A stretch of 64,000 bases of DNA from contig NZ_MSIF01000002.1 in NCBI RefSeq assembly GCF_001921215.1, positions 434,001 through 498,000 on the forward strand, written 5' to 3'. A program made the position numbers and the translations under genes. Every line of letters starts with the position of its first letter. Positions within the stretch are counted from its first letter, which is position 1. The notes below the pieces were generated by a model. That model was not told where the DNA came from. It ran no database searches and saw only the letters and a list, made by a program, of their open reading frames with translations. Origin of the DNA: Actinophytocola xinjiangensis (GTDB taxonomy: Bacteria > Actinomycetota > Actinomycetes > Mycobacteriales > Pseudonocardiaceae). Positions 1-64,000 of the stretch are shown one piece after another.

Positions 1-234
1 CGGCCGATCCACGCCGAGATCATCTTCGACTTCCTGGACAGCTTCACCGACGTGATGACCGACCCGGTGAAGCGCCCGACGCACGGCTTCCTGACCCCCG
101 CCGCCTGGCGCGCCACGTTCGAGGCCACGGGCCTGGACGACGTCACCGTGCTGCCGGACGTGGACGCCATCGCCGAGCAGTACCCGGACTTCGTCGTCGG
201 CGCGGTCGTGGCCCGAGCGAAGGAGCGTGGATGA
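1..234 (+). CDS. C-terminal end of a class I SAM-dependent methyltransferase (truncated by window edge)
   Basis: The reading frame is open from base 1 to the TGA at 232-234, so only the last 77 codons are present and the true start lies outside the window. The visible tail has the hydrophobic/acidic pattern typical of the end of small-molecule SAM methyltransferases: a phrase like FLTPAAWRATFEATGLDDV, then a final beta strand. No SAM-binding motif is in view, so the assignment rests on this tail alone. Its stop overlaps the next gene's ATG (ATGA), so the two are probably translationally coupled. The alternative is another alpha/beta protein that cannot be told apart from a fragment. Confidence 0.55.
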   Translation, partial: RPIHAEIIFDFLDSFTDVMTDPVKRPTHGFLTPAAWRATFEATGLDDVTVLPDVDAIAEQYPDFVVGAVVARAKERG

Positions 235-1262
235 TCCGCCCACTGGTCCGGTTCGCCGTACGCCGGTCGCTGACCCACGACACCCGGTACGTCGAGGTCG
301 TCCGCCCCCGGCGGGCCCGGGGTCTGGTCGCCGAGGTCTACCGCCAGGTGGAGGACGAGTTCGGCACCCTGGCCCCGCCCACCGCGATGCACTCGGTGGC
401 CCCGGACACGTTGGCCGCGTCCTGGATGATCCTGCGGGAGACGCTGGTCGCCAAGGGCGTGGCTCCCCGGCCGGCGAAGGAGGCGGTGGCCACCGGCGTT
501 TCGCTGGCCAACAGCTGCCCCTACTGCGCGGATGTCCACGGGATGACGCTGGACGCCATCCCCGACGTTGGCCCGACCGACGAACTGGTGGCCTGGGCAC
601 GGGGAAGCGCGACCGCGGCCGGTGTCGTGGCGCCGCCGTTCCCGGCCTCGCAGCTGCCGGAACTGGTCGGGGTGGCGGTGGCGTTCCAGTACTACAACCG
701 CGTCGTCAACGTTTTCCTGAGGGACTCGCCGTTCCCGGCCCACGTCCCGGAGTCGGCGAAACCCAAGGCACGCAAGGTACTCGGCCGCGCACTGCGTCCC
801 CCGGCCGACGGTGGTCCGCCACCGGGCGGATCGCTGGACCTGCTCCCGGCCGTCGCCCGGCCCTCGGACCTGGCCTGGGCCGGGGAGAACGAGGCGATCG
901 CCGGCGCGTTCGGCCGCGCCTACGCGGCGGTGGACAACGCCGGCGCACGGTCGGTCCCCAGGTCGGTCCGTGAGCTGGTCGCCGATCGTCTGTCCAGTTG
1001 GGACGGTCAGGCGCCCGGGTTGAGCCGTGCCTGGGTGCAGGACGCGGTCGCCGGCCTGGCGCCGGCCGACCAGCCGGCCGGGCGGCTCGCGTTGGTGGTG
1101 GCGATGTCGTCGTACCAGGTGGACGAGGGCCTGGTCGAGGCGTTCCGGGCCACGGCCCCCGGGGACGAGGTCCTGATGGAGCTGGTGTCGTGGGCGAGCC
1201 TCGCGGCGGCCCGGCGGATCAGCTCGTGGGTGGGGGCGGCCAGTCCGGCCGCAGCGGAGTGA
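231..1262 (+). CDS. Carboxymuconolactone decarboxylase / AhpD-family protein
   Basis: This is a 343-residue soluble protein. The N-terminal half holds the AhpD-type motif CPYCADVH (C96, C99, H103), which in the family is the redox or proton-relay centre of alkylhydroperoxidase-like enzymes. The length is that of two-domain CMD proteins common in actinobacteria, and the C-terminal half is helical without a second CxxC. The ATG overlaps the stop of the upstream methyltransferase. A strong hairpin at 1270-1305 follows, so the transcript probably ends here. Known: family members act as peroxidase-like or decarboxylase enzymes. Inferred: a role in oxidative tailoring or protection, substrate unknown. 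Confidence 0.75.
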   Translation: MIRPLVRFAVRRSLTHDTRYVEVVRPRRARGLVAEVYRQVEDEFGTLAPPTAMHSVAPDTLAASWMILRETLVAKGVAPRPAKEAVATGVSLANSCPYCADVHGMTLDAIPDVGPTDELVAWARGSATAAGVVAPPFPASQLPELVGVAVAFQYYNRVVNVFLRDSPFPAHVPESAKPKARKVLGRALRPPADGGPPPGGSLDLLPAVARPSDLAWAGENEAIAGAFGRAYAAVDNAGARSVPRSVRELVADRLSSWDGQAPGLSRAWVQDAVAGLAPADQPAGRLALVVAMSSYQVDEGLVEAFRATAPGDEVLMELVSWASLAAARRISSWVGAASPAAAE

Positions 1263-1269
1263 GACGCAT

Positions 1270-1305
1270 GTCGACCTGACCACCGGCGCGGGTGGTCAGG
1301 TCGAC
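1270..1305. terminator. Bidirectional hairpin terminator
   Basis: A perfect 15-bp inverted repeat (1270-1284 with 1291-1305) has a 6-nt GC loop. It lies between the convergent 3' ends of the AhpD-like gene and the RibD-type reductase. No T-tract follows, as is common in high-GC actinobacteria. Confidence 0.8.
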
Positions 1306-1307
1306 GT

Positions 1308-1346
1308 AGGCCATGGTGTCAGGCCATGGTGTCAGGCCATGGTGTC
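1308..1346. repeat. Three tandem 13-bp copies overlapping a stop codon
   Basis: The unit AGGCCATGGTGTC occurs three times without a gap (1308-1320, 1321-1333, 1334-1346). Read on the minus strand, the array is TGACACCATGGCC repeated three times, and the first TGA (1345-1347) is the stop codon of the RibD-type reductase. The repeat therefore reiterates the stop codon and the ten bases after it. Confidence 0.9.
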
Positions 1347-1890
1347 AGGGCGTGCGGGGCCGGTACTTGAGGACCATCGTTCCCTTGTTGCCCTGGACGG
1401 AGCTCGTGAGGTCCAGGCGGACCATCTCGGCGTCCTGGGGGAACAGGCGGTTGTGGCCGGAACCGGCGAGGACCGGGTGGACGAGCAGGGTCAGCTCGTC
1501 GAGCAGGCCCTCGGTCAGCAGGGAGCGGGTCAGCGTCGGGCTGCCGTACACGCCGATCTCGCCGCCGTCGCCCTCCTTGAGGGCGGCCACCTCGGAGAGG
1601 TCACCCTTGATCAGGGTCGTGTTCTGCCAGTCGACGGTGTCGAGAGTTGTTGACACGACGTATTTCGGGGTGTTGTTGATGAAGTTCGTGAACCCGATTT
1701 CCTGGGGCGCGGTCGGCCAGTAGTCGGCCCACTCCGCGTAGGTTCCCCGGCCGAGCAGGATGGCGTCCTGGCGTTCCTGCCCCGCGTTCAGGTCCGCGCT
1801 CATCTCGTCGTCGTAGTCGAATTGCCATTGGTCCGGCGAATCCACCGCGCCATCGAGCGAGTAGAACAGCCACGCGGAGATCTGTCGCAT
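1345..1890 (-). CDS. RibD C-terminal / dihydrofolate-reductase-like NADPH reductase
   Basis: The protein is 181 residues from the ATG at 1890. A longer frame to 1938 exists, but homologues begin with the short sequence MRQISAWLFYSLDGAVD, and a GGAG lies 12 nt upstream. Family features seen are the N-terminal SLDG motif, a central GRGTY stretch, a GSPTL strand, and a C-terminal LVHPVLAGSG-type loop. Known: this single-domain 'YwjB/RibD_C' group are NADPH-dependent reductases, and most have no assigned substrate. It is monocistronic between a hairpin and a 140-bp gap, and whether it belongs to the biosynthetic set is uncertain. The stop codon is the first base triplet of a 13-bp tandem array. 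Confidence 0.8.
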   Translation of the reverse strand: MRQISAWLFYSLDGAVDSPDQWQFDYDDEMSADLNAGQERQDAILLGRGTYAEWADYWPTAPQEIGFTNFINNTPKYVVSTTLDTVDWQNTTLIKGDLSEVAALKEGDGGEIGVYGSPTLTRSLLTEGLLDELTLLVHPVLAGSGHNRLFPQDAEMVRLDLTSSVQGNKGTMVLKYRPRTP

Positions 1891-2030
1891 CAGGTGAAGG
1901 CTCCTCACGATTTTGGCAAGCCAGGTTCGTCTGAGCATTCAACCTGATCAGAACAATCCATGCCAGTTCGGTCGAGCGCGCGATCAGGCCGCGTCCATCC
2001 GACGAGGTCACGGCCTGACGCGCGTCACCC

Positions 2031-2864
2031 TCAGCGGGGACGTTGACCGACGAACAGCAGGTACCCCAGCTCCGGCACCAGGCCCGCCGGGTCGCGGAAC
2101 ACGTCCAGGATCGGCAGCACCGCCTCGCCGTAGGACGCCACCAGCTCGTCGGTGCGCTCGTCGACCGTTTCCAGGACGCGGATGCCGGTGAGGCCGGTGT
2201 GCGGGCTGAGGTCCAGGAACTCCACCAGTTCGATTCCCGACTCGTCGATCAGCGACCGGTAGGCCGGCTCGTCGAGCAGCTCGCTGGCGTGCATCGCGTC
2301 GAGGTGGGCGCGCAGCAGACGCTCGTTCTCCTCGGTCATCGGACCCAGTTGCAACTGGTCGGTGACCACGATCCGGCCACCGGGACGCAGGACCCGCAGG
2401 CACTCGCGCAGCACGTGGAGGCGGTCCATGTGCATCAGCGACTCGAAGATCCACACCACGTCGAACTCGCCGTCGGCGAACGGCAGGCTCGCGGCGTCGG
2501 CGTGTTCGAAACGCACCCGGTCGGCCAGGCCACGGGCCGCCGAACGCTGGTTGGCGTCGTCGATCTGGTCCTGGTTGTTCGAGATCCCCACGATCTCCAC
2601 CGGGTGGGCCGCCGCGGCCTTGAATGCCGGCAGACCGACACCGCACCCGATGTCGAGCAGCCGGCCACCCCGCTCCAGACCGGACTTCTCGATGATCAGC
2701 TCGGTCAGCCGCTCGGTGGCCTCCTTGATCGGGGTCCGGTCGTCCTCGTCCTCCCAGTAGCCCTGGTGGAAGTTCTCCCCCCACAGGTCCAGCATCACCT
2801 TGTGGCTGAGCCGGTAGAACTCGTCGGTGTCAGACGATGTCGGCGCGCCGGAGTCGGTGCTCAA
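2031..2864 (-). CDS. SAM-dependent methyltransferase (small-molecule type)
   Basis: This 277-residue class I methyltransferase has motif I LLDIGCGVG at about 69-77, an acidic post-I strand, FEHADAASLPF (motif II/III) and LRPGGRIVVTD. It resembles the rifamycin-type and UbiE-like methyltransferases of antibiotic clusters and is a paralogue of the gene at 20983, sharing the WxExFHxGYW segment near the N-terminus. The start is a TTG at 2864, chosen because AAGGAG sits 6 nt upstream and no ATG fits. It lies 29 nt after the zinc-ribbon methyltransferase, so the two form a minus-strand operon. Target atom (C, N or O) unknown. Confidence 0.85.
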   Translation of the reverse strand: MSTDSGAPTSSDTDEFYRLSHKVMLDLWGENFHQGYWEDEDDRTPIKEATERLTELIIEKSGLERGGRLLDIGCGVGLPAFKAAAAHPVEIVGISNNQDQIDDANQRSAARGLADRVRFEHADAASLPFADGEFDVVWIFESLMHMDRLHVLRECLRVLRPGGRIVVTDQLQLGPMTEENERLLRAHLDAMHASELLDEPAYRSLIDESGIELVEFLDLSPHTGLTGIRVLETVDERTDELVASYGEAVLPILDVFRDPAGLVPELGYLLFVGQRPR

Positions 2865-2893
2865 CGGTGGCTCCTTCGTGGTCGTGGCGGAGA

Positions 2894-4447
2894 TCAGCTC
2901 GAGCGTTGCGCGGTGACGAACACGAACGTCCCGGTGTCGGCTCGCAGGTCACGCACCACCAGACCGGCGTCGGCCAGCCACTGGTGCAGCTGCTCCATCT
3001 CGAACAGCAGGTGACCCGCCGGCCGGCTCGGGAAGAAGTGCGACGCCTGGAAGTACCGGGCGACCGGGTCGTCGCTCCACCGGAACGTCATCATCGTCAG
3101 CACGCCACCTGGCCGCAGACAGCGGCCGATCTCGGCGATGGCCTGCGCCGCGTCGTCCGGGAAGGCCTGCAGGGCGTTCCACAGGTTGATCGCGCCCACC
3201 GACGCGTCCGCGAACGGCAGGTTCAGCGCGGTGCCCATCACGGCCGGCACCTCGGGCAGCCGCCCGCGCAGCACGTTGAGCATCGGCACCAGCATGTCCA
3301 CCGCGGTCAGGCGCTCGGGGCCAACGGCACCGGCGACGACCTCGGTCCACCGGCCGGCACCCGCCGCCAGGTCGACGACCGGGCCCTCGGTGTCGCGCAG
3401 GTGCTCGACGATGTAGGCGTCCTCGATCTCCGGGGTGATCTCGTGGCCGATGTTCGTGCCGGCCAGACGCAGGTAGTTCGGCCGCAGGAACGTCTCGTAG
3501 TACAGGCCCATCTTGGGCATCTCGGCCAGCTTCTGCAGCAGGTCGGCGGTCGCCGCGTCGTCCTCCTGGCCGTCGCGCACCCCGGCCGACAGGTCGAGGA
3601 TGCCGTTGGCGCTCAGGTAGGTCGTCGCGCACGGGACACAGCGGGCGCTCTCGGCGTGCACCTCGATCGGGCCGTGGCAGGTCGGGCAGCGCAGCAGCCC
3701 GGCCCGGTCACCGAACGCCGAGTCCAGCGGACGCGCCGGCACCTGCGGGATCGTCCAGTCGGGGTCCTCGGGCGTCGGCACGACCGCCGGCGGGCCGTTG
3801 TTGACCGCCCAGTAGGCGATGTGTCCGGCGTAGGCCCAGACGGTGCGGGTGTCGTTCTCCCAGTTCGTCCGGATCTGCTCGGCGCTGAGGCTGCGCAGCG
3901 CGGCCTCGGCGTGCGCGTTGGCCTCCTCGTCGAGGTTCCACGCCGACGGGGCCGGCCACACCTTGCCCAGGTCGGGGCGCTGCGGGTCCAGCTCGGCCAG
4001 ACCGCGCACCAGGCGGGTCCGCTCCTCGGGGGACAGCGTCAGCTCGTCGGTGACCGCCAGGATCCGGTCCTGGTCGGCGGGGAAGTGGGCCAGCAGGTAG
4101 AGCACCGCCAGCGTGAGCGGCTGACCGCTGACACCGCCACGCGCGATGTCCAGGTAGCGGTCGAGGCCGGCGCGCACCGCGGCGGCCACCGGGCCGTCGA
4201 GTCGAGGGTACTCCGCCTCGGCGAGCAGGCCGAGGAGGACGACGAGGTGGCCCTGGCGGTCCTGGCCGGCGTCGTCCAGCGCGGAGATCACCGCCGGGAC
4301 GGCGTCGAGCGCGAGATCGGTCAGCTTCCCGTCGCTCCACACCGCGCCGACAAGCCGCTGATATGCCGCGTCCAGGGTGTCGTCGGTGGCCGCGGTGAAC
4401 GAACGAACCAGGCCGGCGACATCGGAGTCGGCTGCGGAGTAACTCAT
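2894..4447 (-). CDS. Methyltransferase with N-terminal helical domain and zinc ribbon
   Basis: Start ATG is 4447 (GGGAGG 11 nt upstream), giving 517 residues. A weakly supported 26-codon extension exists. Residues 1-240 are almost wholly helical and unassigned. Residues 254-273 hold CPTC...CVPC (C254, C257, C270, C273), a zinc ribbon. From about 350 there is a class I methyltransferase fold with motif I VVDLAAGAGRWTE (357-369) and LRPGGVLTMMTF later. Known: a zinc ribbon before the methyltransferase occurs in RlmA/TrmR-like and several antibiotic enzymes, but the long helical front is unusual. It is first in a minus-strand operon with the following methyltransferase and transcribed away from the oxidase at 4761. 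Inferred: the front domain may bind a carrier protein or bulky substrate. Confidence 0.75.
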   Translation of the reverse strand: MSYSAADSDVAGLVRSFTAATDDTLDAAYQRLVGAVWSDGKLTDLALDAVPAVISALDDAGQDRQGHLVVLLGLLAEAEYPRLDGPVAAAVRAGLDRYLDIARGGVSGQPLTLAVLYLLAHFPADQDRILAVTDELTLSPEERTRLVRGLAELDPQRPDLGKVWPAPSAWNLDEEANAHAEAALRSLSAEQIRTNWENDTRTVWAYAGHIAYWAVNNGPPAVVPTPEDPDWTIPQVPARPLDSAFGDRAGLLRCPTCHGPIEVHAESARCVPCATTYLSANGILDLSAGVRDGQEDDAATADLLQKLAEMPKMGLYYETFLRPNYLRLAGTNIGHEITPEIEDAYIVEHLRDTEGPVVDLAAGAGRWTEVVAGAVGPERLTAVDMLVPMLNVLRGRLPEVPAVMGTALNLPFADASVGAINLWNALQAFPDDAAQAIAEIGRCLRPGGVLTMMTFRWSDDPVARYFQASHFFPSRPAGHLLFEMEQLHQWLADAGLVVRDLRADTGTFVFVTAQRSS

Positions 4448-4760
4448 TTTCGGGATACCTCCCAAGTACGGGAACAGGCAGACCGGGCCAGGAGCAGAAT
4501 CGCATCGTGGCCTGCGGCAATGCATCTTCGGCGGTGCGGGCCGCGTCCGGTCAGCGCACGTTCGGAGAAGCGTCCACGGTCAGCCGGGGACAGAATGGAC
4601 GCGCTCGAGTGTCACGATCCGGCTCGCGTTCGTCGCGGGGGAGAAGGAAGAAACTTCCGCCGAGGGTGTCGATTCGCCGCCGGTCTGGGCGACGCGTAGG
4701 TGAGGGGGCGAGGACCGCCCTTGCCAGACAGCTGCCATCACGACTTAGAGGTGATCTTTC
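4448..4760. promoter_or_regulatory. Divergent promoter region
   Basis: These 313 bases separate two head-to-head genes and contain no convincing coding frame. The plus-strand gene has a good ribosome site, GAGGTGATC, 4 nt before its ATG. I see no confident -35/-10 pair and no clear palindrome, so exact promoters are not assigned. Confidence 0.5.
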
Positions 4761-6143
4761 ATGGCGGAGAACAACCAGGGCACGACGCCGGTCGACCGGC
4801 TGCGCGCCTCGGTCGAGGGCCGGGTGCTCGTGCCGGGAGACGCTGACTTCGAGCAGGCGTGCAAGGTCTACCTCGGTGGGATGGACCAGCGCCCCGACGT
4901 CGTCGTCCAGCCGGCCGACGCGGCCGACGTGGCGCGGGTCGTGGCCATCGCCAGGGACAGCGGCGTGCCGTTCGGCGTCAAGAGCGGCGGGCACAGCCCG
5001 TGGGCGTTGACCAACGGCGGCATCGTGCTGCACCTGGCGTCGCTGCGTGAGCTGGACATCGACCCGGAGTCTCGGACCGCGTGGGCCGGGGCCGGCCTGA
5101 CCGCGGGCGAGTTCACCAAGGCCGCCCACGAGCACGGCCTGGCCCTGGGCTTCGGCGACACGCCCAGCGTCGGCCTCGGCGGCATCACCGTCGGCGGCGG
5201 CGTGGGCTACCTGTACCGCAGGGACGGCCTGACCATCGACCACCTGCTGGCGGCCGAGATCGTCACCGCCGACGGGCAGGTGCGCGTCGTCGACGCCGAC
5301 AACGATCCCGACCTGTTCTGGGCGATCCGGGGCGGCGGCGGCAACTTCGGCGTGCTGACCAGGATGAAGTACCGGCTGCACGAGCTGAGCACCGTCTACG
5401 CGGGACTGCTGGTGCTGCCGGCCACGCCCGAGACCATCGCCGGCTACTCCAAGCTGTCGCTGGAGGCGCCGCGCGCGCTGACCAGCATCGTGAACATGTT
5501 CGCGGCGCCGGAGATGCCGTTCATCCCCGAGGACAAGGTCGGCACGCCGGTCATGCTGACCATGTTCGTCTACGCCGGCGAGGGCGAGGCCGCCGAACAG
5601 GCGCTGGCGCCGTTCCGCAACCTGGCCGAGCCCTACGCCGACATGATCGAACAGATCCCCTTCCCCAACATCTACGAGGAGGAAGAGGACGACTGGCTGC
5701 CGATCGCGGCCGCCCGCAACCTGTTCATGGACGACATCGATCTCGCCGACGCCGAGATCATGCTGGAGCGGCTGGCCGCCTCGACCGCCGACATGGCGGC
5801 CGTGCAGATCCGTCCGCTCGGTGGCGGGGTCGCGGCCGACGTCGCCGAGGACGCCACCGCCTACGGCCACCGTGGCCGCAACTTCATGCTCAACCTGGCG
5901 TCCATCTACTCGGATCTGGAGAACGCCGACACGCACGCCGCGTGGGTCGACGACTTCACCGTCACGCTGCAGAAGGGCGTGCCGGGGGTGTACGTGAACT
6001 TCCTGGAGGACGACAGCGCCGCCAGGATCGGGGAGGCGTACTCCGAGCAGACCTGGGCGCGGCTGCGGTCGGTCAAGCAGACCTACGACCCCGGCAACCT
6101 GTTCCGCGTCAACAACAACATCCCGCCGTCCGGCGACAACTGA
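4761..6143 (+). CDS. FAD-linked oxidase, berberine-bridge-enzyme type
   Basis: The protein has 460 residues, the usual length. The N-terminal PCMH-type FAD domain contains VKSGGHSPW, whose H78 is the expected 8-alpha-histidyl FAD attachment residue. A C-terminal substrate domain ends in the family signature YDPGNLFRVNNN. The second attachment site of bicovalent members (a Cys before PSVGxGG) reads GDTPSVGLGG here, so FAD is probably attached once. Known: homologues oxidise alcohols, sugars or amines in antibiotic pathways, releasing H2O2. It begins the plus-strand aryl block, 16 nt before an alpha/beta hydrolase. A second paralogue is at 34516. Substrate unknown. Confidence 0.88.
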   Translation: MAENNQGTTPVDRLRASVEGRVLVPGDADFEQACKVYLGGMDQRPDVVVQPADAADVARVVAIARDSGVPFGVKSGGHSPWALTNGGIVLHLASLRELDIDPESRTAWAGAGLTAGEFTKAAHEHGLALGFGDTPSVGLGGITVGGGVGYLYRRDGLTIDHLLAAEIVTADGQVRVVDADNDPDLFWAIRGGGGNFGVLTRMKYRLHELSTVYAGLLVLPATPETIAGYSKLSLEAPRALTSIVNMFAAPEMPFIPEDKVGTPVMLTMFVYAGEGEAAEQALAPFRNLAEPYADMIEQIPFPNIYEEEEDDWLPIAAARNLFMDDIDLADAEIMLERLAASTADMAAVQIRPLGGGVAADVAEDATAYGHRGRNFMLNLASIYSDLENADTHAAWVDDFTVTLQKGVPGVYVNFLEDDSAARIGEAYSEQTWARLRSVKQTYDPGNLFRVNNNIPPSGDN

Positions 6144-6159
6144 GAAGGGCCATCAGCAC

Positions 6160-6960
6160 ATGAGCACTGTGACGTCGAAGGACGGCACGACGATCGCGTT
6201 CGAGAAGGTGGGCCAGGGTCCGCCGCTGGTCGTGGTGGACGGGCTGTTCGTCTACCGGGCCATCGACCCGTGGTCGGTCGAGCTGGGCAGCAAGCTGGCC
6301 GGCAACCACACCGTCTACACCTACGAGCGCCGTGGCCGGGGTGGCAGCGGCGACAGCGACACCTACGCCAAGGAGCGCGAGATCGAGGATCTCGCGGCGG
6401 TGATCGAGGAGGCCGGCGGTTCGGCCTACGTCCTGGGTCTGTCCTCGGGCGGGGTGCTGTCGCTGGACGCGGCCGCCGCCGGGCTGCCGATCAAGAAGCT
6501 GGCGATCTACGAGCCGCCGTTCATCGTCGACGACACGCACCCGCCGCGCCCGGACAACTACCTCGCCGAGGTGAAGCGGATCCTGGCCGACGGTGGCAAG
6601 GGTGACGCGGTCGCCTACGCGCTGACCGAGACGGTGTTCCTGCCGGCCGAGATGGTCCAGGAGATGCGCAACGAGCCGTTCTTCGCCGGCATGGAGGCCA
6701 TCGGCAACACCATGCCCTACGACGGCGAGATCATGGACGGCCTGATGTCGGGCAACCCGCTGCCCACCGACCGGTGGACCTCGCTGTCCGCGCCGACGCT
6801 GGTGCTCTACGGCGGGGCGAGCGAGCAGTGGGTGCACAACGGTGCCGCCGCGCTGGGCGAGCTGCTGTCCACGGCCGAGGTTCGTGGTCTGGCCGACCAG
6901 ACCCACGAGGTCGCGGTGGACGCGATCGCGCCGGTGTTGCAGGAGTACTTCACCGACTGA
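6160..6960 (+). CDS. Alpha/beta hydrolase
   Basis: This is a 266-residue alpha/beta-hydrolase fold. The nucleophile elbow is GLSSG with S95. The oxyanion strand VVVDGLF is near 25, an acid candidate lies after LVLYGG, and the catalytic His is in QTHEVAVD near the C-terminus. The classical HG oxyanion motif is DG here. There is no signal peptide. It is co-transcribed with the oxidase 16 nt upstream and followed by a strong hairpin. Known: cluster-encoded members hydrolyse esters, lactones, amides or thioesters, or catalyse cyclisation. The role here is inferred only from context. Confidence 0.8.
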   Translation: MSTVTSKDGTTIAFEKVGQGPPLVVVDGLFVYRAIDPWSVELGSKLAGNHTVYTYERRGRGGSGDSDTYAKEREIEDLAAVIEEAGGSAYVLGLSSGGVLSLDAAAAGLPIKKLAIYEPPFIVDDTHPPRPDNYLAEVKRILADGGKGDAVAYALTETVFLPAEMVQEMRNEPFFAGMEAIGNTMPYDGEIMDGLMSGNPLPTDRWTSLSAPTLVLYGGASEQWVHNGAAALGELLSTAEVRGLADQTHEVAVDAIAPVLQEYFTD

Positions 6961-6976
6961 CACGACGGTTTCCCAC

Positions 6977-7014
6977 CCTCAGGGTCGGCTCAGCGTGCTG
7001 AGCCGGCCCTGAGG
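6977..7014. terminator. Hairpin terminator
   Basis: An 18-bp stem (6977-6994 with 6997-7014) has one G-T wobble and a 2-nt loop. It lies just after the hydrolase stop and closes the oxidase-hydrolase unit. The 137 bases to the next ATG then hold that gene's own promoter region. Confidence 0.75.
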
Positions 7015-7151
7015 TGCGTTCGGGGGCGGTAGGGGTCACCAACAAGGGCACGACCGAAGATGCCGACCCGCCACCCTGGTGTGAGGATCCCAGTGCACTG
7101 AAGCGGCCCTGGTCGCGACAGTCCTGTTGGAACTCACGCCGAGGAGCTGGC

Positions 7152-8909
7152 ATGCGCGTCGACATCGTTGGTGGTGGCCCCGCTGGTCTCTTCCTCGCCT
7201 CGCGCCTGCGCGACGATGAGGTCGCCGACGACGTGCGCGTGTACGAGCGTGATCTGCCGGACGCGAGCGCGGGCTGGGCTGTGGTGTTCCCCGAGGGCTC
7301 ACTCGACCAACTGTCCTCAGTGGATCCTAAGGTGTTCGCCGGGATCGAGCGGGTCGGCACGAGCTGGACCAAGGTGGAGATCCGCTGCCGGGGCTCGCGC
7401 TACCTGGTGGAGGGCAACCGGTTCCACGGCATCGGCCGGGACGCGCTGCTCACCGTGCTGCGCGAACGGGCCGAGGAACTCGGGGTGTCACTGCGCTACG
7501 GTCAGGAGTCGGCCGACCACACCGGCGCCGACCTGGTCGTCGGCGCCGACGGGCTCAACTCCACGGTGCGCGCGGCGCACGAGCAGGACTTCGGCCCGGC
7601 GATCGAGCAGGGCTCGTTCTGGTACGGCTGGTTCGGTGTCGAGGTCACCGCGCCGACCTTCGCCTACATCTTCGTCGACACCGAGTGGGGCCTGTTCCAG
7701 GCCTACGTCTACCCGTCCGGCCAGTCGTGGAGCTCGCTGATCTTCTACGTCTCCGAGGAGACCTGGCAGAGCTCCGGAATGTCCACGATGGACGTCGAGG
7801 AGACGATGCGGTTCTGCGAGCGGGTGTTCGCCGACCACCTCGACGGCCGGCCGATCATGCGCCGTGGCCCGGCCTGGAGCCGCTTCCGCCACCTGCGCTG
7901 CGCCAGCTGGCACACCGACGACACCGTGCTCATCGGCGACGCCGCGCACACCGCGCACTGGTCGATCGGCTCCGGCACCCGCCTGGCCATCGAGGACGCC
8001 ATCGCCCTGGCCGCCCAGCTGCGCGACCAGCGCGACGACGTGCCCGACGCCCTGGCCAGGTACGAGAAGGTCCGCCGGGACCGGGTCGAGCAGTTCCAGG
8101 ACGCCGCCCTGCTCTCCGAGCGGTACTTCGACAACGTCGGCCGCTACCTGGACTACGAGCCGATCCAGTTCGCCTACCAGCTGACCGCCCGCTCGTGGCG
8201 CATCACCTTCGCCGACATCGCCCGGCGCGACCCGGACTTCATCCGCCGGTTCAACGCCTGGTTCCACGGCCGGGCCACCGGCACGCCGACCGCCATCGCC
8301 CCGTCGCCGGTGTTCGCCCCGGCCAGGATCGGCGGGCTGGAGCTGGCCAACCGGGTCGTGGCGACCGAGCCGACCGAGGGCGTCGGCCTGCTGCTCGACG
8401 TGCCGCCGGCCCCCGGCCGGCCCAGCGCAACGGTCGTGGCCGCCACCGGCCTGGAGCCCGGCCTCGCGGCCGCGCGGGCCGCCGGCCACCACCTGGCGCT
8501 GCTGGACCTGTCGGCCCGTCCGGTCGGCGCGCTGCTGGCGCTGCCGCCGGCCGGTGAGCTGGCCGTGCTGCGCGCGCACTGGCCGGCCGAGCTGCCGGTG
8601 GGCACCGTGCTCGGCCTGTCCGCCGGCTGCGACACCGTCGCCGCGACCGAGGCCCTCGTCGAGCTGGCGAGGACCCTGCAACTGTCCGAGACCGACGTCG
8701 TGCTGTTGCGACCCACGGCCGGGGACCCACCCCGGCCAGGGCAGGTCCTGCAGGCCGCCGACGCCGTGCGCAACGAGACCGGCCTCACCGTGATCGTCGA
8801 CGACGCGCTGCGCACGCTCGACGCCGCGGACACCGCGATCGCGGCCGGCCGGACCGACCTGTGTGTCCTGCGCTTCGACCTGAACTTATCCACCGTCCGG
8901 GAGGCGTGA
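7152..8909 (+). CDS. Salicylyl-/anthraniloyl-CoA hydroxylase-like FAD monooxygenase with shortened C-terminal barrel
   Basis: Start ATG is 7152 (GAGGAG 6 nt upstream), giving 585 residues. Residues 1-380 are a class A flavin monooxygenase: VGGGPAG FAD motif at 6-12, and GDAAHTAHWSIGSGTRLAIED as the second FAD motif. From about 386 the sequence restarts with FAPARIGGLELANRVV, the opening of an old-yellow-enzyme barrel, but only about 200 residues remain. Known: anthraniloyl-CoA monooxygenase/reductase and bifunctional salicylyl-CoA 5-hydroxylases have this two-part order with a full barrel near 380 residues. Inferred: hydroxylation of an aryl-CoA made by the ligases just downstream, with the reductase half degenerate. 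One TTA codon occurs near the end. Confidence 0.8.
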   Translation: MRVDIVGGGPAGLFLASRLRDDEVADDVRVYERDLPDASAGWAVVFPEGSLDQLSSVDPKVFAGIERVGTSWTKVEIRCRGSRYLVEGNRFHGIGRDALLTVLRERAEELGVSLRYGQESADHTGADLVVGADGLNSTVRAAHEQDFGPAIEQGSFWYGWFGVEVTAPTFAYIFVDTEWGLFQAYVYPSGQSWSSLIFYVSEETWQSSGMSTMDVEETMRFCERVFADHLDGRPIMRRGPAWSRFRHLRCASWHTDDTVLIGDAAHTAHWSIGSGTRLAIEDAIALAAQLRDQRDDVPDALARYEKVRRDRVEQFQDAALLSERYFDNVGRYLDYEPIQFAYQLTARSWRITFADIARRDPDFIRRFNAWFHGRATGTPTAIAPSPVFAPARIGGLELANRVVATEPTEGVGLLLDVPPAPGRPSATVVAATGLEPGLAAARAAGHHLALLDLSARPVGALLALPPAGELAVLRAHWPAELPVGTVLGLSAGCDTVAATEALVELARTLQLSETDVVLLRPTAGDPPRPGQVLQAADAVRNETGLTVIVDDALRTLDAADTAIAAGRTDLCVLRFDLNLSTVREA

Positions 8910-10217
8910 ATGAGCAACCTGCCCAGCGGCCAGCCGTACTGGAACCCGCGAACCGAGACCATGCCCCGCGAGGAACTTTCGGCCTGGCAATGGCGAAAGC
9001 TCCAGGTGGCCCTGGCGCAGGCGCGAAACTCGAAGTTCTGGTCAGACCGCATACCCGAGGACATCTCCTCGTTCGAGGACTACACCGCCCGGGTTCCGTT
9101 GGTGACCAAGAAGGACCTGGTGGCCGCCGAGGAGGTGTCGCCGCCGTTCGGCCTGCTGCCCTCGATCGACCCGGCCGCCGGCATCCGCTTCCACCAGACC
9201 AGCGGTACCAGCGGCAACACTCCACTGCGGACCTTCGACACGCTCCGCGACTGGACCTGGGCGGTCGACCAGTGGTGCACCCTGCTGCACGCCTACGGCG
9301 TCCGCTCGGGCATGCGCGGCATCGCCGCCTTCGGCTACGGCCTGTTCATCGGGTTCTGGGGGCTTCAGGACGCCATGATGCGCCTGGGCTGCACGGTCCT
9401 GCCGACCGGGTCGATGGACTCCGCCGCGCGCGTGCGGGTGCTCGTGGACTACCAGATCGAGGTCATGGGCTGCACCCCGACCTACGCCCTGCGGCTGCTG
9501 GAGACCGCCAAGGACATGGGCATCGACCTGGCCACCGAGGGCAACCTGCGGGTCGTGGTCACCGGCGCCGAGCCGCGTCCACAGGCGACGGTCCGGGCGA
9601 TCGAGGAAGGTTTCGGCGCACGGGTGTACGACGTGGCCGGGATGACCGAACTGGCGACCGTGTTCACCTTCGAGTGCCCGGCCAACCGGAACAACTTCCA
9701 CATCATCGAGCCGGCCGCCATCGAGGAGGTGCTGCACCCCGAGACCAGACAACCGGTCGGTTACGGGGAACGCGGCGTGCGGGTGATGACCGGCCTCGGC
9801 CGGGAGGGCTGGCAGATCTTCCGGTACTGGACCGAGGACATCGTGGTGCGGCGGCCGTGGCACGAGTGCCCGTGCGGGCGCACCTGGGACCTCTACGAGG
9901 GCGGCATCATCGGCCGCGCCGACGACATGCGCAAGATCCGCGGCATCTCGGTGACGCCGGTGATGGTCGAGGACGTGGTACGCGGCTTCGCCGAGGTGCG
10001 GGAGTTCCAGACCGTGCTGCGCGCCGACCGGGGACTGGACGTGATGGTGCTGCGGGTCGAGCCGTGGGACCTGGCCACCGCGCGGGCCGACCTGGCCCAG
10101 CGCATCGGCGCCGAGATCAAGCAGTCGATCGGTCTGCAACCGCGCGTCGAGCTGGTGGCGGCCGGCGCGCTTCCCCGTTTCGAGGCGAAGGCGGTGCGTT
10201 TCCATGACGAGCGGTGA
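8910..10217 (+). CDS. Phenylacetate-CoA-ligase-family AMP-forming enzyme
   Basis: This 435-residue protein of PaaK length and architecture has the phosphate loop FHQTSGTSGNTP (94-105), an ATP-binding region VVVTGAEPRPQATVR, an aromatic-acid pocket with VAGMTE, and the C-terminal hinge GRADDMRKIRG. A CPC cluster lies at WHECPCGRTWD. The ATG directly follows the upstream stop, and its 3' end overlaps the 78-residue ORF by 14 nt, so translation is coupled. Known: PaaK-type enzymes form aryl-CoA or load aryl acids in antibiotic pathways. Two different aryl ligases are adjacent here, suggesting two acids or one CoA ligase and one transferring enzyme. Confidence 0.88.
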   Translation: MSNLPSGQPYWNPRTETMPREELSAWQWRKLQVALAQARNSKFWSDRIPEDISSFEDYTARVPLVTKKDLVAAEEVSPPFGLLPSIDPAAGIRFHQTSGTSGNTPLRTFDTLRDWTWAVDQWCTLLHAYGVRSGMRGIAAFGYGLFIGFWGLQDAMMRLGCTVLPTGSMDSAARVRVLVDYQIEVMGCTPTYALRLLETAKDMGIDLATEGNLRVVVTGAEPRPQATVRAIEEGFGARVYDVAGMTELATVFTFECPANRNNFHIIEPAAIEEVLHPETRQPVGYGERGVRVMTGLGREGWQIFRYWTEDIVVRRPWHECPCGRTWDLYEGGIIGRADDMRKIRGISVTPVMVEDVVRGFAEVREFQTVLRADRGLDVMVLRVEPWDLATARADLAQRIGAEIKQSIGLQPRVELVAAGALPRFEAKAVRFHDER

Positions 10218-10440
10218 GCTGACCGGCCGGGAGCAGCGGCAGTTGCGCGAGTGCTACGCGACGCTGCACGAGCTGGCCGAGAACTGTGCGGTGCCCTCGG
10301 TGCGCGCCGCGGCACGGGCCGCGGTCGCCGAGGTGCACGTCGCCATGGACGGGCAGGCGATGGAGTTCGAGATGTACAGCCATCGCTGGCTCGACGAGGG
10401 GGAAGAGAAGGGAGTGTCCAGTGTCAGTCATAACAGATGA
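10204..10440 (+). CDS. Small unknown protein wedged between two aryl-CoA ligases
   Basis: The product is 78 residues, acidic and predicted helical, with no cysteine pair, signal peptide or membrane segment. It starts within the last 14 nt of the PaaK-like gene and ends 20 nt inside the next ligase gene. The overlaps on both sides argue that it is real and made in stoichiometry with the ligases. I cannot assign a family with certainty. Inferred: an accessory or stabilising subunit for one of the ligases. Confidence 0.6.
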   Translation: MTSGELTGREQRQLRECYATLHELAENCAVPSVRAAARAAVAEVHVAMDGQAMEFEMYSHRWLDEGEEKGVSSVSHNR

Positions 10441-11971
10441 CCAGGTCGAGTTACCCGAGTGGTTCGAGGACTCGGACTACAACCTGTCGCGGCGGTTCCT
10501 CGACCCGATTCCCGGTGAGCGCACCGCGCTGCTCACCGCGGACGGGGCGACCAGCTACGCGGAGCTGCGCGCGCTGGTCAACCAGGTCGGCAACGCGTTG
10601 CGCGGACTGGGGGTCGGTCGGGGGGACCGGGTGCTGCTCGCGGTGCGCGACGGCATCGAGTACGTCGCGACCTGGTACGCCGCCCAGCGGATCGGCGCGA
10701 TCACCGTCGACGTGTACAACTTTCTCACGCCGGCCGAACACCGCTACCACGTGAACTACCTGGAACCGTCCATCGTGGTCGTGGACGGCAGCCTGGTCAC
10801 GACGATGCGCGAGGCCGGAGCGTCCACAATGGTCGTTCTGGATCCCGTCACGCCGCTGCGTTCCGGCGAGCACGACTTCGCCGCGCTGGTGGACGGTCGG
10901 TCGACGGAGCTGGAGCCCAGCCCGACCAACGCCGACGACGTGGTGATGTGGAAGCTCACCACCGGCAGCACCGGCAAGCCCAAGGCGTGCCGGCACGCCG
11001 CCCGCAGCCCGTGGCTGAGCTACCTGTGGTACGCCAGGGACGTGCTCGACCTCGGTCCGGACGACGTCGTCCTGCCGGTGCCCAAGTTGTTCTCCGGCTG
11101 GGCCCGCGACGTGGTCGCGCTCTACGCGATGGGCGCCGGCGCCTCCGGCATCCTGTTCCCCGAGCGTAGCACCCCGGAGCGGATCTTCGAGCTGACCGAG
11201 CGGCACCGACCGACCGTGCTGGTCAACGTGCCGACGATGATCAAGGCGATGCTCGCCCACCCGGACGCGTCCTCAGTGGACCTCAGCTCGGTGCGGATGT
11301 GCCTGTCCGCCGGCGAACAGCTGCCGCCCGAGCTGCACCGCCGGTGGCAGGACACCTTCGGTGTCGAGCTGCTGGACTGCGTCGGGTCGACCGAGTCGTT
11401 CAACGCGGTCATCTGCAACCGGCCGGGCGAGGTCCGGGTCGGCAGCCTCGGCCGGGTCATCCCGCACTACGAGGCCACGGTGACCGACGACAACGGCCAC
11501 CCGCTGCCCGACGGCGAGGTCGGCGTCCTGCGGATCACCGGCGCCCCGGTGGCCATCGACTACTGGAAGGCGCCGGAGAAGACCGCACAGTCCTTTCCGG
11601 AGCGCGGGACGCTGCGGACCAGCGACCTGTTCACCCGGGACGCCGACGGCTACTTCTACTACCGTGGCCGGGCCGACGACCTGTTGAAGGTCAGCGGGCT
11701 CTACGTCGCGCCGTCGGAGATCGAGAACTGCCTGGCGACCCACCCGGACGTGGTCAGCGCCGCGGTCGTCGGCCGGCCATCAGCCGACGGTCTCATGGCG
11801 ACGGTCGCGTTCGTCGTGGCCAGGAACGGGGTCGACGGCGACGAGCTGCGGCAGTTCGTGAAGGCCAGGCTCTCGGCGCGCAAGTGTCCCAAGGAGTTCC
11901 GGTTCGTGGACACGCTTCCCGAGACCCCGACGGGGAAGATCGATCGCAACGCTCTGCGAGCGGTCGAGTGA
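10421..11971 (+). CDS. Benzoate-CoA-ligase-family aryl-CoA synthetase
   Basis: Start GTG 10421 is chosen over an upstream ATG (10286) because AGAAGGGAG lies 6-7 nt before it and the 516-residue length matches benzoate/4-hydroxybenzoate-CoA ligases. ANL-superfamily motifs are LTTGSTGKPKA (A3), VGSTES (A5), SDLFTRDADGYFYYRGR (A7/A8) and PTGKIDR with the adenylation lysine (A10). Known: the family activates benzoate-type acids to CoA thioesters in two steps. The partner hydroxylase at 7152 acts on aryl-CoA in related pathways, so an aryl-CoA intermediate is plausible. A TTA codon is codon 11. Confidence 0.88.
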   Translation: MSVITDDQVELPEWFEDSDYNLSRRFLDPIPGERTALLTADGATSYAELRALVNQVGNALRGLGVGRGDRVLLAVRDGIEYVATWYAAQRIGAITVDVYNFLTPAEHRYHVNYLEPSIVVVDGSLVTTMREAGASTMVVLDPVTPLRSGEHDFAALVDGRSTELEPSPTNADDVVMWKLTTGSTGKPKACRHAARSPWLSYLWYARDVLDLGPDDVVLPVPKLFSGWARDVVALYAMGAGASGILFPERSTPERIFELTERHRPTVLVNVPTMIKAMLAHPDASSVDLSSVRMCLSAGEQLPPELHRRWQDTFGVELLDCVGSTESFNAVICNRPGEVRVGSLGRVIPHYEATVTDDNGHPLPDGEVGVLRITGAPVAIDYWKAPEKTAQSFPERGTLRTSDLFTRDADGYFYYRGRADDLLKVSGLYVAPSEIENCLATHPDVVSAAVVGRPSADGLMATVAFVVARNGVDGDELRQFVKARLSARKCPKEFRFVDTLPETPTGKIDRNALRAVE

Positions 11972-11995
11972 GGAACGCAATGACGAAGATGTGAC

Positions 11996-12047
11996 GTACG
12001 GCCAGATGTACCAGTCTGTGGATCCGATCAAGATCCACTGACCGTAC
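11996..12047. repeat. Nested inverted repeat upstream of the F420-type reductase
   Basis: An inner perfect 7-bp arm (GTGGATC 12018-12024, GATCCAC 12032-12038) sits inside an outer pair GTACGG/CCGTAC (11996-12001, 12042-12047). The element lies in the 98-nt gap between the benzoate-CoA ligase and the next gene. It may be a weak terminator or a protein-binding site. Nothing else in the window clearly matches it. Confidence 0.45.
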
Positions 12048-12069
12048 AACCTGGACCGGGTGGTAACGA

Positions 12070-12513
12070 ATGGGAAAGATCGACTTCCTTGCGTACAACA
12101 AGCCGATCATCGAGGAGTTCCGCGCCAACAACGGCGTTGTCGGCGGGGACTACGAGGGCAAGCCGCTCGCACTGATCACCACCAAGGGCGCCAAGTCCGG
12201 CAAGGACCGGGTCAGCCCGGTGTCCTACATCAACGACGGCGACCGTGTCGTGATCGCCGCGACGAACGCCGGCCTGGACTACCACCCGCAGTGGTTCAAC
12301 AACCTCCAGGCCAACCCGGTGCTCACCGTCGAGGTCCTCGGTGAGCGCTACGAGGCTCGGGCGACCGAGCTCGAGGGTGAGGAACGTACTCGGCTGTGGG
12401 CCGACCTGGTCGCGTCCAACAAGTTGCTCGGCCGGTACGAGTCCAAGACCACCAGGCGGATTCCCGTTCTGGTGCTGGAGCGCACCGTCACCTCGGAGCG
12501 TAGGACCGCCTGA
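12070..12513 (+). CDS. Deazaflavin (F420)-dependent nitroreductase-family protein
   Basis: This 147-residue split-beta-barrel protein of the Ddn family contains the typical LITTKGAKSGKDRVSPVSY strand-turn and WFNNLQANPVLTVEV, which line the F420 and phosphate site in characterised members. The length is normal and there is no membrane helix. Known: the family reduces quinones, enones or nitro groups with F420H2, and some members bind other cofactors. It is followed 15 nt later by the aromatic-acid transporter in the same direction. Inferred: reduction of a quinoid or unsaturated intermediate. Confidence 0.82.
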   Translation: MGKIDFLAYNKPIIEEFRANNGVVGGDYEGKPLALITTKGAKSGKDRVSPVSYINDGDRVVIAATNAGLDYHPQWFNNLQANPVLTVEVLGERYEARATELEGEERTRLWADLVASNKLLGRYESKTTRRIPVLVLERTVTSERRTA

Positions 12514-12528
12514 CGCGGAGGAGCGACG

Positions 12529-13812
12529 ATGGCCGACCGATCCACCTCAGACAGAGGTCGCAGTCCGTTACTCGTGGTGGGACTGTGTTTCTTCATCATC
12601 CTGTTCGACGGTTACGACCTCATCGTCTACGGGTCGGTCGTGCCGGAGTTGCTCGCCTACAGCGAATGGGCGCTCACCCCGGCCGAGATCGGACTGATCG
12701 GCAGCTACGCGCTGCTGGGCATGCTGATCGGTGGCGTCGTGGTCGGCACGATCACCGACCTGGTCGGCCGGCGGCGCACGGTCATCGGCTGCCTGACGCT
12801 GTTCTCGGCGGCCATGCTCGCCTGTGCCGTGGCGCCCAACCCCGAGCTGTTCGGCGTGTTCCGGTTCATCGCCGGGGCCGGGCTCGGCGGGATCGCCCCG
12901 ACGGTGATCGCGCTGACCATCGAGTCCGCCCCGGCCGGCCGGCGCAACCTGAACAACGCGCTGGTGACCTCCGGCTACGCCGTCGGCGGCATGACCGCCG
13001 CCGTGCTGGCGCTGATCTTCCTGGAGCCACTGGGTTTCCGGTTCATGTTCGCCATCGGTGCGCTGCCGCTGGTGACCCTGGTGCCGTTGGCCCTGTGGCT
13101 GCTGCCGGAGTCCCCGGCGTTCGTGCGCACCGACCGGACCGAGGCGGCCAGGCGTCGGCTGGCCGCGCTTGGCCGGTCGATGCGCGGTCGGGCGGCGGTG
13201 GCGCTCGCACTGTTCGCGGTCGCCAACTTCGCCGGCCTGCTGCTGTCCTACGGGCTGAACACCTGGCTGCCGCAGCTGATGCGCTCGGCCGGCTACGCGC
13301 TGGGCCCGGCGCTGGTGTTCCTGCTCGTGCTCAACCTCGGTGCGGTGGTCGGCGCGGTCGTCGGCTCGGCGCTGTCGGACCGGCTCGGGCCACGGTTCGT
13401 CACGCCCGCGGCGTTCCTGGTGGCCACCGCGTCGATCTTCCTGCTCAGCGTGAAACTGCCGATCGTCGTGCTGTACGTGGTGATCTTCATCGCCGGTGCC
13501 GCGACGATCGGCACCCAGATCGTCCTGTTCGGACACATCGCGACGCACTTCGCGCCGAACATCAGGGCGACGTCGATCGGCCTGACCTCCGGGTTCGGCC
13601 GGCTCGGCGGCATGGCCGGCCCACTGGTCGGCGGCTACCTCGCCCAGGCGGGCATCGGCTTCGCGGTGAACTTCCAGATCTTCGCCGCGGTCGCCCTGCT
13701 GGGTGCGGTGGCGGTGGTGCTCGTGCCGGTGCGGTCCCGGCACGTCAGTTCCGAGGTGCACGAGCTCACGCCCAGGACCGAGGAACGCGTCGTCCACGAC
13801 GACGCCGCCTGA
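12529..13812 (+). CDS. MFS transporter, aromatic acid:H+ symporter type
   Basis: The product has 427 residues with 12 predicted transmembrane helices. The first helix carries FDGYDLIVYGSVVPELL, the DGYD-type signature of the AAHS family (benzoate, 4-hydroxybenzoate and protocatechuate transporters). The loop DLVGRRRTVIG between helices 2 and 3 is the usual MFS motif A. It sits directly downstream of the aryl-CoA ligases, which supports an aromatic acid as the transported molecule. Whether it imports a precursor or exports a product cannot be read from sequence. It contains one TTA codon (12568). Confidence 0.85.
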   Translation: MADRSTSDRGRSPLLVVGLCFFIILFDGYDLIVYGSVVPELLAYSEWALTPAEIGLIGSYALLGMLIGGVVVGTITDLVGRRRTVIGCLTLFSAAMLACAVAPNPELFGVFRFIAGAGLGGIAPTVIALTIESAPAGRRNLNNALVTSGYAVGGMTAAVLALIFLEPLGFRFMFAIGALPLVTLVPLALWLLPESPAFVRTDRTEAARRRLAALGRSMRGRAAVALALFAVANFAGLLLSYGLNTWLPQLMRSAGYALGPALVFLLVLNLGAVVGAVVGSALSDRLGPRFVTPAAFLVATASIFLLSVKLPIVVLYVVIFIAGAATIGTQIVLFGHIATHFAPNIRATSIGLTSGFGRLGGMAGPLVGGYLAQAGIGFAVNFQIFAAVALLGAVAVVLVPVRSRHVSSEVHELTPRTEERVVHDDAA

Positions 13813-13852
13813 GACCGGCAGTCCCCAACACTCCCAGACCCCAGGAGGTCCG

Positions 13853-14854
13853 ATGTACTTCGACGAGGACGGAAGCGCTGCCAAGTTGTGGTCGATGGCC
13901 GGGCTCGGCACACCGATGGCGATCCGGGTCGCGGCGACCTTACGGGTGGCCGACCACATCGCCGACGGCAAGCGGACCGCCGCCGAGCTGGCGCCGGTCT
14001 GCGACGCGCACGAGGGCACCCTGGAGCGGCTGCTGCGCTACCTGGCCGTACGCGGCGTGTTCGCCCGCGCCGAGGACGGCGGCTACGACCTCACCCCGCT
14101 GAGCCAGCCGCTGCGCGAGGACCACCCGGCGCGGGTGCGGGCCTGGTTCGACATCGACGGCATGGGCTGGGGCGAGCTGTCGTTCGTGGAACTGCTGCAC
14201 ACCGTGCGCACCGGTGAGGCCGCGTTCCCGGTGCGCTACGGCCAGCCCTACTGGGACGACATGGCGACCTCCCCGGTGCGCACCGCGTCCTTCCACGACC
14301 TGCACGGCGCCGACATGGCCGGCCGCTCACCGCACATCGTCACGGCGTTCGACTGGGCGTCGCTGGGGCACGTCACCGACATCGGCGGCGGCGACGGCTC
14401 GCTGATCACCGCGATCCTGACGGCCACCCCTGGGCTGCGCGGCACCGTCGTCGACCTGGCCGACGCGACGGCCGCCGCCAAGGAGACCTTCGCCGAGGCC
14501 GGCATCGACGACCGCGCCGACGCCGTCACCGGCAGCTTCTTCGACCCGCTGCCCGCCGGCGCCGACGCCTACCTGCTGTCGCTGATCCTGCACGACTGGC
14601 CCGACGAGGAGTCGGTGGCGATCCTGCGCCGCTGCGGCGAGGCCGCCGGCCCCGACGGCCGGGTCCTGGTCATCGAGTCCATCGGCGACGGCGAGGTCAC
14701 CCACACCGGCATGGACCTGCGGATGCTGTGCCTCTACGCGGCCAGGGAACGCGGGGTCACCGACTTCACCGCGCTCGCCGAACGCGCCGGCCTGCGCCGC
14801 ACGGCGGTGTACGAGGCCGGGCCGTCGGCGATCATCGAGTTACGGGCGGCGTGA
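13853..14854 (+). CDS. O-methyltransferase, TcmN/DnrK-like
   Basis: Start ATG 13853 is preceded by AGGAGG 4 nt away, giving 333 residues. An N-terminal helical dimerisation/wHTH domain is followed by motif I TDIGGGDGSL near 177 and the catalytic stretch LSLILHDWPDEES near 245, whose His is the general base in the family. Known: these enzymes methylate phenolic or carboxyl oxygens of aromatic natural products. It is placed between the aromatic transporter and the P450, with one nt separating it from the latter. It carries two TTA codons (13940, 14840). Confidence 0.88.
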   Translation: MYFDEDGSAAKLWSMAGLGTPMAIRVAATLRVADHIADGKRTAAELAPVCDAHEGTLERLLRYLAVRGVFARAEDGGYDLTPLSQPLREDHPARVRAWFDIDGMGWGELSFVELLHTVRTGEAAFPVRYGQPYWDDMATSPVRTASFHDLHGADMAGRSPHIVTAFDWASLGHVTDIGGGDGSLITAILTATPGLRGTVVDLADATAAAKETFAEAGIDDRADAVTGSFFDPLPAGADAYLLSLILHDWPDEESVAILRRCGEAAGPDGRVLVIESIGDGEVTHTGMDLRMLCLYAARERGVTDFTALAERAGLRRTAVYEAGPSAIIELRAA

Positions 14855-14855
14855 C

Positions 14856-16085
14856 ATGGACGCGCTCGCGGCCTTCCAGGCGCTGGCCACGCCCGAGGGA
14901 CGGGCCAACCCGTACCCGTACTACGAGGCGTTGCGTGGGCACGGCAACCTGGTGCCGGTGAAGGACGGCACGTTCGTCGCCGTCGGCTACCGCGAGTGTG
15001 CCCAGGTCCTGCGCGATCCCCGGCTCCAGGTGCAGGACGGGACCGCGTTCGACCGGGTGTACCCGCGGTGGCGGGAACACTCGTCGGTGCGGGCGTTCAC
15101 CAACTCGATGCTCTACACCAACCCGCCCCGGCACGGCCGGCAGCGGGGGACGATGAACACCGAGTTCACGCCCCAGCAGGTGGCCCGGCTGACCCCGGTG
15201 ATCGTCGAGACGATCTCGTCGCTGTTCGACCGGGTCGCCGAACTCGGGCGTGACGGGTCCCCCGTGGACCTGATGGCCGAGTTCGCCACCCGGCTGCCGA
15301 TCGCCGTGGTCAGCGCGCTGCTGGGGTTCGACGGGGACCGGGTCACCTGGTTCCGTGACCTGGCCACGTCGATCGCGGTGGCGACCGACGGGTTCACCAA
15401 CCCGCCGGGGCTGGCCGAGGCGGACGCGGCGATGGACGAGCTGGCCGGGTACTTCGTCGACCTGGTCTCGCGCAAGCGGGGCTGTCCGGCGGGGGACCTG
15501 GTCAGCGGCCTGGTGGGGCTGCACGACACCTCGCCCGAGGAGCTGAGCTACGACGAGCTGCTGGGCAACATGATGTTGCTGCTCACCGCCGGGTTCGAGA
15601 CGACGGCGTTCCTGGTGGGGGACGGGGCGCTGCTGGCCCTGTCCCGCCCCGAGTACGCGCGGCGCCTGGCCGACGACGAGTCCTTCGTGGACGGGTACGT
15701 GGAGGAGGTGGCCCGGTTCGAGCCGCCGGTTCACGTGACCAGCCGGTGGGCGGCCAGAGATGTCACCATCGCCGGGGTGGACGTTCCGGCCGGTGCCCGG
15801 GTGGTGGTGGTGTTGGCGGCCGGGAATCGGGATCCTGGGCAGTTCGGTTCTCCCAACGTGTTCGACCCCGAACGGGCCGAGGGGCAGCCGTTGAGTTTCG
15901 GTGGGGGAGTGCATTTCTGTCTGGGGGCGGCGTTGGCGCGGTTGGAGGTTCGGACCGCGTTGCCGTTGCTGGTTCGGCGGTTCCCGGGGATCGCCCTGGG
16001 TGGGGTCGCCGGGTATCGGGATCGCTGGGTGATCCGTGGGTTGCGGACCCTGCCGGTGGTGGTGGGGGCCCGGCGGGCCGCGTGA
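14856..16085 (+). CDS. Cytochrome P450
   Basis: This 409-residue bacterial class I P450 is complete. The I-helix is LLTAGFETTAFL, where A-G-x-E-T matches the usual A-G-x-x-T oxygen-binding signature. The K-helix is EVAR, and the haem loop is FGGGVHFCLG with the Cys ligand near residue 354. It begins one base after the O-methyltransferase stop and ends at a strong convergent terminator. No ferredoxin or ferredoxin reductase gene is in this window, so redox partners must be encoded elsewhere. Substrate unknown. By position it acts on the same aryl intermediate as the neighbouring block. Confidence 0.92.
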   Translation: MDALAAFQALATPEGRANPYPYYEALRGHGNLVPVKDGTFVAVGYRECAQVLRDPRLQVQDGTAFDRVYPRWREHSSVRAFTNSMLYTNPPRHGRQRGTMNTEFTPQQVARLTPVIVETISSLFDRVAELGRDGSPVDLMAEFATRLPIAVVSALLGFDGDRVTWFRDLATSIAVATDGFTNPPGLAEADAAMDELAGYFVDLVSRKRGCPAGDLVSGLVGLHDTSPEELSYDELLGNMMLLLTAGFETTAFLVGDGALLALSRPEYARRLADDESFVDGYVEEVARFEPPVHVTSRWAARDVTIAGVDVPAGARVVVVLAAGNRDPGQFGSPNVFDPERAEGQPLSFGGGVHFCLGAALARLEVRTALPLLVRRFPGIALGGVAGYRDRWVIRGLRTLPVVVGARRAA

Positions 16086-16093
16086 GCGTTGGT

Positions 16094-16127
16094 ACCGAGG
16101 GGCAGGGCGTTGGCCCTGCCCCTCGGT
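16094..16127. terminator. Bidirectional hairpin terminator
   Basis: A perfect 15-bp stem (16094-16108 with 16113-16127) with loop GTTG lies between the convergent P450 and HxlR genes. It is among the strongest hairpins in the window. Confidence 0.85.
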
Positions 16128-16133
16128 CCGGTT

Positions 16134-16856
16134 TCAGGCGCCGATGCGGAACAGGTCCACGAAGGTGGTGAGCAGTTCCCTGTTTCCGGTGACCGTCACC
16201 AGTTGCTCCGCCAGGGCCGCCTCGGGGGTGATGTCCGCGGCCATCAGGGCCCGCAGGGACAGCCCGGCCTCGATGACGAGGTCCGCGTCCGGCAGCGGGC
16301 CGGTGCCGACGGCCAGGTCGCCGTCGTCGATCCGGGCGTTGAGGACGATGTCGCCGACGTGGATCTCGTAGCTGACGTGGAGCCCGGCGGCGATCTCCTG
16401 GTGGAAGGTGGTGCGCAGGGCCATCACCAGGGAGGACGGGGTGACGATCTCCTCGCCCGACGGGGCGCCCAGCAGCGTCGCGCCCCAGCGGCCCAGGCGG
16501 ACCAGGATGTCGTCGAGCTCCAGGCCAAGGGGGGTCAGGGCGTACACGAGGCCGTCGGGGGACTCGGTGTGGCTGACGACGCCGGCCGACTCCAGCTCGC
16601 GCAGCCGGGTCGACAGGATGTCCACCGGCAGCCTCGGCAGGCCGCGTTGGAGCTCGGCGTAGGTCTGGGACCGCACCAGCAGATCACGGACCACCAGCAG
16701 GGCCCAGCGCTCGCCGACGACCTCCAACGCGCGGGCCAGGCCGCAGTACTGGCCGTAGCTCCGACTGGTCAGCGACTCCAGTTCGGACATGATCGCCTCG
16801 AGTTGGGACGACTCGGCCAACTCGAACATCGAGTCGGTGCTCTGGACCTCGCTCAT
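16134..16856 (-). CDS. HxlR-family transcriptional regulator with SCP2-like C-terminal domain
   Basis: The protein has 240 residues. Residues from about 40 to 130 are a winged helix of the HxlR type: VVGERWALLVVRDLL, then LPRLPVDILSTRLRELESAGVV as recognition helix and wing. The C-terminal 100 residues resemble a sterol-carrier/SCP2-like pocket found in many actinobacterial HxlR proteins, which suggests ligand sensing. It lies 26 nt after the DHA2 exporter on the same strand, so it is probably co-transcribed with it and regulates it or the adjoining genes. Confidence 0.85.
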   Translation of the reverse strand: MSEVQSTDSMFELAESSQLEAIMSELESLTSRSYGQYCGLARALEVVGERWALLVVRDLLVRSQTYAELQRGLPRLPVDILSTRLRELESAGVVSHTESPDGLVYALTPLGLELDDILVRLGRWGATLLGAPSGEEIVTPSSLVMALRTTFHQEIAAGLHVSYEIHVGDIVLNARIDDGDLAVGTGPLPDADLVIEAGLSLRALMAADITPEAALAEQLVTVTGNRELLTTFVDLFRIGA

Positions 16857-16882
16857 GCCTAACCTCCACTGGGTCGTACCGG

Positions 16883-18445
16883 TCAGGCGGCCTCGCGGGC
16901 CTGGTCCGTCACCGGTGTCTCGTCCTGCGAATCGGCCGGTTCGGTGCCGCCCGCGCCCAGCGGGGGCACGGCCCGGAGCTTGACCATGATCATGATCGCG
17001 GTGCCGGCCATGACCACGGCGGCGATCCAGGCCACCACGCCAAGGCCGGTGCTGAACGCGGCCCGCGCCGGGTCGAGCAACGCCCCGCCCAGGCCGGCGG
17101 CGCCGGCGACGCTGTCGTTGGCCGCCTCGACCGCCGAGGCCGGCAGGCCGGCCGGCACGGTGTCGGCCATCTGGGACCGGTAGACGGCGGTGGCCACCGT
17201 GCCCAACACGGCGAAGCCCAGTGCGGCGCCGATCTCATTGCTGACCTGGGGCATCGCCGACGCCGAGCCGGCCTTCTCCGGCGGGGTGGCGCCGATGACC
17301 AGGCCCATGCCCAGCGCCGTGAGCGGCGCGCCACCGGCCGCCCACAGGGCGAAGGCGATCATCGGGACCACCGGCGAGGTCCCCGGCCCGACGGTGGTGA
17401 ACCAGACCAGGGCACCGGTCGTGACCAGCAGACCGACACCGATGATCATCGCGGGGCGGAAGCGGCGGGCCAGGATCGGGGCGACGGTCGAACTGAGGGA
17501 GGACGCCGCCATGCCGGGCACCAGCGCGAGACCGGCCTGGACGGGCGTCAGGTCGGCGACCGACTGGTACCACTGGGCCATCAACAGCATCACCGCGCCG
17601 GTGAACAGGCTGTAGGACAGCAGACTCAGCAGGCCGATCCGGAACTCCAGGATCCGGAACAGGGTCAGGTCAAGCAGCGGGTCGGCCAACCGGCGCTGGC
17701 GGCGCAGGAACAGCACCGCGAACAGCACCCCGACCGCCAGCGCCACCACCGGCAGCGGCTCGACCCCGACCTTGGCCAGCTCCTTCACCCCGTAGATCAA
17801 CGGCAGGATCGCCGCCAGCGACATCACCGCGCTGATCAGGTCCAGCCGCCCGGCGTCGGGGTTGCGGTACTCCGGCAGCAGCGTCGGGCCGAACGCCAGC
17901 AGCGCCACCATCACCGGCACCGCCAGCAGGAACACCGAACCCCACCAGAAGTGGGTCAGCATGAAGCCGCCGGCGATCGGGCCGAGGATCGCGCCGACGG
18001 TGAAGAACCCGCCCCAGATGCCGATCGCCAGGCCGCGTTGGCGCGCGTCGTGGAACATGTTGCTGATCAGGGCGAGCGTCGAGGGGGCCAGCGTGGCGCC
18101 GGCCAGGCCGAGCAGGGCCCTGGCGGCGATCAGCATCTCCGGGCTCGTCGAGTACGCCGCGAGCACCGACGCCGCCCCGAAACCGGCGGCGCCGACCAGC
18201 AGCAGCCGCCGCCGGCCGATCCGGTCACCCAGGCCACCCATGGTGATCAGGAAACCGCCGACCAGGAAGCCGTAGATGTCCATGATCCACAGCTGTTCGA
18301 TGCCGTCCGCGCCGAGGTCCGCGCTCAGGTGCGGCAGGGCCAACAGCAACGCGAACAGGTCGAACGAGATCAGCATCGCGGTCAGGGCCAGGACCGCCAG
18401 GCCGGTCCACTCCCGCTTCCCGGCACTGGCTGCTTGGGCGGTCAT
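16883..18445 (-). CDS. DHA2-family MFS exporter (14 TM)
   Basis: Start ATG 18445 has AGAGAGG upstream and gives 520 residues. A longer open frame to 18856 has no support. The sequence is SmvA/LfrA-like: REWTGLAVLALTAMLISFD in helix 1, GDRIGRRRLLLVG (motif A), a motif-C stretch in helix 5, and GSASAMPQVSNEIGAALGFA near helix 13. Known: the group exports cations, dyes and antibiotics by proton antiport. It is paired with the HxlR regulator and is divergent from the aminotransferase. Two close paralogues are at 25664 and 52143. Inferred: self-resistance or product export. Confidence 0.9.
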   Translation of the reverse strand: MTAQAASAGKREWTGLAVLALTAMLISFDLFALLLALPHLSADLGADGIEQLWIMDIYGFLVGGFLITMGGLGDRIGRRRLLLVGAAGFGAASVLAAYSTSPEMLIAARALLGLAGATLAPSTLALISNMFHDARQRGLAIGIWGGFFTVGAILGPIAGGFMLTHFWWGSVFLLAVPVMVALLAFGPTLLPEYRNPDAGRLDLISAVMSLAAILPLIYGVKELAKVGVEPLPVVALAVGVLFAVLFLRRQRRLADPLLDLTLFRILEFRIGLLSLLSYSLFTGAVMLLMAQWYQSVADLTPVQAGLALVPGMAASSLSSTVAPILARRFRPAMIIGVGLLVTTGALVWFTTVGPGTSPVVPMIAFALWAAGGAPLTALGMGLVIGATPPEKAGSASAMPQVSNEIGAALGFAVLGTVATAVYRSQMADTVPAGLPASAVEAANDSVAGAAGLGGALLDPARAAFSTGLGVVAWIAAVVMAGTAIMIMVKLRAVPPLGAGGTEPADSQDETPVTDQAREAA

Positions 18446-18752
18446 CCCCGATCCTCTCTGTCGGAGGCGGGCCCGGCCGCCCACCTCGATCACGTGGCTG
18501 CCGTCGGCGGGCTCGTTGGCGCGAGTCGGGCGGCGGAGGAGTTCACGACCACGACCGGTTGTTCCTGGCTGGAATTCTTGAGCGGTTCTCCGGCCAGGAC
18601 ATCTCCGGCTGTGCGAAGCCCTCCGCGCAGCGCACGCAGGGAGAAGACCGCCCGCGCGCGCCGGTGCCACCATCGAGTTCGGTGTGCCCGCGGGGACCCA
18701 GGGTGTCCGCCCGCCAGTGCCAACAGCAGCGACAACCGAGGAGACAGGTCCC
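18446..18752. promoter_or_regulatory. Divergent promoter region
   Basis: These 307 bases lie between the exporter and the aminotransferase and contain no supported gene. The aminotransferase has GAGGAGACAGGT before its ATG. I find no clear palindrome and no copy of the ATAAC-type operator seen elsewhere. Confidence 0.45.
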
Positions 18753-20060
18753 ATGGTTGACCAATCCCACGCCAACTCGCCCTGGCCGGCCGATCTCTCG
18801 GCGCTCTGCCTGGAAATGCCGCTCTCGGACGAGTCGATCCTGTTCGAGTCGGGCAAGGGGGTGCGGCTGTTCGACGCGGCCGGCCGCAGCTACCTCGACG
18901 CCATGTCCGGCGTGTTCGTCAGCTGCTTCGGCTACGACTGCCAGCCGATCATCGACGCGATGACCGCGCAGCTGCGCAAGCTCCAGTTCAACCCGCCGCT
19001 GCACGGCACCAACCGCAACGCCTACGCCCTGGCCGACGCGCTGGTCGACCTGGCGCCCGATGGCGTCAAGTCGGTCAAGCTGGTCAGCGGCGGCTCGGAG
19101 GCCATCGAGGCCGCCATCCGGCTCGCCCGGCTCTACCACTTCATCAAGGGTGCGCCCAGCAAGCAGCGGGTCATCAGCCACCACGTCAGCTACCACGGCC
19201 CGACCTTCGGCGCGATGTCGGTCAGCGGCCACCCCGGCATGAACGTGTTCGGCGCCGGCATCCCCGGCATGCTGCACAGCTGGACCCCCGGCGCCCTCGA
19301 GGCCGACATGGGCATCCCGGCGTCGGAGTCGGCCGAGATGGCCGCGACGCTGATGGACCAGACGATCCAGGCCGCCGGCCCGGACTCGGTCGCCGCGCTG
19401 ATCGTCGAGCCGCTGAGCTACCTGCACGCCATGGCCCCGCCGCCGCCCGGCTACCTGGCCCGCCTGCGCGAGGTCTGCGACAAGCACAACGTGCTGCTGA
19501 TCTTCGACGAGATCGTCACCGGTTTCGGCCGCACCGGCAACGCCTTCGCCGCCCAGACCTACGACGTCACCCCGGACCTGCTGTGCGTCGGCAAGGGCCT
19601 GTCCGGCGGCTACTCGCCGATGGCCGCGCTGCTGATCACCGAGCACATCTCCGAGCTTCTCCAGGGGCACAAGGGATCGCGGGCCTTCGCGCCCAGCCAC
19701 ACCTATGCCGCCAACCCGCTGACCTCCGCCGCCGGCCTGGCCGCGGTCACCCACTTCCGCGAGGGCGGGTTCCAGCGCAAGATCAACGACCTGGCCGCCG
19801 TGCTGCACCCGAGGGTGCGCGAGCTGGTCGGCGACCGGGGCACCGTGCACACCACCGGCCTGCTGATCGGCGCGAAGTTCCCCGACCCGGACAACCGGGG
19901 CGTCGGCGCGCTGGTGGCCCAGGCCTGCCTGCGCCGTGGCGTGATCATCCGCGGCGACGACGACTACCTGGCCATGGCCCCGGCCTACGTGACCACCGAG
20001 GCCGACGCCGACGAGCTGTGCCTGGTGCTCGGCGACGCCCTCGACGAGGTCTTCGGCTGA
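18753..20060 (+). CDS. Class III PLP-dependent aminotransferase
   Basis: Start ATG 18753 (GAGGAG 10 nt upstream) gives 435 residues. Fold-type I, class III features are GSEAIEAAIRLAR (cofactor phosphate cup), HVSYHGPTFGAMSVSG, the DEIVTGFGRTG signature and the Schiff-base lysine in CVGKGLSGGYSP near 280. Known: class III members transfer omega-amino groups or act as 2,2-dialkylglycine decarboxylase-like or mutase enzymes. The sequence does not decide which. It heads a three-gene plus-strand unit with the LLM oxidoreductase and a methyltransferase. The 3' end carries a 12-bp tandem duplication of the stop region. Confidence 0.88.
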   Translation: MVDQSHANSPWPADLSALCLEMPLSDESILFESGKGVRLFDAAGRSYLDAMSGVFVSCFGYDCQPIIDAMTAQLRKLQFNPPLHGTNRNAYALADALVDLAPDGVKSVKLVSGGSEAIEAAIRLARLYHFIKGAPSKQRVISHHVSYHGPTFGAMSVSGHPGMNVFGAGIPGMLHSWTPGALEADMGIPASESAEMAATLMDQTIQAAGPDSVAALIVEPLSYLHAMAPPPPGYLARLREVCDKHNVLLIFDEIVTGFGRTGNAFAAQTYDVTPDLLCVGKGLSGGYSPMAALLITEHISELLQGHKGSRAFAPSHTYAANPLTSAAGLAAVTHFREGGFQRKINDLAAVLHPRVRELVGDRGTVHTTGLLIGAKFPDPDNRGVGALVAQACLRRGVIIRGDDDYLAMAPAYVTTEADADELCLVLGDALDEVFG

Positions 20061-20072
20061 GTCTTCGGCTGA
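20049..20072. repeat. 12-bp tandem duplication spanning the aminotransferase stop
   Basis: GTCTTCGGCTGA occurs twice in direct succession (20049-20060 and 20061-20072). The first copy ends in the TGA stop of the aminotransferase. The second repeats it outside the gene, in the same frame because the unit is 12 bp. Confidence 0.9.
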
Positions 20073-20091
20073 CCCCGATAGGAGAACCGCC

Positions 20092-20961
20092 ATGAAGGTG
20101 GGATTCGAGCTCGGAACGTTCGTCTGGGACGGTGGGCCGGCCGCCATGGGCCGCACCGTCGCCGACGTCGCCGCGATCGCCGAGGACGCCGGCTACGACC
20201 TGATCGGCGTCGGCGACCACGTCTGGCAGGGCCCGCACGCCGGCGGCCCGCAGGCCCCGGAGCTGGAGTGCTTCACCACCCTCGGGATGCTCGCCGGCCT
20301 GACCACGCGCTGCCGGCTCGCCCCGGTCGTGGCCGGCGTGCACTTCCGGGCGCCCGCGCTGCTGGCCAAGATCGTCACCACGCTCGACGTGCTCTCCGGC
20401 GGCCGGGCCATGCTGGGCCTGGGCGCCGGCTGGTACGCCGACGAGGCCACCGGCATGGGCTTCCCGTTCCCGTCGCTGGCGCGGCGCTTCGAGATGGTCG
20501 AGGAGACCCTCCAGGTGTGCCTGCGGCTGTGGGCCGGCGACGAGCGCCCCTACGAGGGACGGCACTACCGCCTGGAGCGCCCGCTGAACGTGCCGCAGAG
20601 CCTGACCCGCCCGCACCCGCCGATCCTGCTCGGCGGCGACGGCCGCAAGACGCTGCGCCTGGTGGCCCGCCACGGCGACGCCTGCAACGTCTACCCAGGA
20701 CCGGACCTGGCGGACAAACTGGCGCTGCTGCGCGAGTTCTGCGCCGAGGAGGGCCGCGACTACGACACGATCGAGAAGACCTGTGTCTTCCCGTTCGCCG
20801 TCGAGGACGACGGCACCGGAGCCGGAGAGCTGACCGAGCAGCTGCTCGAATGGTCGGCGGCCGGCGTGGACACCGCCATCGGCATCGTGTCCGGCCAGAA
20901 CCCCGTCCGGCAGCTGGAGATCATCGGCGACAAGGTCGTACCGGCCGTCGCGGGCGCGTAA
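20092..20961 (+). CDS. LLM-class F420-dependent oxidoreductase
   Basis: This is a 289-residue luciferase-like TIM barrel. It has the early EDAGYDLIGVGDHVW strand-helix, TLDVLSGGRAMLGLGAGWY (the family's cofactor-binding segment), and RPHPPILLGGDGRKTLRLVA. The length is typical of F420-dependent members, which transfer hydride to or from F420. It sits 31 nt after the aminotransferase and 21 nt before a methyltransferase. Known: F420 LLM enzymes reduce imines or C=C bonds in pyrrolobenzodiazepine, lincosamide and tetracycline pathways. The substrate here is unknown. FMN use cannot be excluded. Confidence 0.85.
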   Translation: MKVGFELGTFVWDGGPAAMGRTVADVAAIAEDAGYDLIGVGDHVWQGPHAGGPQAPELECFTTLGMLAGLTTRCRLAPVVAGVHFRAPALLAKIVTTLDVLSGGRAMLGLGAGWYADEATGMGFPFPSLARRFEMVEETLQVCLRLWAGDERPYEGRHYRLERPLNVPQSLTRPHPPILLGGDGRKTLRLVARHGDACNVYPGPDLADKLALLREFCAEEGRDYDTIEKTCVFPFAVEDDGTGAGELTEQLLEWSAAGVDTAIGIVSGQNPVRQLEIIGDKVVPAVAGA

Positions 20962-20982
20962 CCACTTTTCTTGGAGGGTCAC

Positions 20983-21801
20983 ATGACCACGGACAACACC
21001 CAGCCCAGCGCGGCGGATGTCTCCGGTTTCTACGACGTCGGCACCCAGGTCCTGATGACCATCTGGAGCGAGAGCTTCCACGTCGGCTACTGGCACGACG
21101 ACGATGACGACACCCCCAACCAGCAGGCCGTCGAACGCATGGAGGACGAGCTGTTCGGGCGGCTCGGGGTGTCGGCCGGCAGCCGGGTGCTCGACGTCGG
21201 CTGCGGCATCGGCACCCCGGCGTTCCGGCTCGCGAGGACCACCGGCGCGCAGGTCCTGGGGATCACCATCGACCCCGGCGAGGTCGAACTGTCCAACCGG
21301 CGGGCCGCCGAACAGGGCCTCACCGGCCAGGTCGAGTTCGAACACGCCGACGCGCTCGCCCTGCCCTACCCGGACGACTCGTTCGACGCCGCCGTCGCCA
21401 TCGAGTCACTGATCCACATGGACCGGGTGCCGGCCCTGCGGGAGATCGCCAGGGTCGTACGCCCCGGCGGGGCGATCGTCATCTCCGACCTGCTCCAGCG
21501 AGAGGAACTGGCGGCGGCCGAACAGGCCGAGCTGGCCAAGATCCTGGAGGCCATGGCACTGACCCCCATCAACACCCTGGACAGCTACCGCGACCTGGTG
21601 TCCGCGTCCGGCCTGACCCTGCTCGAACTGGCCGACATCACCCCGCACACCCACCGCACCGGCACCGCCATGGCCGAATCGGCCAAGGAGAACTACGACG
21701 ACCTGGTCGGCCGCTTCGGCGACGAGGCCGTCGGCGTACTGGAACACATGATGAACCCGATGATGGAGACCGGCATGCTACTGGCCGTCGTCCGCTCCTG
21801 A
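20983..21801 (+). CDS. SAM-dependent methyltransferase
   Basis: Start ATG 20983 (GGAGG 5 nt upstream) gives 272 residues. Motif I is VLDVGCGIGTPAF, followed by FEHADALALPYPDDSFDA and VVRPGGAIVISD. It resembles the methyltransferase at 2031-2864 along its whole length, including the N-terminal WSESFHVGYWHDDDDDTP region. The two are probably ancient duplicates with related substrates. It is last in the aminotransferase-LLM-methyltransferase unit and is followed by a hairpin. Confidence 0.86.
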   Translation: MTTDNTQPSAADVSGFYDVGTQVLMTIWSESFHVGYWHDDDDDTPNQQAVERMEDELFGRLGVSAGSRVLDVGCGIGTPAFRLARTTGAQVLGITIDPGEVELSNRRAAEQGLTGQVEFEHADALALPYPDDSFDAAVAIESLIHMDRVPALREIARVVRPGGAIVISDLLQREELAAAEQAELAKILEAMALTPINTLDSYRDLVSASGLTLLELADITPHTHRTGTAMAESAKENYDDLVGRFGDEAVGVLEHMMNPMMETGMLLAVVRS

Positions 21802-21808
21802 GCCCGCA

Positions 21809-21839
21809 CGGCCGCGAAGGGACAGTTCCTTCGCGGCCG
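21809..21839. terminator. Bidirectional hairpin terminator
   Basis: A perfect 12-bp stem (21809-21820 with 21828-21839) with a 7-nt loop lies between the convergent methyltransferase and Imm21-like genes. Confidence 0.8.
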
Positions 21840-21896
21840 CTGCTGTGTTCGGCGTGCCGGTCGCCCGAACTCAGCTCCGGGCCTCCGGCTTCGCTG

Positions 21897-22505
21897 TCAG
21901 ACGACGAACGGTGACGCCGACAATTCGATGGGCAGGAGTTGGACCAGGCCGACTCGGTTTCCCGCATCTGCCTTGATGTCGGTGGCTCGAACCCTCCAGC
22001 GCCCGGCAGGCAGCGGGACCGGCGCCTGGGCGGGCATCCCGCCGCCGGGATACTCGGTGTTCAGGTCGGAGCCCGCTACGGCGGAGTCCATGAGCACGGC
22101 CGGACCGTCCGACACCCAGGTGCCGCACTCCTCCCATTCGGTGGCCGGGTCCGCGAGGCCAGCCTCTGCCGCGGCCTTCAGCTCGGCCTCGGAGTCGGCG
22201 GTGAGCCACCGCAGGAAGGTGCCGTGCTCGGACAGGTAGCAGCTGGTGGCCGGCTCGTCCGCCAGCACCACAGCCCGCGCTCCGTTCTCGCCCACGGGGA
22301 TCACACCTGCCAGATCGTCCAGCGCACAGGCCCGGTCGTAGTCGTCCGGAGCAGTGGCGTCTCCCGCCATGACCCCGGTCTCGGTGCACCCGCGCCATGC
22401 GGCCAGCGCGGAGACGGGGATGACGATCAGAGGTCCGCCCATCGACTGCACCCAAACAGGGGAGGCAGGGGACGCATCGGCTGGGGTGGATGACGAGGCG
22501 CTCAT
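21897..22505 (-). CDS. Imm21-like immunity-family protein
   Basis: The product is a 202-residue acidic soluble protein. The N-terminal part reads WVQSMGGPLIVIPVSALAAW, followed by DDYDRACALDD, GVIPVGENGARAVVLADEPA and a strand FLRWLTADSEAEL. This order is how I remember the Imm21 family of polymorphic-toxin immunity proteins, but I could not check it by search. No toxin gene is visible nearby. Codon use and GC are like the neighbours. It is monocistronic, between two hairpins. Alternative: an unrelated cluster-borne protein of similar beta-rich composition. Confidence 0.5.
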   Translation of the reverse strand: MSASSSTPADASPASPVWVQSMGGPLIVIPVSALAAWRGCTETGVMAGDATAPDDYDRACALDDLAGVIPVGENGARAVVLADEPATSCYLSEHGTFLRWLTADSEAELKAAAEAGLADPATEWEECGTWVSDGPAVLMDSAVAGSDLNTEYPGGGMPAQAPVPLPAGRWRVRATDIKADAGNRVGLVQLLPIELSASPFVV

Positions 22506-22579
22506 GCCGTCAGTGTGCCCTCACCCACCGACATCGTCCGTGCCAGGGCGTGCGCACGTCGCGAGGTCAACCGGCGGCA

Positions 22580-22619
22580 CACGGGAACGGGCCCTTCTCG
22601 CGGAGGGCCCGTTCCCGTG
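22580..22619. terminator. Hairpin terminator
   Basis: A perfect 15-bp stem (22580-22594 with 22605-22619) with a 10-nt loop lies immediately beyond the 3' end of the minus-strand flavin hydroxylase and ahead of the Imm21-like gene. Confidence 0.8.
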
Positions 22620-22625
22620 CGGTGG

Positions 22626-23807
22626 TCAGATGTAGAGGGTGTTGGGCTCCAGTCCGCACAGCACCCGGCCGTACAGCTCGGCGTTGGTGTTCGGGTTCAT
22701 CAGCGCGTGCAGGTTGATGGCCTGGATGTCGCGGGCGAAGCGCTGGATCGGGACGCCCAGGTAGATCGACGAGCCGCCGCTGGCGCCGGCCAGGATGTCG
22801 ATGGCCTCCTTGCCAAGGCCCACCACGGTGCCCAGGTCGACCCTGGTCCGCGCGCGCTCCTCCAGTTTCCACTCCGAGCCCTCGATGCCCTTGGTGTCGA
22901 CCAGGTTCGCCAGGCGCTGGGCGTGGAACTCCGCCTGGTCGATCTTGGTGACCGCCTCGGCGACCTGGAAGTGGGTGATCGGCGCCTCGCGCTGGCTCTC
23001 GTAGCCGGTGTAGGTGATCTTGCGGTCGGGCAGGCGCTTGAGGAACGCGTCCCGCGCGCCTCGGGTGAGGCCCAGCACGGTGCCCACCGATGACGCGGCC
23101 GCCACCGGCAGCAGCGGCAGCCGGTAGATCGGCGAGTCCGCGTTGGCCCGCGACGCGGTCTGTCCACTGAGCACCACCGGCAGCGGCAGCACCCGCTCCT
23201 GGGGGATGAACAGGTCCTTGGCGACCGTGGTGACGCTGCCGGTGCCCTTGAGGCCCGAGGTCTGCCAGTCGTCGACGACCAGCAGGTCCGACATCGGGAC
23301 CAGGGCCATCACCGGGTACGGGTCGCCCTCGGAGGGCACCAGGATGGAGATGATCTCCTGCCAGTGCGCGTGGTGCGCGCCGCTGATGAACTGCCAGCGG
23401 CCGGTGACCTTGATGCCACCGTCGACCTGGGAGGCCATCGCGGTGGGGCTCAGGGTGCCGCAGATGCGGGTGTCGGGGGTCGAGAACACCTCGTCCTGGA
23501 CGTGGTCGGGGAACTGGCAGGCCATCCAGCCGGGGATCCAGTACACCGAGGCGACCCACGCCGCCGAGCCGTCGCCGCGACCCAGTTCGGCGGCGACCTC
23601 GGTCAGGGTGCGGGTGTCGGCCTCGTAGCCGCCGTAGCGCTTGGGGCGGCGCAGCTTGTAGACACCGGCCTCGCCGAGCGCGTCGACGACGTCGTCGTGC
23701 AGCCGGCGGTTCTCCTCCGACCAGGCCGCGTGCTTGGCCAGCAGCGGCACCAGCTTCGCCGCGCGGCCGACGAGTTCCTCCCGCGTCGGAATGACGGTCT
23801 CGGTCAC
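22626..23807 (-). CDS. Acyl-CoA-dehydrogenase-fold flavin monooxygenase (HsaA/NcnH type)
   Basis: I favour the GTG at 23807 (GGAGG 5 nt upstream) over ATGs at 23810 and 23819, giving 393 residues. The N-terminal helical part carries KRYGGYEADTRTLTEVAAEL, the middle beta domain has GGIKVTGRWQFISGAHHAHW, and a C-terminal helical bundle follows. The catalytic glutamate of true dehydrogenases is not apparent, which is typical of two-component FADH2- or FMNH2-dependent hydroxylases (class D). A reductase partner could be the flavin reductase at 49164. It is divergent from the HpaB-type gene, suggesting joint control of two flavin hydroxylases. Confidence 0.82.
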   Translation of the reverse strand: MTETVIPTREELVGRAAKLVPLLAKHAAWSEENRRLHDDVVDALGEAGVYKLRRPKRYGGYEADTRTLTEVAAELGRGDGSAAWVASVYWIPGWMACQFPDHVQDEVFSTPDTRICGTLSPTAMASQVDGGIKVTGRWQFISGAHHAHWQEIISILVPSEGDPYPVMALVPMSDLLVVDDWQTSGLKGTGSVTTVAKDLFIPQERVLPLPVVLSGQTASRANADSPIYRLPLLPVAAASSVGTVLGLTRGARDAFLKRLPDRKITYTGYESQREAPITHFQVAEAVTKIDQAEFHAQRLANLVDTKGIEGSEWKLEERARTRVDLGTVVGLGKEAIDILAGASGGSSIYLGVPIQRFARDIQAINLHALMNPNTNAELYGRVLCGLEPNTLYI

Positions 23808-24017
23808 CATGTCCTCCATAGAAAATAGCTGGACGGGAAAACGCGCCGGAGAGATTTCTCAACTCTGGCACCGTGATCAGGCCGAGGGCATCTCGTGACG
23901 TGCGAATACTGGGCAACGGCGGATAACCCGCCGCCGCGTTCCCGGTGAGACGATTGATCCGCTCCAGAGAGAGTCACAGGCATCCGCCCGGCGAAAGCGA
24001 AGAGAAGAGAGAATCCG
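23808..24017. promoter_or_regulatory. Divergent promoter region between two flavin hydroxylases
   Basis: This 210-bp gap contains no gene. It includes a locally AT-richer stretch near 23820-23835 and a GAAGAGAGA ribosome-site-like tract before the HpaB start. No confident -10/-35 boxes are assigned. Confidence 0.4.
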
Positions 24018-25601
<1,584 letters not shown>

Positions 25602-25615
25602 CACCGTCCACAACG

Positions 25616-25652
25616 GAAAGTACCGGCGACCGAATCGGTCGCCGGTACTTTC
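25616..25652. terminator. Perfect 18-bp bidirectional terminator
   Basis: GAAAGTACCGGCGACCGA (25616-25633) and its exact complement (25635-25652) flank one central base. AAAG at the start and CTTT at the end supply short A/T ends on both strands. It lies between the convergent HpaB-type and exporter genes. Confidence 0.9.
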
Positions 25653-25663
25653 TCGTCGCAACC

Positions 25664-27253
25664 TCAGGCAGCGGCGGCGAGACCGGCGCCGGTTCCGCTG
25701 TCCTCTGTGGACTCCGGCTCGGGGGCCGCGTCCTGCCTGGCCAGCGGCGGGATGTGGCGCAGCTTGACCACCACCAGCACCGCGAGCCCCGCCAGGATGA
25801 TCGCGGCGGTCGTGGCCACGGTCTGCAAACCGCTGTTGAACGCCTGGAACGCCGCGCCGACCAGCGGCCCGGCGACCTCGGGCGGCAGGGTGCCGGCCAC
25901 GGTCAGCGCGCCGACGAGGCTGTCGCCGGCGGCCACCGCGGCCTCGGCGGGAACCGCGGCCGGCAGTTCGACCTGCGCGCGGTAGATCAGCGTGCCGACC
26001 ACACCGAGCGTCGCGATGCCCAGCGACGCGCCGAACTCGTTGCTGATCTGGGGCATCGACGACGCGGACGCCGCCTTCTCGACCGGCACCGAACCGACCA
26101 CCAGGCTGATGCCCATGGCCAGCACGAACCCGCTGCCAACACACCACACGGCGAAGCTGGTGATCAGCACCGCCGGCCCGGACGTCGGCTCGACCCTGGT
26201 CACCAGGAACAGGCCGAGCACCACGACGACCAGGCCGGCCCCGATCAGGTAGGCCGGGCGGACCCAGCGGGCCAGCACCGGCGCCAGCGTCACGCTCAGC
26301 GTGGACAGCGCCATGCCGGGAACCAGCGCGAGCCCCGACTCCAGGGCGCTCAGGCCGGCGACCATCTGGAAGTGCATGGTGACGAACATCAGCGTGGCGC
26401 CGGTGAGCATGGCGTAGGTCAGCAGGCTGCCCAGGCCGATGCTGTAGGCGCGGTTGCGGAACAGGCTCAGGTCCATCAGCGGGTTGGTGACCCGCCGCTG
26501 CCGGCGCACGAACACCACGCCCAGCGCCAGCCCGACGACGAGCGCGGCGACCGGCGTCAGGCCCCAGCCGTCGTGGGCGACCTCCTTGATGCCGAAGATG
26601 ATCGGCAGGATCGTCGCCAGCGACAGCGCGGCGCTGGTCAGGTCGAGGCGGGCGGCGTCGGGGTTGCGGTGCTCTGGCAGCGAGGCCGGTCCGGCCACCA
26701 GGACGACGAGCAGGATCGGCACGGCGATCAGGAACACCGAACCCCACCAGAACTGGTCGAGCAGCGCGCCGCCGAGCACCGGGCCGACGATGGCGCCGAC
26801 CGTGAACGAACCGGCCCAGAACCCGATGGCGACGCCCATCCGCCTCGGCTCGGGGAACATGGTGCGGATCAGGCCCAGGCTGCACGGCGGCAGTGTGGCG
26901 ACGGCGATGCCCAGCAGCACCCGCCCGGCGATGAGGACCTCGGGGTTGGGCGCGTAGGCACACACGACGGAGGCGAGGCCGACGGCGGCGGAACCGATCA
27001 GGAACAGCCGGCGGCGGCCGATCCGGTCGCCGAGACCGCCCATGGTGATCAGGAAGGCGCCGACCATGAAGCCGTGGATGTCGAAGATCCACAGGGTTTC
27101 GGTGGCGCTCGTCGCGAGGTCGGTGCCGATGTGCGGTACCGCGAGCATCAGGACGAAGATGTCGACGGCGATCACGAGGTTGGCCAGACAGAGCACGGCG
27201 AGCCCGGCCCACGGGCGCCGCCCGGCTCCGGGTAACAGTTCGTTGACGGTCAC
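25664..27253 (-). CDS. DHA2-family MFS exporter (14 TM), second copy
   Basis: Start GTG 27253 (AGAGGA about 10 nt upstream) gives 529 residues. The architecture matches the exporters at 16883 and 52143: WAGLAVLCLANLVIAVDIFVL in helix 1, ETLWIFDIHGFMVGAFLITMG, GDRIGRRRLFLIG motif A, and EKAASASSMPQISNEFGASLG near helix 13. Known function of the group is proton-driven drug efflux. It is monocistronic and divergent from the methyltransferase at 27452. Sequence divergence from its two paralogues suggests that they are not recent duplicates and may have different substrates. Confidence 0.9.
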   Translation of the reverse strand: MTVNELLPGAGRRPWAGLAVLCLANLVIAVDIFVLMLAVPHIGTDLATSATETLWIFDIHGFMVGAFLITMGGLGDRIGRRRLFLIGSAAVGLASVVCAYAPNPEVLIAGRVLLGIAVATLPPCSLGLIRTMFPEPRRMGVAIGFWAGSFTVGAIVGPVLGGALLDQFWWGSVFLIAVPILLVVLVAGPASLPEHRNPDAARLDLTSAALSLATILPIIFGIKEVAHDGWGLTPVAALVVGLALGVVFVRRQRRVTNPLMDLSLFRNRAYSIGLGSLLTYAMLTGATLMFVTMHFQMVAGLSALESGLALVPGMALSTLSVTLAPVLARWVRPAYLIGAGLVVVVLGLFLVTRVEPTSGPAVLITSFAVWCVGSGFVLAMGISLVVGSVPVEKAASASSMPQISNEFGASLGIATLGVVGTLIYRAQVELPAAVPAEAAVAAGDSLVGALTVAGTLPPEVAGPLVGAAFQAFNSGLQTVATTAAIILAGLAVLVVVKLRHIPPLARQDAAPEPESTEDSGTGAGLAAAA

Positions 27254-27451
27254 AATGTCAGTCCTCTCGTCACGATGTCGTCCAATTGGTAGCTCTTTGT
27301 TGTTTGTTTACGCTTCTCCGCCGGTGCCCAAAGAAGTGGAAAAGGGGCCGGTGACGACCACTCCGGACGGATCGCGCATTCGTCGAGATGTCCCGCACGC
27401 CTTGTCCCGGCCACCATGGATCGGTCAGTTCCCGCGAGGTTGGGCGGACAC
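27254..27451. promoter_or_regulatory. Divergent promoter region, AT-rich core
   Basis: This 198-bp gap has an unusually T-rich stretch near 27290-27312 (on the plus strand, TTTGTTGTTTGTTTACG), the kind of local melting region expected of a promoter in this GC background. A TTGGAC reads outward on the minus strand, toward the exporter. Exact elements are not certain. Confidence 0.45.
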
Positions 27452-28273
27452 ATGAGTGACGCGGCCGACATCGGCGAGCACTACGACCGGCGATCCCCCA
27501 TCGGGGACGAGTTGCGCGACGGCCAGCTGCACATGTGGTACTGGTACGACCGCGCGGACCCGGCGTCGTTGACCGAGGCGGTGCACCGGTTGACCCGCAA
27601 GGTCACCGACACCCTCGGCCTGCGCGCCGGCGAACACGTCCTGGACGCTGGCTGCGGTCCGGGTGAGACCGCCGTGCACCTGGCGACCGGGTTCGGGGCG
27701 CGGGTCACCGGGATCACCGTCAGCGACTACGAGATCGCCAGGGCCACCGAGCGCGCGGCCGACGCCGGTGCCGGCGAGCTGGCGAGGTTCGAGTACGGCG
27801 ACTTCATGGATCTGTCCTTTCCGGACGACACGTTCGACGCCGTGCTGGCGTTGGAGTCGCTGCAGAACGCCCAGGACCTCGACCGGGTGCTGGCGCAGCT
27901 GTACCGGGTGCTGCGGCCCGGCGGCCGGATCTCCTTCTCCGACTTCAGCCTGGGCGCCCAGGGCGACCCGGTGCGGCTGGCGAAGTTCATGGACACCCTC
28001 AAGCTGCACCGGCTACCGACGCTGGCCCAGTGGCTCGAACACACCCGGGCGGCGGGGTTCGAGGTCGAGGAGTACACCCAGTGCGGGCCGAGGGTCTTCG
28101 GCAAGAAGGCCAAGTACGTCGAGGCGGCGCTGAGCCGCCGCGACGAGGTCACCGCCAAGTTCGGTGAGGACGCGGTGACCGAGTTCTCCCGGCTGCACCA
28201 CGGGTTCTTCGCGCCGCGCAAGGACCAGGTTGGCTACGTGATCGTCTCGGCCCGCAAGCCCCTGTCGCGGTGA
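27452..28273 (+). CDS. SAM-dependent methyltransferase
   Basis: I choose ATG 27452 over an in-frame ATG 12 codons earlier because homologous starts lie near the conserved GEHYDRRSPIGDELRDG segment. The protein then has 273 residues. Motif I is VLDAGCGPGETAVHL, with FEYGDFMDLSFPDDTFDAV and VLRPGGRISFSDFS following. It is related to, but clearly different from, the paralogues at 2031 and 20983. The stop overlaps the next gene's GTG (GTGA), so the two are coupled. Likely a C- or O-methyltransferase for the cluster product. Confidence 0.86.
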   Translation: MSDAADIGEHYDRRSPIGDELRDGQLHMWYWYDRADPASLTEAVHRLTRKVTDTLGLRAGEHVLDAGCGPGETAVHLATGFGARVTGITVSDYEIARATERAADAGAGELARFEYGDFMDLSFPDDTFDAVLALESLQNAQDLDRVLAQLYRVLRPGGRISFSDFSLGAQGDPVRLAKFMDTLKLHRLPTLAQWLEHTRAAGFEVEEYTQCGPRVFGKKAKYVEAALSRRDEVTAKFGEDAVTEFSRLHHGFFAPRKDQVGYVIVSARKPLSR

Positions 28274-29160
28274 CCTGGGAGCTGCTGTGCGCGGTGGCCG
28301 ACCCCACGCTGGTTCGCCTCCGTGCCACCACGGTGGTCGGTCCGCGTCCCGGTGAGGTCCGGCTGACGGTCGAGCGGTTCACCGCCGACCTGGGCTTCGG
28401 TGACGTCTTTCCCGCCCCGCCAGGGTTCCGCCGTCCGGCGGTGTGGGCCCAGGCGCGGGTGGCGGAGTCCCGGGTCGCCGGCATCGCCGTCGGCGACCGC
28501 GTCCACGGCGTCGTCCCGGCCGGCAGCGACCACGTCCTGTCCGCCGCGCCGGCCGGGAACGGCTTCGTCGACACCGAGCACGCGTACCTGGCGCCGTTCC
28601 TGCCCGCCGAACCGGATCACGCCGACCTGCGCACGGTCTTCGGCGCGGCCTTCGCCACCGCGTTCCCCCTCGCGCTCGTCCTGGAGCGGGCGGCGTTGCG
28701 CGGCGCCAAGTCCGTCCTGCTCACCGGCGCTGACGGCGTGCCGGGCATCGTCCTGGCCGACCTGCTGGCCAGCGACACCGACCTGCTGACCGTCGGCCTG
28801 ACCACCCCGGACGCCGTCGAGTTCACCCGGGGTCCCGGCGGCTGCGACGACGCCGTCACCCCCGACGACCTCGCCGCCGCCCCGCTGCTCGCCCCCGCGG
28901 TCCTCGTCGACCTCACCGGCGACCCCCGGCTGGTCGGCCGGATCCACCGGGTACTCCACGACGACCTGGCGCACACCGTGCTCGCCGGGCACGCCCGGCC
29001 CTCGGCCGTGCCGGCGCGGTGGCGCGACCGCTACCGCGCGTCCCAGAACCGGTTCCTGCGCACGGCCGCCGGCTGGGTGAGCGTGTCCCGCCACAGTGGA
29101 CCGGACGCGGTGGCGCAACGGTACGGCGAGCCGGGGTTCGCCGACGTGTTCCTGCCGTGA
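28270..29160 (+). CDS. DUF2855-like protein (MDR-fold, quinone-oxidoreductase-like)
   Basis: The product has 296 residues, from a GTG overlapping the methyltransferase stop. The N-terminal GroES-like half contains AVWAQARVAESRVAGIAVGDRVHGVVP, and the C-terminal half has a Rossmann-like turn in GAKSVLLTGADGVPG without a perfect GxGxxG. This combination matches my recollection of DUF2855, a zinc-less medium-chain dehydrogenase-like family of unknown function. The coupling to a methyltransferase suggests a role on the same substrate. The lack of an intact nucleotide motif leaves catalysis uncertain. Confidence 0.6.
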   Translation: MTWELLCAVADPTLVRLRATTVVGPRPGEVRLTVERFTADLGFGDVFPAPPGFRRPAVWAQARVAESRVAGIAVGDRVHGVVPAGSDHVLSAAPAGNGFVDTEHAYLAPFLPAEPDHADLRTVFGAAFATAFPLALVLERAALRGAKSVLLTGADGVPGIVLADLLASDTDLLTVGLTTPDAVEFTRGPGGCDDAVTPDDLAAAPLLAPAVLVDLTGDPRLVGRIHRVLHDDLAHTVLAGHARPSAVPARWRDRYRASQNRFLRTAAGWVSVSRHSGPDAVAQRYGEPGFADVFLP

Positions 29161-29240
29161 GGGGTGGCACAGCCGAAGATGCGCGCGGCGGCGGGCCGGT
29201 GTGACGCTGTAGTCGATTCCCCACGCGACCAGGAGCGATC

Positions 29241-29966
29241 GTGACACAGAACATCGACAAGGTCCGGCCGTCGGCTCCTGAGCCGGCGGACTTACCACGA
29301 CAGCGCACCGCGCCCCCGGCCACCCCGTTCTGGCGGCGGCCCTGGATGATTCCACTGTGGATCGTGACGGCGGCCTTCCTGTACCTCCAGGTGAACCCGT
29401 TCGTCGGGACCCCCGAGGCCGAGGCGCCCGTTCCGCCGCATGACGGGTTCCCCGCGTACTACCCGCTGCTGATCATCCACATCATCGCCGGGACCATCAC
29501 CATGCTGGCGGTGTGTCTGCAGGTGTGGCCGAAGCTGCGCCGGCGCAACCCCGGACTGCACCGGTGGACCGGGCGGATCTACGTCGTGGCCTGTGTGATC
29601 GCGGCCGTGCTCGGGCTGATCCTGGTGCCGTTCGCGCCGGTGCCCGGTCAGGTCGGCGTGACCATGGCCACCGTGCTGTGGTTCGCGTTCAGTATCGCCG
29701 GGTGGGTGGCGGCCCGGCGCAACCGGTGGGCCAAGCACCGGCGGTACATGCTGTACAGCTTCGCGCTGGTGATGAACAACGTGTGGGGGTTGTTCATCGT
29801 GCGGTCGGCGTTGGAGATGGGGTTCACCGGGGACATCACGTACCTGTTGGAGACCGCCCGGTGGTTCGGGTGGGTGGTCAACCTGATGTTGGTGCAGTGG
29901 TGGCTGAACCGGACCGCGCGGCGGCCGGTGGAGCGGCCCGCCGATCGGGTGTTCGTCAAGGCCTGA
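29241..29966 (+). CDS. DUF2306-family membrane protein
   Basis: This 241-residue protein uses a GTG start with AGGAG 5 nt upstream. The proline-rich cytosolic N-terminus of about 35 residues precedes roughly six hydrophobic helices. The pattern HIIAGTITMLAVCLQVWPKLRRRNPGLHRWTGRIYV with spaced histidines is characteristic of DUF2306, which in known genomes is an uncharacterised integral membrane family with possible haem- or quinone-linked function. It is followed by a strong terminator. It carries one TTA codon (29292). Confidence 0.75.
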   Translation: MTQNIDKVRPSAPEPADLPRQRTAPPATPFWRRPWMIPLWIVTAAFLYLQVNPFVGTPEAEAPVPPHDGFPAYYPLLIIHIIAGTITMLAVCLQVWPKLRRRNPGLHRWTGRIYVVACVIAAVLGLILVPFAPVPGQVGVTMATVLWFAFSIAGWVAARRNRWAKHRRYMLYSFALVMNNVWGLFIVRSALEMGFTGDITYLLETARWFGWVVNLMLVQWWLNRTARRPVERPADRVFVKA

Positions 29967-29974
29967 TCCTCGTC

Positions 29975-30007
29975 GACTGCCGGGTGCCCGACGGGCACCC
30001 GGCAGTC
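29975..30007. terminator. Bidirectional hairpin terminator
   Basis: A perfect 15-bp stem (29975-29989 with 29993-30007) with a 3-nt loop lies between the convergent DUF2306 and solute-binding-protein genes. Confidence 0.88.
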
Positions 30008-30023
30008 CTGTGTGCCTCACCGC

Positions 30024-31334
30024 TCAGGTGCCGACCCGCAGCCAGGTGGGGTCACGCTCGACACCGGCGAGACAGGTGGCGTTGTAGGCGTCCAGTGCCG
30101 CCTGGGCCTCGACCTGCGCCCGCGCGAACCGGGTCGCCGGGTCGGCGGCCCGCACCAGCACGTCCTCCATCGCCGCCATGATCGCCGTCTGCACCCCGTG
30201 GGAGCCGGGGATCACCGGCGCCGACACGGTGGCCCGCCGCAACTGCTCGACGGCCACCCGGTGCGCGGGATGGTTGTCGAACCAGCCCTCCTCCGCCAGC
30301 AGCGCGACAGCGGATTCCGTGACCGGGGTTGAGCCGCTGGCCCGGTGCCACTGCGCGGCGTTCTCCGGCGAGTTCAGGTACATCATGAACGCCAGCGCCC
30401 CGTCCCGGGCGACCGGGTCCAACCCGTCGGCCAGCCACATCGCGTCCCCGCCGATCCAGTTGCCCACCGGCGACACGCGGTCGTTGTGCGGCAACAGGGT
30501 CACGGTCTCCTCCAGGCCGTCGCGTTCCGGCCCGCCCATGAAGTTGATCGCGAACGACGAGTCGACCCGCAGGGCGACCCGTTCGCCGACGAACGCGGCG
30601 CCGTTGCCGGCCCAGTCCTCGAACGTTCCCGTGTACAGGTAGTAGCCGCCGCGGTTGAGCCGGTGCCACCAGTCGACCAGGGCCAGCAGTCCCGGTGACG
30701 TGAGGTCCACCCGGGACGCCCGGCCGGCCCGTCCGTTGTCGGCGTCCAGCATCGCCCCGCCCTGCTGGGTGATCCAGTGCTGGAACAGCTTGCCGTCGTC
30801 CGGCCAGGTGATGGGGTACGCCGGCCCGCCGGTCAGTGCCTCGCAGGCCGCGCTCACCTCGTCCCAGGTTCGCGGGGGCGTCGACAGGCCGGCGGCCCGC
30901 AGCATCGTCATGTTGCTGTACAACAACATCGTCGACAGGGTGAGCGGGACGGCGGCCAGGTCGTCGTTGATCCTGTAGAAGGTCTGGCAGGCCTCGATGA
31001 GGTCGTTCAGGATGACCGGCTCACCGAGGATCTCGGTGCGGTCGCCGACTTCTCGGCCCACCGAGGTGAACAGGGGGCGGCCGTCGGCCCGCACCGTGTC
31101 GATCGCCTGTTGGGACGCTCCCGAGTAGTACGACGCGATCGTCGGGGGGCGGCCGGCCAGCGTCCGGCGGGAAACCTCCGCCGGCAGGTCCTCGTAATAG
31201 CAGCCCTGAATGGTGATCTCGTACTCGGGATGCGCCTGCTCGAACTCCGCCGCCCGCTTTCGCACCGGTCCGAGGAAATCCGGAAACGGATACTCCGACA
31301 ACACTACGTCGATCTCAACCCTCGGCGGCGACAT
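30024..31334 (-). CDS. Family 1 solute-binding protein without a signal peptide
   Basis: The protein has 436 residues and the bilobed fold of ABC sugar-type binding proteins: ITIQGCYYEDLPAEV early, PLTLSTMLLYSNMTML, and VSPVGNWIGGDAMWLAD. The mature sequence starts at once (MSPPRVEIDVVLSEYPFP) with no hydrophobic segment and no lipobox. GTGGAGGATCC places a good ribosome site before the ATG, so a missed signal peptide is unlikely. No ABC permease or ATPase gene is nearby. Inferred: an intracellular binding or carrier role for a pathway intermediate, or a repurposed enzyme. It is divergent from the assembly-core operon. Confidence 0.75.
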   Translation of the reverse strand: MSPPRVEIDVVLSEYPFPDFLGPVRKRAAEFEQAHPEYEITIQGCYYEDLPAEVSRRTLAGRPPTIASYYSGASQQAIDTVRADGRPLFTSVGREVGDRTEILGEPVILNDLIEACQTFYRINDDLAAVPLTLSTMLLYSNMTMLRAAGLSTPPRTWDEVSAACEALTGGPAYPITWPDDGKLFQHWITQQGGAMLDADNGRAGRASRVDLTSPGLLALVDWWHRLNRGGYYLYTGTFEDWAGNGAAFVGERVALRVDSSFAINFMGGPERDGLEETVTLLPHNDRVSPVGNWIGGDAMWLADGLDPVARDGALAFMMYLNSPENAAQWHRASGSTPVTESAVALLAEEGWFDNHPAHRVAVEQLRRATVSAPVIPGSHGVQTAIMAAMEDVLVRAADPATRFARAQVEAQAALDAYNATCLAGVERDPTWLRVGT

Positions 31335-31543
31335 GGATCCTCCACTGGTACGACAGCATGCGACAGCGCCGACGCACTCGGGGTGCGCCGGTCACCACGC
31401 TCATGGTGGGTCGCCGCCGCCCCGCCCCACATCTTCGGCAGTGCCCGGTCCCGCCGCCGGGGCAATCGCGGAGATGCGCCCGGTCACCAGCGAATGTGAC
31501 GCTGGTCGAGCACATCGATTCCAGGTAAAGGACGTGCGGAACA
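31335..31543. promoter_or_regulatory. Divergent promoter region upstream of the assembly core
   Basis: This 209-bp gap separates the binding-protein gene and the first gene of the 31.5-40 kb operon. It has no coding frame and no copy of the ATAAC-type operator. Promoter boxes are not assigned. Confidence 0.4.
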
Positions 31544-32794
31544 ATGTCAGTCGTCGCCGCGAATTTTCCCGAGCACGGCTTTCCGCTCCCGCCCGAGCCC
31601 GAGCTGACCCCGGCCGACGTGGTCGCTCGCGCGGAGGCCTTCGCGTCGGAGCTGGTGGAGCGTCAGGCCGAGACAGAGAACCGCACCTTCTACGCCACCG
31701 ACACCCACGAGGCGTTCTCGAAGGCGGGTCTTTACCGGATTCTCGTCCCCCGCCGCTACGGCGGCTACGAGTTCGGTGTGGACACCTTCGTGAAGGTCGC
31801 CATCGCGCTGACCAGGGGATGCCCGTCGACCGGGTGGATGTACACCCTCGGCGCCGCGCACGCCCTCGCGGTCGCCACCGTCTTCCCCGAGAGCGCCCAG
31901 GACGAGCTGTTCGCCGGCGGCGACTTCCTCGCCCCGGCCACCATCATGCCCAGCGGCACCGCCGAGCGGGTCGACGGCGGCTGGAAGGTCAACGGCACCT
32001 GGGGCTACTGCTCCGGCGCCCCCTACGCCACCCACTTCGTCGGCCACGCCCTGGCGCCCGGCGCCTCCGGCCAACTGGAGCCGATGCTGTTCATCGCCCC
32101 GCGCGAGCAGTGGCGCCGCCTCGACGACTGGGGCCAGCAGCTCGGCCTGCGCGGCAGCGGCTCGCACAGCATCACCGTCGAGGACGCGATCATCCCCGAC
32201 CACTACACGCTGCCCGGCCACATGAGCCAGTACTCGGTCGCCGACGGCACCCCGGGGCTGCGCCTGCACGGCAACGTCGAGTACAGCGGCGGCCCGCTGA
32301 GCTTCATGAACCTGGAGAGCGCCGTGCTCGCCGTCGGCATCGCCAAGGCGGCGCTGGACGCGTTCGAGGACCTCATGCGCACCCGCACCACACTGTTCCC
32401 CCCGGTCGTGACCCGGTTCGAGGACCCCGACTACCAGTACTGGTACGGCGAGGCCACCGGCATGATCGCCACCGCCGAGGTCGGGATCTTGGGCGCGGTG
32501 CGCCTGTGGCAGGAGGCCTGCGCCGCCGGTCCCGCCGCGTTCACCCGCGAGCTGGAGATGCGCCTGGCCGGGATCTCCCGCCAGGTCGAGCAGCTGTGCT
32601 GGCGCGCCGTCGAGGGCCACCTGCTGCCGACGGCCGGGTCCAGCTCGGTGCGCCGGGGCGAGCGCCTGGAGCGGATCTGGCGCGACATGTCCATGTTGCA
32701 CACCCACGCCGGTTCGGCGGTGTTCCTGGCCGCCAAGGCCCAGCGTGAGCTGTCCAGGGCGCACTTCGGCCTGCCGGACGAACTCGCCGGCTGA
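31544..32794 (+). CDS. Acyl-CoA-dehydrogenase-fold flavin monooxygenase, second copy
   Basis: The protein has 416 residues. An N-terminal helical region with VPRRYGGYEFGVDTFVKVA leads to the beta domain VDGGWKVNGTWGYCSGAPYATHF and a C-terminal bundle. It shares the YGGYE motif and fold with the gene at 22626 but is only distantly similar. It belongs to the class D reduced-flavin hydroxylases rather than dehydrogenases. AAAGGA lies 11 nt before the ATG. It heads the plus-strand block that contains the carrier protein and NRPS, so a carrier-bound substrate is plausible. Confidence 0.82.
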   Translation: MSVVAANFPEHGFPLPPEPELTPADVVARAEAFASELVERQAETENRTFYATDTHEAFSKAGLYRILVPRRYGGYEFGVDTFVKVAIALTRGCPSTGWMYTLGAAHALAVATVFPESAQDELFAGGDFLAPATIMPSGTAERVDGGWKVNGTWGYCSGAPYATHFVGHALAPGASGQLEPMLFIAPREQWRRLDDWGQQLGLRGSGSHSITVEDAIIPDHYTLPGHMSQYSVADGTPGLRLHGNVEYSGGPLSFMNLESAVLAVGIAKAALDAFEDLMRTRTTLFPPVVTRFEDPDYQYWYGEATGMIATAEVGILGAVRLWQEACAAGPAAFTRELEMRLAGISRQVEQLCWRAVEGHLLPTAGSSSVRRGERLERIWRDMSMLHTHAGSAVFLAAKAQRELSRAHFGLPDELAG

Positions 32795-32852
32795 CCGGCC
32801 GGCGTCGGTGACCCGCTGGCCGCCCGCCAGCGACGAGCGAGGAGGTACACCC

Positions 32853-34247
32853 GTGGTGGATCACCTGGGTGATCGGGCGGTCGTGCTCGGCGGGAGCATG
32901 GCCGGACTGGTCGCGGCCAGGGTACTGGCCGAGTCCTACGCCGAGGTCGTGGTCGTCGACCGCGACGAGCTGGTCGGCGTGACCGCCGCCCGGCGTGGCG
33001 TGCCGCAGGGCCGGCACGTGCACGGTCTGCTGGCCCGCGGCCAGCAGATCCTGGAGGAGTTCTTCCCCGGCTTCTACGCCGGCGCGGTCGCCGCCGGCAT
33101 CCCCACCGGTGACCTCGGCGGCGACGTGCGCTGGTTCTTCGGCGGCCGTAAACTCCAGCCCGCCGACGCCGGTCTGAGCTGCATCTCCGCCGCCCGGCCG
33201 GTGCTGGAGGGCCACGTGCGGGCCAGGGTGAACGCCCTGCCGAACGTGCGGTTCGTCGAGCGCACCGACATCGTCGGCATCGTCACCGACCAGGCCGGTG
33301 ACCGGGTCACCGGCGTGCGGGTGCACCGCCAGGGCGAGAGCGCCGAGGAGGTCCTGGAGGCCGACTTCGTCGTCGACGCCACCGGCCGTGGCTCGCGCAC
33401 CCCGGCGTGGCTGGAGGCCCTGGGCTACGAGCGTCCGCCCGAGGACCGGGTCAAGATCAACGTCAGCTACACCAGCCGGCTCTACCGGGTGCCCGACGAG
33501 TCGGTCTTCGACGGCGACCTGTCGATCAACCCGACGACCTCGCCGGTCACCCCGCGCGGCGGGTTCCTCACCCGCATCGAGGACGGTCGCGCCGTGCTGA
33601 CCGTCTCCGGCGTGCTGGGCGACAGCGCGCCGACCGACCCCGAGGGCTTCCTGGACTTCGTCAAGTCGCTGGCGGTGCCCGACATCTACGACATCGTCAA
33701 GAAGCTCGAACCGGTCAGTGACATCGTCGGCTTCCGCTACCCGGCCAGCACCTGGCGCCACTACGAGCGGCTGGCCCGCTTCCCCGAGCGGTTCGTGGTG
33801 CTCGGCGACGCGGCGTGCAGCTTCAACCCGCTCTACGGCCAGGGCATGACCGTCGCCGCCATCGAGGCGACCGTGCTGCGTGAGCACCTGCGCCGGGGCG
33901 TCGTCGCACCGCGCCGGTTCCACAAGGACATCGCCAAGGTCATCGGCGGGGCGTGGGACATGTCGGCCGGCGGGGACCTCACCTTCCCCGAGGTCGAGGG
34001 CCACCGCCCGCTCAAGCTGCGGATCGCCAACGCGTTCGTCGCCAAGGTGCAGGCCGCCGCGGCCCGCGACGGCGAGGTCACCAAGGCGTTCATGCGGGTC
34101 GCCGGCATGGTCGCCGGCCCGGAGTCGCTGATGAAGCCGAAGATGCTGCTGCGCATCCTGCGCAACGCCAAGCCGGCCAGGACCACCGGCACCCCGGCGC
34201 CGCCGGCCGACCGGACCGACGACCCGGGGCTGCCGCGCGCCGCCTGA
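32853..34247 (+). CDS. FAD-dependent epoxidase/monooxygenase (Lsd18/MonCI-like)
   Basis: Start GTG 32853 follows GAGGAGG and gives 464 residues. An in-frame upstream extension is unsupported. The FAD motif is VLGGSMAGLVAARVL, followed by RRGVPQGRHVHGLLARGQQIL, the segment typical of polyether epoxidases such as Lsd18. A second FAD motif is LGDAACSFNPLYGQGMTVA. Known: those enzymes epoxidise isolated alkenes, and close relatives hydroxylate aromatic rings. No polyene exists in this cluster, so an indole or arene C=C is the likelier target. It is followed 21 nt later by a carrier protein. Confidence 0.82.
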   Translation: MVDHLGDRAVVLGGSMAGLVAARVLAESYAEVVVVDRDELVGVTAARRGVPQGRHVHGLLARGQQILEEFFPGFYAGAVAAGIPTGDLGGDVRWFFGGRKLQPADAGLSCISAARPVLEGHVRARVNALPNVRFVERTDIVGIVTDQAGDRVTGVRVHRQGESAEEVLEADFVVDATGRGSRTPAWLEALGYERPPEDRVKINVSYTSRLYRVPDESVFDGDLSINPTTSPVTPRGGFLTRIEDGRAVLTVSGVLGDSAPTDPEGFLDFVKSLAVPDIYDIVKKLEPVSDIVGFRYPASTWRHYERLARFPERFVVLGDAACSFNPLYGQGMTVAAIEATVLREHLRRGVVAPRRFHKDIAKVIGGAWDMSAGGDLTFPEVEGHRPLKLRIANAFVAKVQAAAARDGEVTKAFMRVAGMVAGPESLMKPKMLLRILRNAKPARTTGTPAPPADRTDDPGLPRAA

Positions 34248-34268
34248 GGACACCGCGAAAGGACAGTC

Positions 34269-34511
34269 ATGACCGAGAGCATCGCGAGGACGGCCGAGGC
34301 GATCTGGCGGGACGTGCTCACCATCCCCAGTGGACAGGACGACGCGTCGTTCTTCGAGCTGAGCGGCGAGTCGATCACCGCGGTCCGGCTGGTGTCCCGG
34401 GTCGAGGACGAGCTGGGCATCCTGATCGACGTCGGCGACATCTTCGAGGACGACCCGAACCTGGCCTCGTTCGTCGCCTCCGTGGTCGCCGCCGGGCGCG
34501 CCGCGGCCTGA
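34269..34511 (+). CDS. Free-standing peptidyl/acyl carrier protein
   Basis: This 80-residue helical protein has the phosphopantetheine site FELSGESITAVRL, with S35 in place. SITAVRL resembles peptidyl carriers more than polyketide ACPs. A GAAAGGA ribosome site precedes it. It lies between an epoxidase-like flavoenzyme and a BBE-type oxidase, and upstream of the NRPS. Inferred: a substrate is loaded on this carrier and oxidised by neighbouring flavoenzymes. A PPTase domain is encoded at 47826. Confidence 0.9.
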   Translation: MTESIARTAEAIWRDVLTIPSGQDDASFFELSGESITAVRLVSRVEDELGILIDVGDIFEDDPNLASFVASVVAAGRAAA

Positions 34512-34515
34512 CGCC

Positions 34516-35898
34516 ATGGACGCCTTCCTCTCCCGGCAAGGGGACCCGGCCTACACCTCGGCGACCAGGGTGTTCAACCTGGCCTCGCCGGCACGGCCGG
34601 CGCTCGCGGTGACCGCGCGGACCGTCGAGGACGTCCGCGCGGCACTGCGGCACGCCCGTGCCGAGGGGCTCGGCGTGCGGGTGCACAGCACCGGGCACTC
34701 CTCGGGCGGCGACGCGCCGATGACCGGCGCGCTGCTGGTCCGCACCCAGTTGGCCGGGCAGGTCGAGGTCGACCCGGTCGCCAGGGTGGCCCGGGTGCCC
34801 GCCGGCACCACGTGGGAGACCGTGCTCGCCGCGGTCGCCCCCTACGGGCTGGTGCCCCCGCACGGCTCGGCGGGCACCGTCGGCGTCGTCGGCTACCTGC
34901 TGCGCGGCGGGATCAGCTACTACGGCCGCAAGGTCGGCCTGGCCGCCAACAGCGTGCGTGCGGTCGAACTGGTCACCGCCGAGGGCGACACCGTCCGGGC
35001 GGACGCCGCCACCGAGCAGGACCTGTTCTGGGCGCTGCGCGGCGGCGGAGGCGGCTTCGGGGTGGTCACCGCGATCGAGGTGGCGCTGTTCCCGGCGAGC
35101 ACGGTCGTCACCGGCGCCACGTTCTGGTCGGCCGAGCACGCCGGCCGGCTGCTGCCGGTGTGGCTCAAGTGGACCCAGGACGCGCCGCCGGAGGCGTCGA
35201 CGTCCCTGCGGTTCCTCAACTTCCCGCCGCTGCCCGACGTGCCGCCGGTGCTCAGCGCCGGCCCGGTGTTCGCCGTCGACGGGGTCGTGGTCGGCACCGC
35301 CGGCGACGACCCGACCCGCGCCGAGCAGCAGGCCGCCGAGCTGGTGGAACCGCTGCGGGCGGTGGCCGAGCCGCTGCTGGACGAGTGGCAGACCACCTCG
35401 CCGACCTCGGTGCTCGGCATCCACATGGACCCGCCCGACCCGGTGCCCTACCGGGGCGACCACTTCCTGATCGACGAACCGGGCGAGGCCGGGACCGCCG
35501 AGCTGCTGGCGGTGCTCGGCGCGGATTCCGGCTCGCCGATGGTGGTCTCCGGGCTGCGTCAGCTCGGCGGCGCGATCGCCACCCCGAACCCGGACGGTGG
35601 CGTGCTCAACCACCTGGACGCGCGGTTCGTCTACTCCGGCACCGCCGTGCCAGAGGCCGGGCTGACCGACGCCGCCATCAGCGCGTACTTCGCCCGGGTG
35701 CGGACCGCGCTCGCGCCGTGGGACACCGGGCGGACCGCGCCCACGTTCGTCGAGAGCCACGAGCAGCCGCAGGGCCACCTCGACCCGGCCGACGTCGCGG
35801 CGGTGGACCGGGTCCGGGCCAGGATCGACCCGACCGGCCTGTTCGCCGGGGACATCACCCCGAACGCCAGTGCCGGGACCAGAAGGGAACAGTGGTGA
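34516..35898 (+). CDS. FAD-linked oxidase, berberine-bridge-enzyme type, second copy
   Basis: The protein has 460 residues, the same length as the paralogue at 4761. RVHSTGHSSGGDAPM contains the FAD-linking histidine, LFWALRGGGGGFGVV is the FAD-domain signature, and RIDPTGLFAGDI ends the substrate domain. The second attachment cysteine is absent (PPHGSAGTVGVVG). It starts 4 nt after the carrier protein and its TGA overlaps the NRPS start, so carrier, oxidase and NRPS are tightly coupled. Inferred: oxidation of a carrier-bound residue. Substrate unknown. Confidence 0.87.
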   Translation: MDAFLSRQGDPAYTSATRVFNLASPARPALAVTARTVEDVRAALRHARAEGLGVRVHSTGHSSGGDAPMTGALLVRTQLAGQVEVDPVARVARVPAGTTWETVLAAVAPYGLVPPHGSAGTVGVVGYLLRGGISYYGRKVGLAANSVRAVELVTAEGDTVRADAATEQDLFWALRGGGGGFGVVTAIEVALFPASTVVTGATFWSAEHAGRLLPVWLKWTQDAPPEASTSLRFLNFPPLPDVPPVLSAGPVFAVDGVVVGTAGDDPTRAEQQAAELVEPLRAVAEPLLDEWQTTSPTSVLGIHMDPPDPVPYRGDHFLIDEPGEAGTAELLAVLGADSGSPMVVSGLRQLGGAIATPNPDGGVLNHLDARFVYSGTAVPEAGLTDAAISAYFARVRTALAPWDTGRTAPTFVESHEQPQGHLDPADVAAVDRVRARIDPTGLFAGDITPNASAGTRREQW

Positions 35899-38800
35899 GC
35901 ACCGACGAGGCCGTCACGTCCAGCGCGCAGAACGGGCTGTGGTTCCTGACCGAACTGGCGCCCGGCGCGGCGGCCGACACGTTGCACGTGGCCTACCGGG
36001 TGCGCGGCGACCTCGACGCCGCCGCCCTGCGCGCGGGGTGGCGCGGCGTGCTGGCCCGCCACGAGAGCCTGCGGACCACGATCGTGGCGCGCGAGGGCGT
36101 GCCGCGCCGGCGGGTGGCCGCCGAGGCGTCGGTCGAGGCGTGCGCGTCCGGCCCGGTCGACCTGGCCGACGGCCCGCCGGCCCGGCTGTCGGTCACCACC
36201 ACCGGCGAGGGCGAGCACCGCGTCGACCTGGTGGTCCACCGCGCGGTCTGCGACGAGGAGTCGCTGGCCGTCATCGTCGGTGAGCTGGCCGCGGCCTACG
36301 CCGGCCGGCCCCTGGGCACCCCGCCGCCCGGCTACCCCCGCCACGCCCGCAACCAGCACGAGCAGGACCGCGAGGAGCTGGTGCGGTGGTGGCGCGAACG
36401 CCTCACACCGCTGCCGCCGCCGCTGGACCTGCCGGTGGACCGCACCCGCCCGCGCACCCCGGCCGCCGAGGTCGGCCAGCTGCGGTTCTCCTGGCCCGAG
36501 CTCGCCGGTCCGCTCGCCCGGCTGTCCACCCAGGTCGGTGTGGCGCCGGGAACTGTGCTGCTGGCCGCGTTCCAGACGTTGCTGCACCGCTACAGCGGCG
36601 AGGAGCTGGTCGCCGTCGGCGTGCCGGCGGTGCTGCGCCCGCGCGAGTTCGCCGGCACCGTCGGCCAGTTCCGCAACCTGCTGGTGGTGTGCGCGTCGTT
36701 CGACGGGCGGCCCGCGTTCGCCGAGCTGGTGTCCCGGGTGGCGACCGCCACCGACGAGGCCCTCGCGCACGGCGAGCTGCCGTTCGAGGAGCTGGTCGGC
36801 GCCCTGCCGGTCGACCGCGATCCCCGGCGGGTTCCGTTCTGTGACGCCATGTTCGTGCTCAACGACGGCTCGGAGCCCTCGCTGGCGCTGCCCGGCGTCG
36901 AGGTCACCGCGGTGGACGTGACGCCGGGCCCGGCCCGCGCCGACCTCACGTTGACCGTCGACCGGGTCGACGAGGTGATCACCGGCGCGCTGACCTACCG
37001 CGACAGCCTGTTCGAGCCCTCCTCGGCCACCCAGGTCCTCGCCCAGCTGCACACCCTGCTCACCGCCGCGCTCACCGACCCGGCCCTCCCGGCCGTCGCG
37101 CTGCCGCTGGAGGGCGAGCAGGCGCTGCTGGCCGCCGCCCGGGCCGCCGACCTGATCGACGCCGGCCCGCCCGGCCAGGACGCGGTCAACGTGCTGGTGC
37201 ACCGGGCCGCCGCCCGCACCCCGGACGCGCCCGCGTTGTCCTGGGCCGGCCAGCGGGTCACCTACCGCGACCTGGTGGCCAGGGCCGCCAGGATCGCCTC
37301 GGCGCTGGGCCCGGACGTCGCCGGTGAGCCGGTGCTGGTGCGGATGGCGACCGGCCCCGACCAGGTCGCCGCGGTGCTCGCGGTGCTCGACGCCGGCGCG
37401 CGGCTGGTGTGCCTCGGCGGTGGCGACACCGGCGACCGGGGCCGCTCGGTGCTCGCCGAGCTGCGTCCCGCGTGCCTGGTGCTCGACGGCGCGGCGGGGG
37501 AGGACACGCTGGCCACCTGGTACGCCGAGGAGCACGGCGGCCGGCTGCTGGACGTGGCCGACCTGCCGGCCGGCGACCCGGTGCGCCCGGCCACCCCCGG
37601 CCCGGAGGCCGGCGCCTACGTCGCCTACACCTCCGGTTCGACCGGGCGGCCCAAGGGCATTCCGCAGACCCACGGCACGCTCGCCCAGTTCGTCACCTGG
37701 TTCGCCGGCGAGTTCGGCATCGGCCCCGGCGCGCGGGTCGCGCAGTGGGCCGCGCCGGGCTACGACGCCAGCCTGGGGGAGCTGTTCAGCGGGTTGCTGG
37801 CCGGCGCGACGGTGTGCCCGGTGCCGGACCGGATCCGGGCCAACCCGGAGAAGATCGTCGACTGGCTGGAGGACGAGCGGATCACCGTCTTCCAGACGGT
37901 GCCCAGCTTCGTGCGGGAGATCCTGCAGGTCGTGCGCGGCCGGGGCCGCCCGGAGCAGCTGCGGGCGGTCAACCACCTGCTGCTGGCCGGCGAGCCGCTG
38001 CCCGGCGACCTGGCGGGCGGGCTGCGTTCGACGCTGCCCGGCGTGCGGCTGGTCAACCTGTACGGCCCGACCGAGCTGATCCTGGCCTCCTGGCACGAGA
38101 TCGGCGGCCCGGTGCACGGCACCGCGCCGATCGGCCGGTCCATCCCGGGACGTCAGGTCCTGGTGCTCGACGACGAGGGCCGGCCCTGCCCGGCCGGGGT
38201 GACCGGCAACCTGGTCATCCGTGGCCCGCACGTCACCTCCGGCTACCTGGGGGCCGCCGCGGGGGAGCGCGACCAGTTCCGGGAGCTGGCGGGCACCGGC
38301 GTGTTCGGCCTGGACGGTCCCTGTTACCGGACCGGTGACCAGGGCCGGCGCCGCTGGGACGGCGCGCTGGAGTTCCGTGGCCGGGGCGACTTCCAGGTCA
38401 AGTTCAACGGGGTGCGGCTGGAGCTGGCCGACATCGAGACGGCGTTGGCCGAGCACGAGTCGGTCGCCGAGTGCGCGCTGGTGGCGGTGACCGACTCCGA
38501 CCGGCTGGTCCGCCGCCTGGTCGCCTACGTCGTGCCCCGGCGCACCGAGGACGGGAAGACGACCGGCGCGGCGAACGCGTGGCGGGTGGCGTTGCGCCGG
38601 CGCTTCGGCAAGGCGATGCCGCCGGTGCTGTTCCGGACGATGATCGCCATGCCGCGCAACGTCGGCGGCAAGATCGACCGGCGGCTGCTGCCCGATCCCG
38701 GGCCGGTGCGGCCGGCCGCCGTGCGTGCCCCGGAGTCGGCGGTGGAGCAGGGCGTGGCCAGGATCTGGGCCGGCCTGGGGGTCGACGTGTCCACTGTGGA

Positions 38801-38978
38801 GGACCAGTTCTTCGCGGCCGGCGGCCATTCGCTGCTGGTGCCCCGGGTGCTCGACGCGCTGCGGGAGCGTTACGGGACCCGTGTCCAGGCGCTGGAGTTC
38901 TTCGCCAACCCGACGGTCGCGGGTCTGGCCGCGCTGGTCGAGTCCCAGTCCTCCTTCCTGGTCGGGAACGACCTCTGA
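35895..38978 (+). CDS. Single-module NRPS: C-A-PCP with degenerate condensation domain
   Basis: The product has 1027 residues from GTG 35895 (GTGGTG doublet; the second fits AAGGGA spacing better). Residues 1-430 are a condensation-type domain, but the HHxxxDG motif reads HRAVCDE (115-121): catalytic His2 is Arg116 and Gly is Glu. The A domain runs from about 450 to 930 with VAYTSGSTGRPKG (A3), NLYGPTE (A5), TGDQGRR (A7) and NVGGKIDR (A10). Asp of the amino-acid-binding GYDAS is present. A hand-read pocket code is roughly D-A-G-Q-L-A-L-L-A, with no assigned substrate. PCP serine is near 979 (GGHSLL). There is no thioesterase domain. Inferred: activation and tethering of one amino acid for tailoring. 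Confidence 0.92.
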   Translation: MSTDEAVTSSAQNGLWFLTELAPGAAADTLHVAYRVRGDLDAAALRAGWRGVLARHESLRTTIVAREGVPRRRVAAEASVEACASGPVDLADGPPARLSVTTTGEGEHRVDLVVHRAVCDEESLAVIVGELAAAYAGRPLGTPPPGYPRHARNQHEQDREELVRWWRERLTPLPPPLDLPVDRTRPRTPAAEVGQLRFSWPELAGPLARLSTQVGVAPGTVLLAAFQTLLHRYSGEELVAVGVPAVLRPREFAGTVGQFRNLLVVCASFDGRPAFAELVSRVATATDEALAHGELPFEELVGALPVDRDPRRVPFCDAMFVLNDGSEPSLALPGVEVTAVDVTPGPARADLTLTVDRVDEVITGALTYRDSLFEPSSATQVLAQLHTLLTAALTDPALPAVALPLEGEQALLAAARAADLIDAGPPGQDAVNVLVHRAAARTPDAPALSWAGQRVTYRDLVARAARIASALGPDVAGEPVLVRMATGPDQVAAVLAVLDAGARLVCLGGGDTGDRGRSVLAELRPACLVLDGAAGEDTLATWYAEEHGGRLLDVADLPAGDPVRPATPGPEAGAYVAYTSGSTGRPKGIPQTHGTLAQFVTWFAGEFGIGPGARVAQWAAPGYDASLGELFSGLLAGATVCPVPDRIRANPEKIVDWLEDERITVFQTVPSFVREILQVVRGRGRPEQLRAVNHLLLAGEPLPGDLAGGLRSTLPGVRLVNLYGPTELILASWHEIGGPVHGTAPIGRSIPGRQVLVLDDEGRPCPAGVTGNLVIRGPHVTSGYLGAAAGERDQFRELAGTGVFGLDGPCYRTGDQGRRRWDGALEFRGRGDFQVKFNGVRLELADIETALAEHESVAECALVAVTDSDRLVRRLVAYVVPRRTEDGKTTGAANAWRVALRRRFGKAMPPVLFRTMIAMPRNVGGKIDRRLLPDPGPVRPAAVRAPESAVEQGVARIWAGLGVDVSTVEDQFFAAGGHSLLVPRVLDALRERYGTRVQALEFFANPTVAGLAALVESQSSFLVGNDL

Positions 38979-39991
38979 CCGGGGCGGCGGTCGGTACCGG
39001 CGGCACGAACTCGTGCGCGCTGGAACCCGCGCTGGGCCAGGGTTGTCTCGACCGCGCGACCCGTGCCCTCGCGGCCGGCGCGGAGTTCCCGTTGCGCGAC
39101 GTCGTGACACACGTCCAGGCGTGTGGCCGCCCCGCCGTCGACCCCGCCCTGCTCGCCGCCCTGCGTGCCGTGGAGCCCACCGACCCGCTGCTGGCGGCGT
39201 GGTTGCCGTGCCTGCTCGACCACGAGCGTCCCGGGTTCGACACCTACGCCGCCGTCCCGGTCCTGGAGCAGGCGGCCGCCGCCCAGCGCGACCCGGAGGC
39301 GGCGTTCGACGAGCTGATCGCCGCCCTGCTGGCCGATCTGCTGCTGGTCGAGACGACAGCCCTGGCCGCGCGCCCGACGCCCGCCCAGCGCCTGCGCACC
39401 CTGGCGGGTGTGCGCGCGGTCGCCCGGTCCGGTGACCTGGCTCCCCGCGCCCGCGCCCGAATCCCTGACATCACCGACACCTCCGCGCTGGTGGCCACCG
39501 CCGCCGAGCTGGCCAGGACGGTCCTGCGCCGCACCCCGCCGGCGCTGCGCACGGCGGTGGGCGCGGCCGTGCTGCCGATGACCACCCTGCACGACGAGAT
39601 CGTGGTCATCCGCTGTGCGCAGGTCACCGAGCTGCTGTACCGCAGGCTCGGCGCGCGCCTGAAACGCGCGGTGCACGCGCTGCGCCGGGGCGAGCTGGCC
39701 GAGGCCGTCACCCAGGTCGACGACGCGTCCGCCAGGCTGGCCGCCAGTGCCGTCATCGTGCGCCTGCTCGCGACCCTGCCCCGTGACCGGTTCCAGGTCA
39801 TCCGGGAGCACACGCGCGGTCGGGGCGCCGCGCACACGCGGGCGGTCCGCGAGCTGACCGCACACCGCGCCCGGCTGTCGCCGCCGCGCGCGAGCGGGCT
39901 GGCCGACGCGCTGGCCGTGTTCGACCGGGCGTGGCGTGCCGTGTCGTCGGTGCGCGAACCGGAACCGGAGAACCGGTCCAGGATCGCCTGA
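38975..39991 (+). CDS. Tryptophan-2,3-dioxygenase-superfamily-like protein
   Basis: The frame ending at 39991 has no ATG or GTG near its start. A CTG at 38975 overlaps the NRPS stop, and TTG 39092 (GGAG upstream) or GTG 39104 are alternatives. From about residue 206 the protein follows TDO core spacing: HDEIVVIRCAQVTELL corresponds to HDExxFIxxHQxxEL, then RGELAEA, LATLPRDRFQVIRE and RAVREL. The distal histidine is replaced by Ala (about 215), and the C-terminal proximal-haem part of TDO is missing, while about 200 extra residues precede the core. Known relatives (TDO, MarE, PrnB) oxidise indoles. This one may bind haem differently or be non-catalytic. Confidence 0.55.
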   Translation: MTGAAVGTGGTNSCALEPALGQGCLDRATRALAAGAEFPLRDVVTHVQACGRPAVDPALLAALRAVEPTDPLLAAWLPCLLDHERPGFDTYAAVPVLEQAAAAQRDPEAAFDELIAALLADLLLVETTALAARPTPAQRLRTLAGVRAVARSGDLAPRARARIPDITDTSALVATAAELARTVLRRTPPALRTAVGAAVLPMTTLHDEIVVIRCAQVTELLYRRLGARLKRAVHALRRGELAEAVTQVDDASARLAASAVIVRLLATLPRDRFQVIREHTRGRGAAHTRAVRELTAHRARLSPPRASGLADALAVFDRAWRAVSSVREPEPENRSRIA

Positions 39992-40039
39992 CCACAGTGG
40001 ATTGACCGCACGCTCGAAGGTGTGCCGGGGTGCTCCCGG

Positions 40040-40070
40040 TTGACACCATAACTGTGTTATTCCATAACAC
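40040..40070 (+). promoter_or_regulatory. Consensus-like promoter with palindromic operator
   Basis: TTGACA (40040-40045) is followed after 17 bp by CATAAC (40063-40068), a good -35/-10 pair. A 17-bp perfect palindrome GTGTTATTCCATAACAC (40054-40070) covers the -10. ATAACTGTGTTAT (40048-40060) matches sites near 51900 and at 53838. The predicted start of transcription is very close to the ATG at 40083, so an alternative -10 or a near-leaderless transcript is possible. Confidence 0.7.
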
Positions 40071-40082
40071 CCGAGGAGAAAT

Positions 40083-40793
40083 ATGGAAGACCGCAGTCTG
40101 TACGAGGTGCTCAAGACGGCCCGGCTCAACGAGCGGTGCGCGGTGATGGCCGACGTGAAGTTCCGCTCCCCGCGCGACGGCGAACTGATCGCCCCGGGCA
40201 ATCTGGACGGGTACCTCGACGCCCTCATCGAGGGCGGTGTCGCCGCGATGTCCACACCGACCGATCCGGTGTACTTCGCCGGCGGGATCGACCTGGCGGC
40301 CAGGATCCGCGCGCGAACCGCGCTTCCGCTGATGCGCAAGGAGTTCTTCAGCACCCTGAGCCAGATCGACGAGTCGGTGAACGCCGGTTTCGACGCGATC
40401 CAGCTGTCGCTGAACACGGTCGCGCCGGGCCAGGTCGAGCGATTACGAGACCGTGCCGTGCGGCTGGGCCTGGAGGTCGTGTTCGGCGTCCACAACGAGG
40501 ACCACATCCGCGAGGCCGTGTCGTTGGGCGCGGTGGTGATCGCGGTCAACAACCGGGACATCGTGGCGCTGGAACTCGACACCGGAACCGTCAGCCGCAC
40601 CGAGGAACTGATCGCCACCATCCCGCACGACGTGTTCGTGATCTCGGAGAGTTCGTTCTACACCAAGGCGGACGTCGCCAGAGCGGGCGAGGCGGGCGCC
40701 GAAGCGGTCCTGGTCGGTACCGCGCTGGCGCAGAGCGCGAACCCGACGGAGCTGGCCAAGGAACTGAACGGCGCCAGGCTGTGGCCGAGGTAG
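40083..40793 (+). CDS. Indole-3-glycerol-phosphate-synthase-like barrel with altered active site
   Basis: The protein has 236 residues with GAGGAG 5 nt before ATG. Conserved segments align with IGPS: ADVKFRSPRDG, PLMRKEFF, VNNRDI and VISESSF. By hand alignment to the S. solfataricus enzyme, K53 (K26), K110 (K86), N180 (N156), E210 (E189) and S211 (S190) are present, E51 is D24, and catalytic E159 is G135 (FGVH instead of EVH). The N-terminal helix is also short. Known: E159 is needed for IGP synthesis. Inferred: a related ring-forming or lyase reaction rather than tryptophan biosynthesis. Translation is coupled to the TrpA-like gene, which overlaps its 3' end. Confidence 0.82.
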   Translation: MEDRSLYEVLKTARLNERCAVMADVKFRSPRDGELIAPGNLDGYLDALIEGGVAAMSTPTDPVYFAGGIDLAARIRARTALPLMRKEFFSTLSQIDESVNAGFDAIQLSLNTVAPGQVERLRDRAVRLGLEVVFGVHNEDHIREAVSLGAVVIAVNNRDIVALELDTGTVSRTEELIATIPHDVFVISESSFYTKADVARAGEAGAEAVLVGTALAQSANPTELAKELNGARLWPR

Positions 40794-41557
40794 ACCGCAT
40801 CGGAGCGCGGCTGCGGCGGACGGCGGGGCGCGGTGAGCGGTTGCTGGTCGTCTACCTGACCGTGGGCGACCCGGTGACCCCCAACGACCTCGCCGTGGCC
40901 GTGGCACAGGCCGGCGCCGACGTGCTGGAGCTGGGGATACCAACCCCGTCGACCGCCCCGCGCGGCGCCGAGATCGCCCACTCCTTCGACCGCGCCCGGG
41001 ACCACACACCACACCAGGCCTGGAAACTGGTGGGGGAGTTGCGCGCCCGCCTGCCCGACACCCCGCTGATCACCCTGGTGTACCCGTCGACGGTCACCGA
41101 CCTCGGCCCGCACGGAGTCCTGTCGGCCTGCCAGGAGTCCGGGGTGGACGGCCTGGTCCTCACCGATCCCGACGGGGACCTGACCTCGGCGACCGTGGCG
41201 GACACCGACCTGAGCGCCATCCCCCTGATCCGCCAGGGAACCGGGTCACCGCACCGCCTGGAAGCCACGGCCAGGCACCTCACCTACCGCCCGCTCGCCC
41301 CCCGCACCGGCGATCTCCTCAACCGCACCGAGGCACACCGGGCGGCCGAAGCCACAGCGGCCACCGCCACCAGACCCTTCCTGGCGGGCTTCGGCCTACG
41401 CACCGAACACGACATCCGCGCGGTGGTGCCCCACGCGGCCGGCGTGGTCCTGGGCAGCGAACTGTACCGAGGCCTGACGACCAGGCCCCCACCGGAACGA
41501 ACGCCCTGGGCTACCGGGGCCGTCCAGCGCTGGAAGACCGCCACGGCACTCCCGTGA
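40781..41557 (+). CDS. Tryptophan-synthase-alpha-like barrel lacking the catalytic aspartate
   Basis: Start GTG 40781 lies 13 nt inside the IGPS-like gene, giving 258 residues. It has the TrpA fold: LLVVYLTVGDP, AGADVLELGIPTPS, DGLVLTDPDGD, FLAGFGLRTEHDI and VVLGSELYRGL. E50 equals the general acid-base E49, but the loop that normally reads FSDPxADGP is TPSTAPRGA, so D60 is Arg61 and D56 is Ser57. No TrpB is in the window. Known: D60 is essential for indole release from IGP. Inferred: a repurposed aldolase-type barrel working with the IGPS-like enzyme. Confidence 0.82.
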   Translation: MAEVDRIGARLRRTAGRGERLLVVYLTVGDPVTPNDLAVAVAQAGADVLELGIPTPSTAPRGAEIAHSFDRARDHTPHQAWKLVGELRARLPDTPLITLVYPSTVTDLGPHGVLSACQESGVDGLVLTDPDGDLTSATVADTDLSAIPLIRQGTGSPHRLEATARHLTYRPLAPRTGDLLNRTEAHRAAEATAATATRPFLAGFGLRTEHDIRAVVPHAAGVVLGSELYRGLTTRPPPERTPWATGAVQRWKTATALP

Positions 41558-41575
41558 CCAGTCTCGGCGGGCCGA

Positions 41576-41609
41576 GGAGGGGGCAGGGCACCAGCCCCCT
41601 GTCCCCTCC
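41576..41609. terminator. Imperfect hairpin terminator
   Basis: GGAGGGGGCAGGG pairs with CCCCTGTCCCCTCC with one mismatch, between the convergent TrpA-like and DAHP synthase genes. Confidence 0.6.
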
Positions 41610-41621
41610 GCACCGCCACGA

Positions 41622-42713
41622 CTAGCCGGCCAGTCGTCGCTCCTGCTCGGTGTCCGCCGGCTCCCGGCCCATCACCGCGCTCAACTCGCCGACCATCCGC
41701 GACAACTCCCGCAGATCCTCGGCGATCAACGCCTGGGGCCCGTCACACAACGCCCGGTCCGGCTGCGGATGCACGTCGATGATCAACCCGTCGGCCCCGA
41801 CCACGATCCCCGCCCGACTCAACGGCAGGACCAGATCCCGATGCCCACCCGAATGCGACGGGTCGATGATCACCGGCAGGTGCGACATCCGCTGCACGAC
41901 CGGCACCGCCGAGATGTCCAGGGTGTTCCTGGTCGCGGTCTCGAACGTCCGGATGCCCCGCTCACACAGCACGATGTCCAGGTTGCCGCGCTGGGCGATG
42001 TACTCGGCGGCCATCAGCCACTCCTCGATCGTGGCGTTCATGCCGCGTTTGAGCATCACCGGCTTCCTGGTCGCCCCGACCGCCTGCAGCAGCGGGAAGT
42101 TCTGCATGTTCCTGGTGCCGATCTGCAGCATGTCCGCGTACGACGCGATCATGTCCACGTCCTCGACGCCGACGACCTCGGTGACGATCGGCAGGCCGAT
42201 CTCGTCGCGCACGTCGGACAGGATCTTCAGGCCGCGTTCGCCGAGACCCTGGAACGCGTACGGCGAGGTGCGGGGTTTGAACGCGCCGCCGCGCAGCAGG
42301 GTCGCGCCGGCCGCCTTGGCCATTCTGGCCGCGGCCAGGGTCTGGATCGGGGTCTCCACCGCGCAGGGACCGGCGATCAGGGTCATGGTCGTCGGGCCGA
42401 TCGGGACGCCGGCCACGTCGACCACCGACCGCTGCGGGTGGTGCTCACGACTGACCAGCTTGAACTTCGACGAGACCAGCGTGACCTTGGCGACCCCGCG
42501 CATCTCCCGCAGGTTCAGCTCCGCCAACTGCTCCATGTCGCCGACCAGACCGATGACGACCCGGGTGACCCGTACCTGCTCACGATCGGTGGCCGGGTCG
42601 AACACCCCGGTCACGCCTCGGCTGACGAACGCCTCACCGCCGGTCGACTCGACCAGCCGTACGACCGCGTCGATGTCCTCGGGTGTGACGTCCGGCGCCA
42701 TCACGATCACCAT
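41622..42713 (-). CDS. 3-deoxy-7-phosphoheptulonate (DAHP) synthase, class I-beta
   Basis: This 363-residue type I-beta DAHP synthase has an N-terminal ferredoxin-like regulatory domain (about 1-75, MVIVMAPDVTPEDIDAVVRL). The barrel has LIAGPCAVET, GGAFKPRTSPYAFQG, GTRNMQNFPLL, LKRGMNATIEEW and IDPSHSGGHRDLV, all metal- and phosphoenolpyruvate-binding segments, and appears intact. Known: it catalyses the first shikimate step, and the N-terminal domain mediates feedback inhibition in relatives. It is last in a minus-strand unit with chorismate mutase 45 nt upstream. Inferred: precursor supply for an aromatic unit. Confidence 0.93.
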   Translation of the reverse strand: MVIVMAPDVTPEDIDAVVRLVESTGGEAFVSRGVTGVFDPATDREQVRVTRVVIGLVGDMEQLAELNLREMRGVAKVTLVSSKFKLVSREHHPQRSVVDVAGVPIGPTTMTLIAGPCAVETPIQTLAAARMAKAAGATLLRGGAFKPRTSPYAFQGLGERGLKILSDVRDEIGLPIVTEVVGVEDVDMIASYADMLQIGTRNMQNFPLLQAVGATRKPVMLKRGMNATIEEWLMAAEYIAQRGNLDIVLCERGIRTFETATRNTLDISAVPVVQRMSHLPVIIDPSHSGGHRDLVLPLSRAGIVVGADGLIIDVHPQPDRALCDGPQALIAEDLRELSRMVGELSAVMGREPADTEQERRLAG

Positions 42714-42758
42714 TGTGGCGATACCTCATTCTTGTCGAACTCGTTCGGGTGGGCCGCC

Positions 42759-43172
42759 TCAGCCGGTCGCCGTTGAACCGCCGGGGCCACGGGTACCTGG
42801 GCGCCGCTCGCGCACCAGGTCGGGGCGGAGCTTGACGGCGCCGCGCAGGTAGACGTGCTCGACCATGGCCGGCGGCCGGTCGGTCTGGATGTGGGCGAGC
42901 AGCCGAACCACCCGTTCCATCGAGTTCGGCACGCCGATCTCGGTGGCGCACAGCATCGGGACGTCGGTGAGGCCGACCGCGCGGGCCGCCGCCGCGGGAA
43001 ACCCGCTGGCCAGGTCCGGTGTCATGGTGAAGAAGATGCTGATGATGTCGTCGAGAGCCAGGTCGTTGCGCCGGATGACCTCCAGCACGAGCGAACAGGT
43101 CTCGTCGAAGATGACGTCGGGGTCGTCCCGGTCGACCTGGACGGCTCCGCGAACGGCGCGTACCGCGATCAT
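42759..43172 (-). CDS. aroH: Chorismate mutase, AroH type
   Basis: Start ATG 43172 (GAAAGG 9 nt upstream) gives 137 residues, the usual AroH length. A longer frame is unsupported. Compared with B. subtilis chorismate mutase, the arginine of RAVRGA, the Arg in the FPAAAAR stretch (R63), Glu in CATEIGV (E78), Arg of MERVVRLL (R90) and Tyr of HVYL (Y108) are all present, so the active site is complete. It converts chorismate to prephenate. With the adjacent DAHP synthase it would favour phenylalanine, tyrosine or a phenylpyruvate-derived unit rather than anthranilate. Confidence 0.9.
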   Translation of the reverse strand: MIAVRAVRGAVQVDRDDPDVIFDETCSLVLEVIRRNDLALDDIISIFFTMTPDLASGFPAAAARAVGLTDVPMLCATEIGVPNSMERVVRLLAHIQTDRPPAMVEHVYLRGAVKLRPDLVRERRPGTRGPGGSTATG

Positions 43173-43209
43173 GGCATCGCACCTTTCTCGTCGCTTCGGG
43201 TGCGGGCCC

Positions 43210-44007
43210 TCAGCTGCCGGAGAACTGGCCGGGGGTGCGGCCGGGGCCGGCGGGGCCTCGGTAGGCCTGCGCGATGTCCAACCAGTGGTCGGCGTGCTCA
43301 CCGGTGGCCACCAGCGCGAGGTCGTCGCGGTGGCGCCGTCGGGTGACCAGCAGGCAGAAGTCCAGCGCCGGCCCGGAGATCCGCTGGTCGGCGTCCTCGG
43401 GGCCGAAGGCCCACAGTTCGCCCGACGGCGCGGTGATCTCGAAGCGGAACTGGGTGTCCGGCGGGGTCAGGCCGCGGGACTGGTAGCCGAAGTCCCACAC
43501 CAGCGTGGCGAACAGCACCAGGTGCCACAGTCGGTCGGTCGGCTCACGGGTCACGCCGAGGGTGTCGGCGATGTCCTGGCCGTGCCCGAAGACCTCCATC
43601 AGGCCGGCGCAGGCCAGCACGTACGGGGGCAGCGGGCGCACCAGCCACGGGACGACCTGGTCGCCCGGCACCGCGGCCAGCGCCTTGATGGCGGTGTCCC
43701 GCTCGTCGCGCCACCGGGTGAGCAGCACCTCGGGCTGGTCGGGCAGGTACAGGTTGAGCGCGGCGTTGACCGCGCCCTCGAAGTCGTCGGCGGCCGAGGC
43801 GGTCATGGCCGTGAACAGTTCCGCGTCCGACGCCGCGGTGCCGGCGAGGCGGAAGATGAAGGCGAGGTGGGCGATCTGGTGGGCGACCGTCCAGCCCGGA
43901 GCCGGTGTGGGCAGTGCCCAGCCGGCCTCGTCCAGTTCGGACACCAGCTGGTCGACGACCCCGGCCTCGGCCGTCAGATCGGAAAAGACGTCTCGCTGCT
44001 CGGTCAT
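43210..44007 (-). CDS. TIGR03084-type DinB/maleylpyruvate-isomerase-fold protein
   Basis: Start ATG 44007 (AGAGGA 8 nt upstream) gives 265 residues. A much longer upstream frame is spurious. The N-terminal DinB-like bundle contains LPTPAPGWTVAHQIAHLAF, with histidines that in the family coordinate a metal. HGQDIADTLGV supplies another. Known: the family is related to mycothiol-dependent maleylpyruvate isomerase, and most members are unassigned. It leads the minus-strand operon with chorismate mutase and DAHP synthase, 37 nt apart. Substrate unknown. Confidence 0.75.
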   Translation of the reverse strand: MTEQRDVFSDLTAEAGVVDQLVSELDEAGWALPTPAPGWTVAHQIAHLAFIFRLAGTAASDAELFTAMTASAADDFEGAVNAALNLYLPDQPEVLLTRWRDERDTAIKALAAVPGDQVVPWLVRPLPPYVLACAGLMEVFGHGQDIADTLGVTREPTDRLWHLVLFATLVWDFGYQSRGLTPPDTQFRFEITAPSGELWAFGPEDADQRISGPALDFCLLVTRRRHRDDLALVATGEHADHWLDIAQAYRGPAGPGRTPGQFSGS

Positions 44008-44302
44008 TGCGTCTGTCCTCTCACCACGATTCACGCCCGCGCCACGTCCGGTGACCTTGGGACGGCGAAAATCAGGATGCCTCCGCCATTCCGCCGGTGT
44101 CTTCTCTCCCGGTGCGAAGACCATCCGGGGCGAGGACCGCACGATGGAAGATGCGCGGCCGCCGGCGGCGCGGATATCAATGGAGTCGGGTGCGCCGGCC
44201 ATACGGTTGATGAGGGGGTGCTCGGCATTCGTCGTGCTGATCGCCCTCGCTGATGTTAGAGTACCCAGCCGGGTGTGAAACCACACAACGAGGAGATTCA
44301 GA
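44008..44302. promoter_or_regulatory. Divergent promoter region
   Basis: This 295-bp gap lies between the TIGR03084-type and YCII genes. TTAGAGT near 44256 could be a -10 for the YCII gene, but no good -35 is spaced with it. GAGGAG sits before that gene's ATG. No other gene is seen. Confidence 0.4.
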
Positions 44303-44632
44303 ATGCCGCAGTTCGCCGTGCTGATTTACGACAAGGAGATTCCGTTCGAGGAATTTCCGCCGGAGATTCTCGCGGGGCACGAGGCGGTCGAGGGCAAGGT
44401 CGACGGGGCCGGCGCCAAGATCGTGACCGCCTACGCGACCCAGCCGTCGGCGACGGCAAGGACCGTCCGTGGCGACAAGGTGAGCGAGGGCCCGTTCCAG
44501 TCCGGGAAGTCCCAGCTCACCGGCGTCTTCGTGATCGAGGCTCGGGACATCGACCACGCCGCCGAGGTGGCCGGGTTCGTCCCGATCATGGACGGTGCGG
44601 TGGAGGTTCGTCCGCTGCTCGGGGAGGAGTGA
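44303..44632 (+). CDS. YCII-family protein
   Basis: This 109-residue ferredoxin-like protein has MPQFAVLIYDKEIPFEEFPPE at the start and SEGPFQSGKSQLTGVFVIEARDIDHAAEVA, the DGPF-like loop and strand typical of YCII/DGPF proteins. Known: YCII members are small putative lyases, dehalogenases or sigma-factor-linked proteins. Catalytic proof exists for few. It is monocistronic between the divergent region and a strong hairpin. Confidence 0.8.
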   Translation: MPQFAVLIYDKEIPFEEFPPEILAGHEAVEGKVDGAGAKIVTAYATQPSATARTVRGDKVSEGPFQSGKSQLTGVFVIEARDIDHAAEVAGFVPIMDGAVEVRPLLGEE

Positions 44633-44652
44633 CCGTCCCCACCGGCGCCTTA

Positions 44653-44698
44653 GAGCAGCCCGGTTGATCCGCCTGACGGCGGGTCGACCGGGCTGCTC
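44653..44698. terminator. Long hairpin terminator
   Basis: A stem of about 21 bp (44653-44673 with 44678-44698) with two G-T wobbles and a 4-nt loop follows the YCII gene. Confidence 0.85.
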
Positions 44699-44799
44699 CC
44701 TTGTGGAGGGTGGGAACCGCGCACGCGGGGAGAACACCGAATCTATGCGCATGGGTACCGTCCTGCATGAGAACCCAAACGACCATTAAAGGGGTTGCC

Positions 44800-46392
44800 A
44801 TGCGCCTCAGTCGGATCCGTTCCCGCCGGCCGGTGACTCGATTATTTCTCAGTGTGTTGGTGGTGGGCCTGATGGTGGTTCTCACCGGATACTCCGTTCC
44901 CGCCCCGAATGCCGGCTCGGAATCGCACCGGCCGGCCGCGCGGGGCTGGTCGGCGCCCAACGCCGACAAGGCCAACACCCGCCACGTGCGCGGCCCGATC
45001 AACTCGCGCAACGTCGGCTCCCTCACGGTCGCCTGGAGCACACCGGTGCAGGTGCCGGCCCCGCCGGAGCGCTGGCCCGGCGTCTACGCCACCACACCGG
45101 TCGTGGTCGGCGACACCATGTACACCCAGGACCTCGACTCGAACGTCTACAGCATCGAACTGCGCACCGGCAAGGTCCGGTGGACGACCAAGTTCAACTC
45201 GCCGATCAACGGCCCCAACGGGGTGAACGTGGTCGACGGTCGGGTGCACGCCGCGACGACCTCGCACGCGTTCGCCCTGGACGCCCGCACTGGCCGTCAA
45301 CTGTGGAGCCGCAAGCTCATCCGCAGTGACGTGGAGGGCATCAACATGACCCCGGGCGTGGACCGGGGCACCGTGTACGTGTCGACCGGCCCCGGTAACG
45401 CCGACGCGTTCTTCGGTGGCGGCGGCGCGGGGGTGCTGTGGGCGCTGGACGCCAGGACCGGCGCGACCAAGTGGAAGTTCAACACGGTTCCGCTGGACCT
45501 GTGGGGCCACCCGGAGATGAACTCCGGCGGCGGCGTGTGGTTCCCGCCGACCTACGACTCGCAGGGCAACGTGTTCATCGCGGTCGGCAACCCGGCGCCG
45601 TTCGTCGGCACCGACGAGTACCCGTGGGCGAGCAGCCGGCCCGGCCCGAACCTGTACACCAACTCGGTGGTCAAGCTGGACCGGCGCACCGGCGAGGTGA
45701 TGTGGCACAACCAGGTCCTGCCGCACGACCTCTACGACTGGGACCTGCAGAACTCGCCGGTGCTGACCAAGGTCCGCGGCCGGGAGGTGCTGATCGCGTC
45801 CGGCAAGATGGGCTACATCTTCCAGATGGACCCGCGCACCGGCAAGACCCTGTGGAAGACCCCGGTCGGCAGGCACAACGGGCACGACGACGACAACCTG
45901 TACGCGCTCAACGGCGAGACCGACAAGTTGCCGCAGATGCCGTTCGAGGTGTTCCCGGGTGTGCTCGGCGGCGTGATCTCCCCGATCGCGGTGGACCGGG
46001 ACACGATCTACGCGTCGGTCAACAACTACGGCGCGACCTGGGTGACCCAGGCCCCGCCGGCGGAGATGGCCGCGTTCACCGAGGGCACCGGTGAGCTGGT
46101 GGCGCTGGACCTGGCCACCGGCCGGATCAAGTGGAGCCACCCGCTGCCGGCCTCGCCCTACGGCGCCGCGTCGGTCACCAACGACCTGGTGTTCACCACG
46201 ACCTTCGACGGCACCCTGCACGCGGTCAACACCCGCACCGGCAGGACGGCCTGGCAGGCGAAGCTGCCGGCGCACACGAACTCGGCCGTGGCGATCCACG
46301 ACCGGTACGTGCTCACCGGTTCTGGCTGGCCGCAGGGTCCGGGGGAGCGGGCGGAGATCGTCGCCTACGAGCTGGACCGGAAGGGACGGTAG
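44800..46392 (+). CDS. Exported PQQ-type beta-propeller dehydrogenase-like protein
   Basis: Start ATG 44800 (AAAGGGG 6 nt upstream) gives 530 residues. The arginine-rich N-terminus and hydrophobic segment (about 14-30) form a signal peptide. It ends LTGY (28-31), where a lipobox would read LTGC, so a one-base change may have removed the lipid anchor. The body has repeated tryptophan-docking blades (VRWTTKF, QLWSRKL, TKWKFNT, VMWHNQV, TLWKTPV, IKWSHPL) and DLYDWDLQNSPVL, as in quinoprotein alcohol dehydrogenases. Known: such enzymes oxidise alcohols or amines with PQQ. It is coupled to the next propeller gene. A TTA codon is at 44842. Confidence 0.82.
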   Translation: MRLSRIRSRRPVTRLFLSVLVVGLMVVLTGYSVPAPNAGSESHRPAARGWSAPNADKANTRHVRGPINSRNVGSLTVAWSTPVQVPAPPERWPGVYATTPVVVGDTMYTQDLDSNVYSIELRTGKVRWTTKFNSPINGPNGVNVVDGRVHAATTSHAFALDARTGRQLWSRKLIRSDVEGINMTPGVDRGTVYVSTGPGNADAFFGGGGAGVLWALDARTGATKWKFNTVPLDLWGHPEMNSGGGVWFPPTYDSQGNVFIAVGNPAPFVGTDEYPWASSRPGPNLYTNSVVKLDRRTGEVMWHNQVLPHDLYDWDLQNSPVLTKVRGREVLIASGKMGYIFQMDPRTGKTLWKTPVGRHNGHDDDNLYALNGETDKLPQMPFEVFPGVLGGVISPIAVDRDTIYASVNNYGATWVTQAPPAEMAAFTEGTGELVALDLATGRIKWSHPLPASPYGAASVTNDLVFTTTFDGTLHAVNTRTGRTAWQAKLPAHTNSAVAIHDRYVLTGSGWPQGPGERAEIVAYELDRKGR

Positions 46393-46395
46393 GTC

Positions 46396-47697
46396 ATGGC
46401 CGCCACCGAAGGATGGACCAGGCCGGCGCCGGCGGTCGTCGCCGCCGGGCTCCAGTTCCCGACCAGCCTCGCCTTCGACCCGGGCGGCCGGATCTACGTC
46501 GCCGAGTCGGGGTTGCCCTTCGGGGGCGCCCCGGTCGGCGGCCGGGTGTGGCGGTTGGACACCGACCGGGGCCGGTCGCGCCGCACGCTGGTCGCCGAAG
46601 GGCTCGCCGGCCCGCTGACCGGCCTGTCCTGGCACGAGGAACGGCTCTACGTGTCCGAGGGCGGCGCCGGGCGGATCAGCCGGCTCGACCCGTACGGCGG
46701 TGCGACCACGATCGTCGAGGGGATGCCGGGGCCGGGGAACTACCACACCAACTCCCCGGTCGTGGGTGCCGACCGCAAGCTGTACTTCTCGCAGGGCGCG
46801 ATGGCCAACCTCGGGATCATCGGTCTGGACGCCTACGAGATGGGCTGGTTGCGGCGGCTGCCGCACGCGCACGACCTGCCGGGGATGGACGTCGTGCTCG
46901 CCGGGACGGATGTGGAGACCGACAACCCGTTGCCGGACCTGGACGGCGACCGCGCCACGACCGGCGCGTTCGTCCAGTTCGGCACGCCGACCGAGGCCGG
47001 TATGCGGATCCCGGCGACGTTGCCGTGCACGGCGGCGGTGATGCGCTGTGAGCTGGACGGCAGCGGGCTGGAGTTGGTGGCGTGGGGCCTGCGCAACGCG
47101 TTCGGTCTCGGGTTCCTGCCCGACGGCCGGCTGTTGGCGCTGGACCAGGGGGCCGACGACCGGGGCAGCCGGCCGATCGGCAACGCACCGGACTTCCTGT
47201 TCGAGGTGCGCGACGGCGCCTGGTACGGCTGGCCGGACTATATCGGCGGGCGGCCGGTCACCGATCCGGAGTTCCGCCCGGAGCGGGGGCCGCAGCCGAG
47301 TTTCGTGCTGGCCAACCACGACGAGTTGCCGCCGCCGGAGCAGCCGGTGGTGACCTTCGAGCCGCACGTGGCGGCCACGAAGTTCGCCGTGGTCCCGCAG
47401 GACGCCCCGGCCCACGCCGGTCAGCTGGTGATGGCGTTGTTCGGTGACGAGGCGCCGATGTGTCTGCCGGCGGGCGGTCCACCGGTCGGCCGTGACCTGC
47501 TGCGGGTGGATCCTCGGGACTGGTCGGCGCACCGGATCCCGACGGGCCTGCCGTTGAACCGGCCGATCGACGTGGCGTTCGGGCCGGACGGCGCCCTGTA
47601 CGTGTTGGATTTCGGCGAGTTCGAGATGTCCGACGACGGGGTGGTGGCGACGGCGGCGTCGGGTTGTCTGTGGCGCGTCGAGCACTGGGCGGGTTGA
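46396..47697 (+). CDS. Sorbosone/glucose-dehydrogenase-like beta-propeller
   Basis: The protein has 433 residues, starting 3 nt after the previous stop. NHL/GSDH-type propeller repeats are FPTSLAFDPGGRIYVAESG, GLSWHEERLYVSEG, WGLRNAFGLGFLPDGRLLALDQGADDRG and PIDVAFGPDGALYVLDFGE. There is no signal peptide, unlike its upstream partner, so it appears cytosolic unless exported with it. Known: soluble GSDH-fold enzymes use PQQ and calcium. Inferred: the two propellers act in sequence or as a pair on one metabolite. A pqq biosynthesis locus is not in view. Confidence 0.8.
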   Translation: MAATEGWTRPAPAVVAAGLQFPTSLAFDPGGRIYVAESGLPFGGAPVGGRVWRLDTDRGRSRRTLVAEGLAGPLTGLSWHEERLYVSEGGAGRISRLDPYGGATTIVEGMPGPGNYHTNSPVVGADRKLYFSQGAMANLGIIGLDAYEMGWLRRLPHAHDLPGMDVVLAGTDVETDNPLPDLDGDRATTGAFVQFGTPTEAGMRIPATLPCTAAVMRCELDGSGLELVAWGLRNAFGLGFLPDGRLLALDQGADDRGSRPIGNAPDFLFEVRDGAWYGWPDYIGGRPVTDPEFRPERGPQPSFVLANHDELPPPEQPVVTFEPHVAATKFAVVPQDAPAHAGQLVMALFGDEAPMCLPAGGPPVGRDLLRVDPRDWSAHRIPTGLPLNRPIDVAFGPDGALYVLDFGEFEMSDDGVVATAASGCLWRVEHWAG

Positions 47698-47731
47698 GGG
47701 TTCTTCCGCAGTGCCACACCTGGTGTTTTCG

Positions 47732-47772
47732 CCGGCCCACAGCATTGCCGAAGTAGGCGCGCCGTGGGCCGG
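47732..47772. terminator. Possible weak terminator
   Basis: A 9-bp inverted repeat CCGGCCCAC/GTGGGCCGG with a 23-nt loop lies in the 128-nt gap after the propeller genes. The long loop makes function doubtful. Confidence 0.35.
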
Positions 47773-47825
47773 TGATGCACGCTGAGTGCAGTATTTACGC
47801 GAGTCGGCGAAACGGGCGGTGACGT

Positions 47826-48689
47826 GTGAGTACCCCTGCGTCCACAGTGGATCATCAGGTGTCCACTCTGGACATCCTGCGGCGGCTGGTGGCCGAACGG
47901 ATGGAACTGCCGGTCGAGTCGGTCGGCGCCACCACCCTTCCGCGGGACGATCTGCACCTCGGCCCGATCACCGTCGGCCGGATCGCCACCGAGACCGCCC
48001 GCCTGCTCGGTCGCCCGCTGCCGGCCACCACGAACCTCGCGACCGTCACCCTGGGCGAGCTGGCCGGGATCATCGACGGGCTGCCGGTCACCGGGCCCTG
48101 GGCCCCCACCGCGCTCGGCGGCCACCTCGAACGCGCCCTGGAGACCATCCTCGGCGGCACCCGCGCCGTCGCCGTCGAACCCGACCCGGTGGACGCGGTC
48201 GGGCCGGCCGGTCGCCGGGCCCAGACCGACCTCGCCGCCAGCCGTGCCCTTGGCCGGCCGGTGCGGGTGCGTCACCGGCCAGACGGCAAACCGGAGATCG
48301 ACGGCGCCAGCGTGTCCGCGTCGCACTGCGCCGGGCTGACGCTGGTCGTGGTCACCGGCACCGGGCGGCTGGGGTGCGACCTGGAGACCGTGGTCGAACG
48401 TGACCGGCTGACCTGGGCGGGCCTGCTGGGCCGCGACCAGCTCCCGGTACGGGACCTGCTGACCGTCGAGGCCGGCGAGTCCGAGTCAACAGCCGGCACG
48501 CGGGTGTGGTGCGCGCTGGAATGCCTGCGCAAGACCGGTTCGACAACCCAGGCCCTCACGCTCGACCGGGTCGAGCAGAACGGCTGGGCGGTGCTGTCCG
48601 CGGGAGACGCGCGGATCGCCACCTGGGTGACCACCGTCAACGACGTTCCAGACCCGGTGGTCGTCGCTGTCCTGTCGGGAGAGGAGTGA
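47826..48689 (+). CDS. Inactive-ACP plus phosphopantetheinyl transferase fusion (PKS C-terminus remnant)
   Basis: The product has 287 residues from GTG. Residues 12-90 are an acyl carrier fold with DDLHLGPITVGRIATETARLLG. Relatives at the C-terminus of iterative type I PKSs read LHLNSI or LHLSSI, so the phosphopantetheine serine is Pro47. Residues about 115-287 are an Sfp-type PPTase: GKPEIDGASVSASHC, GCDLETV with magnesium ligands D185 and E187, and WCALECLRK with E232 and K236. Known: ACP-PPTase pairs end some iterative PKSs. Here it stands alone, before an enediyne-type thioesterase. Inferred: it arms the PCPs of this cluster and its ACP is vestigial or structural. Confidence 0.8.
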   Translation: MSTPASTVDHQVSTLDILRRLVAERMELPVESVGATTLPRDDLHLGPITVGRIATETARLLGRPLPATTNLATVTLGELAGIIDGLPVTGPWAPTALGGHLERALETILGGTRAVAVEPDPVDAVGPAGRRAQTDLAASRALGRPVRVRHRPDGKPEIDGASVSASHCAGLTLVVVTGTGRLGCDLETVVERDRLTWAGLLGRDQLPVRDLLTVEAGESESTAGTRVWCALECLRKTGSTTQALTLDRVEQNGWAVLSAGDARIATWVTTVNDVPDPVVVAVLSGEE

Positions 48690-48697
48690 TCGACCCC

Positions 48698-49162
48698 ATG
48701 GCCGGATACTACGAGGTCCGCCACACCGTCGGGTTCGAGGAGACGAACTTCGTCGGCAACGTGTACTACGTGAACTACCTGCGCTGGCAGGGACACTGCC
48801 GGGAGAAGTTCCTCCTGGAGGTGGCGCCGGACGTGCTCGCCGAGATCATGCACGACGACCTGAAGTTGTTCACCCTCAAGGCCGAGTGCGAGTTCTTCGC
48901 CGAGATCACCGCCTTCGACGACCTGTCGATCCGGATGAGTCTGGACGAACTGACCCAGACCCAGATCCAGTTCGTGTTCGACTACTACCTGCTCAGGAAC
49001 GACCACGAGAGCCTGGTCGCCCGTGGGAGACAGCGCATCGCCTGTATGCGCGGACCCAACAACGAGACGGTTCCCGCCCGCGTCCCGGCCCAACTACGTG
49101 ACGCGCTGGCACCGTTCACCGAGACCCAGGGCGCCCCGGTCCGGCAGTCGGCGGGAGGCTGA
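48698..49162 (+). CDS. Hotdog-fold thioesterase of the enediyne type (CalE7/DynE7-like)
   Basis: Start ATG 48698 gives 154 residues, the usual length. VGFEETNFVGNVYYVNYLRWQG contains the N-terminal active-site strand of CalE7/DynE7 enzymes, and KAECEFFAEITAFDDLSIRMSL supplies the second half of the hotdog. Known: in enediyne clusters these release the polyene from the PKS, using arginine rather than an acid. No PKS exists here, so the native acyl donor must be another carrier or CoA thioester. The gene is 8 nt after the ACP-PPTase fusion, the order seen at the end of such PKS operons. Confidence 0.88.
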   Translation: MAGYYEVRHTVGFEETNFVGNVYYVNYLRWQGHCREKFLLEVAPDVLAEIMHDDLKLFTLKAECEFFAEITAFDDLSIRMSLDELTQTQIQFVFDYYLLRNDHESLVARGRQRIACMRGPNNETVPARVPAQLRDALAPFTETQGAPVRQSAGG

Positions 49163-49163
49163 C

Positions 49164-49712
49164 ATGACATCCGAACGCCACCTGACCCCCGTGCCGTCAC
49201 CCGACCTGCCGGCCACCCCGTCGCCGCAGGTGCTGCGGGACGTGATGTCCCACTACGCCACGGGAATCACCGTGCTCACCGCCGGCGGGGAGCACTGCCA
49301 CGGCATGACCGCCAACGCGTTCAGCTCGGTGTCGCTGGACCCGCCGCTGGTGCTGTGCTGCATCGCCCGCACGACCCAGATGCACGAGGTCATCCTGCGC
49401 ACCAAGCACTTCGGGGTGAACGTGCTGTCGGCCGACCAGGAGCGGCTGGCCCGCTACTTCGCCAGCCGCAGCCGGCCCAAGGGCCGCGCGCAGTTCGACG
49501 ACGTCGACTGGTTCCCCGGCCGGGTGACCGGTTCGCCGCTGCTGGCGGGGGCGCTGGCCTGGCTGGAGTGCGAGCTGACCGAGGTCTACCACGGCGGCGA
49601 CCACTCGATCTTCCTCGGCACCGTGCTGGACGCCGCGCGGCGCACCGGCGACGCGCTGCTGTTCTTCGGCGGCGGGTTCCACCAGGGAGTGCCGGCACCG
49701 CGTACCGCCTGA
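49164..49712 (+). CDS. Flavin reductase (NAD(P)H:flavin, SgcE6/HpaC family)
   Basis: Start ATG 49164, two bases after the thioesterase stop, gives 182 residues. The split-barrel FMN fold has LRDVMSHYATGITVLTAGG, GMTANAFSSVSLDPPLVLCC and HFGVNVLSADQERLARYFA, as in HpaC and SgcE6. Known: they supply reduced flavin to partner hydroxylases. It is the only recognisable flavin reductase in the window, so it may serve the HpaB-type enzyme and both acyl-CoA-dehydrogenase-fold hydroxylases. Confidence 0.9.
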   Translation: MTSERHLTPVPSPDLPATPSPQVLRDVMSHYATGITVLTAGGEHCHGMTANAFSSVSLDPPLVLCCIARTTQMHEVILRTKHFGVNVLSADQERLARYFASRSRPKGRAQFDDVDWFPGRVTGSPLLAGALAWLECELTEVYHGGDHSIFLGTVLDAARRTGDALLFFGGGFHQGVPAPRTA

Positions 49713-49723
49713 AGGGAGCTCCC

Positions 49724-50755
49724 ATGCTGGTCAGCGTCACCGGCGGCACCGGTTTCGTCGGCTCGCACTCGGTGGCCGCGCTGCGCCACGCCGGCCACCG
49801 GGTCCGCCTGCTGGTCCGCGACGAGTCCACGGTGGAGCGTGCCCTGGGCCCGCTCGGCGTGGTGGACGTGGACCTGGTCGTGGGCGACGTGCTCGACCGG
49901 GCGGCGGTCGAGCGGCTGGTGCGCGGCACGGACGCGGTGCTGCACGCCGCGTCGGTGTACTCGTTCGACAGCCGCTCGCGGGCCGCGACCCGGCGCACCA
50001 ACGTGGCCGGCACCACGATCGTGCTGGACGCCGCCCGCCGCGCCGGGGTCGGGCCGACGGTGCACGTGTCGACCGTCGGCGCGTTGTTCGGCGCCGGGTC
50101 CAGGGTGATCGACGAGACCTCGCCGGTGGGCCGTCCGCGCGAGGCCTACCTGGCCAGCAAGGCGAGTGCCGAGGCCGTCGCGCGGGGCCACCAGGACGAC
50201 GGCGCGCCGGTCGTCATCAGCTATCCGCCGGCGCTGCTCGGGCCGCACGACCCGAAGCTCGGCGACCAGGCCACCCGGCTGCGCAACGCCCTGCGCGGGC
50301 TGATGCCGATCTGGCCGACCGGCGGGATGCCCATCGGCGACGTGCGGGACACCGCCGCGTTGCACGCCTCGCTGTTCGACCGGCCGGGCGCCAACCGCCA
50401 TTTCGGACCGGGTACCTACCTGACGACCCGGCAGTACGTGCGGGTCCTGCGTGAGGTGACCGGACGGGCGCTGCCCACGGCCTACCTCCCGGCGCGGGCG
50501 ATGCTGCCGCTGGGCCTGCTCACCGACCTGGTGCAGCGGGTGTGGCCCTGGCACATCCCGGCCGAGTACGGCGCCGTCTACACCTGCGCGTGTGCCACGC
50601 GGGTCGCGGACTCGGCCGGTACCAACGGGATCGCCGCGCGCCCGGTGGCGCGGACCTTCGCCGACACCGTGCGCTGGCTGCACCGCGACGGCCTGCTCTC
50701 GGCCAGGGCCGCCGGGGCGGCCGTCACCGAGCTGGAGCCGACCCAACCCATCTGA
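49724..50755 (+). CDS. NAD-dependent epimerase/dehydratase-family oxidoreductase (extended SDR)
   Basis: This 343-residue extended SDR has GAAGGGAG before ATG. The Rossmann motif VTGGTGFVGSH (5-15) is at the N-terminus, VLHAASVYSF follows, and the active-site YLASKASAE supplies the YxxxK pair. Similar proteins reduce ketones or aldehydes such as dihydroflavonol-type substrates, or act as isomerases. Sugar-nucleotide genes are absent, so a sugar epimerase is unlikely. The stop codon begins a 13-bp tandem array. It is co-transcribed with the flavin reductase. Confidence 0.82.
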   Translation: MLVSVTGGTGFVGSHSVAALRHAGHRVRLLVRDESTVERALGPLGVVDVDLVVGDVLDRAAVERLVRGTDAVLHAASVYSFDSRSRAATRRTNVAGTTIVLDAARRAGVGPTVHVSTVGALFGAGSRVIDETSPVGRPREAYLASKASAEAVARGHQDDGAPVVISYPPALLGPHDPKLGDQATRLRNALRGLMPIWPTGGMPIGDVRDTAALHASLFDRPGANRHFGPGTYLTTRQYVRVLREVTGRALPTAYLPARAMLPLGLLTDLVQRVWPWHIPAEYGAVYTCACATRVADSAGTNGIAARPVARTFADTVRWLHRDGLLSARAAGAAVTELEPTQPI

Positions 50756-50791
50756 GCCGACACCTTGAGCCGACACCTTGAGCCGAAACCT
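50753..50791. repeat. Three tandem 13-bp copies starting at a stop codon
   Basis: TGAGCCGACACCT (50753-50765) is the epimerase-family gene's stop plus ten bases. It is repeated exactly at 50766-50778 and with one change (A for C) at 50779-50791. The layout is the same as at 1308-1346. Confidence 0.92.
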
Positions 50792-50803
50792 ACGGGGAGT
50801 CCG

Positions 50804-51520
50804 ATGGACACCAACCTGGATCGCGCCGCGCAGCAGCTGACGGACGGGCGCGTGCCCAACCACGTCGCCTACCGCGCCGCCCGCCTCGGCGTCACCTCGC
50901 TGTTCGCCGGCCGTTCGGTGCCGGAGGACCTGCGGATCCCATCGTGTCCTGAGTGGACCGTGCGGGACCTGGTGGCGCACCTGGTCGGCATCTCCTCGCT
51001 GGCGATCGGCCGGATGTCGGGCTGGGTCAAACCCGAGCGGTCCTCGGCCGACACCGACGTCGCCGGGCTGGTGGCCGAGTGGGGCCGGATGGGCGAGCAC
51101 GCCGAGTACCTGATCGAGGAGCGCGGCGGGCGCCGGGGCAGCCTCATGGTGCTCGACGCCTTCACCCACGAGCTGGACCTGCGCTACGCGTTGGGCGCGC
51201 CGCTGCCCGAGGAGCACCCGGCGTTCCTGCGGGCGTTCGAGGTGTTGCTGAGTGGTTTCTCCGCCGAGGTCGCCGCGCACGACCTGCCGGCGATCCTGGT
51301 CGAGGTGGACGGCCGGCAGTGGCAGGCCGGGATCGGTGAGCCGGTGGCGACGCTGAGCGGCGCCCGGTACGACATCTACCGCTCGCTGGCCGGGCGCCGC
51401 ACCCACGAGCAGATCACCCGGCTCGGCTGGAGCCGGGAGTCCCACCGCTGGCTGCCGGCGTTCACCTGGGGCCCGTTCACCCCGCCCAGCCAGCCGGTGG
51501 AGGACCCGGTCACGGCGTGA
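50804..51520 (+). CDS. Maleylpyruvate-isomerase-family mycothiol-dependent protein
   Basis: The protein has 238 residues. The N-terminal DinB-like metal-binding domain contains IPSCPEWTVRDLVAHLVG and AFTHELDLRYAL, which supply the histidine triad of mycothiol-dependent maleylpyruvate isomerase. The C-terminal half matches the MDMPI_C extension. Known: the family uses mycothiol in isomerisation, S-transfer or detoxification. Inferred: thiol chemistry on the product, or protection. Its 3' end overlaps the opposing small gene by 11 bp. Confidence 0.82.
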   Translation: MDTNLDRAAQQLTDGRVPNHVAYRAARLGVTSLFAGRSVPEDLRIPSCPEWTVRDLVAHLVGISSLAIGRMSGWVKPERSSADTDVAGLVAEWGRMGEHAEYLIEERGGRRGSLMVLDAFTHELDLRYALGAPLPEEHPAFLRAFEVLLSGFSAEVAAHDLPAILVEVDGRQWQAGIGEPVATLSGARYDIYRSLAGRRTHEQITRLGWSRESHRWLPAFTWGPFTPPSQPVEDPVTA

Positions 51521-51851
51521 CGCGGCGGCCCCGGCGTTCGCGCTGGGGGATGACCAGGCCGGGGGCCTTGGCGGACGGTCCGACGTAGACGACGCCGAAC
51601 GAGTCGAAGCAGTGCACGCGCAGTTTGAGTACGAGGTCCTCGCGCAGCAGGACGAAGAACTCGTTGAGCCGTTGGAAGTCGTCGACGATGCGGTGGGTGC
51701 GGAACAGCGACTGGTCGGTCATGGCGAACAGTGCCTGGTAGACCAGCGACCGGTCGTCCTCCTCGGAGTGGGCGGTCCACGTCTCCAGCACGTCGATCCC
51801 GGTGTCGAGGCGGAAACTCATCGGCTCGGCACCGTCGGTCGGGCGGTTCAT
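51510..51851 (-). CDS. Small unknown protein opposite the third exporter
   Basis: The product has 113 residues from ATG 51851. Starts at 51917 and 51821 are possible. It contains LDTGIDVLETWTAHSEEDDRS, then a basic/aromatic strand pair LVLKLRVHCFDSFGVVYVG. There is no signal or membrane segment. Similar small proteins occur in actinobacterial clusters, possibly the DUF6235 group, but I cannot confirm that. The start region faces the operator-rich gap before the third exporter and TetR, so it may be controlled with them. Confidence 0.55.
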   Translation of the reverse strand: MNRPTDGAEPMSFRLDTGIDVLETWTAHSEEDDRSLVYQALFAMTDQSLFRTHRIVDDFQRLNEFFVLLREDLVLKLRVHCFDSFGVVYVGPSAKAPGLVIPQRERRGRRVTP

Positions 51852-51894
51852 GACGCCTACTTTCCCTGCCTGCCTCACGGGCGAATCCGTATGC

Positions 51895-51928
51895 ATAACA
51901 GTGTTCAACAAGAACATAGCGCCGTTAT
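51895..51928. promoter_or_regulatory. Putative operator pair in AT-rich divergent region
   Basis: ATAACAGTGTTCA (51895-51907) and, in opposite orientation, ATAGCGCCGTTAT (51916-51928) resemble the site at 40048 and the one at 53838. A perfect 10-bp palindrome GTTATATAAC continues at 51924-51933. This is one of the most AT-rich places in the window and lies between the unknown small gene and the third exporter. Confidence 0.6.
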
Positions 51929-52027
51929 ATAACCATTGTCAAGATGCCTGAGCATCCTCGGAGAAGCCCGTTCCGTCCGACTACTGCGAGCATGTCCAGA
52001 ACGGAGAAGTAATTACGGAGAGACGCG

Positions 52028-52105
52028 ATGACCACGTTCGAGACCGGTCAGTTTGTCGTGCGGTCCCCATTGGCGGAACCGTTATCCAGTCGGCCGATCG
52101 GCTGA
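52028..52105 (+). CDS. Candidate 25-residue leader ORF upstream of the third exporter
   Basis: ATG 52028 is preceded by GGAGAG at a good 6-nt spacing, and the frame ends with TGA at 52103-52105, 37 nt before the exporter's GTG. The peptide begins MTTFETGQFVVRSPLAEPL. It contains a TTA codon (52082), which is rare in this GC background. It has no matching family. Inferred: a regulatory leader for the exporter. It may also be a chance ORF. Confidence 0.4.
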   Translation: MTTFETGQFVVRSPLAEPLSSRPIG

Positions 52106-52142
52106 CCAGCGACCAGGACTGAGCAGGGAGAGGAATCGGAAC

Positions 52143-53753
52143 GTGAGCACAATCGACATCCCGGCACGGGCCGGCCGACGGGAATGGGCTGCACTGGCCG
52201 TACTGTCCCTGGCCGCCATGCTGATGACCTTCGACATGTTCGTGTTGTTGCTGGCGCTCCCCGACCTCAGCGCCGACCTGCGGCCGAGCACCGTCGAACA
52301 ACTCTGGATCCTGGACATCTACGGCTTCGTCGTCGGCGGCTTCCTGGTCACCATGGGAACACTGGGTGACCGCATCGGCCGGCGCCGGCTGCTGCAGCTG
52401 GGCGCGATCTTCTTCGCCGTCGCCTCGATCATCGCCGCCTACGCGCCCACCGCCGAACTGCTCATCGCCGCCCGCGCGCTGCTCGGCCTCGCCGGCGCCA
52501 CCCTCGCGCCCTCGACGCTCGCGCTGATCAGCAACATGTTCCGCGACCCGGCGCAGATGGGCCAGGCGATCGGCATCTGGGCCGGCTCGTTCGCCCTCGG
52601 CTCGATCCTCGGCCCGGTCGTCGGCGGGTTCATGCTCGCGCACTTCTGGTGGGGCTCGGTGTTCCTGATCGCCGTGCCGGTCATGGTGGTGCTGCTGGTG
52701 CTGCTGCCGATCCTCGTGCCGGAGTTCAAGAGTCCCGACGCGCCCAAACTCGACCTCGCCAGCGCGGCACTGTCCCTCGGCGCGATGCTCGGGTTCATCT
52801 ACTTCATCAAGGAGCTGTCCCGCTACGGCCTCGAACCGCTGTCCACCGCCATCGGCCTCGCCGGTGTCGCGCTGGGCATCGTGTTCGCCAAACGCCAGCT
52901 GCGCCTGGCCAACCCGATGCTGGACCTGAGCATGTTCCGCAACCGCAAGTTCAGCACCATGCTGGTCGGGTTGCTGCTCTACGGCATCGTCGGCGCGTCC
53001 TGCCTGCTGTTCATGACCCAGTTCTTCACCTCGGTGTCCAACCTGAGCCCCCTGCAGGCCGCGCTGTGCCTGCTGCCGGGCATGGTCGTCGCCGTCGCCA
53101 GCTCCATGATCGCGCCGCTGGTCGCCCGCCGGGTCCGCCCGGCCTACCTCATCGGCTACGGCCTGTTCGGCGTCGCGGCCGCGTTCATCTGGTTCTCCCA
53201 GATCGACGCGACCTCCGGGCCGCTGCCGCTGATCATCGGCTACGCCATCATCGGGCTGTGCGACGGGCCGCTGGTGTCGCTGGGCACTGGGCTGGTCATC
53301 AGCGCGGCCCCGCCGGAGAAGGCCGGCCAGTCCTCGTCGATGGCCCAGGTGTCCAACGAGGCCGGCGCCGCGCTGGGCGTCGCCCTGCTCGGCAGCGTCG
53401 GCTCCCTGGTCTACATCAGCCAGCTCGATGCCACGATGCCCGCCGACGTCCCGGCCGCGGCCGCCGACGCCGCCCGGGAGAACGTCGCCGGCGCGGTCGC
53501 CGAGGCCGGCCAGCTCGCCGAACCGGCCCGCACCGACCTGCTCGACGTGGCCAGGGACGCCTTCACCTCCGGGGTGAACGTCTTCGGCTGGGTCGCGGCG
53601 GTCGTGGTGGTGGCCGCGGCCGTGTTCATCATCGGCACGCTCAAGCACGTGCCACCGATGAGCGAGGTCGAGGAGCAGGGCCAGGACCAGGATCCGGATG
53701 GTGCGCAGGCGGCCGAGGGTGCGGCCGTCGGGGCATCGGACCAGGTCAAGTAG
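52143..53753 (+). CDS. DHA2-family MFS exporter (14 TM), third copy
   Basis: Start GTG 52143 with GGGAGAGGA upstream gives 536 residues. It is closest in layout to the exporter at 16883: REWAALAVLSLAAMLMTFDMFVLLLALPDLSADL, VEQLWILDIYGFVVGGFLVTMG, GDRIGRRRLLQLG and KAGQSSSMAQVSNEAGAALG. The acidic, Gln-rich tail is cytosolic. The upstream gap has operator-like sites and a leader ORF, and a TetR gene follows after a hairpin. Inferred: product efflux controlled by that TetR. Confidence 0.9.
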   Translation: MSTIDIPARAGRREWAALAVLSLAAMLMTFDMFVLLLALPDLSADLRPSTVEQLWILDIYGFVVGGFLVTMGTLGDRIGRRRLLQLGAIFFAVASIIAAYAPTAELLIAARALLGLAGATLAPSTLALISNMFRDPAQMGQAIGIWAGSFALGSILGPVVGGFMLAHFWWGSVFLIAVPVMVVLLVLLPILVPEFKSPDAPKLDLASAALSLGAMLGFIYFIKELSRYGLEPLSTAIGLAGVALGIVFAKRQLRLANPMLDLSMFRNRKFSTMLVGLLLYGIVGASCLLFMTQFFTSVSNLSPLQAALCLLPGMVVAVASSMIAPLVARRVRPAYLIGYGLFGVAAAFIWFSQIDATSGPLPLIIGYAIIGLCDGPLVSLGTGLVISAAPPEKAGQSSSMAQVSNEAGAALGVALLGSVGSLVYISQLDATMPADVPAAAADAARENVAGAVAEAGQLAEPARTDLLDVARDAFTSGVNVFGWVAAVVVVAAAVFIIGTLKHVPPMSEVEEQGQDQDPDGAQAAEGAAVGASDQVK

Positions 53754-53768
53754 GAGCGCTGGTCGTCG

Positions 53769-53796
53769 ACGCCGGGCCCTGGTGGGGGCCCGGCGT
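53769..53796. terminator. Hairpin terminator
   Basis: An 11-bp stem with a 6-nt loop (53769-53779 with 53786-53796) lies just after the exporter stop and before the TetR operator. Confidence 0.7.
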
Positions 53797-53837
53797 TCGG
53801 CTGTTCCGGGTGGCCTGGGTGGACCGATAGCGAGGTG

Positions 53838-53850
53838 ATAGCACCGTTAT
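53838..53850. promoter_or_regulatory. Putative TetR autoregulatory operator
   Basis: ATAGCACCGTTAT differs from ATAGCGCCGTTAT at 51916 by one base and matches the reverse complement of ATAACTGTGTTAT at 40048 in 11 of 13 positions. It overlaps the start codon of the TetR gene. Confidence 0.6.
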
Positions 53851-54523
53851 GTACCGTAAAAACGTGCCGAGGAAACCGGATCCGAACGTTCGTTCGACGC
53901 TCATCGAGGTCGCCGCGCGCCTGCTCGCCGAGGACGGCCCGCAGGCGCTGTCGACCAGGCGGGTGGCGGCCGACGCGGACACCTCCACCATGGCCGTGTA
54001 CACCCATTTCGGCAGCATGAGCGGGCTGGTGCGGGAGATCGTCTACGAGGGCTTCGCCCGGCTCCAGGACTACTTCAGCCAGATCAAGGAGACCGACGAC
54101 CCGGTCTCGGACCTGTGCGTGCACGGCCGGGCCTACCGGCGCAACGCGCTGGCCAACCCCCACCTGTACGCGGTGATGTTCGGCGGCGAGTCGCTGTCGG
54201 GCTTCGAGCTCAGCGAGGAGGACCGCCAGCACGGCCGGTACGTGCTGGCCAGCATCGTCGGCTGCGTCGGCCGCTGCGTCGAGCAGGGGCGCTTCCGCCA
54301 GGCCGACCCGGGGATGGTCGCCCACCACATGTGGTTCGCCATGCACGGGCTGGTCAACCTGGAGCTGGGGGACTACCTGATCGAGCCGTGGGGGGCCCAG
54401 GAGTGCTTCGAGAGCCAGCTCGTCACGCTGGTCGTCGGCGCTGGTGACGGCCTTGACCTGGCGACCCGTTCGGTCGCCGAGTCGGCGCAGCGGCTGGACG
54501 CGGAGCTGGGGATCAGGGCGTAG
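53849..54523 (+). CDS. TetR-family transcriptional regulator
   Basis: The protein has 224 residues. The ATG at 53849 lies within the putative operator. A GTG at 53864 is an alternative start. The N-terminal helix-turn-helix is RSTLIEVAARLLAEDGPQALSTRRVAADADTSTMAVYTHFGSMSGLVREI, the canonical TetR DNA-binding domain. The C-terminal ligand domain contains AHHMWFAMHGLVNLELGDYL. Inferred: represses the third exporter, itself and the IGPS-like operon through ATAAC-type palindromes, and is released by a pathway compound. Confidence 0.88.
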   Translation: MYRKNVPRKPDPNVRSTLIEVAARLLAEDGPQALSTRRVAADADTSTMAVYTHFGSMSGLVREIVYEGFARLQDYFSQIKETDDPVSDLCVHGRAYRRNALANPHLYAVMFGGESLSGFELSEEDRQHGRYVLASIVGCVGRCVEQGRFRQADPGMVAHHMWFAMHGLVNLELGDYLIEPWGAQECFESQLVTLVVGAGDGLDLATRSVAESAQRLDAELGIRA

Positions 54524-54555
54524 AATCGCGGCCCGTCGCGGGCTACTGTGGAGTA

Positions 54556-56040
54556 GTGAACGACGTCGACGTGCTGATCGTGGGTGCCGGGCTCTCCGGC
54601 ATCGGCGCCGCCTGTCACCTGTCCCGCGAGTGCCCCGACCGCAGCTACGCGGTGCTGGAGGCCCGGGACGCGATCGGCGGCACCTGGGACCTGTTCCGTT
54701 ACCCCGGGGTGCGCTCCGACTCCGACATGTTCACCCTCGGTTACTCCTTCCGGCCGTGGACCAAGTCCAAGTCGATGGCCGACGGTCCGTCGATCCGCGA
54801 GTACGTTCGGGACACGGCCCACGAGTACGGCGTCGACCGCCGGATCCGCTTCGGCCACAAGGTCGTCGCCGCGCACTGGTCCTCCGAGGACAACCGGTGG
54901 ACCGTGCACGCGGTCCACCACACCCCCGAAGGCGACCGTGACGTCGTCCTGACCTGCACGTTCCTGTTCGTCTGCTCCGGCTACTACCGCTACGACAAGG
55001 GCTACACCCCCGACCTGCCCGGCCTCGACCGGTTCGCCGGCCCGGTCGTGCACCCCCAGCACTGGCCCGCCGACCTCGACTACACCGGCCAGCGGGTCGT
55101 GGTGATCGGCAGCGGCGCGACGGCCGTGACCCTGGTGCCGTCGATGGCCGACACCGCCGCCCACGTCACGATGCTCCAACGCTCGCCCAGCTACGTACTG
55201 TCACTGCCGGCGGTCGACCCGATCGCCAGGCTGCTGCGCGGCCGGCTGCCGCTGAACGTGCTGTACCCGATCGTGCGGTGGAAGAACGTGCTGTCCGCGC
55301 AGGCCGCGTTCCAGCTCTCCCGGCGCGCCCCGAAGGTGATGAAGTCGTTGCTGCGCAAGGCAGCCCAGCGGGTGCTGCCGGCCGGCTACGACGTCGACAC
55401 CCACTTCCGGCCGCGCTACGACCCGTGGGACCAGCGCATGTGCTTCGTCCCCGACGGCGACCTGTTCCGCGCGGTGCGCGAGGGCCGGGCGTCGATCGTG
55501 ACCGACCGCATCGCCGGCTTCACCGCCGGCGGCATCACCCTGGAGTCCGGCGACGAGTTGCCGGCCGACGTCGTCGTCACCGCCACCGGCCTGAACCTGC
55601 TGGCCATCGGCGGGATGTCGCTGACCGTCGACGGCCAGCCGGTGGAGCTGGGAGACACGTTGGCGTACAAGGGGATGATGCTCTCCGGCGTGCCGAACTT
55701 CGCGCTGACGATCGGGTACACGAACGCGTCGTGGACGCTCAAGGCGGACCTGGTGGCCCGGTACGTGTGCCGGCTGCTCAACCACCTGGCGGCCACCGGC
55801 CACCGCAGCGCGACACCGGCACCGCCGCCCGGCACGTCGGCCGAGGTTCCGTTGGTCGACCTGCACTCCGGCTACGTGCTGCGCAGCATCGACGCACTGC
55901 CCAAACAGGGCCGCTCGGCGCCGTGGCGCCTCTACCAGAACTACCCCCGCGACGTGCTGCTGATGCGGTACGGACCGGTCGACGACCAGATGGTGTTCGA
56001 CCAGACCCCCGCCCGTGTCCTGAGTGGACAGACGCGGTGA
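54556..56040 (+). CDS. Class B flavin monooxygenase (Baeyer-Villiger type)
   Basis: The product has 494 residues from GTG. FAD motif VGAGLSGIGAACHLSRE is at the start, the Baeyer-Villiger fingerprint FxGxxxHxxxWP appears as FAGPVVHPQHWP (about 159-170), and the NADPH motif is VVIGSGATAVTLVPSM. GGTWDLFRYPGVRSDSDMFT is typical of EtaA-like enzymes. Known: they insert oxygen next to ketones or oxidise N and S. Its stop overlaps the following hydrolase (GTGA), a pairing in which the ester or lactone formed is cleaved. Confidence 0.9.
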   Translation: MNDVDVLIVGAGLSGIGAACHLSRECPDRSYAVLEARDAIGGTWDLFRYPGVRSDSDMFTLGYSFRPWTKSKSMADGPSIREYVRDTAHEYGVDRRIRFGHKVVAAHWSSEDNRWTVHAVHHTPEGDRDVVLTCTFLFVCSGYYRYDKGYTPDLPGLDRFAGPVVHPQHWPADLDYTGQRVVVIGSGATAVTLVPSMADTAAHVTMLQRSPSYVLSLPAVDPIARLLRGRLPLNVLYPIVRWKNVLSAQAAFQLSRRAPKVMKSLLRKAAQRVLPAGYDVDTHFRPRYDPWDQRMCFVPDGDLFRAVREGRASIVTDRIAGFTAGGITLESGDELPADVVVTATGLNLLAIGGMSLTVDGQPVELGDTLAYKGMMLSGVPNFALTIGYTNASWTLKADLVARYVCRLLNHLAATGHRSATPAPPPGTSAEVPLVDLHSGYVLRSIDALPKQGRSAPWRLYQNYPRDVLLMRYGPVDDQMVFDQTPARVLSGQTR

Positions 56041-56900
56041 GCACGCTCCAGGTCGACGGCCGGACCGTGCACTACCGGGACACCGGTGACGGCCCGCCGG
56101 TGCTGCTGCTGCACGGGATCATGCGCAGCCTCGACGACTGGACCGAACAGCACGCGCTGCTCGCCGGCCACCGGGTGATCAGCCTCGACCTGGCCGGCTT
56201 CGGCGAGTCCGACCCGCTGCCCGGGCGCACCACCCTGCCGCCGCTGGCCGACCACGTCCTGGCCTTCCTCGACGCACTGGGGGAGACCCGGCCGATGCAC
56301 GTCATCGGCAACTCGCTGGGCGGGGCCGTCGCGATGCTGCTGTCGCTGCGCCGGCCGGACCGGGTACGCAGCCTGGTCCTGGTGGCCAGCGCGGGCTTCG
56401 GGCGCGAGGTGACCGTCGCGTTGCGGATCCTGGCGGTGCGGCCACTGGGACGTCTGCTGCTGCGGCCCTCCCGCACGGCGGCCTACCGGGCCGAGCGGGC
56501 GATCTTCCGCGACCGCCGGTACGTGACCGACGAACGTGTCACGCGTGGATACACGCTGGCCGGTCGACCGCACGGGGCGCGGGTCATGCTCGAACTCAGC
56601 CGTTCCCTCGGCACGATCCGGGGCGTGCGGCGGTTGTGGCGTGACGCGGTCCTCCGGGCGGTCGCCGCGGCGCCGGTGCCCACGCTGGTGGTGTGGGGAT
56701 CCGACGATCTGATCCTTCCGGCCAGTCACCTGGACCACGCGCACGCCGCGTTGCCCCACGTGAGGACCCAGCTGTTCGCCGATACCGGGCACATGCCGCA
56801 GATCGAGCGGGCCGAGGAGTTCGCCGAGCTGGTCCGGACGTTCTGGGTCGAGGACGTCGGTCAGGGGAGTTCGCCTGGTCGCGCGGTGTCGTCCAGGTAG
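56037..56900 (+). CDS. Alpha/beta hydrolase coupled to the Baeyer-Villiger-type enzyme
   Basis: Start GTG 56037 overlaps the monooxygenase stop, giving 287 residues. Features are LLLHGIMRSLDDW (oxyanion), GNSLGGA with the nucleophile serine, VVWGSDDLILP (acid) and DTGHMPQIE (catalytic His), so the triad is complete. Known: such enzymes hydrolyse esters, lactones or meta-cleavage products. Inferred: acts on the oxygenated product of its partner. Its last 40 bp overlap the opposing gene's 3' end. Confidence 0.88.
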   Translation: MSTLQVDGRTVHYRDTGDGPPVLLLHGIMRSLDDWTEQHALLAGHRVISLDLAGFGESDPLPGRTTLPPLADHVLAFLDALGETRPMHVIGNSLGGAVAMLLSLRRPDRVRSLVLVASAGFGREVTVALRILAVRPLGRLLLRPSRTAAYRAERAIFRDRRYVTDERVTRGYTLAGRPHGARVMLELSRSLGTIRGVRRLWRDAVLRAVAAAPVPTLVVWGSDDLILPASHLDHAHAALPHVRTQLFADTGHMPQIERAEEFAELVRTFWVEDVGQGSSPGRAVSSR

Positions 56901-57652
56901 CGCAGGCCGTCGTTGAGCGAGTTGGCCGGGTCGCGTTGGAGGTGGCTGGCCCAGTCGGGCCAGCCTTCTTCCCGGAGCCAGGCGTAGCAGGCCAGGGCGT
57001 AGCAGAACTGGGGTTCCGACAGGAAGCCGATGCGGTCGATCTGGCGTCTGACGTCGATGTACTGGGGGAAGACGTTGACGTACTGCCCTGCCCTGTTCGG
57101 GTTGTCGCGGTCGGTGAACTGGATGATCGACCTGGCCTCGAAGCTGGCGTTGACACTGAAGACTCCGGCGCCGTAGTAGACGGTGAGCAGATCGGCGAGT
57201 TGTTCGTGGTCGCGGCGCCGGGTGGTGACGCGCTCCTCACCGAGTAGCCGCACGTGTGCCAACTGGTGGGCCAGGCGCGCGACGATCCGGAACGGGTCGG
57301 CGGCGTAGTAGCTGTCGACCTGAACCAGGACCAGGCCCTGCTCCCGCCGATAGCACTCCACCGGTGGGCGGGTCACCCCGACCGTCGAGATCAGCGCGGC
57401 CAGGTCCTCGTCCTGGAACGTCAACCGCACCACGGACGGATCGACGGACAGCCGTTCGCGCAACGCGTCGAACAGTGTGCGGACCTCGTCCGCTGTGCCC
57501 GAATAGTCCCTCGGGATCACGGCAGGTGTCGGCAACAGCGGGTCCGCGTGTAACGGATCGTCGCCGAACTCCTTGCGGAACCAGGCGAACGACTCCTCGA
57601 TCCAGGTGCCGACCTCCGCGTCGATCGGGCACTTGCGACGGAACCACCCCAT
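56861..57652 (-). CDS. Unknown protein with HQLAH metallopeptidase-like motif
   Basis: I take ATG 57652, giving 263 residues. The frame is open much further upstream without codon support. A central stretch RLAHQLAHVRLLGEE has H129 and H133 as in zinc gluzincins, but the catalytic Glu of HExxH is Gln130. RRRDHEQLADLL follows, with possible third ligands (D148, E150 or D154). There is no signal peptide. Related actinobacterial proteins usually carry an intact Glu in my recollection, which I could not check. The function is not assigned. It overlaps the upstream hydrolase tail-to-tail, marking the likely right border of the cluster. Confidence 0.6.
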   Translation of the reverse strand: MGWFRRKCPIDAEVGTWIEESFAWFRKEFGDDPLHADPLLPTPAVIPRDYSGTADEVRTLFDALRERLSVDPSVVRLTFQDEDLAALISTVGVTRPPVECYRREQGLVLVQVDSYYAADPFRIVARLAHQLAHVRLLGEERVTTRRRDHEQLADLLTVYYGAGVFSVNASFEARSIIQFTDRDNPNRAGQYVNVFPQYIDVRRQIDRIGFLSEPQFCYALACYAWLREEGWPDWASHLQRDPANSLNDGLRYLDDTARPGELP

Positions 57653-57745
57653 GCCGGCCGACGGTAACGCGCGACCGGGCCGCTCGCGGACGGTTCGGCG
57701 ATACCGACGGTATTCCTCGCGGCGTTCGGCGGGTACGGTGCCCGC

Positions 57746-58561
57746 ATGTCCCCATCCGGCCCGTACCAGGGCGAACCAGGGCGGCAGCCGTACGGCCGGC
57801 CGCCGGCGTACCCTCCGCAGCAGCAGTACGGGGGGTACCAGGAGCCCGGCTACCGCGAGCCCTACCAGCAGCAGGACCCCTACCGCCAGCCGCCGCAGAG
57901 ACCAGCGGCGGGGCCGCCGCCGTCCTACGACGACGAGCGCGGCGGTGGCTTCCGGATCCCGGGTATCGGCCTGGTTCTCACGGTGCTCGGGCTGGTCGTG
58001 CAGGTGCTGTGCCTGCTGATCCTGCCGTGGGTGTCGGCCTCGGCCGCCGGTGGCGAGCCGATCTCGCTGCCCGAACTGTGGGACGCGGTCACCGACGCCG
58101 GCGCCAGCGGCTTCGGCGGCTGGTACGTCGTGCTGTTCACCTACCCGCTGGCGGCGCTCGGCGTGCTGCTCGCCCTCGTCTCGGTCCTCGAGTCGGTGGC
58201 GATGAAGTTCGTGTGGGCCGGGCTGGCGATCGTCGGGGTCGGCTACCTGGTGCTGCGCTACGGCCTGCTGGAGATGTTCGGCGAGGGCGGGGTCGACCTG
58301 TCCCGCCAGGAACTCACCACCGTGGTCGTCGCGGTCGCCGTGCTGGTGCTGGTGATCTTCATGCTGCGCACGGCGATGGTGTGGTTCCGGCGGATCGCCG
58401 GGATCGTGCTGCTGGTGATCGCCGGCGTGCACATCTACGCCGTGCAGGACTTCGCGCCCGAGTCCGAGTCGCTGAGCATCGGCGCCTACGGGCCCGCGCT
58501 GGGCTACGTGATCAGCGGCGTCGCCGCCATCATCGGCCCGCGCCGGCTCATCCCGGGCTGA
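57746..58561 (+). CDS. Integral membrane protein with Pro/Gln/Tyr-rich N-terminal tail
   Basis: The product has 271 residues. Residues 1-70 are low-complexity (repeated PYQ, YGGYQEPGY and QQQDPY patterns), as in actinobacterial membrane proteins with disordered cytosolic tails. Five or six hydrophobic helices follow, beginning GIGLVLTVLGLVVQVLCLLILPW. It is not a known transporter. It probably belongs to the chromosomal background rather than to the cluster, and it is followed by a hairpin. Confidence 0.75.
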   Translation: MSPSGPYQGEPGRQPYGRPPAYPPQQQYGGYQEPGYREPYQQQDPYRQPPQRPAAGPPPSYDDERGGGFRIPGIGLVLTVLGLVVQVLCLLILPWVSASAAGGEPISLPELWDAVTDAGASGFGGWYVVLFTYPLAALGVLLALVSVLESVAMKFVWAGLAIVGVGYLVLRYGLLEMFGEGGVDLSRQELTTVVVAVAVLVLVIFMLRTAMVWFRRIAGIVLLVIAGVHIYAVQDFAPESESLSIGAYGPALGYVISGVAAIIGPRRLIPG

Positions 58562-58566
58562 GCACC

Positions 58567-58601
58567 CCGGTGCGGCCCCGTTTCTCCCGGGGCCGCACCG
58601 G
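58567..58601. terminator. Hairpin terminator
   Basis: A 14-bp perfect stem (58567-58580 with 58588-58601) with a 7-nt loop follows the membrane-protein gene. Confidence 0.8.
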
Positions 58602-58622
58602 CCCGTGTGGTATCGATGACCC

Positions 58623-59354
58623 ATGTCGACACCCAGGATCGCACTGGTGACCGGCGGCGGCAGCGGTCTTGGCCGCCGGATCGCCACCACCCTGGCCGAG
58701 GCCGGCTACGAGGTGGTGGTGGCCGGCCGCCACGTCGAGACCCTGGCCGCCGTGCCCGGCACCACACCGTTCGTCGCCGACGTGACGTCCGGGTCGTCGG
58801 TACGAGCGCTGTTCGACCACGTCGCCACCATCCACGGCCGACTGGACGTCCTGGTGAACAACGCCGGCGTCTTCGGCACCGGCGGCCCCCTGACCGACGT
58901 GTCCGAACAGGACTGGCAACAGGTCGTCGACACCAACCTGACCGGGACGTTCCGCTGCGCCCAGGCAGCGTTCCGCCTGATGAGCACCCAGGTTCCGCGC
59001 GGCGGCCGCATCATCAACAACGGCTCGGTGTCCGCGCACGTCCCCCGCCCCGGCGCGGTCGCCTACACGGCGACGAAACACGCCGTCACCGGCCTGACGA
59101 AAGCGCTGTCGCTGGAGGGCAGGGCCCACGACATCGCCTGCGGCCAGATCGACATCGGCAACGCCGCCAGCGCCATGACCGCCGACTTCTCCACCGGAGT
59201 CCCCCAGGCCGACGGCACGGTGCGCGCCGAACCGGTCATGGACCCCCAACACGTCGCCGACGCGGTGCTGCACATGGCCGAACTGCCACTGTCGGCCAAC
59301 ATCCAGTTCCTGACGCTGATGGCCACCACCATGCCCTACATCGGCCGGGGCTAG
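58623..59354 (+). CDS. Short-chain dehydrogenase/reductase
   Basis: This 243-residue classical SDR has cofactor motif [13 protein letters not shown] (9-21), NNAG at about 80, catalytic Ser in NNGSVSAH, and YTATK as the YxxxK pair. The substrate cannot be predicted. It is separated by a terminator from the membrane protein and convergent with the RNA-repair genes, so its membership in the cluster is doubtful. Confidence 0.88.
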
Positions 59355-59355
59355 G

Positions 59356-61866
59356 TCACAGGCGGGGGTCCACCGCCTCGGATTCCAGTGCCAGGACGGC
59401 GAACACGGGCTCGTGGACGCGCCACAACGGTTCGCCGTCGACGAACCGGTCCAGGGCTTCCAGACCGAGGGCGTACTCCCGCAACGCCAGCGAACGTTTG
59501 CGCCCCAGCGACCGTTGACGCAGCCGGTCCAGGTGGTCGGGATAGTCCGGCCCGTAGATGATCCGCAGGTACTCCGGCCCCCGGCACTTCACGCCCGGTT
59601 GCACCAGCCCCCGCTTCCCCCGCGCCAGCCCCTCGAACGGCTTGACGACCATCCCCTCGCCGCCGGTCGCGGTGAGTTCGGTCCACCAGTCGATGCCGGC
59701 GGCGACGGACGTCTCGTCGGTCACGTCCACGGACAGGCGTCTGGTCGGGCGGAACAGCTCGGGGTCGGCGGCGACCAGCGTGTCCAGCACGCGGTGGTGC
59801 CAGTCCCGGTCCTGTCCGGCGTACGCGCCGCCGGCACCGGCCAGGACGGCGAACGGGGCCAGCGCGATCCCGTCCAGGCCGTCGACCGGCCAGCAGTACC
59901 GGCCGTAGGCCCGCGTGTAAACCTGCGCATTGTGCAGTCGCCGGCTCTGGCGGGCCGCGAGGTCGTCCACGACACCGGGCCCCAGCCGCTTGGCTGTGGC
60001 CGCCAGGACCTCGTTGACCTGCGGTAACACCGTCCTGGCTGCCGCGCCGACGGGGGCGTACTGGTCGCGCAGCAGGGCGCCGGCCTTGGCCGACCAGGGG
60101 AGCAGTTCCAGGTCCAGCGCGAGCCAGTCGGTGTCCAGGTCCGACCACAGGGGCTCGGCGGCCCGGCGGACGCGGTCCAGCAGGCTGGCGGTCGTCGCCT
60201 CGTCGAAGAAGGGGCGGCCGGTGCGGGTGTACAGGGCGCCGGCGGTGCCGTCGTCGACGGCGAACCGGGTGCGGGCCGCGTCCGGGGTGCGGCACACGAC
60301 GGCCACCGCCCGCGAGCCCATGTGCTTCTCCTCGCAGACGACCTTCGCCACGCCGGCCGACCGGTAGCTCGTGAACGCCTCCGCCGGGTGCTCCAGCATT
60401 CCGTCCACAGTGGAGGTTTGGGGCGGGGCCATCGTCGGCGGCAGGTACACCAGCCAGCGCGGGTCGACGGCGAAGCGGCTCATCACCTCCAGCGCCCCGG
60501 CCGCGTTCTCCTCCGGCACCTTCAGGTGGCCGAGCAGCCGCGTCTCGACCGTGCGCGCTCCCAGCACGTCGTCCAGGCGCAGCAGGCCCGGCGGGCGCTG
60601 CGGTACCAGCGGCGCCAGCGGACGCACCGGCGCGTAGTACTCGCGCTCCGCCGGCACCGACACCAGCTCGCGCTCCGGCCAGCGCAACGCCGTCAGCTCC
60701 CCGCCGAACACACACCCCGTGTCCAGGCAGATCGTGTTGTTCACCCACTCCGCCTCGGTCGTGGTGGTGTGCCCGTAAACCACGGCCGCCGCACCCCGGT
60801 AGTCCTGCGCCCACGGCAGCCGCACCGGCAGGCCGTACTCGTCGGTCTCGCCGGTGGTGTCGCCGTACAGGCAGAACGCGCGCACCCGGCCGGACGACCG
60901 CCCCTGGTACTGCTCCTTCAACCCCGCGTGCGCCACCACCAGTCGCCCGCCGTCCAGCCGGTAATGGCTGATCAGGCCATACATGAACTCCCGCGCCCGC
61001 GCCCGGAACTCCGCCGGCTCGGCCGCCAGCTGCGCCAGCGACTCCGCCCGGCCGTGCGCGATCCGCACCTTCCGCCCGTCCAGCGCCTGGACCAGCTTCG
61101 CCTCGTGGTTGCCGGCCACGCACAGCGCCGTTCCGGCCTCGACCATGCCCATCACCAGGCGTAACACCCCGGGGGTCGCCGGTCCCCGGTCGACCAGGTC
61201 GCCGACGAACACCGCCGTACGACCGCCCGGGTGGTACGCGCCATCGTCGGACACCACGTAGCCCAGCCTGGTCAGCAGCGCCCGCAGCTCGATCAGGCAA
61301 CCGTGCACGTCGCCGATCACGTCGAACGGGCCGGTCAGCTCCCGGCGGTCGTTGTAGGCCTTCTCCCACTCGACCCGCGCCGCCGCCACATCGTCCACAG
61401 AGGACAGAACGTGGACCTTGCGGAAGCCCTCCCGGCCCAGCCCCCGGACCGACCGCCGCAGCGCGTCCTGCTGGCGGCGCAGTACCTGGTCGGGCAGCGC
61501 CCGGTGTCCCGCGTTGCGCTCCCTGGCCACCGACGGCGGCAGGTCGAACACCACCGCCACCGGCAGTACGTCCTGCTCGCGGGCCGCCGCCACCAGCCGC
61601 GCCCGGTCCTCCCGGTGCAGGTGGGTCGCGTCGACCACCGTCAGCCGCCCGGCCCGCAGCCGGAGCGCGGCCACCTGGTACAGCGCCGCGAACGCGTCGG
61701 CGCTGGCCGACTGGTCGTTCTCGTCGTCGGCGACCAGGCCGCGGAAGAAGTCCGAGGACAGCACCTGGGTCGGCGCGAAGTGCCGCGCCGCGAACGTCGA
61801 CTTGCCCGACCCGGACACGCCGACCAGCGCCACCAGGCTCAACTCCGGAATCGCCAGCGTCGGCAT
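59356..61866 (-). CDS. pnkp: Polynucleotide kinase-phosphatase-ligase (bacterial Pnkp)
   Basis: Start ATG 61866 (GAGGGGGGC upstream) gives 836 residues, the normal length. Domain 1 is a 5'-kinase with the P-loop GVSGSGKST (14-22). Domain 2 is a metallophosphatase with GDVHG, GDLVDRG and GNHE. Domain 3 is a nucleotidyltransferase with the lysine motif EEKHMGSRA and GEGMVVKPFEG, characteristic of Pnkp ligase domains. Known: it repairs RNAs cut by ribotoxins, and its ligation depends on Hen1. It begins 2 nt after the hen1 stop, so the two form an operon. Confidence 0.93.
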   Translation of the reverse strand: MPTLAIPELSLVALVGVSGSGKSTFAARHFAPTQVLSSDFFRGLVADDENDQSASADAFAALYQVAALRLRAGRLTVVDATHLHREDRARLVAAAREQDVLPVAVVFDLPPSVARERNAGHRALPDQVLRRQQDALRRSVRGLGREGFRKVHVLSSVDDVAAARVEWEKAYNDRRELTGPFDVIGDVHGCLIELRALLTRLGYVVSDDGAYHPGGRTAVFVGDLVDRGPATPGVLRLVMGMVEAGTALCVAGNHEAKLVQALDGRKVRIAHGRAESLAQLAAEPAEFRARAREFMYGLISHYRLDGGRLVVAHAGLKEQYQGRSSGRVRAFCLYGDTTGETDEYGLPVRLPWAQDYRGAAAVVYGHTTTTEAEWVNNTICLDTGCVFGGELTALRWPERELVSVPAEREYYAPVRPLAPLVPQRPPGLLRLDDVLGARTVETRLLGHLKVPEENAAGALEVMSRFAVDPRWLVYLPPTMAPPQTSTVDGMLEHPAEAFTSYRSAGVAKVVCEEKHMGSRAVAVVCRTPDAARTRFAVDDGTAGALYTRTGRPFFDEATTASLLDRVRRAAEPLWSDLDTDWLALDLELLPWSAKAGALLRDQYAPVGAAARTVLPQVNEVLAATAKRLGPGVVDDLAARQSRRLHNAQVYTRAYGRYCWPVDGLDGIALAPFAVLAGAGGAYAGQDRDWHHRVLDTLVAADPELFRPTRRLSVDVTDETSVAAGIDWWTELTATGGEGMVVKPFEGLARGKRGLVQPGVKCRGPEYLRIIYGPDYPDHLDRLRQRSLGRKRSLALREYALGLEALDRFVDGEPLWRVHEPVFAVLALESEAVDPRL

Positions 61867-61868
61867 CG

Positions 61869-63269
61869 CTACGCCCCCCTCGTGAACACGGCCAGCTGCG
61901 TCGGCGCCCCGACCCGCTCGTCCACCGGCCCGACCGGCACCCGCCGCACCCGGTAGCCGAACTCGGCGCCCACCCCGTCCGACCAGGCCGCGAACTCCGC
62001 CCTGGTCCACTCGAAACGGTGGTCCGGATGCCGGAACCGGCCCGCCGGCAGCGACTCCCAGCACGCGTTGTACTCGGCGTTCGGTGTGGTGACGATCACC
62101 GCCGTCGGCGCGGCCGTGCCGAACACCGCCGCCGCCAGCGCCCCCAGCCTCGGCGGGTCGACGTGTTCGACCACTTCGGACAGCACGACCGCGTCGAACC
62201 CGGCGAGCCGGTCGTCGGCGTAGGTCACCGAGCCCTGCAACAACCGCACCCGCCGCTGGTCGGGCAGCTCGTCCAGGCGCAGCCGCCGGTTCGCCGCACG
62301 CAACACCCGCGCCGCCACGTCCACCCCGACGATCTCGGTGAACGACCGGTCGGCGACCAGCTCACGCAGCAGGTTTCCCTCCCCACAGCCCAGATCCACC
62401 ACCCGGGTCGCGCCGGCCGAGGCCAGCTCGGCCAGGATCGCCGCCCGCCGCGCCTGCGCCAGCGTCGGCACCCGCCGGTCAGCGGAGTCGTGCCCGTCCG
62501 GTTCCCGCTCGTCCGGTTCCCCCGGCCGGTCGTCCAGCGCGTCGAGCCTGGCCAGCGCCTCGGCGGCGTAGCCGCGCTGGTGGGCCAGGTAGCGGGCGGT
62601 GATCAGCTCCCGCTCCGGGTGGCCCGGCAGCCACGCGCCACCCGCGCGGATCAGCTTGTCGACCTCGTCGCCGGAGACCCAGTAGTGCTTGGCGTCGTCG
62701 AGCACCGGCAGCAGCACGTACAGCTGGGACAGCGCCTCGGCCAGCCGCAGCGTCCCGGCCAGCCGCAGGTCGACGTAGCGGGACACGCCCCACTCCGGGA
62801 ACGCCGGGTCCAGCTCGACCGGGGTCGCGATGACCGCCCAGCCCAGCGGGGCGAACAGCCGCCGCACCAGGTCGGGGCCGCCGGGGCAGGGCAGCACCGG
62901 GACCCGGATCTCCAGCGGGATCGCCGTCGCCGCCAGTTCCGGGCGCGCGTCGCAGCGGCCCTTCATCGCCGTGGCGAACACCTTGCCCAGCGTGACCGCC
63001 AGCAGCGAGGACGCAGCGTAGGGCCGGTCGTTGACGTACTGGCCGAGCGAGAACCCCTCACCGGCCGTTCCCCTGGCCGAGCGCACCAGCTCCACCGGGT
63101 CGACCTCCAGCACCAGCGCCGCCGTGCACCGCGACTGGTCAGCCTCCGGGTACATGACGTGCGCCACCCCGGCGGCCACGTCGAAACACTGAACCCGGTC
63201 GGGGTGTTTGTGCAGTAGAAAGCCCAGGTCACTGGCGGGGCGGTGGGTTGTCGACAGGGTCACCAGCAT
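61869..63269 (-). CDS. hen1: 3'-terminal RNA ribose 2'-O-methyltransferase Hen1
   Basis: I prefer the ATG at 63269, giving 466 residues. A 37-codon extension lacks support. The N-terminal half is the bacterial Hen1 domain that activates Pnkp ligase (KHYWVSGDEVDKLIRAGGAWL). The C-terminal half is a methyltransferase with VVDLGCGEGNLLREL and the manganese site SEVVEHVDPPRL, with a later HPDHRFEW. Known: it methylates the 2'-OH at the 3' end before ligation so that the repaired RNA resists re-cleavage. Confidence 0.93.
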   Translation of the reverse strand: MLVTLSTTHRPASDLGFLLHKHPDRVQCFDVAAGVAHVMYPEADQSRCTAALVLEVDPVELVRSARGTAGEGFSLGQYVNDRPYAASSLLAVTLGKVFATAMKGRCDARPELAATAIPLEIRVPVLPCPGGPDLVRRLFAPLGWAVIATPVELDPAFPEWGVSRYVDLRLAGTLRLAEALSQLYVLLPVLDDAKHYWVSGDEVDKLIRAGGAWLPGHPERELITARYLAHQRGYAAEALARLDALDDRPGEPDEREPDGHDSADRRVPTLAQARRAAILAELASAGATRVVDLGCGEGNLLRELVADRSFTEIVGVDVAARVLRAANRRLRLDELPDQRRVRLLQGSVTYADDRLAGFDAVVLSEVVEHVDPPRLGALAAAVFGTAAPTAVIVTTPNAEYNACWESLPAGRFRHPDHRFEWTRAEFAAWSDGVGAEFGYRVRRVPVGPVDERVGAPTQLAVFTRGA

Positions 63270-63399
63270 GGTGATCAGTATGGCCGCCAGAGCAAATGCG
63301 TAGTCTTGTCGGGGCCTGCGGATACCCTCATCTACGGTGGTGCGCGCCGCGGACCGGGTTGGTCGATCATGGCGCGGCAATGGGACACAGGAGCTGAGG

Positions 63400-64000
63400 G
63401 TGACTGCGGAGACCTTCTACGGGGCCGACGATCTGACGCATCTCGAGGGACTCGAGGCGGTGCGTAAACGCCCCGGCATGTACATCGGGTCCACCGACAG
63501 CCGCGGCATCAACCACCTCGTCAACGAGATCGTCGACAACTCGACGGACGAGGGCGTCGCCGGCCACGCCACCAAGATCGTGGTCACCCTGCACGCCGAC
63601 GGCAGCGTCCAGGTCGACGACGACGGCCGGGGCATCCCCACCGGCACGCACGCCAAGTCCAAACTCTCCGGCGTCGAACTGGTGCTCACCCGCCTGCACG
63701 CCGGCGGCAAGTTCGGCGGCACCGGCTACAAGACCTCCGGCGGCCTGCACGGCGTCGGCGCTTCCGCGGTGAACGCGCTGTCCCACCGCTACGACATCAC
63801 CGTGCGCCGCGAGGGCAAGGTCCACCAGATGTCGTTCGCGCGCGGCGTCCCCGGTGTGTTCGACGGGCCTGGCCCCAAGGCCAAGTTCAAGAAGCAGTCC
63901 GGCCTCCAGGTCGAACGCCGGATGAAACGCGGCGAGCCGACCGGCACGTCCACCCGCTACTGGCACGACACGCGCTACTTCGAGAACAACGCCACGCTCG
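63400..64000 (+). CDS. Type IIA DNA topoisomerase B subunit (GyrB/ParE), N-terminal part
   Basis: The GTG at 63400 follows AGGAG 6 nt upstream, and the frame is open to the window edge (200 codons). GHKL ATPase motifs are LEAVRKRPGMYIGST, NEIVDNSTDEG, VDDDGRGIPTGTH and GGLHGVGASAVNALS. The TDEGVAGHATK and long KSKLSGVELVLTRLHAGGKF segments suggest the second actinobacterial B subunit (ParE-like) rather than the oriC gyrB, but that is tentative. Confidence 0.93.
   Translation, partial: MTAETFYGADDLTHLEGLEAVRKRPGMYIGSTDSRGINHLVNEIVDNSTDEGVAGHATKIVVTLHADGSVQVDDDGRGIPTGTHAKSKLSGVELVLTRLHAGGKFGGTGYKTSGGLHGVGASAVNALSHRYDITVRREGKVHQMSFARGVPGVFDGPGPKAKFKKQSGLQVERRMKRGEPTGTSTRYWHDTRYFENNATL

Follow-up and report, generated by a model that had tools for sequence, protein, structure and literature searches.

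We found that two overlapping genes of Actinophytocola xinjiangensis, encoding an IGPS (TrpC)-like protein and a TrpA-like protein, are a real, conserved and unusual pair; the proteins vary on familiar enzyme families, and the cluster is of a familiar kind. The substitutions in the two proteins, the residues that they keep, the co-inheritance of the genes, the cluster around them and their mutual exclusion with benzoxazolinate-type genes were observed directly. With a probability of roughly one half, we suggest that the two enzymes have diverged in catalysis and form a module dedicated to building a bicyclic aromatic acid instead of benzoxazolinate, by the mechanism proposed below. The window analyzed is a stretch of 64,000 nucleotides of this genome (Table 1).

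The two genes form one overlapping unit. The first-pass annotation had given an overlap of 13 bp, which agrees with the open reading frames and is exact if the GTG at 40781 is the start. A start codon suitable for the 13-bp overlap is present in 5/5 loci with the pair; in one of them (G012) an alternative second GTG would make the overlap 19 instead of 13. The annotation had also assigned the pair its own operator-bearing promoter. There is an operator-like element: a perfect inverted repeat, GTGTTAT-TCC-ATAACAC, ends 12 bp before the start codon of the IGPS-like gene and is the sole match in the window with up to 3 mismatches allowed (0.12 expected). However, the repeat core occurred only in the window among the seven stretches scanned, and a search for a sigma-70-like promoter for the pair found none, so the pair's own promoter is unproven. 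A homologue of the upstream neighbor, in G128, weakly matches Trp_dioxygenase (37 bits; cut-off 35).

Table 1. Features of the window, with coordinates counted from its first nucleotide
Feature	Position	Strand	Basis or distribution
FAD_binding_3 monooxygenase (FAD3)	7014..8909	+	4/5 pair loci, 0/9 benzoxazolinate-type loci
PaaK-like ligase, common to pair-type and benzoxazolinate-type clusters	8910..10217	+	
Small ORF, DUF6052-like, overlapping the PaaK-like gene at its end	10204..10440	+	Pfam on the G353 copy, homology 55%
Benzoate-CoA-ligase-like enzyme	10286..11971	+	TIGR02262, 388 bits (cut-off 375)
O-methyltransferase	13703..14854	+	Close homologues at G012 and 8/9 benzoxazolinate-type loci
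Cytochrome P450	14856..16085	+	Close homologues at G012 and 8/9 benzoxazolinate-type loci
HpaB-type 3-monooxygenase	24018..25601	+	4/5 pair loci, 6/9 benzoxazolinate-type loci
FAD-dependent oxidoreductase	32745..34247	+	4/5 pair loci, 8/9 benzoxazolinate-type loci (one partial)
Upstream neighbor of the pair, start uncertain	38981..39991	+	41% identity to G128 protein
Perfect inverted repeat, operator-like, upstream of the pair	40054..40070	.	
IGPS (TrpC)-like (beta-alpha)8 protein, 236 aa	40083..40793	+	ORF and Pfam
Overlap of the IGPS-like and TrpA-like genes, 13 bp	40781..40793	+	
TrpA-like (beta-alpha)8 protein, 258 aa, GTG start	40781..41557	+	ORF and Pfam

We found the pair at five loci (the window and four others) in two families. 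A search with the TrpA-like protein in 390 genomes of the window's family gave three close relatives, G012 (62%), G128 (58%) and G322 (47%); the next match by E-value was at 30%. A class-wide sample of 394 genomes added one member, G665, and 394 genomes of G665's family yielded no further one. The sole other match in that family (G1076) was an ordinary TrpA with Asp at D60, adjoining an apparent TrpB. Amycolatopsis roodepoortensis DSM 46661 (G128) is one close relative among the at least 80 related loci listed. In 5/5 loci the IGPS-like gene lies directly upstream of the TrpA-like gene. The annotation had suggested that two (beta-alpha)8 proteins were recruited together and that the same adjacent pair be sought elsewhere; the four further copies, the single overlapping unit in 5/5 loci and the loss of a key carboxylate from each protein bear this out, as does their place in a biosynthetic cluster away from the primary tryptophan genes of the genome.

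The IGPS-like protein matched the Pfam IGPS profile (144 bits) and has the (beta-alpha)8 fold, and it fell below the NCBIfam TrpC equivalog cut-off (best 148 vs 284 bits). Residues are given in what we take to be S. solfataricus numbering. The claim that Gly135 occupies the position of catalytic E159 held in all comparisons. Gly135 aligned with the Glu of that position in five alignments to solved IGPS chains, and the column contains Gly in 5/5 pair-type proteins and Glu in 25/25 other IGPS homologues. The Lys, Asn, Glu and Ser residues reported to remain (K53, K110, N180, E210 and S56/S211) are indeed kept in 5/5, as are the P57, F112, R182 and G233 positions. A feature that the annotation had not recorded is Asp at E51 (Asp24 in the window), found in 5/5 pair-type proteins, in contrast to Glu in 23/23 readable others. 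Glu87, beside the kept K110, is in a fully segregating column that has Asp in 25/25 others. Thus the pair protein differs from indole-3-glycerol phosphate synthase (TrpC, PF00218) in having Gly for E159 and Asp for E51. It also belongs to a separate clade (support 100/99), although the tree program warns of long branches meeting.

The TrpA-like protein matched Pfam Trp_syntA (81 bits) and has the corresponding fold. Its score was below the cut-off of the trpA equivalog TIGR00262 (66.9 vs 102.35 bits). The reported Arg at D60 was found in every pair-type protein: the column has Arg in 5/5 of these and Asp (101) or Glu (3) in 104/104 other TrpA, a count that left out three fetched TrpA loci (L025 and L033, which have Asp by motif, and L004, the genome's own primary TrpA, whose D60 column is unread). 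In five TrpA alignments, Arg61 was opposite Asp (2), Glu (2) or Asn (1), the Asn being the sequence of the Salmonella D60N mutant. A profile alignment had been proposed as a check for an acidic residue at E159 or D60; neither protein has one in any of the five loci. The Glu49 equivalent was correctly reported as kept. It is Glu50 in the window and Glu in 5/5 pair-type proteins and 104/104 others. T183, G184, F212, G213, G234 and S235 are also kept in 5/5, preserving the GFG and GS phosphate motifs.

Other positions separate the pair protein from TrpA (PF00290). In 5/5 proteins residue 55 is Thr instead of Phe and residue 168 is Thr instead of Tyr; the latter (Thr168) is a fully segregating column with Tyr in 104/104 others. 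Two loop residues are lost: D56 is replaced by S/T/G/N/S in the five proteins (D in 102/104 others) and P57 by T/T/T/A/T (P in 103/104). In TrpA, these loop residues face TrpB. The TrpA-like proteins form one clade (support 100/99), with the same program warning of long branches meeting. BX1-type stand-alone indole-3-glycerol phosphate lyase keeps D60 (PMC12930369), in contrast to the Arg of the pair protein. A further TrpA homologue elsewhere in the genome (L005/L039; G000:C71, about 179386-180048) has Gln where G51 is expected (motif ELQLPFSEPIADGP).

The two lost residues have related roles in the canonical enzymes. In M. tuberculosis IGPS, according to PMC10591298, the E159 equivalent (Glu168) is 2.8 Å from the nitrogen of IGP and is proposed to stabilize the positive charge on that nitrogen and perhaps to act as a base. 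Its change to Ala makes activity undetectable, and Asp at the E51 equivalent costs only 3-fold. D60 of TrpA contacts the indole N1-H and stabilizes a charged intermediate, and its change to Asn, Ala or Tyr causes loss of activity (PMC12930369, in part). Because E159 and D60 each face that nitrogen (PMC10591298, PMC12930369), both losses hit a contact to one substrate atom. Judged from their sequences, the pair proteins look like enzymes and not pseudoenzymes because the other catalytic and phosphate residues are kept. Since the rest of each active site is preserved, the losses are better explained by a change of substrate or mechanism than by loss of function.

The gene content indicates that the window is part of an enediyne-type cluster, a label that we take from PKS architecture; no enediyne-specific model matched the PKS. 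An iterative-type PKS gene is 7.7 kb upstream of the window (window coordinates -13519..-7697). Its product is 69% identical to the PKS of G012, which contains KS, AT, KR and DH by Pfam, and its neighbors are conserved with G012 and G665, whose clusters are of the same enediyne-type kind. Also upstream are a condensation-domain homologue and a tyrosine 2,3-aminomutase (TIGR03832, 916 vs 501 bits) of the type expected for a beta-tyrosine moiety. In G128, the enediyne-type PKS cassette is on another contig than the pair. That cluster is apparently split between the PKS cassette and the decorating genes (C4 at about 1.21-1.27 Mb and C5 at about 2.39 Mb), and the decorating genes adjoin modular PKS genes. 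No enediyne PKS was found in the G322 genome at E 1e-150.

In G128, the genes around the pair run FAD oxidoreductase, tryptophan dioxygenase, dioxygenase-like, O-methyltransferase, TrpD, IGPS-like, TrpA-like, FAD3, PaaK-like ligase, DUF6052-like and benzoate-CoA-ligase-like. The TrpD (anthranilate phosphoribosyltransferase; 337 vs a trpD equivalog cut-off of 199 bits) is thus the next gene upstream of the pair. All these genes except TrpD and the first dioxygenase have counterparts in the window, in scattered positions. FAD3 most resembles VioD and, at 418 bits (cut-off 1078), the N-terminal region of salicylyl-CoA 5-hydroxylase/oxidoreductase. The PaaK-like ligase scored 209 and 193 bits against PaaK models, under their cut-offs. 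The benzoate-CoA-ligase-like gene has close orthologues at G012 and G128. Its start at 10286 is probably wrong, and the true start probably follows 10440, because the DUF6052-like gene occupies 10204-10440.

Several other genes in the window were noted. The region 47826-49162 matches the enediyne-type PKS at its C-terminal end (48% to G012) and is followed by a second YbgC-like thioesterase; it could be a duplicated PKS tail or a stand-alone domain with a thioesterase resembling the PKS-adjacent one. An Immunity protein 21 family gene (21897-22505, minus strand; 194 bits) is inside the cluster. An extracellular solute-binding protein (SBP_bac_8; 30024-31334, minus strand) has homologues at G665 (46%) and G088 (44%), and the G088 copy also matches G012 (41%). 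At the right end of the window are a polynucleotide kinase/phosphatase-ligase type RNA-repair protein (59356-62064, minus strand; PNKP_ligase, 568 bits) and a second long ORF overlapping it (61869-63380, minus strand).

We found that loci with the same ligase carry either the pair or benzoxazolinate-type genes. Close homologues of the PaaK-like ligase (59-64%) were present at nine loci without the pair (in G041, G088, G353, G1023, G1035, G1030, G1107, G1015 and G984). Homologues of four enzymes are present in all nine (9/9): a chorismate-binding enzyme, a glutamine amidotransferase, an FMN reductase and a second AMP-binding ligase. The Pfam scan covered both the chorismate-binding protein and the second ligase at three loci (one ligase was just under the cut-off), as well as the FMN reductase from G088 and the amidotransferase from G041. 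This gene content is that described for benzoxazolinate in PMC10098953: SgcD makes ADIC, SgcG dehydrogenates ADIC to OPA, and XsbC, a PaaK-family ligase, cyclizes OPA to benzoxazolinate. Our SgcD-, SgcG- and XsbC-type labels were set by Pfam class, gene content and that paper (PMC10098953, in part), not by sequence comparison.

In contrast, the four pair loci with the ligase had no SgcD-, SgcG-, GATase- or XsbC-type genes in the fetched stretches (80-144 kb at these four; 60-144 kb across the pair loci), and none was found at E 1e-8 in the window plus 40 kb on each side. Three weak second-ligase matches (25-27%) at G012 and G665 fall on the PaaK-like gene itself. The IGPS-like, TrpA-like and FAD3 genes were all absent from the nine benzoxazolinate-type loci, and the TrpA-like protein was absent genome-wide from these nine genomes at the thresholds used (G041 had an ordinary 33% match only). 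Altogether, 4 of the 13 ligase loci have the pair and FAD3, 9 have benzoxazolinate-type genes and none has both. The random chance of this split is 1 in 715 with kinship ignored, and the loci are not independent: six of the nine benzoxazolinate-type loci are from one genus, and all 13 were picked by the ligase.

The two kinds of loci each occur in both families. One change separates them in the ligase tree (support 86/88; 88% of bootstraps), and rooting this tree on the outgroup makes the pair type a grade. For seven clusters, the PKS tree requires two changes (one change in 0% of bootstraps), although this tree is weak, with no starred branch and a poor outgroup. Because the ligase tree needs one change and the PKS tree two, the history of the ligase appears to be tied to the acid-forming module and not to the core.

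Based on these results, the pair appears to be an alternative core-forming module that feeds the same ligase in place of the benzoxazolinate genes, and its role as a module is well supported. The PaaK-like ligase is common to the pair-type and benzoxazolinate-type loci (C-1027-type module; PMC10098953, in part), and at several loci the two kinds also share the O-methyltransferase, P450, FAD oxidoreductase and HpaB-type hydroxylase. In contrast, the pair loci have IGPS-like, TrpA-like and FAD3 genes instead of the SgcD-, SgcG-, GATase- and XsbC-type genes. The pair loci also vary. G665 is without a close benzoate-CoA-ligase-like gene, O-methyltransferase or P450, and in G128 the O-methyltransferase and P450 homologues are distant only. 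G322 has the pair without the PaaK-like ligase, FAD3 or an enediyne PKS, so the pair need not feed this ligase.

A related cluster has been described. A 9-membered enediyne cluster predicted in strain CB03578 includes tryptophan-degradation enzymes, and its product is predicted to bear an anthranilic-acid-like moiety (PMC5181780, section 8). It is like the pair clusters in being an enediyne cluster with an anthranilic-acid-like moiety tied to tryptophan metabolism, and the text of that section names no IGPS- or TrpA-like genes. The pair may already be present, unremarked, in CB03578 or other annotated clusters. Among the matches listed from the open literature (supplements and subscription papers were outside its scope), we found no description of the pair in an enediyne or other antibiotic cluster.

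Other settings were considered and discarded. We rejected the reading as just a second tryptophan operon: this genome already contains two sets, one of primary type on C30 and one on C13, and there was no TrpB-type profile among the 50 window ORFs scanned with Pfam. There was also no radical-SAM profile among these 50 ORFs, and CC-1065/yatakemycin-type pyrroloindole clusters were set aside. The streptonigrin, nybomycin and lavendamycin clusters were considered for their quinoline/anthranilate chemistry, and the link was dropped, though not disproved. The comparison drew on the parts consulted of PMC6265801 and of PMC11206028; in the latter, an M. abscessus cluster compared with its streptonigrin counterparts has PhzC/D/E-type genes and no IGPS or TrpA homologue. 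The set on C13 (L038; G000:C13:50000-69000, at about 4500-11100) consists of an apparent TrpD, TrpA, acyl-CoA dehydrogenase, TrpF and TrpC and adjoins an adenylation domain and a carrier protein (TrpF and the neighbors were assigned by eye). E159 is kept in its TrpC and D60 in its TrpA. In 4/4 IGPS homologues of this type, which have relatives in G041 and G006, Ala occupies the E210 position, making this another diverged set.

We infer the following steps for the pair, including CdRP as the substrate and indole-7-carboxylate as the product. Anthranilate would be phosphoribosylated by TrpD and isomerized to CdRP by the host's primary enzyme. The IGPS-like enzyme, with its K110-type acid and phosphate site, would close the pyrrole ring at the free ortho carbon and not at the carboxylated one. 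The carboxylate would be kept, at indole C7 beside the nitrogen (7-carboxy indole glycerol phosphate), and would stand in, facing the nitrogen, for the absent E159 and D60. In the TrpA-like protein, Arg61 would bind the C7 carboxylate and Glu50 would drive the retro-aldol step, giving glyceraldehyde 3-phosphate and indole-7-carboxylate. The PaaK-like ligase would activate this acid, and the salicylyl-CoA-hydroxylase-like flavoenzyme would oxidize it. Benzoxazolinate has its acid beside the ring nitrogen of a fused bicycle, and indole-7-carboxylate would be a look-alike in layout. We put forward only tentatively this IGPS-type closure of CdRP with the carboxylate kept, and the release of a benzoxazolinate stand-in by a TrpA-type partner with Arg; indole-7-carboxylate as the exact product is possible rather than probable.

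Retention of the carboxylate is consistent with the downstream ligase, which needs a carboxylate that canonical IGPS would remove. Canonical IGPS reacts at the carboxylated carbon, and we know of no natural IGPS that closes the ring at the unsubstituted ortho carbon. A weak precedent for closure without decarboxylation is that P. aeruginosa IGPS makes indole from a substrate with hydrogen replacing the carboxylate, 41,000-fold less efficiently (PMC7681013, in part). E210 and R182, both kept, would also suit ordinary decarboxylating chemistry on some substrate. Among the five genomes with the pair, G128 alone has an adjacent TrpD. A whole-genome profile search placed no dedicated TrpD in the window (matches on C3, C13 and C36 only), and G012 and G665 have one strong and one weak TrpD homologue each, which fits CdRP from primary metabolism.

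The first-pass annotation had proposed an arylamine adduct or an aminodeoxysugar as the substrate. The arylamine is plausible, given TrpD upstream of the pair in Amycolatopsis roodepoortensis; nothing that we found points to an aminodeoxysugar. Its interpretation is thus partly supported, and it did not include the enediyne context, the mutual exclusion with benzoxazolinate-type genes or the shared nitrogen contact of the two lost residues.

Alternatively, the two proteins could follow the canonical decarboxylating route to an ordinary indole or a substituted one (such as one derived from 3-hydroxyanthranilate), other residues having taken over from E159 and D60. The fold, the phosphate sites, K53, K110 and E49 of TrpA are all kept, G128 has tryptophan-dioxygenase and dioxygenase-like genes near the pair, and the prediction for CB03578 (PMC5181780, in part) points the same way. 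However, mutating the E159 or D60 equivalents abolishes detectable activity (PMC10591298, PMC12930369, in part), Arg for D60 puts a positive charge where a cation develops, no carboxylate would be left for the ligase, and the genome's other TrpC/TrpA set, on C13, keeps both residues. We consider this explanation rather unlikely. The loss of two nitrogen contacts (PMC10591298, PMC12930369, in part) and a flavoenzyme resembling salicylyl-CoA 5-hydroxylase would also be expected if the substrate were a phosphosugar adduct without nitrogen or with another linkage (such as an aryl C- or O-ribulose phosphate), with no N-H to contact and Arg61 meeting an oxygen; the TrpD adjoining the pair in G128 points instead to an N-linked substrate, and we regard such an adduct as unlikely. 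A non-catalytic regulatory or scaffolding pair derived from tryptophan enzymes would explain why both proteins are without a residue essential in the canonical enzymes, but it is very improbable, as a scaffold would not need the acid/base lysines, other glutamates and phosphate sites that are conserved in 5/5 loci of two families.

If the carboxylate-retaining module is correct, two barrels of the tryptophan pathway have been re-tooled together, each by removing a contact to the same substrate atom. The pair would then be a natural experiment on how IGPS and TrpA control decarboxylation and retro-aldol cleavage. The proposal predicts a new acyl group for a group of uncharacterized enediyne-type clusters, and it suggests that, in the acyl arm, clusters exchange the core-forming step but retain the ligase.
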